DNA of 36,919 nt from a virus, in IMG/VR virus record IMGVR_UViG_3300010158_000177, positions 1 to 36,919 of that record; one strand, 5' to 3'. Shown here piece by piece: positions 1-36,919 of the stretch; the first letter of the stretch is position 1; each line of letters opens with the position of its first letter. Made by a program: the position numbers and the translations under genes. The notes under the pieces were generated by a model. It was given only the letters and a program-made list of their open reading frames with translations, was not told the origin of the DNA and did not search any database.

Positions 1-2673
1 AATACTGCCAACTCAGGTGTGTTTACTAGCGTTGCTACTACAAGTGGTGGACAAGTAACTGGATACTTAACAGGCGCAATTGGCGCTAACACTCCAAACT
101 CAGTAGTTGCTACATCAGTTACAACTACAAGCGGCGGGCAAGTAACGGGTTATATTACTGGTGCAATTGGTGCCAATACTGCCAACTCAGGTGTGTTTAC
201 TAGCGTTGCTACTACAAGTGGTGGACAAGTAACTGGATACTTAACAGGCGCAATTGGTGCCAATACTGCTAATACTGGTGTGTTTACAACACTTACTGCT
301 AACAGCGGTTATCAAGGCGCAGCAAGTGGACCATTCAACGGAACAGTCGGTGCTACTACGCCCAACTCAGTTGTGGCTACAACAGTCACTACCACTTCAG
401 GCGGTCAGATCACTGGCTACATTACTGGTCCAATCGGTGCTAATACTGCTAACACTGGTGCGTTTACTACAGTAACAACAACAGCAAATGCCACAGTAGG
501 CAGCAACAGTTGGCTCATCGCAAATAATATCACAACAACTGCTGGCACGAATGCAAACTTATTCATCGATCCAGATGGCACAGCGGATGTTGTATTGAGT
601 GCTGCTACTACACTGTGGATACTAGATACCTCTGCTGCTACAAATACACAGACTGGCGCACTGATAGTGAACGGCGGCGCGGCCTTCGTCGGTAATATCT
701 ATGCAGGTGGCGGCATCAACGGCGTCATTGGTAATGGAACTGCTGCTTCTGGTACATTTACAACATTAACAGCAACTAGTGGCTATCAAGGCGCAGCAAG
801 TGGACCATTAAATGGAACAGTTGGCGCTACTACTCCAAATTCAGGCGTATTCACAACACTTACTGCTAACAGCGGTTATCAAGGCGCAGCAAGTGGACCA
901 TTAAATGGAACACTGGGTGCTACTACACCAAACTCAGTGATTGCTACATCAGTAACTACTACAAGCGGTGGACAACTAAGCGGTTATCTAACCGGTGCAA
1001 TTGGTGCTAATACTGCCAACTCAGGTGTGTTTACGTCAGTCACAACTACCAGCGGTGGACAAGTAGTTGGTTACATCACTGGTGCAATTGGTGCTAATAC
1101 AGCCAACTCAGGTGTGTTTACGTCAGTCACAACTACCGGCGGTGGACAACTAACCGGTTATCATACCGGAGCAATTGGTGCTAATACTGCAAACTCAGGC
1201 GCATTTACTACATTAACTGCAACAGGTCAGGCCAATATTAATACAATAACTGCGGCAACTATAGCAGCGGGTACTGTTGGTAATGCGGGTGCGGTGTTTG
1301 TTGGTGCAACTGATACATTGTCAGGTGCAAGCCAAGCAGCAAGTTATACTACTACAAGTGGTGGACAAGTAACTGGGTATTTGACTGGTACGATTGGCGC
1401 TAATACAGCCAATACAGGTGCATTTACAACAGTTACTTCTACCAGCACAATTACAGCAGGCGGCAATATATTTGCTAATAGCGGTACAGCAAGTACTACA
1501 ACTACTACTGGTGCATTAATAGTAAATGGCGGCGTGGGAGTCAGCGGTGCAGTAAGTGTTGGCGGCGGCTTAAACTTACAAGGTAATGGTTATATTACTA
1601 CAAATCAAGCAACTGCTTTGGTATTCACAGGAACAACTGCTGTAAGCATAGGTGCAAGTACTGGTAATACAACAGTTAATAATGGATTAGTAGCAACTGG
1701 TAATACTTGGATTAATAGTGCAGGCGTTGCTGGTAACTTAATAGTACAAGGAAATACCACTGCTGGATATGGCAATCTGTTTGTAACCAATGGATTTACT
1801 GGACAAGTGGGTATTAAAGTTGCGCCTGGATCAATTCCAACTTCGGTATCATTCCAAGTAAATGCAACTGATAGTATGATTGTACCTAAAGGATCAACTG
1901 GACAACGACCATCGGGTGGCGCCGAAGTCTCAGGAATGCTACGTTTTAATACTAGCACTTCTCAAGTTGAATTTTGGTCTGGAACTCAGTGGGCAACTGG
2001 CGGTGCAACATTTACAACTGTTACATCAGATTCATTTACAGGTGATGGTACTACAACAGCATTTACATTAAGCCAAGCAGCAACTACTGCTGGTGTTATT
2101 GTGTTAATTAATGGTATTGCACAGATTCCTACTACAGCATACAGTGTAAGCAGTAATACATTAACATTTACTGAAGCACCATTAGCAACTGATATTATCG
2201 ATGCAAGAACTATTGTTACGACATCTCAAATAAATGCATTAAACGATGGTACAACATCTATTACCGTTGCTAATACTGCTGGTGTAATTTACGCAACTGT
2301 ACAAAATTCAAATGTTTGGGTAGCAAATACAAGTACATACTTCAATGGTGGTATTAGTGCTTTCAATTCTAATATTTCATTAAGTCCAAGCACTTTAACA
2401 ACAGTTGATACGTTTAGCAAAACTAAATTCCGCAGTGCAAAATATATTGTAACAGTAAGTGATTTTGCTAATACCAAATATCAAACAGCAGAAGTTTTAG
2501 TTGTACATGATGGTACAACGGCCTATGCAACACAATATGGTGTGATATCTACTACAGGAACTAGTTTTGTAACTTATGCTGCAAGTGTAAGTGGTTCAAA
2601 TGTCATACTACAAGCAAACAGTACAAGTGCAGTAAGTTATTGCAGTGTACAACAAATTTATAACGCAGTCTAA
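1..2673 (+). CDS. Tail fibre protein with tandem repeats (5' end outside window)
   Basis: The frame is open from base 1, so the true start lies upstream and only the last ~890 residues are seen. The N-terminal half is built from about a dozen units of 25-30 residues, either SGGQVTGY-x-TGAIGANTAN or SGYQGAASGPLNGTVGATTP, joined by VFTSV/FTTLT linkers. Two GALIVNGG segments follow. Next comes a QRPSGG...GMLRFNTSTSQ...FWSGTQW segment, a layout common at the distal end of phage fibres, then a beta-rich domain starting GDGTTTAFTLSQ, and a terminal domain (FRSAKYIVTVSDF to the end). The composition (Thr/Gly/Ala/Asn, almost no Cys or Trp) fits an extended trimeric beta-structured fibre for host recognition. 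The stop is 23 bp before the next fibre gene, so the three fibre genes are probably co-transcribed late. Confidence 0.85.
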   Translation, partial: NTANSGVFTSVATTSGGQVTGYLTGAIGANTPNSVVATSVTTTSGGQVTGYITGAIGANTANSGVFTSVATTSGGQVTGYLTGAIGANTANTGVFTTLTANSGYQGAASGPFNGTVGATTPNSVVATTVTTTSGGQITGYITGPIGANTANTGAFTTVTTTANATVGSNSWLIANNITTTAGTNANLFIDPDGTADVVLSAATTLWILDTSAATNTQTGALIVNGGAAFVGNIYAGGGINGVIGNGTAASGTFTTLTATSGYQGAASGPLNGTVGATTPNSGVFTTLTANSGYQGAASGPLNGTLGATTPNSVIATSVTTTSGGQLSGYLTGAIGANTANSGVFTSVTTTSGGQVVGYITGAIGANTANSGVFTSVTTTGGGQLTGYHTGAIGANTANSGAFTTLTATGQANINTITAATIAAGTVGNAGAVFVGATDTLSGASQAASYTTTSGGQVTGYLTGTIGANTANTGAFTTVTSTSTITAGGNIFANSGTASTTTTTGALIVNGGVGVSGAVSVGGGLNLQGNGYITTNQATALVFTGTTAVSIGASTGNTTVNNGLVATGNTWINSAGVAGNLIVQGNTTAGYGNLFVTNGFTGQVGIKVAPGSIPTSVSFQVNATDSMIVPKGSTGQRPSGGAEVSGMLRFNTSTSQVEFWSGTQWATGGATFTTVTSDSFTGDGTTTAFTLSQAATTAGVIVLINGIAQIPTTAYSVSSNTLTFTEAPLATDIIDARTIVTTSQINALNDGTTSITVANTAGVIYATVQNSNVWVANTSTYFNGGISAFNSNISLSPSTLTTVDTFSKTKFRSAKYIVTVSDFANTKYQTAEVLVVHDGTTAYATQYGVISTTGTSFVTYAASVSGSNVILQANSTSAVSYCSVQQIYNAV

Positions 2674-2696
2674 CAGCCAAAAGGGAACATGGAACA

Positions 2697-4685
2697 ATGG
2701 CAAATACAAATTTCGTAATACAAAACGGTCTCACAGTTGGACCACTTACAATATGGGCAGCAAACGGAGATGTTGTTACCACGGGTAATATCTCTACTTC
2801 TGGTATCAGTGAAAACTTTAACACTATCAATGCTGTTGCTATACAAGCAGGAACAATTGGTAATACAAGTGCAACAGTACAAGGTGGTACAATCTTATCA
2901 TTGGGCGGCGGACAAATTACTGGTTATCACACCGGAGCAATTGGTGCTAACACTGCTAATACTGGTGTATTCACAACACTGACTGCTACTAGTGGATATC
3001 AGGGTGCAATAAGCGGTCCACTTAGTGGAACAGTTGGTGCTACTACACCAAATAGCGGTGTGTTTACGACACTGACTGCTACTAGTGGATATCAAGGTGC
3101 AATAAGTGGTCCGCTAAACGGAACAGTTGGTGCTACTACACCAAACAGCGGTGCGTTTTCGACACTGACAACATCCAGTTTTCTTACTGTATCAGGTACA
3201 GGTAGTTTTGCTGGTACACTAAATGCTGCTACTGTACAAGGTAGTACAATTGGTAATAGTGGTGCTACTCTTTATGGAACATTGAACAGTGCAAGTGCTT
3301 CTCAAACTAATATTACTTCAGTTGGTACACTTACTGGTTTAACTGTTAATGGTACTAGTACATTAGGAGCAACTACTGCTTCTACTGTTAGTGCAGGTAC
3401 TATTGGCAATAGTGGAGCAACATTATCCGGCGCAACCTTATCACTGACTAGCGACGCAACAGTTGGCGGTAATTTAACTATTAATGGTAATATCATTCAA
3501 AATGGTTCAGTAACAACATTAAATGCCAACAACTTAACTATTAATGATACTGTAATTTATATGGCTAACAACAACCCTGCTAACTCATATGATATTGGTA
3601 TAGTCGGTCACTTCACAGCAGGTACATATCAGCATACTGGTATAATAAGAGATCACAATACTAATATTTGGACATTTTTTAGCAATGTCTCAACAGAACC
3701 TACAGGCAACGTACTAACATTTGATGGCACTACAACTTATGATACTGTCAAATTAGGCAGTTTAAATGCTACAAATAATATTACTGCTGCGGGAAGAATT
3801 GACGGTGCATTGTACGGACCATTAAATGGTACTGTTGGCGCTACTACTGCTAATACTGGTGTGTTTACAACACTGACTGCAACTAGTGGTTATCAAGGCG
3901 CAGCAAGTGGACCATTAAATGGTACTGTTGGCGCTACTACTGCTAATACTGGTGCATTTACAACTATTACTGCAAGTAGTACTTTAGGTGTTAGTGGCAC
4001 AGCAAACTTTGCAGGTACACTGACCGCTGCTACTGTCAATGCCACAGCGATTGGTAACTCCGCAACTGCATTGACAGGTACAAGCGCAACTGTTGCTGGA
4101 ACTATTACTGCTGCTACAATATATTGTACAACACTTGGTAACTCAGCAACAGTATTCACTGCGTCAAGTTCTACTGTAAGTAATTCTATTACAGTAAACA
4201 GTGCTAATAATGCCACAGCGATTGTGAACGGGGGTACAACAGGTACGGGTAATATTGGATCTAGTTCAAGTACTTTTAATACTGTATTCGCAAAAGCAAC
4301 AACTGCACAGTATGCTGACTTAGCAGAATGTTATGCTGCTGATGCTGAATATGCTCCGGGCACAGTGGTTGATTTTGGTGGCGATGCTGAAATTACACTT
4401 AGCCCAATTGATGCAAGTCCTCGTGTTGCAGGTGTTATTTCAACTAACCCTGCTCATTTGATGAACAGTCATTTAGAAGCAGAGTTTGTTGCTGCTGTTG
4501 CATTAGTTGGTCGTGTTCCAACATTAGTACAAGGTACTGTTATGAAGGGTGATACAATGGTATCAGCTGGTAATGGTCGTGCTCGTGCAGAAAATGATCC
4601 TAAGATCAGTACAGTAATTGGTAAAGCATTAGAAAACTTTATAGGTGATGAAGGCATAATAGAAATAGTAGTTGGTAAAATTTAA
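2697..4685 (+). CDS. Tail fibre protein with chaperone/autoprotease-like C-terminus
   Basis: 662 residues. It shares the upstream fibre's repeat vocabulary: one SGGQ-type unit written GGGQITGYHTGAIGANTAN, and four SGYQGA/GPLNGTVGATT units near residues 75-150 and 365-420. Between them is a non-repetitive region (about 255-365) containing NLTINDTVIYMANNN, which resembles segments seen in marine T4-like fibres. The last ~130 residues (from YADLAECYAADAEYAPG) contain GTVV and VAGVISTNPA motifs and resemble the C-terminal domain that in several phage fibres helps trimerisation and may be cleaved off (Peptidase_G2-like). That family link is by pattern only. The ATG is preceded by an AGGGA-type site. 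Virion, distal tail location is inferred. Confidence 0.8.
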   Translation: MANTNFVIQNGLTVGPLTIWAANGDVVTTGNISTSGISENFNTINAVAIQAGTIGNTSATVQGGTILSLGGGQITGYHTGAIGANTANTGVFTTLTATSGYQGAISGPLSGTVGATTPNSGVFTTLTATSGYQGAISGPLNGTVGATTPNSGAFSTLTTSSFLTVSGTGSFAGTLNAATVQGSTIGNSGATLYGTLNSASASQTNITSVGTLTGLTVNGTSTLGATTASTVSAGTIGNSGATLSGATLSLTSDATVGGNLTINGNIIQNGSVTTLNANNLTINDTVIYMANNNPANSYDIGIVGHFTAGTYQHTGIIRDHNTNIWTFFSNVSTEPTGNVLTFDGTTTYDTVKLGSLNATNNITAAGRIDGALYGPLNGTVGATTANTGVFTTLTATSGYQGAASGPLNGTVGATTANTGAFTTITASSTLGVSGTANFAGTLTAATVNATAIGNSATALTGTSATVAGTITAATIYCTTLGNSATVFTASSSTVSNSITVNSANNATAIVNGGTTGTGNIGSSSSTFNTVFAKATTAQYADLAECYAADAEYAPGTVVDFGGDAEITLSPIDASPRVAGVISTNPAHLMNSHLEAEFVAAVALVGRVPTLVQGTVMKGDTMVSAGNGRARAENDPKISTVIGKALENFIGDEGIIEIVVGKI

Positions 4686-4710
4686 GTTAAATACATGGTA
4701 AGGAAATTCC

Positions 4711-6621
4711 ATGGCTTTAACTCGTGCTGTAAGTGACTTTAAAGATAGTGTAAAAGCAGCAACTACAACCAATATTACTCTAACAGGAGGCGCCCCTACT
4801 ACAGCAGATGGCGTTTCCCTCTCTGCGAACGATAGTGTCTTAGTAAGAAGTCAAACAGATTCAACTCAAAATGGATTATATCGTGTTACTACTTTAGGTA
4901 CAGGTGCAAATGGTACTTGGACTAGAAGAAGCGATTTCAATGCAAGCAATCAAGTATCCGCAGGTGCATTGATATTTGTTGAACAGGGCACTACTAATGG
5001 AAATGTTTTTTATTATTTGCCCGGTGGTATTGGAACTGTTAGTGTTGGATCAACTGCGTTAAATTTTTCTAATTTATATAGTACAATTAGCAGTGGGGGA
5101 ACATATAGCAATAGTAATGTTGCTGCTTATTTGCCTACTTATAGCGGAACACTTACTGCTAGTAGTGTAACTACAATAAGTGGAGGACAGATTACTGGTT
5201 ATCATACTGGCGCCATTGGGGCTAATACTGCTAACACAGGTGTGTTCACTTCAGTGACTACTACAAGCGGCGGTCAGGTAACTGGTTATCATACTGGTGC
5301 TATTGGCGCTAACTCAGCTAACACTGGTGCATTTACTACAATAACAACAACATCTACAATAATTGCAAGTGGAAATATTGTTGCTTCTAGTGGAACAGCA
5401 AGTACAAATCAAACTACTGGTGCATTAGTAGTTGCTGGCGGGATGGGAGTAAGTGGCACAGCCAATGTAGGTAATGTGATTACTACAAGTGGTGTCTACT
5501 GGGCTAATGGAACTACATGGTCAAGCTCAGCAGCAGCCAGTAGCAGTGCAGCTAAAGTTTGGTCTTCTTATACCTCATCTTCAACATACACAGTGCCAAC
5601 TGGTGTAACATCAATTCGGGTGTATGCTTTTGGCGGCGGCGGCAACGGTGGCGGCGACACTGGTGGCAATGGGGGAGCAACAGGTGGCGGTGGTGGAGGA
5701 TGTGCTTATGGGGATCTTGCTGTTACAGCAGGGCAAACTGTAACAATAACTATTTCATCTGGTGTTGCCACTGTCAGCTATGCAAGTATAACACGTTTAA
5801 CTGCTAATAAAGGTAGTAATGGAGACCTTGGAGTTAATTCTACTACAGGAGGGGCTGGAGGAACTGCATCTAAACATAGCTCAATTACAAATGGAGGAGC
5901 ATATAGTGGAGGAAATGGAGGAGATATATCTGTGTCGGGAGGTGCAGGTGGGGGTGGTTCAAGTGGTTCTCCTTTAGGAAATGGACTGTCACCGACAACT
6001 GCTGCTTATCAAGATACGGTGGGAGGCGCTGGTTGGTATTCTCAAAATAGTCAACTTGGTGGCGGAAGCGGTGGCGGCAGTCAGGGAGGTACAGGTAATT
6101 ATTCTCAATATAGCATAACATTTTATACAACAGCGGCTCAAAGATCATTTGAAGCATATTATACAGAAACTTTGCTGTCGGCAATGAATTTATATGGAAA
6201 AGGCGGAAGAGGCTCTGTTGGGCATCCTTCGTATAACTTTTACGTTTGGTTTTCTCCAGAAAACGGTGAATCTGGCGGCGGTGGGGGAGGATCATATTAT
6301 CCTGGTATAGGAACATCTGTCGATTCAACTTTTTATGATTCCTCAAATTATGGTAAAGGCGGTAACGGTTCTGGTGGAGGAGGTGTGTCTGCTACAACAT
6401 ATTTAAATATGTATAGTTATGTTTATGGTAAAAGCGGAGGATTTGGTGGCGGTGGTGGCGGAGCGGTTGTTCGAGGATATAGCAGCCCAAATACCGTTAA
6501 TCCTCAAGGCGGGGCTGGCGGATACGGCGGCGGCGGCGGCGGCGCTGCGCCATATTCATCTGGTTATGGTTCTGGCTTTGGTGGCACTGGTGGCGGCGCT
6601 ATTGTTTTAATATACGCATAA
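4711..6621 (+). CDS. Tail fibre/adhesin with glycine-rich tip
   Basis: 636 residues behind an AAGGAA ribosome site. Residues ~1-125 (TRAVSDFKDSVKAA ... ENGLYRV-like ... RRSDFNAS) match the attachment-type N-terminal module frequent in T4-like fibres. Two SGGQ-x-TGYHTGAIGAN repeats follow near 150-205, then a GALVVAGGMGVSG segment. From about residue 285 (YTVPTGVTSIRVYAFGGGG) the protein becomes a Gly-rich domain with many runs of 4-7 glycines, interrupted by aromatic stretches, ending GGAIVLIYA. Gly-rich tips of this kind form packed polyglycine helices and carry receptor-binding loops in some T-even adhesins; whether this tip does so is inference. GC rises locally because of GGN codons. Confidence 0.8.
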   Translation: MALTRAVSDFKDSVKAATTTNITLTGGAPTTADGVSLSANDSVLVRSQTDSTQNGLYRVTTLGTGANGTWTRRSDFNASNQVSAGALIFVEQGTTNGNVFYYLPGGIGTVSVGSTALNFSNLYSTISSGGTYSNSNVAAYLPTYSGTLTASSVTTISGGQITGYHTGAIGANTANTGVFTSVTTTSGGQVTGYHTGAIGANSANTGAFTTITTTSTIIASGNIVASSGTASTNQTTGALVVAGGMGVSGTANVGNVITTSGVYWANGTTWSSSAAASSSAAKVWSSYTSSSTYTVPTGVTSIRVYAFGGGGNGGGDTGGNGGATGGGGGGCAYGDLAVTAGQTVTITISSGVATVSYASITRLTANKGSNGDLGVNSTTGGAGGTASKHSSITNGGAYSGGNGGDISVSGGAGGGGSSGSPLGNGLSPTTAAYQDTVGGAGWYSQNSQLGGGSGGGSQGGTGNYSQYSITFYTTAAQRSFEAYYTETLLSAMNLYGKGGRGSVGHPSYNFYVWFSPENGESGGGGGGSYYPGIGTSVDSTFYDSSNYGKGGNGSGGGGVSATTYLNMYSYVYGKSGGFGGGGGGAVVRGYSSPNTVNPQGGAGGYGGGGGGAAPYSSGYGSGFGGTGGGAIVLIYA

Positions 6622-6644
6622 AAAACTTATAGAAAGGAAATAAC

Positions 6645-6917
6645 ATGAATTGGTGGGTATATATCAAAGACGGAATTGTTATTGATGTGGCAAGAGTTGA
6701 TCCGTTTACAATATTCAATCCAGAATATGCAAAATTATTTATTGCATCGCCAGAAAATGTTCACGCTGGTTGGATATATGACGGCACAAACTTTACTGAA
6801 CCACCTAAGCCGCCAGAACAACCATTATCCCCGCCTACTGCACCTACAACCCCTACTAAAGAAGATTTAATAGCAGAGTTAGCTGCTTTAACAGCTAAAA
6901 TAAATTCTTTACCATAA
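6645..6917 (+). CDS. Small fibre-assembly-like protein
   Basis: 90 residues, 23 bp after the Gly-rich adhesin, with an AAAGGAAAT ribosome site. The N-terminal half has the short beta motif seen in tail-fibre-assembly and fibre-associated proteins: VYIKDGIVIDV, then HAGWIYDGTNFTEPP. A proline-rich linker (PPKPPEQPLSPPTAPTTP) follows, and a C-terminal helix (KEDLIAELAALTAKINSL) could be a short coiled coil. Position directly behind fibre genes fits a chaperone or fibre-bound accessory. The assignment rests on pattern and context, not on a clear family match. Confidence 0.55.
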   Translation: MNWWVYIKDGIVIDVARVDPFTIFNPEYAKLFIASPENVHAGWIYDGTNFTEPPKPPEQPLSPPTAPTTPTKEDLIAELAALTAKINSLP

Positions 6918-6920
6918 ATA
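6913..6920 (+). promoter_or_regulatory. T4-type late promoter-like motif
   Basis: CATAAATA, one mismatch from the T4 late consensus TATAAATA, overlapping the stop codon of the 90-aa gene and 21 bp before the next ATG. Transcription from here would start near 6926 and serve the 239-aa gene. Motif match only. Confidence 0.4.
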
Positions 6921-6941
6921 TTGTATCAAAGGATACAATGA

Positions 6942-7661
6942 ATGTCATTGATTCAGCCATTTTATAGAACAGATTATGTAGGTGAGACTATCAATTACTA
7001 TGATGAAGATGGTAAGAGTTTTTCTTACTTTGTTAAGCCACGTGAAAATGTGTTCATGAAATCAAATGTTACTAGTGCTATAATACTAGGTAATGGATTA
7101 ACTAGAAATTATAATGACATTAAGTTATTACTTAAGACCAATGCAAACAAATATGCTGAAGGTTACAAGTTAGTCTATGCTTGTAATCGTGCTGTCTCAG
7201 ATGAAGAAACATATGACTATTACGTTTTAAAACATTCTGTCTTTATGTCTGGAATACATCAAGAAAGAAAAGGTCAAATTTATCTACCATATAATATTTT
7301 TATGACTTACAAGGATGACTGCAATGTTTTGCCATACATAAGTTATTTTGATAGTGGGGCAAGTGCTGCTTATTTGTCTTGTTTTGATGGACATAAAAAA
7401 GTATTTCTGATTGGATTTGATGGCGATTATGGAAATAAATGGCAGACAGTCTATGACGGTACTTTTCCATATGTTGATCAAAATTTAGAAGTTCAACTCA
7501 AAACATCTCAGGATTATCTGCATAACGTAATGTCAGTTTACAAAGATGTTGAGTTTTACAGAATACAAATGGATGCTCAAGAACCTGCAGATTTGTGGCA
7601 ATCTCTTCCCAATTTTCATAATGTAACTTTGAGAGAAGCAGTACTAGCAGGTGATTTCTAA
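6942..7661 (+). CDS. Rossmann-like protein, possible glycosyltransferase-type (DUF115/MptE-like)
   Basis: 239 residues; an AAAGGA site precedes the ATG. I do not recognise a firm family. The visible features are an N-terminal strand-loop AIILGNGLTRNYNDI (residues ~46-60), then KLVYACNRAVSDEETYDYYV, and SGASAAYLSCFDGHKKVFLIGFDGD near 150-172. This order (LGNG loop, a Cys-Asn-Arg strand that 'names' an acceptor, then a GASA helix and IGFDGD) recalls the Rossmann-type fold of sialyltransferase-like and DUF115/MptE-like proteins. It follows the fibre genes in the same direction and its 3' end overlaps the convergent Nudix gene by 18 bp. A role in sugar transfer onto fibres or host glycans is speculation. 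Confidence 0.55.
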   Translation: MSLIQPFYRTDYVGETINYYDEDGKSFSYFVKPRENVFMKSNVTSAIILGNGLTRNYNDIKLLLKTNANKYAEGYKLVYACNRAVSDEETYDYYVLKHSVFMSGIHQERKGQIYLPYNIFMTYKDDCNVLPYISYFDSGASAAYLSCFDGHKKVFLIGFDGDYGNKWQTVYDGTFPYVDQNLEVQLKTSQDYLHNVMSVYKDVEFYRIQMDAQEPADLWQSLPNFHNVTLREAVLAGDF

Positions 7662-8147
7662 AATCTCACGTACTGTATTCAGTTTCTTTTTCACTTCGTA
7701 ATTACTTAGACTGCTCCATAATCCTGGATGTAATGGTTTTGGAAAACTCTCAACATCGCACCAGCAGTAACCCTTATGCTCGTCGCTAAGTTTTGGAATA
7801 AACTCCTCGTCTATTAGACATACGAATGTATGATATTCAAAATTGCCATCTTCGCTATTAAAAAGTTCGATTGGAATTGTTTTTCTAATAGTTACAGGTT
7901 TACCTACTTCTTCGAGTATTTCTCGTTCCAATGCTTGAAAAACACTTTCATTCTCTTCGACTTTCCCGCCGACTAATCCCCATGTATTACTATGGGTGTC
8001 ATTGTCTCGCAATAAGAATAGAAGTCTTTTAGTGTCATTTGCTAGTAATAAAGCGCCACAGGCTTTAAACAACTTTAGATTATCAGAAGCCAGAGTCCCT
8101 CTTTGTATAAACCCTCCCAACTTTTTTGCCATAGTCCGTTCACCCAT
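7644..8147 (-). CDS. Nudix hydrolase
   Basis: 167 residues with a complete Nudix box at residues 61-83: G61, E67, R75-E76, E79-E80 and G82, the catalytic and metal-binding pattern GX5EX7REUXEEXGU. Family members hydrolyse nucleoside diphosphates linked to a second group (NTPs, NDP-sugars, capped RNA); the substrate is not predictable. The start is uncertain. The ATG at 8147 would overlap the end of gp15 by 73 bp; an in-frame ATG at 8132 and a TTG near 8069, just past the gp15 stop, are alternatives. The Nudix fold itself appears to start near residue 28 (FKACGALLLA), so a shorter protein is plausible. Converges with the + strand gene ending at 7661. Confidence 0.85.
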   Translation of the reverse strand: MGERTMAKKLGGFIQRGTLASDNLKLFKACGALLLANDTKRLLFLLRDNDTHSNTWGLVGGKVEENESVFQALEREILEEVGKPVTIRKTIPIELFNSEDGNFEYHTFVCLIDEEFIPKLSDEHKGYCWCDVESFPKPLHPGLWSSLSNYEVKKKLNTVREILEITC

Positions 8148-9484
8148 TTATATTGAATTCCTGTATATAGATTTGAAACATAGTCCTCATTGCCTACATT
8201 AGCACTAGCGGAGTAAGAAATACTCCAATGTGTTCCATCGTACTCGATGATGTCATTCTCATAAGCAATGAAAGGACTTAGATCAGCATTTAACCATGCA
8301 CTTGGATTATTTTGAGGTTGATTGTTAACATTGCCAATATTATTATTGATAATAAGATATCGCTGTCCTGCCGCTGCTGCTGGCAACCCTCGTCCTGGGC
8401 CTACCTTCATTGGGTCAATGATATTGTTTATTGGCAGCAATGTATTACTTGGTACTGTATTTGTATCAAGTTCAAACAACATGACATTTGGGTCTGTGGG
8501 ATCGTAACTAATAGTACCTATAACAAGATTGCCTGTTGTTTCATTGACAAATGCCATCATGCTGATACCATTACTAATTTCGCCTATGTAATTTACAACT
8601 CCTCTCCACGGTACTGGATCTGAGACAGGAATCGGTGTATCTAAGATACTATTGGTACTGGCAAGTTTGCTTAGGATAATTTTGTATTGGCCTGAAACTA
8701 ACGGATCAGCAAAGATGATTGCATCATACCCGCTGGGAGTAAACCATTGTCTGCTGCCAAGTTGATTGACCATATGTTGAATTTCTGTAGCAAGATCTCC
8801 CGATGGACCATACATAGTAGTAACAACACTTGTGACTGCATTGAGTTTCTTAACTTTAGCAGCAGTGGTGATGTACATATGAAGTTCAAACGATAGTGTT
8901 GCAACGTCGATGGGGTCTTCCGTTCCAACAGGAATAGATCTACTACTAAAATTAACATCAGTTAGTGTGACATAAGATAAACTGGTCCAATCTAGATAAT
9001 TCTCAGTGTTTTGAATTTCTCTACTGGGATTATACCACGGTACGATCTGTTCGATGATCTGTAATTTTTGTTCTAAGTTACTGGTATAGATGTCTAACTT
9101 TAATCCTAGCAGATATGGAACGGGCATATAACGTTCTACAGTTACAACATTCTTTTGATAAGTTTTTATGTCACCGGTTATTGGGTCAATTGCACGTTCC
9201 CTGATGATCTTCTTTTCTAGATATGTTGGATCTTGTATATGTTCTCTATGATATTTTAAACTATCAATATACACAGCCATCATTGGTACGTTATTGAGTG
9301 TATTCTCACTGTTATTACGCAAAATAGCACTGCCTGCACGATTGGTATCTGCGTACCTGCAGGGTACTGTTAAGTAGATCATATTGCCATTATCATCACG
9401 TCCATACTCAACTTGAAGATCACTGAAGTATCTTATAAATTGCAATACAAATCGACGAATTTGTGAATCATAAAAAAACTGCAT
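8075..9484 (-). CDS. 15: gp15-like tail sheath stabiliser and completion protein
   Basis: 469 residues. The N-terminal ~230 residues align by eye with T4 gp15: an opening FFYDSQIRRFVLQFIRYFSD like gp15's FYNSSFRRYATLMGDLFS, a VPCRYAD strand, VPMMAVYIDSL, YMPVPYLLGLKLDIYTSN, then QKLQIIEQIVPWYNPS, matching gp15 IVEQILPYFQP. In T4 gp15 caps the tail tube and sheath and joins the tail to the head neck. The protein is much longer than T4 gp15 (272 aa); residues ~235-469 form an added C-terminal region of unknown role ending with WVNGLWQKSWEGLYKEG. It starts 8 bp after the gp14-like gene, the T4 order 14-15. Confidence 0.75.
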   Translation of the reverse strand: MQFFYDSQIRRFVLQFIRYFSDLQVEYGRDDNGNMIYLTVPCRYADTNRAGSAILRNNSENTLNNVPMMAVYIDSLKYHREHIQDPTYLEKKIIRERAIDPITGDIKTYQKNVVTVERYMPVPYLLGLKLDIYTSNLEQKLQIIEQIVPWYNPSREIQNTENYLDWTSLSYVTLTDVNFSSRSIPVGTEDPIDVATLSFELHMYITTAAKVKKLNAVTSVVTTMYGPSGDLATEIQHMVNQLGSRQWFTPSGYDAIIFADPLVSGQYKIILSKLASTNSILDTPIPVSDPVPWRGVVNYIGEISNGISMMAFVNETTGNLVIGTISYDPTDPNVMLFELDTNTVPSNTLLPINNIIDPMKVGPGRGLPAAAAGQRYLIINNNIGNVNNQPQNNPSAWLNADLSPFIAYENDIIEYDGTHWSISYSASANVGNEDYVSNLYTGIQYKWVNGLWQKSWEGLYKEGLWLLII

Positions 9485-9492
9485 CTTAATCC

Positions 9493-10770
9493 TTAAAAAT
9501 CACTCTTGGGCGAAAGTATCTTGCTCAATGCTTGTCTCTGCTGAATTGTTTCCCCACTACTTAGTCTTGACGTTGCAGTGTTATTAACAAAAGTTCCGAT
9601 CTGTGTTTGGTTTGAATTGCCTGTCAATGGTGCTCTCAGTACTTCATTAACGGTATTCCAGCGATTCCCATCCCAACGGAAAAGTACATTTGGCAAATAA
9701 TCAGTTCGTAGTACATATTCCCCCATCTTTGGAGCATCTGGAAAATAATTTAAACTCCTAACACTGAAACCATTTGGTGCCTGTGCAGAACCCATTAGAT
9801 AAGTTAAAATGTTTTTACTAGGAGTAACTACATCAACACTGGGTGATGTACTCATCAGCATAGGACCGGTTAACGGCAATGAATTACTTGTCAGTGAGTT
9901 GGGATTTGGTGTTAAATTGGGTTCTGCATTAAAATTATTAGATATTGCAGCAGTATTAGCAGTAGTGCTTGTTGAACTAACATTTCCATCTGAACTAATA
10001 TAATTTTGAATGCTTACTCCATTGGGATATACAGGTAATACAAACAATCTGGATGTATCATATCCACTGAGTGGAACATCGACTTCTGCTTGTGCAACCA
10101 AGGCTTCGTTAATCTGAAGATTCTTAAGATACGGGCTCATTAAATCACGCAGTGTTGTATCACTGCTTCCATCATCTGCTGCTGCTTGCTTTAATATATC
10201 TTTGAATTCTTGGCTATCTACCATCGGGATAACCTTGACTCGATATAAATGAGGCCACCAAGTTTGACTGTAACCTTCTGCTGCTTTAGTTATTTCATTC
10301 ACAACATAGAACTTCTTAAGACTGGCAGGTACTGCTTCATCCAGTGGCCAATAATCTTTCATATTTGGCATTTCGAGAACATCGCCTGAAATTAACTTTC
10401 TTCCAATTCTTTCGATCATATCATTGATATGAAATGTTATGAATAGTGTGTCGTTGTTTAGAAACATACCAAATTGACTGAGATTAAAATCATTGTCGCT
10501 TAGTGCATAATGTCCACGAAGTTTATAAATGTCAGGTTCATACTTGCGATCTCTATTTTCTAAAAATAATAGATCTTGAATATTCTTTTCACTTTGATTC
10601 AAATATGTAGGCTGTGATATATCACCTTCTTTGGTTGCATTAGGATCTAATCCTAATAGTTTATGTATATAGATTCCAACGCCGCCGGCAGTAAACATCT
10701 CTCTGATACGGTTGTCGAAGAACTTATAATCGTTCCCGTGATTTTCTTTCCATAGACTAATTCTGGGCAT
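9493..10770 (-). CDS. 14: gp14-like neck protein
   Basis: 425 residues. The region around residues 85-200 resembles T4 gp14: SDNDFNLSQFGMFLNNDTLF (gp14 FFSKFGMQVNDEVTL), then RKLISGDVLEMPNMKDYWPLD (gp14 KPGDLIYFPMDNSLFEI), KFYVVNEI, and an aromatic QTWWPHLYRVKVIPM. T4 gp14 joins the completed head to the tail together with gp13 and gp15. The C-terminal ~200 residues are longer than in T4 (256 aa) and include a Ser/Thr/Asn-rich stretch (~260-320). A late-type AATAAATA motif and an AAGAGGAT ribosome site precede the ATG, and a terminator lies just upstream, so this gene heads its own late unit with gp15. Confidence 0.72.
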   Translation of the reverse strand: MPRISLWKENHGNDYKFFDNRIREMFTAGGVGIYIHKLLGLDPNATKEGDISQPTYLNQSEKNIQDLLFLENRDRKYEPDIYKLRGHYALSDNDFNLSQFGMFLNNDTLFITFHINDMIERIGRKLISGDVLEMPNMKDYWPLDEAVPASLKKFYVVNEITKAAEGYSQTWWPHLYRVKVIPMVDSQEFKDILKQAAADDGSSDTTLRDLMSPYLKNLQINEALVAQAEVDVPLSGYDTSRLFVLPVYPNGVSIQNYISSDGNVSSTSTTANTAAISNNFNAEPNLTPNPNSLTSNSLPLTGPMLMSTSPSVDVVTPSKNILTYLMGSAQAPNGFSVRSLNYFPDAPKMGEYVLRTDYLPNVLFRWDGNRWNTVNEVLRAPLTGNSNQTQIGTFVNNTATSRLSSGETIQQRQALSKILSPKSDF

Positions 10771-10785
10771 TGCTAATCCTCTTAG

Positions 10786-10793
10786 TATTTATT
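10786..10793 (-). promoter_or_regulatory. T4-type late promoter-like motif (gp14-gp15 unit)
   Basis: Minus strand AATAAATA, 15 bp before the gp14 ATG and just downstream of a terminator, so new initiation is needed here. One mismatch to TATAAATA. Confidence 0.5.
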
Positions 10794-10808
10794 GGATTAG
10801 CAACAGAC

Positions 10809-10830
10809 AAAAAAAGGGGCCGAAGCCCCC
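10809..10830 (-). terminator. Rho-independent terminator with UUCG tetraloop
   Basis: On the minus strand a GGGGC stem, TTCG loop and GCCCC, followed by a run of seven T. It ends the transcript of the 88-aa gene and separates it from the gp14 unit. Confidence 0.92.
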
Positions 10831-10877
10831 AGTTACTATATCAAATTTTATTTCTGTAGCCGCAGCCAATTTATAGT

Positions 10878-11144
10878 TTACGCTGCCTTTGTAGCAGTCT
10901 TCTCAGTCTTAGCCTTGGGGGAAACACCACCCTTAGCAGTGGGCTTAACAGCCTGGAAATCAGCGTGACCAGCAAGGTGGGCAAACGCATCTTCCTTAGT
11001 CATTGGGTTAGGAAGTTCAATCAGCTTAATATCAGTATGACCTGACTTTTTAAGAATTGCCTCACGCTTGAGCGAGTTAGCAACACGATACTTCACGACA
11101 CCATTGAGCGTAGAAACGCCCGCAACCGAAAACAACTTATCCAT
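10878..11144 (-). CDS. Small conserved-looking protein, function unknown
   Basis: 88 residues. The N-terminal part is a compact alpha/beta stretch (DKLFSVAGVSTLNGVVKYRVAN ... DIKLIELPNPMTKEDAFAHL). The last ~22 residues are a Lys/Ala/Thr-rich basic tail (KTEKTATKAA), which suggests contact with nucleic acid or another acidic partner. It stands alone between a strong sigma70-type promoter and a strong terminator, with relatively GC-rich codons, so it is probably made early and in quantity. No family recognised. Confidence 0.7.
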   Translation of the reverse strand: MDKLFSVAGVSTLNGVVKYRVANSLKREAILKKSGHTDIKLIELPNPMTKEDAFAHLAGHADFQAVKPTAKGGVSPKAKTEKTATKAA

Positions 11145-11188
11145 TTTTACTACTCCATTTGTTATATGAGCCCCACGCTCATATTACT

Positions 11189-11216
11189 AATATAGCATAG
11201 AATGGGAAGGTGTCAA
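11189..11216 (-). promoter_or_regulatory. Sigma70-type promoter (88-aa gene)
   Basis: Minus strand TTGACA (11216-11211), 16-bp spacer, TATATT (11194-11189), 45 bp before the ATG. An inverted repeat lies directly upstream. Confidence 0.8.
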
Positions 11217-11225
11217 CCAGTATTT

Positions 11226-11246
11226 TTGTAACTAAAATTGTTACAA
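11226..11246 (-). promoter_or_regulatory. Inverted repeat upstream of promoter (operator-like)
   Basis: TTGTAAC-N7-GTTACAA, a perfect 7-bp dyad centred about 25 bp upstream of the -35 box. A near copy (GTAAC-N6-GTTAC) sits at the same place before the promoter at 19822-19849, suggesting a shared activator or repressor site. Confidence 0.5.
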
Positions 11247-11249
11247 AAT

Positions 11250-11432
11250 TTACTTGTATTTCTTGGCAATTTCAGCAATTCTAGCTTCCATATACCGAAT
11301 TACAGTTTGAAGATCGGGATCATTTTGGTTTGGTTTGGTTTGAAGAGTATTTTGAACTTCGTAATGGAAAGCATATCTAATCATAGTTTCTAGACTGTAG
11401 TTATCTGATGATGCGACTGATTGTGCTTGCAT
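11250..11432 (-). CDS. Small helical protein, function unknown
   Basis: 60 residues with an AGGAG site 8 bp before the ATG. Predominantly helical by composition (SLETMIRYAFHYEVQNTL ... DLQTVIRYMEARIAEIAKKY). No family recognised. It has its own sigma70-type promoter in the gap after the amidoligase-like gene. Confidence 0.65.
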   Translation of the reverse strand: MQAQSVASSDNYSLETMIRYAFHYEVQNTLQTKPNQNDPDLQTVIRYMEARIAEIAKKYK

Positions 11433-11452
11433 TACTAAACTCCTGTATTATG

Positions 11453-11481
11453 TTTATAAAGGTTTATGCTGACAATGTCAA
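11453..11481 (-). promoter_or_regulatory. Sigma70-type promoter (60-aa gene)
   Basis: TTGACA (11481-11476), 17-bp spacer, TATAAA (11458-11453), 21 bp before the ATG at 11432. Confidence 0.65.
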
Positions 11482-11485
11482 TGAA

Positions 11486-13765
11486 TTAAGCAGTATGTCT
11501 ATAAACATCAGTTACATTATATGTGCGTGGATGATTGGCTTGAAACCATTCTTTAGCTTGAATAGCACTGTTAGCATCTATAGCAGTTTGATGTTGCTCA
11601 CCATGGGGATCAGTATATTTGATGATATATGTCTGTGCGTTGGCCATTGGATCTGCTACAAACTCGCCGGGAAGTTCTGGAATATCATCGTCGCTTGTTT
11701 GATTGCTGCGAAGTAGGTTAGGGCTAAGACCGCCGCCAGCAAAATCTTGAACACTGGTAACTTGTGATCCGGGATGTTGTGCTAATATCTGTTCAGCTGC
11801 TTGTTGAGGTGTAGCAGCCATAACTCTGGGGGCCATAGTGCTACCTCCATAGGCATTAGTGTAGGTAACAATATACCTGTTTTCATTTGATGCTGTTGGA
11901 CTAAATGCGGGGTCTGGATATATCTGTCGTCCTCCGGGTGCTATTAATCTCCATGAGCTATTTTCCAATCCCGCTGCTCGTAATCGTTGGTAAGCCTGAG
12001 TATAAGCGTCCATGGCATTGTCAGAAGTTATAGTTCCTACGTATCCACCTTCATTATCGGTAATTCTGTAGAGACCGGATGATTGTGCGCTGGCTCGTGC
12101 CTGTGCTTGTGAAGCACTATCATCAGTGATATCAATGTCTTTAATCTCTAAGATATTGTAATCGCCTTCTTCAAACTTCTTTCTGAAGTTAGCAATGGCA
12201 TCACGACGGCTTGCTCCACGAACTTCTATGGTAAACTTCTCAGGATCATCTGCTGGATCAACAACACTATAGTATTTGAATAGATATAGATTTGGTCCTT
12301 CGCCTAAGCCACCTTTCTCACCCGCAATTTTTTTATTACCACGTTTCATCTGTGCTTGTCTAATGAAACTCTTAAGAGCAGTTGAAGGTAATGTACCAGC
12401 ACTATACTGAGTAAAATACTTAATGATGTCTTCATCGCCGCGAACCATTGGGCTTATGAACTTATATAACTTCTTAGCATATTCCTGTTTCTCTGCTTCT
12501 GGATCAGCAGCAAGAGCCATAGCACGAACATAACGTAGCAGTGTGTTTTTAATCTTATCTAAATCACCCAAGTAATCACCGCCAGCACTACGTACTTCAA
12601 TATATTTGTCTTTGATATTAACAGTTACATAACGATCATGTGTTGTAGTCAATGATGTTTTAACAAATTTAGCAGCAGATGAATTCAACCCATTTTTGAA
12701 AGCCTTTAACATGCTTTCAGCTGTCATATTGCCGGAACCAGCATTTAAATTTTTTACTTTTTGAATTATTTGTTGTACCATACTCTTAGCATATGAGTTT
12801 GACTCTCTGCCAAACTGCTTTAGAACATATTCATCACCTAGGAATAATGTGAATTTAAGATGATCTACATTTTCTCTTGACTGATCAGGAATGCTGATTC
12901 CCATATGGAACCCAGTTGAACTATTGGTAGTACAACCTCTGCCATCTGCCCACGCAAATACTTTATCTAAGTATTCTAAGCATTGTGCTAATGGCATTGG
13001 GGGGCTTACAAGTTCGAGTCCTGCTTCTCCATCATCAGAATCGATACTGCTGTCTGGCTCTAAGATAAAGAAGCCGGTGCCACGCTTTGCGCTATGATAG
13101 CCACCACTGGCTTTAACTGGCATACCAATTGAACTGGAAATGTCGGCAGCAATATCCTCGCTGCTTTCGCCTTCTCCATTACCACTCCCGTTAGTCCAAT
13201 AAGGCCAATCTAAACTGACAGAATTAGCAACATCACTCATATAACGATAGTTGCGGTCAAAGAACATTCTTACATATTGATCGTAGTCAGCGCCGTCTCT
13301 ATATTCTTCCCATGCTGAACTTTCAGCTTGATCGTATTCTTTACTGCTACGATCATCCATAATCTCTTCGATTTCCTCAGGACTTTTATCCATGTCCTTA
13401 AGAATTTCACGGATCATATCATCTCGTTCATTTTCTTCAAAATCATTTCTTATCTGTTCGTCGGCATATTCAAAGAACTCTTCGTCAATTTGTTCAATAG
13501 CACGATCAAGTTGTCTATCGCTATTATAATCACCTTCGAAGAAACGGCGTATATCATCAGTACTACGGCAACGACGATCCTCGTCATAGTCTGGTTCAGA
13601 TTCGCCTTCATCATCGCTTTGAGCATTGGGAATGACAAGTTCTGCTTCGAAACCAGCAGTCATTGCCTGAGCAAATTCAGTCTTAGCAAAGTCTGCTAAT
13701 GCGCCTGGACTCATGCTTACTTCATCAAGTTGATCTTCGTTAATAATGTCAAAAAGGCGCATCAA
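11486..13765 (-). CDS. Large amidoligase-like protein with C-terminal repeats
   Basis: 759 residues. The motif order fits the amidoligase branch of the glutamine-synthetase/GshA-like ATP-dependent ligases: GFEAEL at 38-43 (usually GVEIE), a very acidic insert (~50-160), ELVSPP at 251-256, and STGFHMGIS at 283-291 (usually N-x-STGLHVHV). Family members join an amine to a carboxylate using ATP, often on peptides. From about residue 480 there are four related beta-alpha modules, each starting with a Y-hydrophobic-F/V-K/T-Y strand (YLFKYYS, YRITDNEGG, YIVTYTNAYGG, YIIKYTDPHGE). The N-terminus MMRLFDIINEDQLDE is of a type common at the start of marine phage structural proteins, so virion association is possible. 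Enzyme activity is not proven; the first motif is Phe rather than the usual Val. Confidence 0.65.
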   Translation of the reverse strand: MMRLFDIINEDQLDEVSMSPGALADFAKTEFAQAMTAGFEAELVIPNAQSDDEGESEPDYDEDRRCRSTDDIRRFFEGDYNSDRQLDRAIEQIDEEFFEYADEQIRNDFEENERDDMIREILKDMDKSPEEIEEIMDDRSSKEYDQAESSAWEEYRDGADYDQYVRMFFDRNYRYMSDVANSVSLDWPYWTNGSGNGEGESSEDIAADISSSIGMPVKASGGYHSAKRGTGFFILEPDSSIDSDDGEAGLELVSPPMPLAQCLEYLDKVFAWADGRGCTTNSSTGFHMGISIPDQSRENVDHLKFTLFLGDEYVLKQFGRESNSYAKSMVQQIIQKVKNLNAGSGNMTAESMLKAFKNGLNSSAAKFVKTSLTTTHDRYVTVNIKDKYIEVRSAGGDYLGDLDKIKNTLLRYVRAMALAADPEAEKQEYAKKLYKFISPMVRGDEDIIKYFTQYSAGTLPSTALKSFIRQAQMKRGNKKIAGEKGGLGEGPNLYLFKYYSVVDPADDPEKFTIEVRGASRRDAIANFRKKFEEGDYNILEIKDIDITDDSASQAQARASAQSSGLYRITDNEGGYVGTITSDNAMDAYTQAYQRLRAAGLENSSWRLIAPGGRQIYPDPAFSPTASNENRYIVTYTNAYGGSTMAPRVMAATPQQAAEQILAQHPGSQVTSVQDFAGGGLSPNLLRSNQTSDDDIPELPGEFVADPMANAQTYIIKYTDPHGEQHQTAIDANSAIQAKEWFQANHPRTYNVTDVYRHTA

Positions 13766-13784
13766 TGATCTCTCAGTAAAAGTA

Positions 13785-13792
13785 TATTTAGT
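13785..13792 (-). promoter_or_regulatory. Possible late promoter-like motif
   Basis: Minus strand ACTAAATA, 19 bp before the ATG of the 759-aa gene; two mismatches to TATAAATA. A similar ACTAAATA precedes the SGNH gene. Weak evidence. Confidence 0.3.
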
Positions 13793-13798
13793 GAGAAT

Positions 13799-14452
13799 AT
13801 GATGTTAAATATATTCATGGTTAAAGATCAAAGATATTTGATAATATCATTGTCTGGTAGAACAGGAAGTACACTAATAACTGCTTTGTTAAACGAATAT
13901 TATTGTCATAAATTTCAAAGTATGAATGACATATTTTTTGAACAAACTTATTCGAATCAAATTTCGATTCCAACTCAATTACCAAACGATAAATTTATTT
14001 TCAAAATACATGAGTTAGAGCTATTCAGTTATGTTAAAAAACATGAGAATCTTGTTTTAATACATTCTACACGCAATTATTTTAATCAAATGATTAGTTT
14101 ATATATGTCTCAGAAAACAAATATTTGGTCAGCACCTACGATAGGATTTGATGATAATCGATACAACTCCTTAGTTCCTTTTGATATACCACCTGAAGAA
14201 TTCTTCAGGAGAATCGACAAATGTCGAAGATTAAATGATGATTTTTCCGACATAGCAAAGATGTACAATGTATGTTCGATCGATTATGATAGCATATCAA
14301 ACAATTATAACAAAGTCTACGAAATTTTAAATATAGATTTTAGATTGAATCAAAATTATCGTCCATTTATAAAGAAAACACCTGATAACTACAGATACTT
14401 TATTATTAATTACGATGAATTAAATGAAACTTATAATAAATTATATCAATGA
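13799..14452 (+). CDS. Sulfotransferase-like protein
   Basis: 217 residues. It has the two PAPS-binding signatures of sulfotransferases: RTGSTL at residues 21-26 (5'-phosphosulfate loop) directly after strand YLIISLS, and the 3'-phosphate motif with R92 and S100 separated by seven residues in STRNYFNQMISLYMS. Family members transfer sulfate from PAPS to sugars, lipids or peptides. The start is ambiguous: ATG codons lie at 13799, 13802 and 13817, none with a strong ribosome site. It is a + strand island between two minus-strand blocks, strongly AT-rich, and its 3' end overlaps the 67-aa gene by 7 bp. A cell-surface or glycan target is a guess. Confidence 0.7.
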   Translation: MMLNIFMVKDQRYLIISLSGRTGSTLITALLNEYYCHKFQSMNDIFFEQTYSNQISIPTQLPNDKFIFKIHELELFSYVKKHENLVLIHSTRNYFNQMISLYMSQKTNIWSAPTIGFDDNRYNSLVPFDIPPEEFFRRIDKCRRLNDDFSDIAKMYNVCSIDYDSISNNYNKVYEILNIDFRLNQNYRPFIKKTPDNYRYFIINYDELNETYNKLYQ

Positions 14453-14649
14453 TTAATACTATCTTCTGAGAATATGATCTTCATGTACTCTCCGCAGCGT
14501 TCTTCTAACACATTTATTGTTGTATATAAGTGCCCGCTGTCATGCATAGTGATACGGCTTTTGAGTATATTGATCTCACGGCGAAGCACCTGCATGTGAA
14601 CAACTGCTTCGTCCTTTGTTAGATCTAACTTATTCTGTAGATTATGCAT
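14446..14649 (-). CDS. Small coiled-coil-like protein
   Basis: 67 residues, last gene of the 14446-16702 chain. Heptad-like helices (LTKDEAVVHMQVLRREINILKSRI, then YTTINVLEERCGEYMKII). Its ATG lies inside the end of the phosphoesterase gene in an 8-nt overlap ATGCATAA, so translation is probably coupled. Function unknown. Confidence 0.65.
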   Translation of the reverse strand: MHNLQNKLDLTKDEAVVHMQVLRREINILKSRITMHDSGHLYTTINVLEERCGEYMKIIFSEDSINH

Positions 14650-15433
14650 CTATATCTATCACTAAGTAGGGGTTGAAGTTAATGGCATTCTCATCATGAT
14701 AACCATGAGGATTACAGACAACACGGCACTGCCCAATCATATAATCAAAGCTGTTATGTAAATGTCCATGGATCCATAGTTTGATCTTTTCTTGACTTAG
14801 TATATACTCATCAAGGTCACTGACATAACCGCCATTCATCATCCAATCGTGCTTGTAGCGTTCATGAACACTTTGAAAACTAGGCGCATGATGGCCAAGC
14901 ACAACAACATTGCCGTCCCAAGTTTCCGCAGCAAGTTTGATAGTTTCTAAAGCACGAGTATGAGCATTGAATGTATCAATAGGCCGCAACTTATGATAGA
15001 TACTATTGTTCTCAATGGTAATGACATGATAGTCGTTCATTGAATTCTTAATATGCATCATCGTCAGTGGATCGCCTTTGTTCATATTAGTCCAAAGGCT
15101 TGTGCCAACAATACGAGTTTTGCCAAAGTTAAGCCAACCGTCATCCATGAGAGTAATGTTATCCCATGGCTCCAGTGCGTCACGCAGATGAGCAGCAGTG
15201 TTATTCCATCGTCCGCTGTAGTGTTCATGATTGCCCATGATGTAGAGCACAGTATCAAACTCCTTAGACACATGTTCGAAGAACTGTCGATACTTCTCAC
15301 CTTTTGCATTATCTTTATAGACATCTCTAGCCAAGCAGATATCGCCGGCAAGACAGAGAATGTCTGCGCCAGCATTGTTGATAGTTACATCATTGAATTC
15401 TAGATGGAGATCACTGACTATCTGAAGTTTCAT
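14642..15433 (-). CDS. Calcineurin-like metallophosphoesterase (long)
   Basis: 263 residues from the ATG at 15433; an upstream TTG at 15457 is in frame but the ATG gives a normal family start (MKLQIVSDLH). All metal-site motifs are present: D8-x-H10, GD at 30-31, GNHEH at 67-71, GHHAP and GHLHNS near the C-terminus. The family cleaves phosphomonoesters or phosphodiesters with a di-metal centre; targets range from nucleotides to RNA ends. It overlaps the 81-aa gene upstream by 23 bp. Its presence in the same block as RNA ligase, kinase and phosphatase suggests nucleic-acid end processing, but this is context only. Confidence 0.87.
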   Translation of the reverse strand: MKLQIVSDLHLEFNDVTINNAGADILCLAGDICLARDVYKDNAKGEKYRQFFEHVSKEFDTVLYIMGNHEHYSGRWNNTAAHLRDALEPWDNITLMDDGWLNFGKTRIVGTSLWTNMNKGDPLTMMHIKNSMNDYHVITIENNSIYHKLRPIDTFNAHTRALETIKLAAETWDGNVVVLGHHAPSFQSVHERYKHDWMMNGGYVSDLDEYILSQEKIKLWIHGHLHNSFDYMIGQCRVVCNPHGYHDENAINFNPYLVIDIDA

Positions 15434-15656
15434 TGAACAATTCCGTATAACTGTCAAAATCCATGTAGTATGTAAGCATAGTCTTCATTGCTGAAAGAAA
15501 ATGACGCTCATTGTCGAGATCTTCTTTCTGCCAAGGTTCAGGATTTTCAATTGCTTCTAATTGCTTAACACGATTGATAAAACCAATGTAGTCCTTAACC
15601 AAAGTATCCTTAATAATAGCATCCATAGTTTCGTCGCTTATTTCAATCTTATGCAT
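15411..15656 (-). CDS. Small protein, function unknown
   Basis: 81 residues, helical and acidic (DETMDAIIKDTLVKDYIGF, EDLDNERHFLSAMKTMLTYY). Lies between two metallophosphoesterase genes with overlaps at both ends (8 nt at its start, ATGCATAA; 23 nt at its end), so it is translated as part of that chain. No family recognised. Confidence 0.7.
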   Translation of the reverse strand: MHKIEISDETMDAIIKDTLVKDYIGFINRVKQLEAIENPEPWQKEDLDNERHFLSAMKTMLTYYMDFDSYTELFNETSDSQ

Positions 15657-16152
15657 TTGATATTATCTCCTCTATTGCACGTGGTGTATAATCTATTGCT
15701 TCGACGCTACAGTTAATGTATCGCGGACCTGGGCTAGTATTTTGATGTATATGACCGTGTATATTATACTGTACTTTCCCCATCCCACTTTCATGAATTG
15801 GAACATGAGTTAGTACACAATTAAACTCTGGAAACATGCGCCACATAAGAACTTTTTGAAAGTTAACTTGTATGTAACTTGCTTTACCATTATCGTGATT
15901 ACCCAGTATCAAACGCTTGCGTCCTTTGAGCCTAGGCAATACTCGATGACCTTGTTCAAAGTAAACATCTCCGAGATGATATACTATATCGCTATCATTT
16001 ACAACGGAATTCCAGCGTTCTACCATATGTTCGTCCATTTCTTCTACAGTGGAGAATTGTGGACGAATACGAACTCCGGTTGTACTATCAGTAAATTTTA
16101 GTATGTTAGCGTGACCAAAGTGTGTGTCACTGATAACAAAAATGTTACTCAT
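15649..16152 (-). CDS. Calcineurin-like metallophosphoesterase (short)
   Basis: 167 residues, the size of YfcE-type small phosphodiesterases. Motifs: SDTHFGH (D9, H11), HLGDV near residue 60, GNHDN near 84, THVPIH and HGHIHQN. Enzymes of this group hydrolyse phosphodiester or phosphomonoester bonds on small substrates. It differs from the second phosphoesterase in the same operon (DTH rather than DLH opening, much shorter), so the two are not a recent duplication. Starts in an 8-nt overlap (ATGAGTAA) with the zinc-ribbon gene. Confidence 0.87.
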   Translation of the reverse strand: MSNIFVISDTHFGHANILKFTDSTTGVRIRPQFSTVEEMDEHMVERWNSVVNDSDIVYHLGDVYFEQGHRVLPRLKGRKRLILGNHDNGKASYIQVNFQKVLMWRMFPEFNCVLTHVPIHESGMGKVQYNIHGHIHQNTSPGPRYINCSVEAIDYTPRAIEEIISNA

Positions 16153-16393
16153 GTTTTACCTTAAAATGTTTAATAACCGAATAAATTTCATCTGCTTCAC
16201 TGAAGTAAGCAGCCTGTTCTAAATATCTAACTGCTTTTATGACTTTTCCTTCAAGACGTATAATGCGTGTATGCTGTCTTTCAACTCTAGACATCAAGCT
16301 GTGAACTGTAACATCTCTTAATTGTTCAGCACCACAACATAAACATCGTGGATTGCTTACAAATAATTTGTTACAGTCACAGCAAACGTACAT
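16145..16393 (-). CDS. Small zinc-ribbon protein
   Basis: 82 residues. Two CxxC knuckles, C4-C7 and C17-C20 (CCDC and CLCC), make a short zinc ribbon at the N-terminus, followed by a helix (SLMSRVERQHTRIIRLEGKVIKAVRYLEQAA). Such proteins usually bind nucleic acid or another protein. 12 bp after the 98-aa gene; overlaps the next gene by 8 nt. Confidence 0.72.
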   Translation of the reverse strand: MYVCCDCNKLFVSNPRCLCCGAEQLRDVTVHSLMSRVERQHTRIIRLEGKVIKAVRYLEQAAYFSEADEIYSVIKHFKVKHE

Positions 16394-16405
16394 TAGATAT
16401 CACCA

Positions 16406-16702
16406 TTACTTGCTTTTTATTGCTACTTCTAATAGAGTAGAAATTCCTTTTTGATATAAAGATTCTAACAAATTTGAGTCTTCAACTTTTCCTTCGTTAT
16501 ATAATTCTGTAGACTTGTTCTGTAAATTAACTGCACATATAGCAATAATACGTGGGCTAACTTCTTTAGTCTTAGCCTTCATTGACCTTATATAAGATCG
16601 ATTAGTTGACAACCATTCCTCACAATATGTTTCTTTGTTTGTCATTATTCCTAACTCTTTAAGAGTCTTAAAAGACTCTTCTAAATATGCTAACCCTTGC
16701 AT
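16406..16702 (-). CDS. Small protein, possible DUF6626-like
   Basis: 98 residues behind a GGAGATG site. The pattern 'ESFKTLKELGIMTNKETYCEEWLSTNRSYIRSMKA' looks like the small helix-turn-helix-like proteins in which LGIV...FS..WLG.S.SY..... occurs (DUF6626 type), but the match is by eye. Its ATG overlaps the RNA ligase stop by TAATG, so the two are translationally coupled. Confidence 0.6.
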   Translation of the reverse strand: MQGLAYLEESFKTLKELGIMTNKETYCEEWLSTNRSYIRSMKAKTKEVSPRIIAICAVNLQNKSTELYNEGKVEDSNLLESLYQKGISTLLEVAIKSK

Positions 16703-17961
16703 TATACATCTCCATTAAAGTGATAGTTCCACTTTGCTCCACCCCACAGATGACGCACAGTATCAATCTTAGTCTGCGTTCCTACATTCTTACGAACAAT
16801 GTCAAGCATCATAGCCCGAGTATCCTTGCCGTCAAACTTGCCAAAGACAATCTGAGCAGCAAAGGGATCCTGATCCTTGATAGTAGGCATCCACTTTAGT
16901 GCATATTCCTTACGGTCTAACTTTGAAGCAATCACCATACCAAAGTACTTGTCATATGCTTCAACTTGACGAGCAAAGCCATCCCAAAATTCAGTTTCAA
17001 ACTGCTCCACACGCTCGCGATCATCGCCCATCATGAATGCCTTTGCATCGTCCATCTTCTCAGTGACCAACAGCTCTACCACGTTCTTCTCGTGGGTGAG
17101 GTTGTCCTTAGTCTTGTGGATCCGCAGATACCACTCGCCCTTGATCTTGAGCATATGCCCATCATCAAAGCGGATGATATAACCCTCAACACCTTCAGCA
17201 GCCTTAGTCTCATCCATAAGATGAGACATGTTGTCAGCAGTTCCTTCGTAAGTTTTGACAATATCAATGTTGTAAGATTCGGCATAAGTCTGTAACTGCT
17301 TATAAGAAGCATACTCTCCGGTTTCATTGTTGCGGATAGCAATCAATACCAAACGATCTTCGGGGTAGTCGATCACGATACGCTGCTTACGACTGCACCA
17401 TTCAAAAATTGGAGTCTTTCCACGTTCAATGTAAAGCTCTGCAAACTCTGCATAGTTAGGATGATGAGCAACAAATAATTCTGCTCCCATACCAACGTCG
17501 GTGATACCCATCTTAGTACCCCAACGGATGCCAGCATCAGTAACAACAGGAGTGATCATGCTGCCATCAAGCTTTTCTAGAATGACATGAGGCTGAGAAA
17601 AGTTGATAAGAGCAAACTGAGTCTCATCACGCTCATTGACATTGAAGAACTTGTGTAGCCGACGAGCCATTATGGTGCCGTCCTTGTAGAACAGCAAGCC
17701 GCGGCACTCACGACGTATAGCAGCCAAATTCACTGCTTCTGGGCAACGCTGAGATCCACAACCTGCGGTCTCTGTAATAGGCATCTTGCAACCAGGACAC
17801 CAGTATTCATCATCCAAAACAGGAGGGAAAGTATCAGTCATTGCGACCATGTAATTGACTACATAGCCCCAATCACGCTCGGCAATAATGAACTCATCAC
17901 GACCTTCAATAGCAGGGCGCACATCGTCCAAATGCCGTATCATAGGGAATTGATAGTTCAT
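16702..17961 (-). CDS. rnlA: T4 Rnl1-type RNA ligase
   Basis: 419 residues. Nucleotidyltransferase motifs are in order: EKLDGS with catalytic Lys130, FEW with Glu187 (motif III), EGYIIRF with Glu259 (IV), LKIKGEWY with Lys272/Lys274 (V). RRLHKFFNVNE at ~100-110 parallels the RPxxKFFN(L)NE segment of T4 RNA ligase 1. Rnl1 joins 3'-OH and 5'-phosphate RNA ends with ATP and in T4 reseals tRNA cut in the anticodon loop. Unusual: an N-terminal segment CPGC...CGSQRC (C55, C58, C68, C73), a likely zinc knuckle not found in T4 Rnl1. A GAGGTG site and a sigma70-type promoter precede it; the end-healing kinase and phosphatase genes lie immediately upstream. Confidence 0.88.
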   Translation of the reverse strand: MNYQFPMIRHLDDVRPAIEGRDEFIIAERDWGYVVNYMVAMTDTFPPVLDDEYWCPGCKMPITETAGCGSQRCPEAVNLAAIRRECRGLLFYKDGTIMARRLHKFFNVNERDETQFALINFSQPHVILEKLDGSMITPVVTDAGIRWGTKMGITDVGMGAELFVAHHPNYAEFAELYIERGKTPIFEWCSRKQRIVIDYPEDRLVLIAIRNNETGEYASYKQLQTYAESYNIDIVKTYEGTADNMSHLMDETKAAEGVEGYIIRFDDGHMLKIKGEWYLRIHKTKDNLTHEKNVVELLVTEKMDDAKAFMMGDDRERVEQFETEFWDGFARQVEAYDKYFGMVIASKLDRKEYALKWMPTIKDQDPFAAQIVFGKFDGKDTRAMMLDIVRKNVGTQTKIDTVRHLWGGAKWNYHFNGDV

Positions 17962-17983
17962 CTTGCACCTCGCTTGTATTATT

Positions 17984-18011
17984 AATATAACATATTTTGG
18001 CTATCTGTCAA
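17984..18011 (-). promoter_or_regulatory. Sigma70-type promoter (RNA ligase operon)
   Basis: TTGACA (18011-18006), 16-bp spacer, TATATT (17989-17984), 23 bp before the ligase ATG. The -35 box overlaps the stop codon region of the kinase gene. Confidence 0.75.
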
Positions 18012-18477
18012 CCGCATTCATATGGTATTCGATAATATGCCAACCCTCATCAAGATCAGGCATCTCCAACATCTCAACCATGCTGTCTAGTATGTGAGCA
18101 GGAATGCTCTTGCCCTGTCGGCTGTTCAATCGACGCTGCCACTCTTCCTCAAGTGGAGTCGCGAAGAATACAGCAGTCTTGCGATAGTGCTCAGGCACCA
18201 TTGCCAACTTGCTCGCACGGTTTTTCTTGGTAATGTTGGTTTGATCCCAAATCACATCTTGATCTGCTGCAAAAGCCTTCTGTGCTTCATTCTTTACGAC
18301 CGCAGTAGCGATCTTGATCTGCTCCTTGAAGACTTCATTGTAAGTCATGCCATGATCAGCAGCATATGCTTCGATAAGGTCATCACTGCTGATTACCAGA
18401 GCATCTCCCTTAAACTTCTCTCGCCAAGTGCTTTTACCACTTGCAGGCACTCCAATAAGCATATACACAGTTGGCAT
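18001..18477 (-). CDS. Polynucleotide 5'-kinase-like P-loop kinase
   Basis: 158 residues. Walker A GVPASGKST at 9-17, ISSDD at 29-33 (as in the kinase half of T4 Pnkp), DQTN at 78-81, and an arginine-rich lid near 114-122 (RRLNSRQGK). This corresponds to the N-terminal kinase domain of T4 polynucleotide kinase/phosphatase, which phosphorylates 5'-OH RNA or DNA ends. The phosphatase half is encoded separately about 700 bp upstream in the same operon (19158-19607), so the two activities are on different proteins here. A role in preparing RNA ends for the adjacent Rnl1 ligase is strongly suggested by context. Confidence 0.8.
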   Translation of the reverse strand: MPTVYMLIGVPASGKSTWREKFKGDALVISSDDLIEAYAADHGMTYNEVFKEQIKIATAVVKNEAQKAFAADQDVIWDQTNITKKNRASKLAMVPEHYRKTAVFFATPLEEEWQRRLNSRQGKSIPAHILDSMVEMLEMPDLDEGWHIIEYHMNAVDR

Positions 18478-18488
18478 TTTATTGTTCC

Positions 18489-18872
18489 TTAAAATGATGC
18501 ATGGTTTGGATCGTCCTTTTCAGGAGTCATCCAACCAATGTCCTTACCAGTTTTCAATGCTGATATTACACGATCTGACTCATACTTGTCAACCAGCTTC
18601 TGCTCTGCTTCCTTAATGCGGTCGGTCTTAAGTCGAAGCAATACCGTAAGGTATTCTCTCTGCTTGTACCAACCCTGAAGAAAACATACACACTCTTCAA
18701 CCTTACCAGTAAAGATAGGGATATTACGAGCATACACTGGCAGAGCAGTGGCTTTCTCTTGCGTCATAAGACTAATATGCTCACTGCCATAGCTGGAACG
18801 ACGGATTTCGAACCCGCAGTCTTCCGCCATACGATCTAAAGTTTTGATTAACTGATAATCAGTGTAGTTCAT
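18489..18872 (-). CDS. Protein of unknown function between kinase and phosphatase
   Basis: 127 residues, mixed helical; ends ...GKDIGWMTPEKDDPNHASF. A long basic-acidic helix sits at ~75-110 (REYLTVLLRLKTDRIKEAEQKLVDKYESD). 11 bp upstream of the kinase ATG and overlapping the 99-aa gene by 14 bp. No family recognised. Confidence 0.68.
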   Translation of the reverse strand: MNYTDYQLIKTLDRMAEDCGFEIRRSSYGSEHISLMTQEKATALPVYARNIPIFTGKVEECVCFLQGWYKQREYLTVLLRLKTDRIKEAEQKLVDKYESDRVISALKTGKDIGWMTPEKDDPNHASF

Positions 18873-19158
18873 TGCCTGTCTCCTGTGACATGAGAAAGAT
18901 TAGCCTGTCTTCTTCTTTTAGGAATTTGTATAGAATACCATACTGAGTCTTATATTTTCGTCCACCTATACTAGTATTCTGTGCCCATTGTCTTTCAATA
19001 ACAACGGGGATCTTATCTCGTATTAGATCAAGCTTTAGCATAAAATGCTGATAATCAACGCTATGGACCCATTCATCAGAATAGGCTTCTCTATATAGAA
19101 GCCAGTAGGGCCACTTTGATTTAGGACGTTCCAATACTTGCATTTTGCCGAGGGACAT
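18859..19158 (-). CDS. Protein of unknown function downstream of HAD phosphatase
   Basis: 99 residues; aromatic-rich (SKWPYWLLYREAYSDEWVHSVDYQHF). Its ATG at 19158 forms a TAATG overlap with the phosphatase stop; an in-frame ATG 15 bp later is an alternative start. No family recognised. Confidence 0.65.
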   Translation of the reverse strand: MSLGKMQVLERPKSKWPYWLLYREAYSDEWVHSVDYQHFMLKLDLIRDKIPVVIERQWAQNTSIGGRKYKTQYGILYKFLKEEDRLIFLMSQETGNELH

Positions 19159-19607
19159 TAGAAGTCCCCCGGCGCTACTTGTAGCACACGAACACCCTGT
19201 TCGCGGATTGCCTTAACAACCTGATCACGATCATCCACCCACAGCCAAGGCCAAGCCCAGTCACGCTGGATGTCGTGCAGCAGCTCAACCTTAACGATTG
19301 AGTCCTTACGGTTATCGCCACTTGCTCTCATATACAGAGAGTCGTAGTAGACATGATGCTTTGTCAGCCACGCCTCAGTTGCCTCACGCAGCCGACTATC
19401 ACGCCCACTGCACAGCACGATACGGATGTCACCTGAATCCAGGAAACTGTTCAGCATCCAGATGATGTCCTCATTGGGTGTATCATTTGGCAGACCGGCG
19501 TCCCACGCAGCCCAGTTCTTAGGCTTGCTGGCAACCCAGTGACGACGGTGATCCACATTGCAGATCGTACCGTCAAGATCGAATACAATTACCTTACCTG
19601 CGAACAT
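19158..19607 (-). CDS. HAD phosphatase like the 3'-phosphatase half of Pnkp
   Basis: 149 residues with all four HAD motifs: DLDGT (nucleophile Asp10, Asp12), CSGRDS at 66-71, Lys106 in RKDSIVK, and VDDR at 124-127. The spacing and the RKD...K and DDR...V....G signatures follow the C-terminal phosphatase domain of T4 Pnkp, which removes 2',3'-cyclic phosphate or 3'-phosphate from RNA ends. Relatively GC-rich. First of the phosphatase-unknown-unknown-kinase run that ends before the ligase. Confidence 0.82.
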   Translation of the reverse strand: MFAGKVIVFDLDGTICNVDHRRHWVASKPKNWAAWDAGLPNDTPNEDIIWMLNSFLDSGDIRIVLCSGRDSRLREATEAWLTKHHVYYDSLYMRASGDNRKDSIVKVELLHDIQRDWAWPWLWVDDRDQVVKAIREQGVRVLQVAPGDF

Positions 19608-19616
19608 GATAACCTC

Positions 19617-19799
19617 TTAGGGTTTGATGTCAAAGAATTTACTGAGGATTCGACGCAGTTCATTTTGGAGGAACTGTTGATGCTTTTGTTCTAGCATCAC
19701 TCCATAGTCCTCGTCAAGAGCAGATGATAAAGTTTCAATCAGCTCTTGTGAGAGATCTTTTACTTCTTCTTTTTGGATACGCTGATCAATTATCTTCAT
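19617..19799 (-). CDS. Small helical protein, function unknown
   Basis: 60 residues with a strong AGGAGTG site. Acidic/basic amphipathic helices (KEEVKDLSQELIETLSSALDEDYGVMLEQKHQQFLQNELRR, broken at ~32). Leads the RNA-repair operon behind a strong promoter. No acyl-carrier motif and no family recognised. Confidence 0.68.
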   Translation of the reverse strand: MKIIDQRIQKEEVKDLSQELIETLSSALDEDYGVMLEQKHQQFLQNELRRILSKFFDIKP

Positions 19800-19821
19800 A
19801 GCCCACTCCTAATTCTTAATT

Positions 19822-19849
19822 AGTATAGCAGGCTACGAGCAGTTGTCAA
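19822..19849 (-). promoter_or_regulatory. Sigma70-type promoter (RNA-repair operon)
   Basis: TTGACA (19849-19844), 16-bp spacer, TATACT (19827-19822), 22 bp before the 60-aa gene ATG. Confidence 0.82.
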
Positions 19850-19859
19850 TTGAAATTTT

Positions 19860-19875
19860 GTAACTTAAATGTTAC
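19860..19875 (-). promoter_or_regulatory. Inverted repeat upstream of promoter (operator-like)
   Basis: GTAAC-N6-GTTAC, 10 bp upstream of the -35 box; same sequence and position as the dyad at 11226-11246. The shared stretch reads AGTTACAAAAnT on the minus strand in both. Confidence 0.5.
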
Positions 19876-19904
19876 TTTTTTAAAATCTTTAAGATTGACA
19901 AGTA

Positions 19905-20093
19905 TTATCGTAACTTTCCATTCTCAAATGCCATAATATCTTCAATATCACGATAACCTTTTTTATTGATAGCATTTAGCAACTTTGTGAGATCGTAGCC
20001 TTTATAAACAATAAAGTGAGGAGGAGAATAGATTAAGTCCCCATTGCTATTAACGATGGCCTGCTTTTTATTCTGTTTAACTATCTTAAACAT
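19905..20093 (-). CDS. Small protein, function unknown
   Basis: 62 residues, basic, behind a strong AAAGGAGA site. A beta-rich start (FKIVKQNKKQAIVNSNGDLIY) followed by FIVYKGYDLTKLLNAINKKGYRDIEDIM. Own promoter upstream. No family recognised. Confidence 0.68.
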   Translation of the reverse strand: MFKIVKQNKKQAIVNSNGDLIYSPPHFIVYKGYDLTKLLNAINKKGYRDIEDIMAFENGKLR

Positions 20094-20119
20094 AATATTC
20101 TCCTTTCATAATCTTAAAG

Positions 20120-20146
20120 AATATAATAATTATCCGATCTCGTCAA
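20120..20146 (-). promoter_or_regulatory. Probable sigma70-type promoter (62-aa gene)
   Basis: TTGACG (20146-20141), 15-bp spacer, TATATT (20125-20120); the -35 lies within the end of the second ANL gene. Confidence 0.5.
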
Positions 20147-21608
20147 GTGATATCGTAATCGGATCTAACTTTTCAGCAATCTTTTCCGCAGCACTGCGCC
20201 AAGGCTTGCCATTATCATTCAAAGGAATCGAATCGATGAAATAAAATATATGAGGCACATGACTGATTCCTGTTTCCTTAGAAATTCTGTCAATTATGGC
20301 ATACATCACTCGTTCTCTATCATCCTCATCAGCAACTACAAACATGTTCAACTGTTGGTCCATGGGCATAGCAGTATTCTTGAACACCATGCAATCTTTG
20401 AGACCAAACACCTTACGTGCTATGTCTTCGATCATAGTTGGACTTATCTTAATACCTCCGATGTTGATCATTGCTGCGTTCTTGCGTCCCACGATGAACA
20501 TCTTTCCATCAGCGGTTCTGCGAGCAAGATCTCCTGGATAGAACCAACCGGTCTTAAACTTCTCGGCAGTTTCCGCAGGATCCATGTAATAACCTGTGAC
20601 ATGTCGCGGTGTAGTCTTCAACCTAATGTTACCTACGACATCAACATCAACTGGTTGATCATTGTCGTCGACGATTTCTGCTTGTATATCATCTATCAAT
20701 GCTCGACCGATATCGCCCGTATATTCATCCACGCTTGTATACCGACTCTGGAATGTTCTTGTTGTCTCAGTTGATCCATAATTGCTCTGGACGATCTTGA
20801 AATACTTTAGGAACTTCTCGAGATCTTGCTTGCTCATAGCAGCCCCGGCCGACTCACTATCAACATCATACGGCACTAAAGGTTCGTCTAACATACCAAT
20901 AAACTTATGTGTCTGCATGACACTGCCCAACATAAACAGTTTAGGGTATGTCACTATCTTGTTGGGATGCATATCAATCAATACTGTTATCTTCCTCACA
21001 ATAGCAGCGATAGTGTGATATTGTGCGCTGGTCTTCAGTGGCATGAAAGCAGTGAAGAAATATTCAATGCGACGATCAAACATGTTGATGTTCATGTCCC
21101 ATACACGATGCCAATACTGTCTATATGTGATGGGAATGAACTTAGGAGTACCTGTCGAACCACTGCTCTGTGCAATCATCCAAAGATCATCGGGATCCTT
21201 ATATCCACGTATACGCATGTCATTGGTGAGACCTTCGGGCTCTTTGAACCATGACTGATCAATCTTATGCACACTGGCGCCATGATACATTCGCTTGGTA
21301 TTGTATATAACATGCTTTATAGGCAACTCTGCTTCCAAAGCCTGCTGTGATATCTTAATCCAACTGGCTCCGATAGCAGTTATTGCCTGTGTTATGATAT
21401 GAGCAATGACGGGATCGTCGATATCTAAGCCAATCAAGTCACGTGGTTTCACTTCACGTACTAACAACTGTAATCCAAACACAGTTATCAGATTGGCAAA
21501 TTCCCTGCCTTTTACTGTGCCCTGTTCGCTTTCGAATATTATCTGATTGGGATTCTCATTGAGAAACTTAAAGAGATCAAATGCTATGTTGAATTGTTGA
21601 TTGATCAT
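20130..21608 (-). CDS. ANL-family adenylate-forming enzyme (second of tandem pair)
   Basis: 492 residues, full length for the acyl-CoA synthetase/NRPS-adenylation/luciferase superfamily. Core motifs: P-loop SSGSTGTPK at 148-156, NYGSTETT at 276-283 (A5), GWFYPGD at 354-360 (A7), GRK at 375-377 with INIGGIKISP (A8), and NDNGK with catalytic Lys468 (A10). Such enzymes activate a carboxylic acid (fatty, aryl or amino acid) as an adenylate, then usually pass it to CoA or a carrier protein. No carrier protein gene is visible nearby. The start overlaps the stop of the upstream paralogue (ATGA), so the two are translated in step. Substrate unknown. Confidence 0.9.
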   Translation of the reverse strand: MINQQFNIAFDLFKFLNENPNQIIFESEQGTVKGREFANLITVFGLQLLVREVKPRDLIGLDIDDPVIAHIITQAITAIGASWIKISQQALEAELPIKHVIYNTKRMYHGASVHKIDQSWFKEPEGLTNDMRIRGYKDPDDLWMIAQSSGSTGTPKFIPITYRQYWHRVWDMNINMFDRRIEYFFTAFMPLKTSAQYHTIAAIVRKITVLIDMHPNKIVTYPKLFMLGSVMQTHKFIGMLDEPLVPYDVDSESAGAAMSKQDLEKFLKYFKIVQSNYGSTETTRTFQSRYTSVDEYTGDIGRALIDDIQAEIVDDNDQPVDVDVVGNIRLKTTPRHVTGYYMDPAETAEKFKTGWFYPGDLARRTADGKMFIVGRKNAAMINIGGIKISPTMIEDIARKVFGLKDCMVFKNTAMPMDQQLNMFVVADEDDRERVMYAIIDRISKETGISHVPHIFYFIDSIPLNDNGKPWRSAAEKIAEKLDPITISLDEIG

Positions 21609-23077
21609 TCTTTGACCAGTGGCTTATAGTTGATGATTACGACAGGCTCTTGTCCTTTGACTGACTCTGCTGCTTCCTTACGCATGGGCTTACCGTTCTC
21701 ATTCTTTGGAATGCTGTCAACGAAGAATACTCTGCGTGGTAAACGTGTCATCCCAAATTTTTCCATCATAACAGCAGCAGCAGCATCTCCGATCGCTTTC
21801 TGATCGCCATCTGTAACAATTAATGCCTGTAGTTGATTGTATGTGGGAAATTCTGGATTCTGGAATGTCAGCGCATCCTTGATACCCTGCACTTCCTTGA
21901 GCACAGCGTCAATCTTAGCAGGGTCGATCTTGACACCGCCGATGTTTAGGCTGTCCTTCTGACGTCCTTTAAGAAACAATTCGCCATTGGTGTAGGAAGC
22001 AATGTCACCTGTGTAGAACCAACCATCTTTAAAATGCTCTGCTGTTAGTTCTGGTTCATTCATATAACCACTGATCATGCCCTCGGTCTTTAATAGCAAC
22101 TGTCCTTCTTCTGCGTCATTGCCTAGTTCGTCAATGATGCGATACTCTGTGCCTGGCAAGATAGCACCAACTGAACCGTTGTATGTGCCTGCTTCTGAGA
22201 TAATCTTCATTGCTGTCTTAGTTGTCTCAGTTGCGCCATACTCTACCCATACTGATTTAAAGTATTTTAGGAAACGATCAATCTGCTGTGCGCTTACAGC
22301 ACTACCATTTAGATTGATAGAAGTGTCGATAGGACTAGTTGGTTCGGCTGTATCTTTGATAGTAAATTCCATCTGGCTCAGCGATCCCATTACTACAAGA
22401 TCTTTGACGGATCTCATCTCATCGTATGAAGGGAATGTTAGCAATACCTTAGTGCCATTTAGCAAGGCTGCTTGCACATCACTTTGGCTTGTGCTCTTCA
22501 ATGGATGGTACATGCTACAGAACTGACCATGCTTGCCGGGGAAGCGCACCTTACGACGTTCGAGATCAGTTGCTCTAGCAAACCACTGCTTGTATGTGAT
22601 AGGCATGAACTTAGTGCTACCTGTAGTGCCTGAACTCTGGGCAATCATCCAGATATCATCTTCTGATCTATAACCTGGAAACATGACAGGAGGTTTAAAT
22701 CCTTCAGGCGCCTTGAACCATTCTGGTGTGATCTTATGAACATTTCCCCCGGTGATTTCTTTTGGAGTATTATGTACGACGATGTCCATGTGTAACTTAG
22801 CATTTAATATTGTCTTGTTTACATTGACCCACGTAGCACCATTCAGTGTTGATGCTAATGTCAGTGCAAATCCAACAGGTCCATGTACACAGTCTAGTCC
22901 GACTACAGTACCCGGCTTAACACCTCTGTGCTGTAGATGTATGCCAAAGCTGATGACCATGTTGGCGAATCTACCAGCAGTCATTGGACCACGCTTGGTT
23001 TCGAATATGACCTTGTTTGAATCCTTCTGTAGTTCTGCGAGAATTCTCTGTGCGATGTTGTAATGTTGATTGTTCAT
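21605..23077 (-). CDS. ANL-family adenylate-forming enzyme (first of tandem pair)
   Basis: 490 residues with the same architecture as its neighbour: SSGTTGSTK at 148-156, EYGATETT at 279-286, GWFYTGD at 352-358, GRQKDSLNIGGVKIDP at 371-386, NENGK with catalytic Lys463. The two paralogues align over their whole length with motifs at the same residue numbers, yet are clearly diverged, so the duplication is old and both copies keep every catalytic motif. This suggests two substrates or a two-enzyme complex. The ribosome site AAGGAAGG lies in the 3' arm of a hairpin immediately upstream (23082-23118), so translation may be controlled. Downstream of the parvulin gene and two tRNAs on one probable transcript. 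Confidence 0.9.
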   Translation of the reverse strand: MNNQHYNIAQRILAELQKDSNKVIFETKRGPMTAGRFANMVISFGIHLQHRGVKPGTVVGLDCVHGPVGFALTLASTLNGATWVNVNKTILNAKLHMDIVVHNTPKEITGGNVHKITPEWFKAPEGFKPPVMFPGYRSEDDIWMIAQSSGTTGSTKFMPITYKQWFARATDLERRKVRFPGKHGQFCSMYHPLKSTSQSDVQAALLNGTKVLLTFPSYDEMRSVKDLVVMGSLSQMEFTIKDTAEPTSPIDTSINLNGSAVSAQQIDRFLKYFKSVWVEYGATETTKTAMKIISEAGTYNGSVGAILPGTEYRIIDELGNDAEEGQLLLKTEGMISGYMNEPELTAEHFKDGWFYTGDIASYTNGELFLKGRQKDSLNIGGVKIDPAKIDAVLKEVQGIKDALTFQNPEFPTYNQLQALIVTDGDQKAIGDAAAAVMMEKFGMTRLPRRVFFVDSIPKNENGKPMRKEAAESVKGQEPVVIINYKPLVKE

Positions 23078-23081
23078 TGAA

Positions 23082-23118
23082 AAGCCTTCCTTAGCAGTAA
23101 TTATGCTTAAGAAGGCTT
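23082..23118 (-). promoter_or_regulatory. Hairpin covering the ribosome site of the first ANL gene
   Basis: Minus strand AAGCCTTC ... GAAGGCTT (8 bp) with an inner AGCA/TGCT stem; the 3' arm contains the Shine-Dalgarno AAGGAAGG and the hairpin is followed by TTTTC and the ATG 4 nt later. It could be a weak terminator, but its position argues for translation control. Confidence 0.55.
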
Positions 23119-23136
23119 GGTATTAGTAAATTTAGA

Positions 23137-23406
23137 TTAAGCAGTACGTTTGATCAGATGATATCCGAATTGTGTCTGAACTGGCTGACTTAATGCACCA
23201 ACAGACATATTTGCAACTGCTTGCTCGAATGGGGCAACCATCTGTCCTGGATTAAACATGCCCAAATCACCCCCTGCTTGTTTACTTGGGCAAAGACTAT
23301 TTGCCATTGCTGCTTCTTCAAAGGTCTTGCCTTCTAAAATTGTCTGACGAAGAGCAACTGCTTCGTTCAATGTCTTCACTAGAATATGCTTTGCACCGTA
23401 TGCCAT
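23137..23406 (-). CDS. Parvulin-type peptidyl-prolyl isomerase
   Basis: 89 residues, one minimal PpiC/rotamase domain: KHILVKT at the N-terminus, a helix EAVALRQTILEGKTFEEAA, CPSKQAGGDLGMF, GQMVAPFEQAV, and the C-terminal VQTQFGYHLIKRT. These are the conserved parvulin blocks including the active-site Cys (C53 region) and His residues. No signal peptide, so it acts in the cytoplasm. Parvulins speed cis-trans isomerisation at prolines and assist folding. It lies between tRNA-Gln and the ANL genes; a CAGGAGA site precedes its ATG. Client protein unknown. Confidence 0.9.
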   Translation of the reverse strand: MAYGAKHILVKTLNEAVALRQTILEGKTFEEAAMANSLCPSKQAGGDLGMFNPGQMVAPFEQAVANMSVGALSQPVQTQFGYHLIKRTA

Positions 23407-23430
23407 ATTTTTCTCCTGTTGTTGAATGTT

Positions 23431-23505
23431 TGGCTGGGGATCAAGGACTCGAACCTCGAATAAAGGAGTCAGAATCCTCCGTTATACCAATTTAACTAAT
23501 CCCCA
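23431..23505 (-). tRNA. tRNA-Gln (CTG)
   Basis: Acceptor TGGGGAT/ATCCCCA, G73, encoded CCA. Anticodon loop TTCTGAC gives CTG, reading only CAG. T-arm CGAGG-TTCGAGT-CCTTG. Confidence 0.9.
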
Positions 23506-23509
23506 ATAA

Positions 23510-23587
23510 TGGTCGGTGATGAGAGATTCGAACTCCCGACCCTCTGGTCCCAAACCAGATGCGCTAGCCAGACTGCGCTAATCACCG
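23510..23587 (-). tRNA. tRNA-Pro (TGG)
   Basis: Acceptor CGGTGAT/ATCACCG, A73, encoded CCA. Anticodon loop TTTGGGA on a TCTGG/CCAGA stem, reading CCA and related codons. First gene after the promoter at 23598-23626. Confidence 0.93.
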
Positions 23588-23597
23588 TTATTGTTCT

Positions 23598-23626
23598 AGT
23601 ATATATATCTAATTTTCTTCTGTCAA
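23598..23626 (-). promoter_or_regulatory. Sigma70-type promoter (tRNA-Pro/Gln, parvulin, ANL pair)
   Basis: TTGACA (23626-23621), 17-bp spacer, TATACT (23603-23598), directly before tRNA-Pro. No promoter is evident between it and the ANL genes. Confidence 0.8.
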
Positions 23627-23649
23627 CATCTAAGTGAAATAAGTACTGA

Positions 23650-24222
23650 ATGAAAATAGCAATAACAGGACATACTTCGGGTATAGGACTTGCACTATTC
23701 AATTACTACACTAATAAAGGTGACGAAGTATTTGGATTTAGTCGATCAAATGGATATGATATTAGTTTAGAAGAAAATATTTCTAAGATAATTAAAGAAG
23801 TAAAAGATTGTGATATATTCTTTAATAATGCATATTATGAATTAGCACAGGTTAAATTATTGTATGGTCTGCATATGTTATGGCAGCAAAATGCAAAAAA
23901 ATGTATGGTTGTTACAGGCAGTAGATCCGCTGACTTTATTGATTATCGCCCATCGGGATATACACTAATGAAGTCCGCATTAGATACTGCAATTAAGCAA
24001 TGCCAGTACAGTTCTAAATATCATTTATTGAACTTTAAACCAGGATATACTAACACACCAATGGTAACTGATTTAAGTAACGATCACAAATCTATGTTTG
24101 GTCCAAAAAGTAAAACTATTCCTGATAGTATGATGAATCCAAATGATCTTGCAGAATTACTAGATTTGATCATAACAAACAATAAGTTTAAAGTAAAAGT
24201 ATTAGCAATTGATCCAAATTAA
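23650..24222 (+). CDS. Short-chain dehydrogenase/reductase (SDR)
   Basis: 190 residues. Cofactor motif GHTSGIG at 7-13 (TGxxxGIG type), NNA at 59-61, and the catalytic pair Y104-x3-K108 in YTLMK; PGYTNTPM follows as in classical SDRs (PGxxxTxM). Somewhat shorter than the usual 250 residues, losing part of the C-terminal substrate region. SDRs oxidise alcohols or reduce ketones with NAD(P)(H). A + strand island within the minus-strand tRNA/metabolic region; its stop overlaps that of the convergent radical SAM gene by 3 bp. Substrate unknown. Confidence 0.82.
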   Translation: MKIAITGHTSGIGLALFNYYTNKGDEVFGFSRSNGYDISLEENISKIIKEVKDCDIFFNNAYYELAQVKLLYGLHMLWQQNAKKCMVVTGSRSADFIDYRPSGYTLMKSALDTAIKQCQYSSKYHLLNFKPGYTNTPMVTDLSNDHKSMFGPKSKTIPDSMMNPNDLAELLDLIITNNKFKVKVLAIDPN

Positions 24223-25244
24223 GTTTCTTGATAAAAAGAACCTTTAGCACATCCAACACAAGTTGCTAACATGCCTTCTTTTATAGATTTACAACTCCAA
24301 GACTGTTCAACTTTTGGCAACCATGACATGGCTGCTTCTAAACCTAGTTCAACGGCATTGTTTTTAATATTGCCAATTGCTTGTTTAAAGTTGGTGTGTT
24401 TATAAGTGTCCGGATACTGGCCAACCCAAGCACAGGGATAAACATGTCCGTCAGCAGAAATATATATTGTCTGTCTATTTTTGGCACTGCAATCTAATTG
24501 ACGATTGGCTTTGATCCATTTTATTTCTTGCTTCTGATAATGTTTCAATGAGTCTCTGATATCAGGCTTATACTCAGTTAACTTAGGTAGTTCTAGAGTA
24601 TTATTGGGAGGCATGATCCAATAACCATCTGTATCACTCGTAAACACAAATCCTGATGTTTTAGACGACGGCTTTTCAATAAATGATTTGAACCCGTAGT
24701 TTTGACTTAATAGACGTGCTTCTTCTACTTGATGTGCATTATGTCTAAATGTAATCCATTGCCATTCTGCATACCCACTGGCTTGGATAAATGCCTGTGC
24801 ATTTGCGATTGCTTTTTTAAAATCTACTCCAATGCGATATATGTGATTGGTATCTTCCAACCCATCTATTGCAAATCGAACTTTAAGTGATTTGTCTTTA
24901 TATCTGTTGGCTAATGTTGCCCACCAATCAGTTGTCCTGACACTACCATTTGTACTAAAATCCATTAATACATGTGGCCATTTGTTGAATGAATAATCTA
25001 AAATTTCGAATATATGTTTACTAATAATGGGTTCACCGTAATTCCCATTGAAGAATATTCGTTTTAATTTTGGTAATTCTGCGTTGTCAAATATATTAGT
25101 CCAATCGTTAAATGTCATATCAACTATTGGGAAGTCAGATCTTGTCTTATATCCATAATCGTTGCGAGCACACATTGGACATGCTGCTTGACATTTAGTT
25201 GTCAATTCGACGTTTATTTGTTCTAATGTTTGTGCGATAATCAT
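24219..25244 (-). CDS. Radical SAM protein with SPASM/twitch-like C-terminus
   Basis: 341 residues from the ATG at 25244; a longer frame would run back into tRNA-Ser and is not credible. The 4Fe-4S motif is CxxxCxxC (C18, C22, C25: CQAACPMC). A GNYGEP segment (GGEP-like) and FSTNG follow, typical of the radical SAM barrel. The C-terminal region has CSAKN, ISADGHVYPCAWVG, WSCKSI and TCVGC, the cysteine layout of SPASM/twitch auxiliary clusters used in peptide modification and related chemistry. It begins 8 bp after the encoded CCA of tRNA-Ser, so it is probably on the same transcript. Substrate unknown. Confidence 0.87.
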   Translation of the reverse strand: MIIAQTLEQINVELTTKCQAACPMCARNDYGYKTRSDFPIVDMTFNDWTNIFDNAELPKLKRIFFNGNYGEPIISKHIFEILDYSFNKWPHVLMDFSTNGSVRTTDWWATLANRYKDKSLKVRFAIDGLEDTNHIYRIGVDFKKAIANAQAFIQASGYAEWQWITFRHNAHQVEEARLLSQNYGFKSFIEKPSSKTSGFVFTSDTDGYWIMPPNNTLELPKLTEYKPDIRDSLKHYQKQEIKWIKANRQLDCSAKNRQTIYISADGHVYPCAWVGQYPDTYKHTNFKQAIGNIKNNAVELGLEAAMSWLPKVEQSWSCKSIKEGMLATCVGCAKGSFYQET

Positions 25245-25252
25245 TTGTTTAG

Positions 25253-25344
25253 TGGCGGAAGGGGTGAGATTCGAACTCACGGGACGCTTTCACGTCCGAC
25301 GGTTTTCAAGACCGTTGCAATAAACCAAACTCTGCCACCCTTCC
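25253..25344 (-). tRNA. tRNA-Ser (TGA)
   Basis: 92 nt, type II with a long variable arm (GACG...CGTC). Acceptor GGAAGGG/CCCTTCC, G73, encoded CCA. Anticodon loop CTTGAAA on ACGGT/ACCGT, reading TCA. Confidence 0.95.
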
Positions 25345-25350
25345 TTTTCT

Positions 25351-25433
25351 TGGTGCGTCTGGAGGGATTTGAACCCCCACCCTTTTGAGACTAGTTCCTA
25401 AGACTAGCGTGTCTACCGTTTCACCACAGACGC
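25351..25433 (-). tRNA. tRNA-Leu (TAG)
   Basis: Type II. Acceptor GCGTCTG/CAGACGC, A73, encoded CCA. Anticodon loop CTTAGGA on CTAGT/ACTAG. Confidence 0.95.
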
Positions 25434-25442
25434 AGTATTTCT

Positions 25443-25470
25443 ATTATATATAAATTTTTTTATTTGTCAA
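25443..25470 (-). promoter_or_regulatory. Consensus sigma70-type promoter (tRNA-Leu/Ser, radical SAM)
   Basis: TTGACA (25470-25465), 16-bp spacer, TATAAT (25448-25443), both boxes perfect. Confidence 0.85.
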
Positions 25471-25854
25471 TTATGAAATTGATGGTAAAGTGATGGCTGT
25501 ACCGTCAGGGGCAAATGCTTTCCAATCCCTGGTATATTGCTGTTGTGGTCTAGGACTGAAGTCATGCCAATCTAAATAAAATCCTTGAAGTTTATCTGCA
25601 GATTGGAAATTATAAGTAAATTCGATTGTATTATCATCAATCCAAGTTCTGTCCCATGTGTAATCAGAGTAAGATATTCTCTTCCATCTGCTGGGGTCTC
25701 TAATTTTTGATATCAATGCAGCATCGGCATCATCTTTTATCAATGAATCCCTAGGATCTGCTGTAGTATCATTTGCAGAACTTATTGTTAGATGCATCCA
25801 CCAATCTTGGTCTTCTCTTTTTGTTACTGTATAAACAAGTCTGTAATTTGGCAT
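25471..25854 (-). CDS. Protein of unknown function under a late promoter
   Basis: 127 residues, rich in Trp, Tyr, Asp and beta-prone (YRLVYTVTKREDQDWWMHLTI ... WKRISYSDYTWDRTWIDDNTIEFTYNF). Looks like a compact beta-sandwich. A perfect TATAAATA late motif 20 bp upstream suggests late expression and perhaps a virion part. Ends with the promoter of tRNA-Leu just beyond its stop. No family recognised. Confidence 0.68.
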   Translation of the reverse strand: MPNYRLVYTVTKREDQDWWMHLTISSANDTTADPRDSLIKDDADAALISKIRDPSRWKRISYSDYTWDRTWIDDNTIEFTYNFQSADKLQGFYLDWHDFSPRPQQQYTRDWKAFAPDGTAITLPSIS

Positions 25855-25868
25855 TAGTATACCCTCTT

Positions 25869-26684
25869 TTAGTTATTTATATAGGATGCAAGCAGTGTCA
25901 GTAGATCTTCTTTTGATCCCACGATAAAGTTTGATTTTGGTGTAACTTTTCTATTTCTAGAAAGTTTTGCTCTTAATTCACTGAATAGTTGTGGGAAAGT
26001 ATAGTGAATCTTTGGTCTAAAATCTAAGCCATAAGTTTGCCACTTCCATTCGTCGATTGGTATCTGTTCGATGCTGCTGGCCATTGCCCAGGTCATTTCA
26101 ACTGTATAATTGAAGAAAGGTAAGTTGTATTCATCTCCTACAAATATTTCATTATAGTAATCCCATTCATTGACACCGATCCATATGTTTTCTTCGTCAT
26201 TATCGATCATGTGTTCACCGATTACTAAGATACCATTCTGACTTTTAGCATATCGACAGGCAACGATTCCGGGAATTGCTTCGATTCCAACTCCGCTAAT
26301 TTTCTTAATAATATCTTCAGCAAAGATGCTCATATATTCTTTATTGTTAATATCGATGATAGTAGGAGTAACATTAAACTTTCTACAAGTATGTAAAGCA
26401 TATGCCATTTCAATAGCGTTACCACTTGTTTTTACAATAATAGGAGTAAAATTAATACTATTTCTTTGAAAACAGTGGAATACGTAATCACTGTCTGCAC
26501 CACCGCTAAAACTTAGGAATATATTTTGGTGTTTTTCATTAATTCTAGCAGCAGTGAAATCCGCCGCCTCATGAAAATCCATCGGTTTAAATTTATAAGG
26601 ATGAAGTTTGATTTCTAACCCAATCGAAAGATCATTGAACCGGTCATGTAAATTGTGAGTAATCCAATTATTAAGAACGGCCAT
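25869..26684 (-). CDS. PP-loop ATPase (N-type ATP pyrophosphatase) domain protein
   Basis: 271 residues. PP-loop signature LSFSGGADSDYVFH with SGGADS at 60-65, followed by strands FTPIIVKTSG and VTPTIIDINN as in asparagine-synthetase, tRNA-thiolation and QueC-like enzymes. These activate a carbonyl or amide by adenylation and release pyrophosphate. No glutaminase domain and no obvious tRNA-binding domain. A distant paralogue is at 35205-36422. One-base overlap with the hydroxylase gene upstream, so both are made together. Confidence 0.82.
   Translation of the reverse strand: MAVLNNWITHNLHDRFNDLSIGLEIKLHPYKFKPMDFHEAADFTAARINEKHQNIFLSFSGGADSDYVFHCFQRNSINFTPIIVKTSGNAIEMAYALHTCRKFNVTPTIIDINNKEYMSIFAEDIIKKISGVGIEAIPGIVACRYAKSQNGILVIGEHMIDNDEENIWIGVNEWDYYNEIFVGDEYNLPFFNYTVEMTWAMASSIEQIPIDEWKWQTYGLDFRPKIHYTFPQLFSELRAKLSRNRKVTPKSNFIVGSKEDLLTLLASYINN
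25874..25881 (-). promoter_or_regulatory. T4-type late promoter, perfect TATAAATA
   Basis: Minus strand TATAAATA, 19 bp before the 127-aa gene ATG and inside the 3' end of the PP-loop gene. Confidence 0.6.
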
Positions 26685-27112
26685 TATATTGTCTTAGCAG
26701 TCCTAAATAACATATCCCAGTATGGGATGAATATACCATAGTTACAGTTGGCATTCTTATGATGCATCATGTGCCATTGCCCACTGGTAAACGGATACCA
26801 ATTGAATTTTTCATTGTGTTCTATTCTCTCTTGAATGAAAGCAGCCCATAGATAGTATGCAATCAACAACCACCAACCTACAAATATGCTCATGATAATA
26901 GTTGGGATTACTTCACTTATCCATAAATCTATGGTACTGAGCCATGTATCGTTGTATAGAAATAAATTTGACCAGTGCCATGTAACTTCATTTTTTATGA
27001 CATACCTGTGATGATCGGCGTGAATTTTATGCAAGAAAGGAATGACATGCATTAGTCTATGCATCCAATAAATCACAAATGTCCAAGCAAATAATACAAG
27101 CAAGTAGTACAT
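26684..27112 (-). CDS. Fatty acid hydroxylase/sterol desaturase-family membrane protein
   Basis: 142 residues. The eight-histidine di-iron pattern is present: H18-x3-H22 (HRLMH), H28-x2-H31-x2-HH35 (HKIHADHH), H99, and H114-x2-HH118 (HMMHH). Hydrophobic segments at ~1-17 and ~68-92 should span the membrane. Family members hydroxylate or desaturate lipid chains or carotenoids using O2. At 142 residues it is short but retains all histidine boxes. Cotranscribed with the PP-loop gene downstream; a structured non-coding region and tRNA-Gly lie upstream. Substrate unknown. Confidence 0.85.
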   Translation of the reverse strand: MYYLLVLFAWTFVIYWMHRLMHVIPFLHKIHADHHRYVIKNEVTWHWSNLFLYNDTWLSTIDLWISEVIPTIIMSIFVGWWLLIAYYLWAAFIQERIEHNEKFNWYPFTSGQWHMMHHKNANCNYGIFIPYWDMLFRTAKTI

Positions 27113-27338
27113 ATGTCTATTTAAGAGAAATGCCGATGACGTTGTTAGATATAGGTGATCTATACCATGGGTCTAAACCACTCCGTCTTACCTGCTGCCC
27201 GGCGACAGCGCCCTCATTGCGGCGGTACATTGTTTCGGTCATTGACAACAATGTACAAGAGGCACAACATGCATTGGGACAGGTGACCATCTCCCATCTG
27301 ATTCCAACACAGAGGTTGTGGCACATCCTCGATAATAT
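27113..27338 (-). ncRNA. Structured non-coding region between tRNA-Gly and hydroxylase gene
   Basis: 226 bp without a credible protein. The minus strand can form several stems: CACAAC/GTTGTG enclosing TGGGA/TCCCA, a perfect 10-bp GTACATTGTT/AACAATGTAC, GGCG-CTGT-CGCC, and GGTATAG/CTATATC. GC is higher than in the neighbouring genes. It follows tRNA-Gly on the same strand and ends at the hydroxylase start, so it is either a stable RNA or a long 5' leader. I found no tmRNA, RNase P, SRP or group I intron signature. Confidence 0.5.
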
Positions 27339-27437
27339 TGGAGCGGACGATGGGGTTCGAACCCACGACCTTCTGCTTATTAAACATACCTTAATATGCT
27401 TAGGCAAGCAGAAGCTCTACCACTGAGCTACATCCGC
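27339..27437 (-). tRNA. tRNA-Gly (GCC) with 24-nt insertion in the anticodon loop
   Basis: 99 nt. All arms are canonical: acceptor GCGGATG/CGTCCGC, T73, encoded CCA, D-arm GCTC/GAGC, T-arm GTGGG-TTCGAAC-CCCAT, anticodon stem TCTGC/GCAGA. But the loop reads TTGCC, then 24 extra nt, then AA. Removing the insert restores a normal 7-nt loop TTGCCAA. The insert begins TAAGCA and is followed by a second (T)AAGCA, so it is bounded by a 5-6 bp direct repeat, and it folds into an 8-bp hairpin (TAAGCATA/TATGTTTA, loop TTAAGG). Confidence 0.85.
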
Positions 27438-27443
27438 ACTGAA

Positions 27444-28073
27444 CTATTTATTCTTCCAGTGATCTAAATTTAGAAATTCTGCATGTCCCGTTTTAATTCC
27501 GTTTGTGTATGCTGTAATTTTATCTAATATCCTATTGGGATATAAGTTAGCGTTGTCGTAATCTTTAATGAAAACACTGACAAAATCATTCCAAATATCA
27601 TCATCTTTATTGCCGATGAATGATTCCAACAATTCACAATTCTTATGACCTGCCATCTTCCCCCATTGCGCCAATGAATGCCCCGCATCGGGGTAGAATC
27701 TCCATGAATCAATCGGCCACCGATGAAACTCTCCATTACTTGGAGCCTGCATGTAATAAACTCCTGAAGGTTTTAACACACGCATGGCTTCTAAGAAGTT
27801 CATCCAAAACATTCCGGAATGTTCATAACAACTACTACTGATCACAACATCAACTGTATTGTCTTGTATAGGCAATGTAAAAGGATGTGATACAACGTGA
27901 TCAACACCTGGACCCGCAACATAGTCGTAACCAGTATATGTTGCTGTAGCAGGTTTTAGATTGCGAATTGAACCTTGTACATCTTGGCTACCAACTTCAA
28001 CTATATTAAGATTGTCTGCTGTTACATACGTTTCGAAGAACAGTCTCGCATGATTCATTGCGCTTTTATGCAT
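27444..28073 (-). CDS. Class I SAM-dependent methyltransferase
   Basis: 209 residues. SAM motif I is IVEVGSQDVQGS at 24-35 (E/DxGxxxG), then YTGYDYVAG (acidic loop), VDVVISSSCYEH (motif IV) and MRVLKPSGVYYMQAP (LKPGG-type post-motif). This is the Methyltransf_11 pattern, used on small molecules, lipids or sugars. Lies between tRNA-Asn and tRNA-Gly on one strand, probably the same transcript. Substrate unknown. Confidence 0.85.
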   Translation of the reverse strand: MHKSAMNHARLFFETYVTADNLNIVEVGSQDVQGSIRNLKPATATYTGYDYVAGPGVDHVVSHPFTLPIQDNTVDVVISSSCYEHSGMFWMNFLEAMRVLKPSGVYYMQAPSNGEFHRWPIDSWRFYPDAGHSLAQWGKMAGHKNCELLESFIGNKDDDIWNDFVSVFIKDYDNANLYPNRILDKITAYTNGIKTGHAEFLNLDHWKNK

Positions 28074-28091
28074 TGGGTGCTTTCTAAAAAA

Positions 28092-28167
28092 TGGCTCCCG
28101 GACCTGGGCTCGAACCAGGGACCCTGTGATTAACAGTCACATGCTCTACCGACTGAGCTATCCGGAA
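28092..28167 (-). tRNA. tRNA-Asn (GTT)
   Basis: Acceptor TTCCGGA/TCCGGGA, G73, encoded CCA. Anticodon loop CTGTTAA on TGTGA/TCACA. Confidence 0.95.
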
Positions 28168-28184
28168 ACAAACTTTATATCACT

Positions 28185-28212
28185 ATTATATATCTTTATA
28201 AATGAATGTCAA
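28185..28212 (-). promoter_or_regulatory. Consensus sigma70-type promoter (tRNA-Asn, methyltransferase, tRNA-Gly)
   Basis: TTGACA (28212-28207), 16-bp spacer, TATAAT (28190-28185). Confidence 0.85.
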
Positions 28213-28240
28213 ACTAAATATGATTAAATTGGGGCAATAA

Positions 28241-29071
28241 ATGAAATTTTTTCTAGACAACCGTAGCCCAGTCCATTTACCGGAAATTTATAATACAGTT
28301 GCTAAATGGTCAGGAACTGATACATTGGTAAATTTTAATAATTATCAGCCTAATCCTTATACACTAAACAGCATTCTTTATGAATATAATGAAGTTGGAT
28401 TTAGGTCTGATAGTTTCAATGAACTTGCAGATAAGAAAATTATATTTCTTGGATGCAGCATGACTGAAGGGACAGGATTACCAAAACATCATACTTGGTC
28501 TTATCAATTGTTAGAATTAATCAAAGCAGAGACTGGCTTAAAAATTCCATATTGGAACTTGGGGATAGGCGGCTGCGGAATAGAAACTATTACTAGAATC
28601 TTTTACCACTGGGCCGATATACTTAAACCTGATTTAGTATTTGCGCTTTGGCCCTGTTATAGAAGAGAATATAAAACTAAATTTGGTCATTGGGTCACAG
28701 CATTACCTAGTGTACGACCTAATATTTTCGAAACCAACCCATTTTTAATCGAAGATACAACCATCCAATATGAGACAGAAAAGAACTTTGCAATGATTGA
28801 TCTTATGTTACAAAGAAACAATTCAACAATGATTTGGGATTTTTGGAACGAAGCCGATCAATTTATGCCAATGATGCAACTTAGGTATAAAACTTTTGAA
28901 AACAGAGTGGATCTATATAATAAAATATCAAAAAAATTACCCAATGAACCAGGCTTCTTCGTGCCAACTAGGGCAAGAGATGGAAAACATCCTGGTAGTG
29001 AATATAATAAACAATTTGCTCGACAATTGTTTGAAGAAAAGAAAGATATTATACTAAAAGCATTATCTTAA
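28241..29071 (+). CDS. SGNH/GDSL-like hydrolase
   Basis: 276 residues. Block I FLGCSMTEGTGL with Ser73 (G-x-S form), block III NLGIGGCGIET near 106-116 (Gly/Asn oxyanion residues), and block V DGKHPG near 250 with the catalytic Asp and His. The family includes esterases, lipases and O-acetyl-glycan or sulfate-ester trimming enzymes. No signal peptide. + strand island; its stop overlaps the 2OG oxygenase stop by 3 bp. An ACTAAATA motif at 28213-28220 lies upstream. Confidence 0.78.
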   Translation: MKFFLDNRSPVHLPEIYNTVAKWSGTDTLVNFNNYQPNPYTLNSILYEYNEVGFRSDSFNELADKKIIFLGCSMTEGTGLPKHHTWSYQLLELIKAETGLKIPYWNLGIGGCGIETITRIFYHWADILKPDLVFALWPCYRREYKTKFGHWVTALPSVRPNIFETNPFLIEDTTIQYETEKNFAMIDLMLQRNNSTMIWDFWNEADQFMPMMQLRYKTFENRVDLYNKISKKLPNEPGFFVPTRARDGKHPGSEYNKQFARQLFEEKKDIILKALS

Positions 29072-29517
29072 AACAACGGTGTTACGCTAAGTGCTACTCT
29101 AAATTTATCAGGATCTATTCCTTCTATACCATGTAGCATTTCTACTTTTATGCTGTGCCATTTTTTGAGAGGTAAACATTCGCTTTGTAAAGATTTATAG
29201 TCTTTATCATATATCGATGTTATCACATTATCTCCACCTAAATCTAACAAGTAATTAAATGCAATGCGTCGATCACCTTTAAACGCTGGTTTATCATAAT
29301 GTATCGGAATTTTATGATGTATCACTTGATAATATGCATAGAATTTCATTTTAAATGTGTTACGCAACCATTCTTCCAGTTCGGGATTTATTTTTTTATT
29401 CCAAAAAGTTTGGAAATCTTTAACTAGGTTTGCTTCCGCCGGTAATGAAATAATTTCATCAACCGACAAGAGTAATTCTTCTGGAATAGATGGATAATTT
29501 ATGTAATTGATATGCAT
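29068..29517 (-). CDS. 2-oxoglutarate/Fe(II) oxygenase-like protein
   Basis: 149 residues. The facial triad fits: H73-x-D75 (IHYDKPAF) and H129 (MLHGIEG), with R140 in FRVALSV as the 2-oxoglutarate-binding residue, and the usual order of strands for a double-stranded beta helix. Such enzymes hydroxylate proteins, nucleic acids or small molecules and are frequent in marine T4-like phages. A late-type AATAAATA motif lies just before its start. Substrate unknown. Confidence 0.72.
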   Translation of the reverse strand: MHINYINYPSIPEELLLSVDEIISLPAEANLVKDFQTFWNKKINPELEEWLRNTFKMKFYAYYQVIHHKIPIHYDKPAFKGDRRIAFNYLLDLGGDNVITSIYDKDYKSLQSECLPLKKWHSIKVEMLHGIEGIDPDKFRVALSVTPLF

Positions 29518-29522
29518 GAAAA

Positions 29523-29530
29523 TATTTATT
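29523..29530 (-). promoter_or_regulatory. Possible late promoter-like motif (2OG oxygenase)
   Basis: AATAAATA, 5 bp before the ATG; if active the transcript would be leaderless or start at a later ATG. Low confidence. Confidence 0.3.
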
Positions 29531-29536
29531 ATGTAT

Positions 29537-29613
<77 letters not shown>

Positions 29614-29620
29614 ACAAAAA

Positions 29621-29696
29621 TGGTGCCCGATGACGGATTCGAACCGCCGACCTACTGATTACTAATCAGTTGCTCTACCAACTGAGCTAATCGGGC
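29621..29696 (-). tRNA. tRNA-Thr (AGT)
   Basis: Acceptor GCCCGAT/ATCGGGC, A73, encoded CCA. Anticodon loop TTAGTAA. A34 is rare in bacterial tRNA apart from Arg(ACG). The anticodon stem ACTGA/TCAGT is identical to the neighbouring tRNA-Thr(TGT). Confidence 0.9.
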
Positions 29697-29698
29697 AT

Positions 29699-29774
29699 TG
29701 GTGCTGCTTGTCGGAATCGAACTGACGACCTACTGATTACAAATCAGTTGCTCTACCGGCTGAGCTAAAGCAGC
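29699..29774 (-). tRNA. tRNA-Thr (TGT)
   Basis: Acceptor TGCTGCTT-type: GCTGCTT/AAGCAGC, A73, encoded CCA. Anticodon loop TTTGTAA on ACTGA/TCAGT. Confidence 0.93.
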
Positions 29775-29779
29775 ATAAG

Positions 29780-29855
29780 TGGTGCGGGATGAGAGGGTTG
29801 AACTCCCGACATTCTGCGTGTAAAGCAGACGCTACTACCACTGAGCTAATCCCGC
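29780..29855 (-). tRNA. tRNA-Val (TAC)
   Basis: Acceptor GCGGGAT/ATCCCGC, A73, encoded CCA. Anticodon loop TTTACAC on TCTGC/GCAGA. First gene of the Val-Thr-Thr-fMet block. Confidence 0.93.
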
Positions 29856-29871
29856 ATAACTTATTATCAAT

Positions 29872-29900
29872 ACTATATATGTCAATTTGAATAATGTCAA
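29872..29900 (-). promoter_or_regulatory. Sigma70-type promoter (Val-Thr-Thr-fMet block)
   Basis: TTGACA (29900-29895), 17-bp spacer, TATAGT (29877-29872). A second TTGACA at 29885-29880 has no equally good -10. Confidence 0.7.
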
Positions 29901-29914
29901 TTGTTTTTAACGCT

Positions 29915-29922
29915 CATAAATA
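29915..29922 (+). promoter_or_regulatory. Possible late promoter-like motif (GIY-YIG gene)
   Basis: CATAAATA 8 bp before the ATG at 29931; would give a nearly leaderless mRNA. Low confidence. Confidence 0.3.
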
Positions 29923-29930
29923 AATTCAAC

Positions 29931-30251
29931 ATGTCAACAAGTTACATATATGTAATAGGCAGTACACAACCACCTTACAAGGTAGGCATTAGTCGTGATC
30001 CTGCAAAAAGACTAAAAACTTTACAAACTGGGCATCCTTTCCCTTTGCAAATACATTTCCAAAAAGAAACTGACATTTGTAAAACAAAACTATTGGAAAC
30101 TGTTATACATCGTCATCTTAAAATGCATAAGACCAACGGAGAATGGTTTGATGTTATATTATCAAATCTAATATTAGATGTTGAATATGCTATAATGCGC
30201 TATGGTGAAGATCCCATACTCAAAAGTTTACTCAAAGCACATTTAATTTAA
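29931..30251 (+). CDS. GIY-YIG-like (T5orf172/MUG113-type) nuclease domain protein
   Basis: 106 residues from the ATG at 29931 (a TTG 30 bp upstream is in frame but less likely). YIYVIGS at 5-11 and YKVGIS at ~16-21 form the GIY-YIG-like pair, followed by RDPAKRLKTLQTGHPFPL (conserved Arg), ETVIHRHLK (conserved Glu-His) and GEWF. Single-domain proteins of this type occur in phages, some as free-standing homing nucleases. It sits within the tRNA array in the opposite direction, with no space wasted (stop 2 bp from the tRNA-Trp CCA), a position typical of mobile nuclease genes. Confidence 0.75.
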   Translation: MSTSYIYVIGSTQPPYKVGISRDPAKRLKTLQTGHPFPLQIHFQKETDICKTKLLETVIHRHLKMHKTNGEWFDVILSNLILDVEYAIMRYGEDPILKSLLKAHLI

Positions 30252-30252
30252 A

Positions 30253-30328
30253 TGGCACCGGTGCTAGGATTCGAACCCAGACTTGTGGTTTTGGAGACCA
30301 TCGTGCTAACCATTAACACTACACCGAT
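30253..30328 (-). tRNA. tRNA-Trp (CCA)
   Basis: Acceptor ATCGGTG/CACCGGT, G73, encoded CCA. Anticodon loop CTCCAAA on ATGGT/ACCAC with one outer mismatch. Confidence 0.9.
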
Positions 30329-30331
30329 ATT

Positions 30332-30407
30332 TGGTACCTGCGGTTGGGATTGAACCAACGACCTTGGCCTTATGAGAGCCTCGCCACTACCTCTGTGCTA
30401 CGCAGGT
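30332..30407 (-). tRNA. tRNA with CAT anticodon (elongator Met or Ile2)
   Basis: Acceptor ACCTGCG/CGCAGGT, A73, encoded CCA. Loop CTCATAA. The 1-72 pair is closed, so it is not an initiator; whether C34 is modified to lysidine (Ile) cannot be told. D-stem has a mismatch at 10-25. Confidence 0.85.
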
Positions 30408-30414
30408 ATTTAGT

Positions 30415-30490
30415 TGGAGCACTGGGTAGGAATCGAACCTACTCGATAGAGGTTTTGCAGACCCCGGCGTTCCCATTTCGCCACCAGTGC
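30415..30490 (-). tRNA. tRNA-Cys (GCA)
   Basis: Acceptor GCACTGG/CCAGTGC, T73, encoded CCA. Anticodon loop CTGCAAA on GGGGT/ACCTC. Confidence 0.93.
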
Positions 30491-30715
30491 AGATAAGAAG
30501 CAAAGGGCTCCGTTGCGATATCTTTCGATACGACTGCCGAGTCGTACCCTTTGCTATCAGCACAGGCTTTTTCTAGTGGAACGATTCAGAGTCGATCCAG
30601 CCTATACTGGGTGTATGTAAACCTTGCTGGACGCCACTACCAGATCTCTTCATCTGTCGACTACTTTACCTATTGCTAGGTGCGTGAGGAGGCCGTTCTC
30701 ACCTCAAGGTTAGTA
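30491..30715 (-). ncRNA. Structured spacer between tRNA-Tyr and tRNA-Cys
   Basis: 225 bp, no protein and no canonical tRNA. Minus-strand stems: AGCAAAGGG/CCCTTTGCT (perfect 9 bp, 30499-30555) enclosing TACGACT-CGGC-AGTCGTA or alternatively TATC-GAAA-GATA; ACCTA-GCAA-TAGGT; CAGAT/ATCTG; TAGTGG/CCACTA enclosing TCCAGC/GCTGGA; GTGAG/CTCAC. Two GNRA-type loops suggest a folded RNA. It contains TAGAAAAAGCC, similar to the TAGAAAAAC of the elements at 31347 and 31524. Confidence 0.45.
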
Positions 30716-30800
30716 TGGTGGGGAAAGATGGATTCGAACCAACTCACCGTACAGAAAGGATTTACAGTCCTCCGCGCCTCTCCAACTGCGCCGTTTCCCC
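30716..30800 (-). tRNA. tRNA-Tyr (GTA)
   Basis: Type II with a variable arm. Acceptor GGGGAAA/TTTCCCC, A73, encoded CCA. Anticodon loop CTGTAAA. Confidence 0.93.
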
Positions 30801-30808
30801 ATGTTTTT

Positions 30809-30836
30809 ACAATAACATCTTTATGTTTGTTGTCAA
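30809..30836 (-). promoter_or_regulatory. Sigma70-type promoter (tRNA-Tyr block)
   Basis: TTGACA (30836-30831), 16-bp spacer, TATTGT (30814-30809). Confidence 0.65.
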
Positions 30837-30845
30837 TACTTATCT

Positions 30846-30919
30846 TGGTACTGTCTACTGGTATCGATCCAGTGCTAAGAGTTCCACAAACTCCCGTGCT
30901 TCCATTACACCAAGACAGC
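30846..30919 (-). tRNA. tRNA-His (GTG), without G-1 and with A73
   Basis: Acceptor GCTGTCT/AGACAGT, A73, encoded CCA; the base before position 1 is T. Anticodon loop TTGTGGA on GGAGT/ACTCT. Most bacterial tRNA-His have G-1 and C73; the A73 form is typical of many Alphaproteobacteria. Confidence 0.88.
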
Positions 30920-30924
30920 AAGTA

Positions 30925-31001
30925 TGGCGCCCCCGGAGAGATTCGAACTCCCAACCTTCGGTTTCGAAGACCGCAACTCTATCCAGTTGAGCTACGGAGG
31001 C
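30925..31001 (-). tRNA. tRNA-Arg (TCG)
   Basis: Acceptor GCCTCCG/CGGGGGC, G73, encoded CCA. Anticodon loop CTTCGAA on CGGT/ACCG. Confidence 0.93.
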
Positions 31002-31008
31002 GTTGTTG

Positions 31009-31082
31009 TGGCGGGCGTTGTGGACTCGAACCACTACCAAAAGTTTGGATCTTTCTACGCAGAACCCACTGCTATGACTCCC
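31009..31082 (-). tRNA. Second tRNA-Trp-like gene (CCA), acceptor stem imperfect
   Basis: T-arm GTGG-TTCGAGT-CCAC, G73 and CCA are normal; D-arm GCAG-TGGGTT-CTGC; anticodon loop ATCCAAA on GAAAG/CTTTT gives CCA. The acceptor GGGAGTC/AACGCCC has two mismatches (4-69 and 7-66) and the loop starts A32. It may be a decayed copy or a special tRNA; the normal tRNA-Trp is at 30253. Confidence 0.55.
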
Positions 31083-31182
31083 TAAAATCAGATGGAACTC
31101 ACGTGTTGTTCCCTATGTTGTCTGGCATTGCGACACACTTTCTAAAGCGGTATCTCCACCTTCGTGTATCCAGATCAACTAA
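31083..31182 (-). other. 100-bp spacer between tRNA-Lys(CTT) and the Trp-like tRNA
   Basis: No protein or tRNA seen. Minus strand can form AAGGTGG/CCGCTTT within ACACG/TGTGT, and CAGA/TCTG enclosing GGAAC/GTTCC. Much longer than the usual few-base gaps in this array. Confidence 0.35.
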
Positions 31183-31259
31183 TGGTAGACCGTCGCAGAT
31201 TTGAACTGCGGACATACCGCTTAAGAGGCGGTCGCTCTAACCAACTGAGCTAACGGTCC
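31183..31259 (-). tRNA. tRNA-Lys (CTT)
   Basis: Acceptor GGACCGT/ACGGTCT, A73, encoded CCA. Anticodon loop CTCTTAA on ACCGC/GCGGT. Confidence 0.93.
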
Positions 31260-31263
31260 GTAT

Positions 31264-31338
31264 TGGCGATCCTGAAGGGAATCGAACCCTCCTCATCCCG
31301 TAGACAGCGGGATCGCTTCACCAGATGCGTACAGGATC
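31264..31338 (-). tRNA. tRNA-Asp (GTC)
   Basis: Acceptor GATCCTG/CAGGATC, G73, encoded CCA. Anticodon loop CTGTCTA on TCCCG/CGGGA. Confidence 0.92.
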
Positions 31339-31346
31339 ATGTTGTA

Positions 31347-31427
31347 TTGCTCGCAGTAGGAATCGATACCTACATAGCCCCATGTTTTTCTATCAGGGCA
31401 ACTTCCTGAGTTAGTTCATGCGAGCAA
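31347..31427 (-). ncRNA. tRNA-like element with enlarged anticodon loop, no CCA
   Basis: Perfect 9-bp outer stem TTGCTCGCA/TGCGAGCAA, a D-arm AACT-AACTCAGGA-AGTT with the GG pair, a T-arm GTAGG/CCTAC with TATCGATT loop, and an anticodon arm CCCTG/TGGGG with an 11-nt loop ATAGAAAAACA. It has cloverleaf order but no readable anticodon (GAA would need A33) and no encoded CCA. It fills the gap between tRNA-Glu and tRNA-Asp exactly. Confidence 0.5.
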
Positions 31428-31430
31428 ACT

Positions 31431-31507
31431 TGGTCCGCCCACCGAGTGTCGATCTCGGTACTCTACCTTGAAAGGGTAGCGATATAGCCAGCGTTATCTA
31501 TGGGCGG
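31431..31507 (-). tRNA. tRNA-Glu (TTC)
   Basis: Acceptor CCGCCCA/TGGGCGG, A73, encoded CCA. Anticodon loop CTTTCAA on CTACC/GGTAG. T-loop ATCGACA has A54 instead of T54, also seen in the phage tRNA-His. Confidence 0.92.
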
Positions 31508-31523
31508 TAATTCTTTATAATGC

Positions 31524-31592
31524 TTTGACGAGCTGGGTCAACCTCCCACTCGGGTTTTTCTATACAGGCGGACTTCTACCGCTCTCATCAAA
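31524..31592 (-). ncRNA. Second tRNA-sized structured element
   Basis: 69 nt between tRNA-Ile and tRNA-Glu. Outer 9-bp stem TTTGATGAG/CTCGTCAAA (one G-T), inner arms GCGG-TAGAAGT-CCGC and TGGG-AGGTTGA-CCCA, and a central single strand CTGTATAGAAAAAC that matches CTGATAGAAAAAC in the element at 31347. No normal T-loop, no CCA. Confidence 0.45.
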
Positions 31593-31594
31593 TT

Positions 31595-31669
31595 TGGTTG
31601 GCCCAGGTGGCTTTGAACCACCGACCCCAGTGTTATCAGCACTGTGCTCTACCACTGAGCTATGAGCCA
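31595..31669 (-). tRNA. tRNA-Ile (GAT)
   Basis: Acceptor TGGCTCA/TGGGCCA, A73, encoded CCA. Anticodon loop CTGATAA on CAGTG/CACTG. Confidence 0.93.
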
Positions 31670-31675
31670 ATATTA

Positions 31676-31752
31676 TGGTGGACCCTCTGGGATTCGAACC
31701 CAGGACAAACGGATTAAAAGTCCGCTGCTCTAACCAACTGAGCTAAGGGTCC
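31676..31752 (-). tRNA. tRNA-Lys (TTT)
   Basis: Acceptor GGACCCT/AGGGTCC, A73, encoded CCA. Anticodon loop CTTTTAA on GCGGA/TCCGT. First tRNA of the largest block. Confidence 0.95.
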
Positions 31753-31757
31753 AATCT

Positions 31758-31797
31758 GTTACTACATACAAACACCTTAATGCTTCCGTGTAGTAAC
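31758..31797 (-). other. Leader hairpin at the 5' end of the tRNA transcript
   Basis: Perfect 9-bp stem GTTACTACA/TGTAGTAAC with a 22-nt loop. It begins about where transcription from the promoter at 31805-31832 should start, so it would cap the precursor's 5' end. Confidence 0.5.
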
Positions 31798-31804
31798 AAT
31801 TATA

Positions 31805-31832
31805 ATACTACAGCCTTTTTCAAAGATGTCAA
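31805..31832 (-). promoter_or_regulatory. Sigma70-type promoter (Lys-Ile-Glu-Asp-Lys block)
   Basis: TTGACA (31832-31827), 16-bp spacer, TAGTAT (31810-31805). Confidence 0.65.
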
Positions 31833-31844
31833 CCACAAAATACT

Positions 31845-31919
31845 CCTTGCTGGAAACCACCTATTCGACCATTTGGTCCAAGTACCAGTCAAGGGCTACT
31901 CTTATGCTTAGGGAGTAGC
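31845..31919 (-). other. Two adjacent hairpins after the 52-aa gene
   Basis: GCTACTC/GAGTAGC (7 bp, 31895-31919) and CCTTG(A)CTGG/CCAGCAAGG (9 bp with one bulge, 31845-31894) with an inner GACC-AAAT-GGTC. No T-run follows, so they are not standard terminators; 3'-end protection or processing is possible. Confidence 0.4.
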
Positions 31920-31936
31920 AGCCTGCTCATCTATTC

Positions 31937-32095
31937 TTAACCACGCACTGTAACTTGTGTAACAGTTCGAGGCTTATTCTTGTTACGAGCTTTGATATTC
32001 TTTTTCAAAGCCTTTATAAACAGTTCTTTCTCTTTAATAGTATCATGCTCTAAACAAGCACGATACATTTCATTGAGTAATTTAGGCCACTTCAT
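31937..32095 (-). CDS. Small basic protein, function unknown
   Basis: 52 residues from the ATG at 32095, which has a very strong AAAGGAGG site 8 bp upstream; longer in-frame readings start inside the terminator and are unlikely. Helical, with a strongly basic tail (IKALKKNIKARNKNKPRTVTQVTVRG), suggesting RNA or DNA contact. It lies just upstream of the tRNA array, behind a terminator-like hairpin. Confidence 0.7.
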   Translation of the reverse strand: MKWPKLLNEMYRACLEHDTIKEKELFIKALKKNIKARNKNKPRTVTQVTVRG

Positions 32096-32116
32096 TTTGT
32101 TTCCTCCTTTACCAAC

Positions 32117-32147
32117 AAAAAGCCCCGGAGTTTTCACTGCCGGGGCT
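32117..32147 (-). terminator. Rho-independent terminator directly before a gene's ribosome site
   Basis: AGCCCCGG/CCGGGGCT stem, 11-nt loop, then TTTTTG. It lies only 14 bp before the AAAGGAGG of the 52-aa gene, an attenuator-like position. Confidence 0.85.
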
Positions 32148-32276
32148 CCATAACATAAGTGATGTCATTCACTCAGTCGAGAACCCCCGTGGTATCTTCA
32201 TACCAGCGTGTATATGTAATATTGCATTTGGGCATATGTGACATCATTTGTGAAACCTTGTATTCCTTAGTGTCTC
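32148..32276 (-). promoter_or_regulatory. Structured leader upstream of the terminator
   Basis: 129 bp without a gene. Stems TGATGTCA/TGACATCA (8 bp) enclosing TGGTAT-GAAG-ATACCA. A CGGGG run at about 32185-32189 could pair with CCCCG in the 5' arm of the terminator, giving an alternative fold. Confidence 0.45.
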
Positions 32277-32528
32277 TTATTTATACACGACATCAGTTTC
32301 GATGTCAACTCTTATTTTCTTGCCCCACGAAAAAATATTCCAAACTCTTTCGTGTGACCAGTAGATCATAGTGTTGAATATAGCAGCAATACCTGCAACT
32401 GTCAACCCCGCTCTCCAATCGCCTGTTACAGCATATGTATATCCAAAATTAGCAAAAGTTAAAATGATTCTCCAAGAAACTATTTTGGCAATAGTTCTCT
32501 TATGTGTTTCGACGAAGACTTCTTTCAT
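32277..32528 (-). CDS. DUF2061-family small membrane protein
   Basis: 83 residues. The family pattern is clear: RTIAKIVSWRIILT at 11-24, then a membrane segment (FANFGYTYAVTGDW), a second one (AGLTVAGIAAIFNTMIYWSHERVWN) with YxxHERVW, and a conserved WG after it. Two membrane spans are expected. Function of the family is unknown; it occurs in bacteria and in some aquatic phages. Own sigma70-type promoter; its last codons overlap a TATAAATA late motif. Confidence 0.85.
   Translation of the reverse strand: MKEVFVETHKRTIAKIVSWRIILTFANFGYTYAVTGDWRAGLTVAGIAAIFNTMIYWSHERVWNIFSWGKKIRVDIETDVVYK
32278..32285 (-). promoter_or_regulatory. T4-type late promoter, perfect TATAAATA
   Basis: Coincides with the last two codons and stop (TAT AAA TAA) of the DUF2061 gene. 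Would transcribe the leader, terminator and 52-aa gene. Confidence 0.5.
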
Positions 32529-32565
32529 ATTATGAAACTCTCTTTCATTGTACAGTTTATGTTAC

Positions 32566-32594
32566 ATAATACTTTCTTAAAGAGAGAAAGTCAA
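32566..32594 (-). promoter_or_regulatory. Sigma70-type promoter (DUF2061 gene)
   Basis: TTGACT (32594-32589), 17-bp spacer, TATTAT (32571-32566). Confidence 0.6.
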
Positions 32595-34282
32595 CCATTA
32601 TTTTTTAATATTTCACCTATAATTGTAAGTGGATTTGTAACAGATTTATCAGGATTAAATGACCCATAATGATTACCTAATGTCATCTTTTTATAATTTT
32701 CTAAAGATTGTATGTTCTTAGATTTGAAACTTTCTTTGTTTTCGTAATGAATACTTTTTCGAGACCGCATGTCCGCAACATATTGTTCTACACCGCCTTC
32801 TAACATATTATGCATGAGTGGAATAGCAAAAACTCCACGCATTGCTGACATCGCTTCTTCAGCGGTAATAGATTTATTGTTAAAATTGCTGTATTTAATT
32901 GCCAAATCTAGATATTCTTCATACTTTCCCCAAGGACTAGTCCAACCTGTTCCCCAGGATTTCTCTTGTCCTTCGGCCAGTACATAATCTCTGAAAGGAT
33001 CGTTGCGAGATCGATTTATTTCGGTTCTTTCATTTATCCCAGGTTCGATAAACAGGGGTGTAAAAATAAAATGATCTAATAGATGTTTTCCTTCAGGTGA
33101 TAATAGCCACTCATATGTTTGATGTAATTCTTCCTTTGTCTCAGTAGGTGCACCGGCAATGTAAGAGCCACTGGTAATTACTGTATCCCCAACAGTGTCT
33201 CTAAACATATAAAGAAGATCTTTTATTTTATTTCTATCTGTCATTTTACCAATATATGGACCAACTTCTTTTTTCATTGATTCGATGCCAAAAATAACAC
33301 CAGCACAGCCAGCATCTTTAAACATCTGCGCCTGTGCTTTTGTTTTGATAGTATCTAATCTTGCATAGGACCCCCAGCGAACATCGATCCCTGTCTCATC
33401 TCGAATACGGATTAAGTATTTTAACTTTTCTGGATAGTCGTTAATCATATGATCGACTATCATATAGACTCTTGTTCCAAAATTCTCATAGTTACTGACT
33501 ATTTCATCTTTAACACTTTTATAAGTTCTACAAAATTGAGATTGTTTTTTCCCCAATGCACTGTATGTACAAAAACTACAACTAAACACGCACCCGTCTG
33601 CAATTTGCGTGATTAATGCTTCATTCTGTGCAATATGATCATTTGCTTCTGCTTTAAATCCAAAGTCACTATAATCTTTAACATCAGTTGTAACTACAAG
33701 TTTGGCGTTCTTAAATTTTCCTTTAATGACTTCGTGTGGAAGTGAACCTTCTCTGCAAAATTTGCTGATAACATCTGGGTTTGTTCCCACGACATAATAA
33801 TCAATGAATAGATTAAGGGCATTTAATCCCCATGCTCTGACATCGTTTTCATTTGTAAATTTATATTTCCTTATATCAAACCCTCCCATGATAACTGGAA
33901 AGTTTAATTTTTTTGCAATTGAACCTAAATTTAAAAGGAATTTAAAAGTACGTTTCCCCCAAAAATCACCAACATCGGGAATCGCTCGTTCAGTTTCTTC
34001 AGCATGAAATGCATAATCTAATCTATTAACACTTGTTATGAAACTGCTGCTAATACAAATTAATACAGGATCGCCTTGACTGAATTCTGTCAGAATATGT
34101 TCTAACTCTTCGGAATTAAAAAGAGTGCAATGATGCACTTGCTTTACTGTAAAACCTTCTTTCCGCATCGCATATGATAGTCGTAGCAATGCTGACGATT
34201 TAAGGAAAACATAATTTAAGTTCCAAAAATCGTCAAAGTCCTTGCCTGCATGATCACCAAAAAATATAATTTTGTTGATCAT
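32591..34282 (-). CDS. B12-binding-type radical SAM protein
   Basis: 563 residues. The N-terminal ~190 residues have the Rossmann-like layout of cobalamin-binding domains (LLRLSYAMRKEGFTVKQVH, VLICISSSF, FPVIMGG), without an obvious DxHxxG. The radical SAM 4Fe-4S motif is C231-x3-C235-x2-C238 (CVFSCSFC), followed by YMIVDHMINDYPEKL, VRWGSYARLD, GVIFGIES and SYIAGAPTET, all typical of class B radical SAM enzymes (methylation, methylthiolation, ring formation). Overlaps the upstream solute-binding-protein gene by ATGA, so it is the third gene of that operon. Substrate unknown. Confidence 0.85.
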   Translation of the reverse strand: MINKIIFFGDHAGKDFDDFWNLNYVFLKSSALLRLSYAMRKEGFTVKQVHHCTLFNSEELEHILTEFSQGDPVLICISSSFITSVNRLDYAFHAEETERAIPDVGDFWGKRTFKFLLNLGSIAKKLNFPVIMGGFDIRKYKFTNENDVRAWGLNALNLFIDYYVVGTNPDVISKFCREGSLPHEVIKGKFKNAKLVVTTDVKDYSDFGFKAEANDHIAQNEALITQIADGCVFSCSFCTYSALGKKQSQFCRTYKSVKDEIVSNYENFGTRVYMIVDHMINDYPEKLKYLIRIRDETGIDVRWGSYARLDTIKTKAQAQMFKDAGCAGVIFGIESMKKEVGPYIGKMTDRNKIKDLLYMFRDTVGDTVITSGSYIAGAPTETKEELHQTYEWLLSPEGKHLLDHFIFTPLFIEPGINERTEINRSRNDPFRDYVLAEGQEKSWGTGWTSPWGKYEEYLDLAIKYSNFNNKSITAEEAMSAMRGVFAIPLMHNMLEGGVEQYVADMRSRKSIHYENKESFKSKNIQSLENYKKMTLGNHYGSFNPDKSVTNPLTIIGEILKNNG

Positions 34283-35217
34283 TGTAATTTTAATGCCGAT
34301 CCATATTTGGTAATCATGTTACGTTCTGTTAACACTTTTTCGTGTATTGTTTGTGGATTAGATTCACAGTTAACAGAATACCATGTATTTGGTATATTAT
34401 TCAAAAAATCTGTAAATTCATTCTTGCAGATCTTAACAACAATATTTTTAATTTCTTCTACAAAATCTTTTCTTTCTTTAGGTGCATAAATTAATCCCAA
34501 AGACGAAAATTGAAAATTGGGCATTCCTAATTCAGCACCTGTTGGTACATTAGGATAATGACTATTTCTAGTTGGCAAACTAGTTGCTAATGCTTTAGAA
34601 TCAGAAACATCTTCTTGACTTTGAACTGCATAGTCAGTTTCATTACTGGCCAATGACTTACCAATAAAGGTAGCATTTTGATAGTTTATATTGAACACGT
34701 TCTTTATATCAAATTTTTCTATAAATGCTTGATTGTTTAATTTATGTAAGTTTGATTGTGTAGTACTTGCAGTATAAATCTTATCTTTGTTTTTTAAATT
34801 TTTCACTAGGTCGTCGATTGTGTTAATTGGTGAATCCTTTGGAACTACAATTGCTGAACTACTGATCAAAAGGGAAGATACAGGTATAAAATCTTTGTCT
34901 CTATCATATGAATTGGGAAACTCCAACGCATTAATAGAAAAATTACTAGTTGATCCCCAAACTAGCACATTCTCTCCATTTCTTCCTGCAATCAATGCAC
35001 GTTGATCTGCTGATTCTCCACCTGCACCTGCCAATACGCTGTAAACAAATTCATATTTTGATTGAGCAGCATTTAGCAATGAAGCAAACTTAAATCCTGA
35101 CATTCCAATGGTACCAGTGACAGGAAATCTACTATAAACAACCACTTTAGTATTTTCTGCCTGCGCTGACGATGATATCAGTAATGCTGCTAGTGCTATA
35201 GATTTTAGATTAACCAT
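34279..35217 (-). CDS. Secreted TctC/Bug-family solute-binding protein
   Basis: 312 residues with a clear signal peptide (basic N-region MVNLK, hydrophobic core, SSSAQA cleaved after Ala20). The mature part follows the TctC/Bug pattern: YSRFPVTGTIGMSG, a LAGAGGESADQRAL ligand loop, FIPVSSLLISSSAIVVPKDSPINTIDDLV, and VPTGAELGMPNFQFSSLGLIYAPK. In bacteria these periplasmic proteins bind organic acids for tripartite tricarboxylate transporters or signalling. No membrane transporter gene accompanies it. Sandwiched with 4- and 13-bp overlaps between a PP-loop gene and a radical SAM gene. Rare in a phage; codon use is as AT-rich as its neighbours, so it is not a very recent capture. Confidence 0.8.
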   Translation of the reverse strand: MVNLKSIALAALLISSSAQAENTKVVVYSRFPVTGTIGMSGFKFASLLNAAQSKYEFVYSVLAGAGGESADQRALIAGRNGENVLVWGSTSNFSINALEFPNSYDRDKDFIPVSSLLISSSAIVVPKDSPINTIDDLVKNLKNKDKIYTASTTQSNLHKLNNQAFIEKFDIKNVFNINYQNATFIGKSLASNETDYAVQSQEDVSDSKALATSLPTRNSHYPNVPTGAELGMPNFQFSSLGLIYAPKERKDFVEEIKNIVVKICKNEFTDFLNNIPNTWYSVNCESNPQTIHEKVLTERNMITKYGSALKLQ

Positions 35218-36422
35218 TTAATATTCATCCTTCCAATTTGATACTTCTTAGATAAAAATGTTTTGACAAATTGATATTTGTCTTTAATTAGTGAATACTT
35301 ATTATTAAAGTATGAGATACTTTCTTTTCTTGCCTCGCCGCCGTGATGATCACCGATAACATGTTTAACTAAACATGATTCTGGTTCTAATTTAAATGAA
35401 GTGGGTTTGGGTGCGGTAAACACAGTGGGATCCCAATCTGGATATATGATATAATTTACCATACGTTCGCTCGAGTGAGCGGAACTGTATCCTGCTTTCT
35501 TAGACAGGTCATGTTTAAACATTGTTATTTGTCTTTTGAAAAATAAATCATAAAAGTCTTTATTTGATTCCAATACACGTTTGATCATGTGGCTCTGTTT
35601 GATAGGTATCAATGGAAAATCTCGTGACCAAAAAAACAACTCACTTACGAAATCATCTGGTATTTGTTTTCTTCTCACATTCTCTAATTCACGCATTGTC
35701 ATATCATTGAATGTAAAATAAAGTGTATCTCTATTTTTTAGATCAAGTGACAGCCCTGGTTTTTCAAAACCTTTAACAATGCAAGAATTGTTTGGTGGAT
35801 TTATTGACAGAGCATTATATCTCGATAGCGAGTAACTATACATTCTTGGAATACCAACATATAATCTCTGTGTACCATTATGAAAGTTATCATCATCGAA
35901 TCCAAGAGATCCAAACGATTTTTTATAATTGTTAACTAGATCTTTACTGACATCGATTATTGTTATTTTTGTATTTGGACTAATCTCAGCAACTTTTTTT
36001 AGAATAGGAACAGCAGCATAATCATACTCTAGGTATTCACTGAGCATGTCATCCTTTATCATCTTAGAATGGTCCATCTTGCTAACAATTTCATTGTAGT
36101 TGGCAATTTGAATTTCGTCGATGAAAATATTGTTCTTTAGAAAAGTCCATAAAATTTGAGTAGAATCGCTGCCGCCACTAAAACTTAAAATAATATAATT
36201 GTATTTGTCTCTAATTTGTTGTGCTCGCATCTTATAAAGAAGACCAATATCAATGTCAGGTTCGATTTCCCAATTAATATTGTCAAAAACATCTTCATTG
36301 AAGTGGAATGTGATGGAAGAATTATAGTCTTTGTTTAACAGCATATCATCAAATGCTGACTGTCTATTTAAATAGATTTTATTATTGTAATAATAGTGCC
36401 CTTGCCGTAATAATGATAGCAT
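35205..36422 (-). CDS. PP-loop ATPase-domain protein, asparagine-synthetase-like
   Basis: 405 residues from the ATG at 36422, with GGAG 8 bp upstream. PP-loop SFSGGSDS near residues 80-87 in the context YNYIILSFSGGSDSTQILW, followed by IDEIQIANYNE and TKITIIDVSKD. The same short run (I-x-LSFSGG-x-DS) occurs in the 271-aa PP-loop protein at 25869-26684, so the two are probably related. The C-terminal ~200 residues match no domain I recognise. First gene of an operon with the secreted binding protein and the B12-type radical SAM enzyme. Confidence 0.8.
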   Translation of the reverse strand: MLSLLRQGHYYYNNKIYLNRQSAFDDMLLNKDYNSSITFHFNEDVFDNINWEIEPDIDIGLLYKMRAQQIRDKYNYIILSFSGGSDSTQILWTFLKNNIFIDEIQIANYNEIVSKMDHSKMIKDDMLSEYLEYDYAAVPILKKVAEISPNTKITIIDVSKDLVNNYKKSFGSLGFDDDNFHNGTQRLYVGIPRMYSYSLSRYNALSINPPNNSCIVKGFEKPGLSLDLKNRDTLYFTFNDMTMRELENVRRKQIPDDFVSELFFWSRDFPLIPIKQSHMIKRVLESNKDFYDLFFKRQITMFKHDLSKKAGYSSAHSSERMVNYIIYPDWDPTVFTAPKPTSFKLEPESCLVKHVIGDHHGGEARKESISYFNNKYSLIKDKYQFVKTFLSKKYQIGRMNIKWLI

Positions 36423-36440
36423 TAAATTCTCCAATTTGCT

Positions 36441-36468
36441 ATTTTAGCAGATTTCGATTTTAAATCAA
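36441..36468 (-). promoter_or_regulatory. Sigma70-type promoter (PP-loop/TctC/radical SAM operon)
   Basis: TTGATT (36468-36463), 16-bp spacer, TAAAAT (36446-36441), 19 bp before the ATG. Confidence 0.6.
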
Positions 36469-36484
36469 AATTTTTTAAAGATAA

Positions 36485-36508
36485 AAAAACCCTCTTAACG
36501 AGGGTTTT
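36485..36508. terminator. Bidirectional rho-independent terminator
   Basis: CCCTC-N5-GAGGG with T-runs on both strands (TTTTTTT on minus, TTTTTA on plus). Ends the deaminase transcript before the operon below. Confidence 0.9.
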
Positions 36509-36514
36509 TATTAT

Positions 36515-36826
36515 TCAAGTATGTTCAACAAACTCAATTCCTGCCAACTTCAACCCACGCTGACAAATGGGACAAGGCTTAGCCATGGCAGGCGCACCAT
36601 TCTTAGCATATCTCTCAACTACGATGCGATAAGCACGCCTCCAATCACGCAACTTTACCAGTGCTTCAATCTCAGCATGGAGAAAGATCTTTTCGTGTAG
36701 CCCGGCTTCTCTTGCCAGCCTAGCCTGGAGTGGGTGGCTCTTAGTATAGCGATTTCGTCCCATACTAATCTGCCGCCCACGCCTATCGTAGATTGTAGCA
36801 GTGATGGCTTGTCTTGCAAGTGTCAT
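36515..36826 (-). CDS. Cytidine/deoxycytidylate deaminase-like protein
   Basis: 103 residues from the ATG at 36826, which follows the stop of the upstream gene by one base (TAGCATG), implying coupled translation. Zinc and catalytic motif HAE (H50, E52 in HAEIEAL) and PCPIC (C85, C88), the core of the cytidine deaminase fold. Short for the superfamily and without the dCMP-deaminase allosteric parts, so the substrate (nucleoside, nucleotide or RNA base) is unclear. Relatively GC-rich. Confidence 0.8.
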   Translation of the reverse strand: MTLARQAITATIYDRRGRQISMGRNRYTKSHPLQARLAREAGLHEKIFLHAEIEALVKLRDWRRAYRIVVERYAKNGAPAMAKPCPICQRGLKLAGIEFVEHT

Positions 36827-36827
36827 G

Positions 36828-36919
36828 CTACAGCACAATCAGGATGTTCAGTGAGTGCATATCGTAGCCGTCCCAATAATACTCCAGCACATAACCATAG
36901 TAGCCATATGCGGACTCTG
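36828..36919 (-). CDS. C-terminal end of an unidentified gene (partial)
   Basis: Open to the window edge on the minus strand; the last ~29 residues read ESAYGYYGYVLEYYWDGYDM then HSLNILIVL, followed by TAG. Another frame is also open here, but this one is more protein-like and ends one base before the deaminase ATG. Function not recognisable. Confidence 0.5.
   Translation of the reverse strand, partial: ESAYGYYGYVLEYYWDGYDMHSLNILIVL

Follow-up and report, generated by a model that had tools for sequence, protein, structure and literature searches.

The closest described systems for the locus presented here are the tripartite TctABC transporters (TTT) together with the Bug proteins known from Burkholderiales such as Bordetella and, for its ligase-like enzyme, asparagine synthetase B, beta-lactam synthetase and carbapenam synthetase. 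TctC/Bug proteins generally bind carboxylates, the Bug proteins being orphan binding proteins that share permeases, and TctC-type proteins can also serve as sensors in bacteria. Asparagine synthetase B and beta-lactam synthetase both activate a carboxylate by adenylation. Expansions of the TctC/Bug binding proteins have been described (PMC5994714), as has a phage-encoded PstS binding protein for phosphate uptake (PMC6359870). The sole phage tctA mention found in the literature we searched, whose coverage was incomplete, is a tctA domain match listed in SUP05 viral contigs (PMC4164917), and in the same literature we found nothing describing the PP-loop family reported below, its partnership with TctC, or phage operons joining a porin, TctA, a binding protein and a ligase.

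The window, meaning the whole 36,919-nucleotide stretch of IMG/VR record IMGVR_UViG_3300010158_000177, carries on its minus strand (36422-32591) three intact open reading frames encoding a PP-loop ATPase (405 aa, 35205..36422), a TctC/Bug-type solute-binding protein (312 aa, 34279..35217) and a radical SAM enzyme (563 aa, 32591..34282). The PP-loop and TctC genes overlap by 13 nt and the TctC and radical SAM genes by 4 nt (ATGA). We place the PP-loop start at the ATG at 36422, which has GGAG ahead of it, the mechanical ORF beginning at a TTG 12 nt upstream. The original prediction read these genes as an operon behind one promoter. The operon itself is borne out by the intact frames and by the retention of both overlaps in the second copy described below. 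A single promoter is plausible from the letters upstream, where an intrinsic-terminator-like hairpin (36485..36509, minus strand) and a candidate sigma-70-like promoter with an extended -10 (TTGATT-16-TAAAAT, 36441..36468, minus strand) are found, although promoter-like sites in the scan (32 against 21 +/- 5.4 expected) are not clearly above chance. The G+C content of the block is 33%, compared with about 39% for the window.

A second copy of the block, identical in gene order and in both overlaps, lies on IMG/VR contig 3300000553_000161 (hereafter L001) between flanking genes that differ from those in the window. The two copies share 78% protein identity for the PP-loop protein, 59% for TctC and 79% for the radical SAM enzyme. 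Approximate dN/dS values of 0.05-0.18 across the three genes were obtained with dS near saturation, and the claim is therefore limited to strong purifying selection on all three. Because L001 is an independent contig with the same overlaps, it excludes the possibility, raised with the original prediction, that the block is bacterial DNA joined by misassembly, and it provides the recurrence of the three genes in another phage context that had been suggested as a check. The translations of the other half of L001 read as ribonucleotide reductase subunits, glutaredoxin, and Hsp20-like and ClpS-like proteins. The window, judged by its gene content, is a fragment of a T4-like giant phage: it encodes a tail sheath stabiliser and 20 tRNA genes, and giant phages, Agrobacterium phage Atu_ph07 among them, have relatives of the protein at 9493-10770. 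When two-sequence alignments (A1 and A3) were used as queries, L001 alone was returned; A1 against genome contigs gave nothing useful, and single-protein scans of viral contigs with TctC and the radical SAM enzyme gained nothing. Neither tblastn of the three block proteins nor relaxed repeat searches with the radical SAM and PP-loop proteins gave a productive match in phage records, two PP-loop matches from a relaxed search (H67 and H68) proving spurious on inspection.

The PP-loop protein has an intact SGGSDS motif, whose residues S82, G83, G84, D86 and S87 are invariant in a 44-sequence alignment, and motif and fold together identify it as an N-type PP-loop ATP pyrophosphatase. It reached no Pfam model; no member of that alignment has a credible Pfam family, and a PHROG match was obtained for 1 of the 44. 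The family was opened with a 51-residue alignment of the PP-loop core (A4, which includes one hand-written variant row and served as a search motif only), and scanning IMG/VR viral contigs with it recovered 359 PP-loop relatives. Across 84,980 prokaryote species genomes the same motif gave a single match, in a Bacteriovoracaceae MAG, the scan using short exact patterns that more distant cellular relatives may escape. Two family members had no match among 50,697 phage records, and six clear structural relatives in BFVD are all uncharacterised proteins of uncultured Caudovirales. On this distribution the family looks nearly virus-restricted.

The AlphaFold model of the protein (pLDDT 89, pTM 0.91) adopts a PP-loop ATPase fold, probably of the asparagine-synthetase-like ligase type. 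Among solved structures it comes closest to asparagine synthetase B (Z 11.5 with 282 residues aligned at 5.0 A) and then to beta-lactam synthetase (Z 10.6), a class that matches with Z 10-11.5 over 270-290 residues at rmsd 5-5.9, followed by other PP-loop ligases at Z 7-8, with GMP and NAD synthetases at about 8. This is a partial match, with a Foldseek TM of about 0.3 and the other PP-loop ligases next in Z. The N-terminal Ntn glutaminase domain is absent, as a 405 aa protein with its motif at residues 82-87 leaves no room for it. By analogy with its nearest folds, the PP-loop protein would belong to the carboxylate-activating class of ligases.

The TctC-type protein matches Pfam PF03401 at E 4e-13, its 50 bits exceeding the curated cut-off of 27. 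Its signal peptide, MVNLKSIALAALLISSSAQA, which was originally described as intact, passes a rule-based test, as do those of 80 of 82 TctC proteins overall, against 0 of 165 PP-loop proteins and 64 of 1095 other genes. The number of cysteines in the mature TctC protein is even in 76 of 80 cases and is two in 48, with the C264/C284 pair of the window protein invariant within its near group. Taken together, the signal peptides and even cysteine counts point to an oxidising periplasm, where TctC would be expected to reside.

The association between the two proteins was assessed at loci selected solely for their PP-loop motif, with no TctC criterion, and since the loci studied are the best 80 of the 359 relatives the proportions hold for that subset. 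A TctC gene directly adjoins the PP-loop gene on the same strand in 53 of 81 sampled loci, mostly overlapping it or standing a few bases apart. No solute-binding gene adjoins the PP-loop gene in 22 of the 81, and DctP takes the place of TctC in 6. The proposal that a secreted binding protein is rare in phages has to be amended: the cultured-phage records searched contain no secreted TctC close to that of the window, but in uncultured phages with the PP-loop family such proteins are common. There are 51 pairs in the order PP-loop to TctC, of which 29, on 26 contigs, are non-redundant at 70% identity, and the phages represented by L013, L015 and L072 each carry two different pairs. The PP-loop and TctC distance matrices correlate (Mantel r 0.80, n=29; 0/5000 permutations). 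In control-gene subsets (n=10-12) the correlation between the pair was 0.82-0.86, compared with 0.14-0.66 for either protein with the control, and the partial r after correcting for other cassette genes was 0.77-0.85. PP-loop and TctC therefore coevolve, with the caveat that an appearance of coevolution can also arise when genes move as a unit. The pairing of binding protein and ligase recurs across dozens of uncultured phages, and these two genes form the core of the module, the radical SAM gene being optional.

The radical SAM enzyme scores 46.6 bits against the Pfam Radical_SAM cut-off of 29.5 (E 5e-12), and its invariant CxxxCxxC cysteines (C231, C235 and C238) mark a radical SAM core. The three gene identities put forward at the outset accordingly stand, with Pfam supporting TctC and Radical_SAM, and motif and AlphaFold model the PP-loop protein. 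The predicted model of the enzyme (pLDDT 77.5) shares its fold over the whole length, as well as the CxxxCxxC motif, with TsrM, OxsB and AprD4 (Z 15.5-15.6), the TsrM match (Z 15.6) covering 413 residues including the N-terminal Rossmann domain. These whole-length matches support a cobalamin-type architecture, and the earlier description of the enzyme as B12-type appears to hold at the level of the fold; AprD4 has the same fold without cobalamin. Similarity to the PhpK P-methyltransferases (TIGR04479) is confined to the SAM core and, at 78.5 bits, lies far under the 600-bit family cut-off. The window, L001, L018 and L094 encode closely related versions of the enzyme, and L072, L076/L077 and L082 encode more distant ones; every one of these contigs also has PP-loop genes. 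The contigs with the more distant versions were fetched via their own PP-loop gene, but L094 was found via the radical SAM protein, and there too a PP-loop gene lies close by. Four neighbourhoods of plasmid radical SAM matches were inspected and contained no annotated PP-loop or TctC gene.

Several other genes of the window touch on this module. A 2OG-oxygenase-like protein (29068..29517, minus strand; cluster c8), recognised by a motif alignment and without a Pfam match, is 58% identical to orfB of L001. In both L001 and L018 the gene immediately before the block is a homologue of it, and c8 and the radical SAM enzyme occur together in the window, L001, L018 and L072; the protein is probably part of the same pathway. 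A second PP-loop protein (25869..26684, minus strand), of a 271 aa class with an SGGADS motif, shows sequence links to the superfamily of the PP-loop protein in the block, and its gene overlaps one for a fatty acid hydroxylase-like membrane enzyme (26684..27112, minus strand; PF04116, E 3e-16). This enzyme's cluster (c4) is found in 17 loci, and the association recurs across many related phages. Directly downstream of the block lies a DUF2061 small membrane protein (32277..32528, minus strand; PF09834, E 3e-15), whose family adjoins PP-loop genes in 7 other loci; its membership of the unit is uncertain.

It was also claimed originally that no transporter accompanies TctC. The claim holds for the 36.9-kb fragment and for L001; in related phages, however, genes for TctA, TctB and porins are present. 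A search for TctA in 20 larger records of related phages gave matches in four (E 5e-144 to 3e-58). TctB exceeds its cut-off in one of these four, directly before TctA, and is weak in one other, while porins exceed theirs in 6 of 22 related phage records. The phage record G008 (343,632 bp), T4-like by its portal (E 1e-106) and prohead protease (E 1e-27), holds a single gene run, apparently one operon, of porin, TctA, a binding protein with a signal peptide, PP-loop and c8. In G010 the order from porin to PP-loop is the same, with a 2OG-like gene inserted between the binding protein and PP-loop, and in G007 a PstS-like binding protein lies near TctA. No match to the TRAP permease DctM was found in the 20 records, despite the cytosolic DctP-like proteins there. 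Plasmid relatives of the G008 porin are all from Burkholderiales, which gives a hint only of host range. The full tripartite set of TctA and TctB with TctC is absent from the window and from L001, both of which are fragments, and the absence of TctA from the window carries little weight because it belongs to a larger genome.

Periplasmic capture of an organic acid, put forward at the outset, remains the leading idea, and we tentatively favour, with somewhat less than even confidence, a phage-encoded pair in which solute uptake is coupled to ATP-dependent ligation, with optional tailoring. The operon, the export signal, the pairing and coevolution, the ligase-class fold and the TctA, TctB and porin genes of relatives are its computed basis. 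In this model, TctC would be exported to the periplasm during infection, bind one particular small solute, with a carboxylate the likeliest candidate, and pass it to a TctAB-type permease, which we infer to be the host's in the window phage and which is phage-encoded in some relatives. The cytosolic PP-loop enzyme would then adenylate the solute with ATP and join it to an amine or other acceptor, presumably forming an amide where the acceptor is an amine, and the radical SAM and 2OG-type enzymes of some copies may tailor the product further. The purpose might be nutrient supply, or a modified metabolite, lipid or surface component. A secreted protein would be locked to a cytosolic ligase in this way because both would share one substrate. 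Against this coupling of import to ligation stand the failure to find TctA in the window, in L001 or in any of 35 further PP-loop contigs, most of them short; the partial fold match, which leaves substrate and reaction unfixed; the loci with DctP or with no adjoining solute-binding gene; the G008 binding protein, which is too divergent for the Pfam TctC model; and the ability of co-moving genes to mimic coevolution. A bolder form, in which a nearly virus-restricted system runs from dedicated porin to binding protein, permease and matched adenylating ligase and converts one organic acid into a phage-specific product, we hold with greater reserve.

Plain nutrient capture, with TctC redirecting TctAB, whether of host or phage origin, towards a source of carbon or nitrogen and the PP-loop neighbour serving another pathway, would be in keeping with the TctA, TctB, porin and PstS-like proteins of related phages and with the phage PstS precedent (PMC6359870). 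We nevertheless consider it rather unlikely, as 29 non-redundant pairs have the two genes overlapping or adjoining, and the pair shows closer coevolution with each other than with the remaining cassette genes. The inward transport suggested by TctA/TctB and porin partners makes it improbable that LPS, lipid or the virion is remodelled by the PP-loop enzyme together with the radical SAM, 2OG and fatty-acid hydroxylase enzymes, with TctC as a periplasmic precursor carrier, even though fatty acid hydroxylase, 2OG-like and desaturase-like proteins occur in the cassettes, often beside structural genes, and L001 also encodes a nucleotide-sugar epimerase and a carbamoyltransferase. Two further roles suggested originally fare worse. 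Superinfection exclusion, which we took together with host-receptor masking, would suit a secreted TctC and phage-encoded porins, yet it leaves the recurrent cytosolic-ligase pairing and the TctA permease unexplained; we found no support for it and regard it as very improbable. A sensory role has its bacterial precedents in TctC-type proteins, but no evidence for it was found, the gene lists of the loci (read without a model search) revealing no sensor kinase or regulator beside the pair, and we give ligand sensing for a regulatory pathway hardly any credence.

The comparison with known systems highlights both kinship and difference. The phage proteins have the TctC fold and signal peptide of TTT and Bug proteins, and related phages encode TctA and TctB, but phage TctC is virus-borne, highly divergent (only 59% identity between the two nearest copies) and recurrently paired with a ligase-type PP-loop enzyme. 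That enzyme in turn has its closest solved folds, over most of its length, in asparagine synthetase B, beta-lactam synthetase and carbapenam synthetase, with SGGxDS intact, yet it differs from them in lacking the Ntn glutaminase domain, in an identity of about 8-10%, in its apparent virus restriction and in having no Pfam entry; the family defined here is large and unannotated. If the two proteins are matched, finding what a given TctC binds should disclose which substrate its paired PP-loop enzyme uses, and this offers a testable handle. Cyanophage PstS, likewise a periplasmic binding protein encoded by phages, comes without a permease and presumably relies on that of the host, whereas TctC represents another family and another solute, and some TctC phages have a permease and porin; PstS is not, to our knowledge, paired with a ligase. 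Phages are known for single uptake genes such as PstS, and a matched binding protein and ligase, sometimes with permease and porin, would amount to a viral rewiring of how the host imports solutes, all the way from outer membrane to cytosol.

Beside either a PP-loop or a TctC gene, some phage contigs carry DctP-type (TRAP) solute-binding proteins, which form protein cluster c2 (L043:9044-10003 and 26 more) and match PF03480 with an E value of 5e-44. A signal peptide was found in none of these 27 proteins, which are apparently cytosolic, and the permease DctM had no match among the 20 records searched. TctA is adjoined in a 316-kb T4-like phage by a PstS-like, phosphate-type binding protein (L095:8455-9459), and upstream of TctB-TctA in another locus lies a predicted protein that, by reading, resembles a flavin-dependent tryptophan halogenase (L098:3100-4677). 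Gram-negative porins (PF13609) are encoded on giant-phage contigs at L096:5434-6618 and L097:7033-8178, and likewise on those of records G007, G013, G017 and G021.

One cassette, seen repeatedly (L013, L018, L028 and others), joins several PP-loop paralogues to a fatty acid hydroxylase and a pair of 2OG-type proteins, and in several loci it adjoins T4 neck genes (gp15 relatives). The window itself carries a tandem pair of overlapping AMP-binding (acyl-adenylating) enzymes at 20130-23077, an arrangement uncommon in phage, and 20 clustered tRNA genes at 23431-31752, with biosynthetic genes in between (SDR-like, SPASM radical SAM, methyltransferase and GDSL-like hydrolase).

The sole cellular relative of the PP-loop family that we found, in a Bacteriovoracaceae MAG (L092:6827-7912), overlaps the next gene downstream by 4 nt and lies in chromosomal-looking surroundings.
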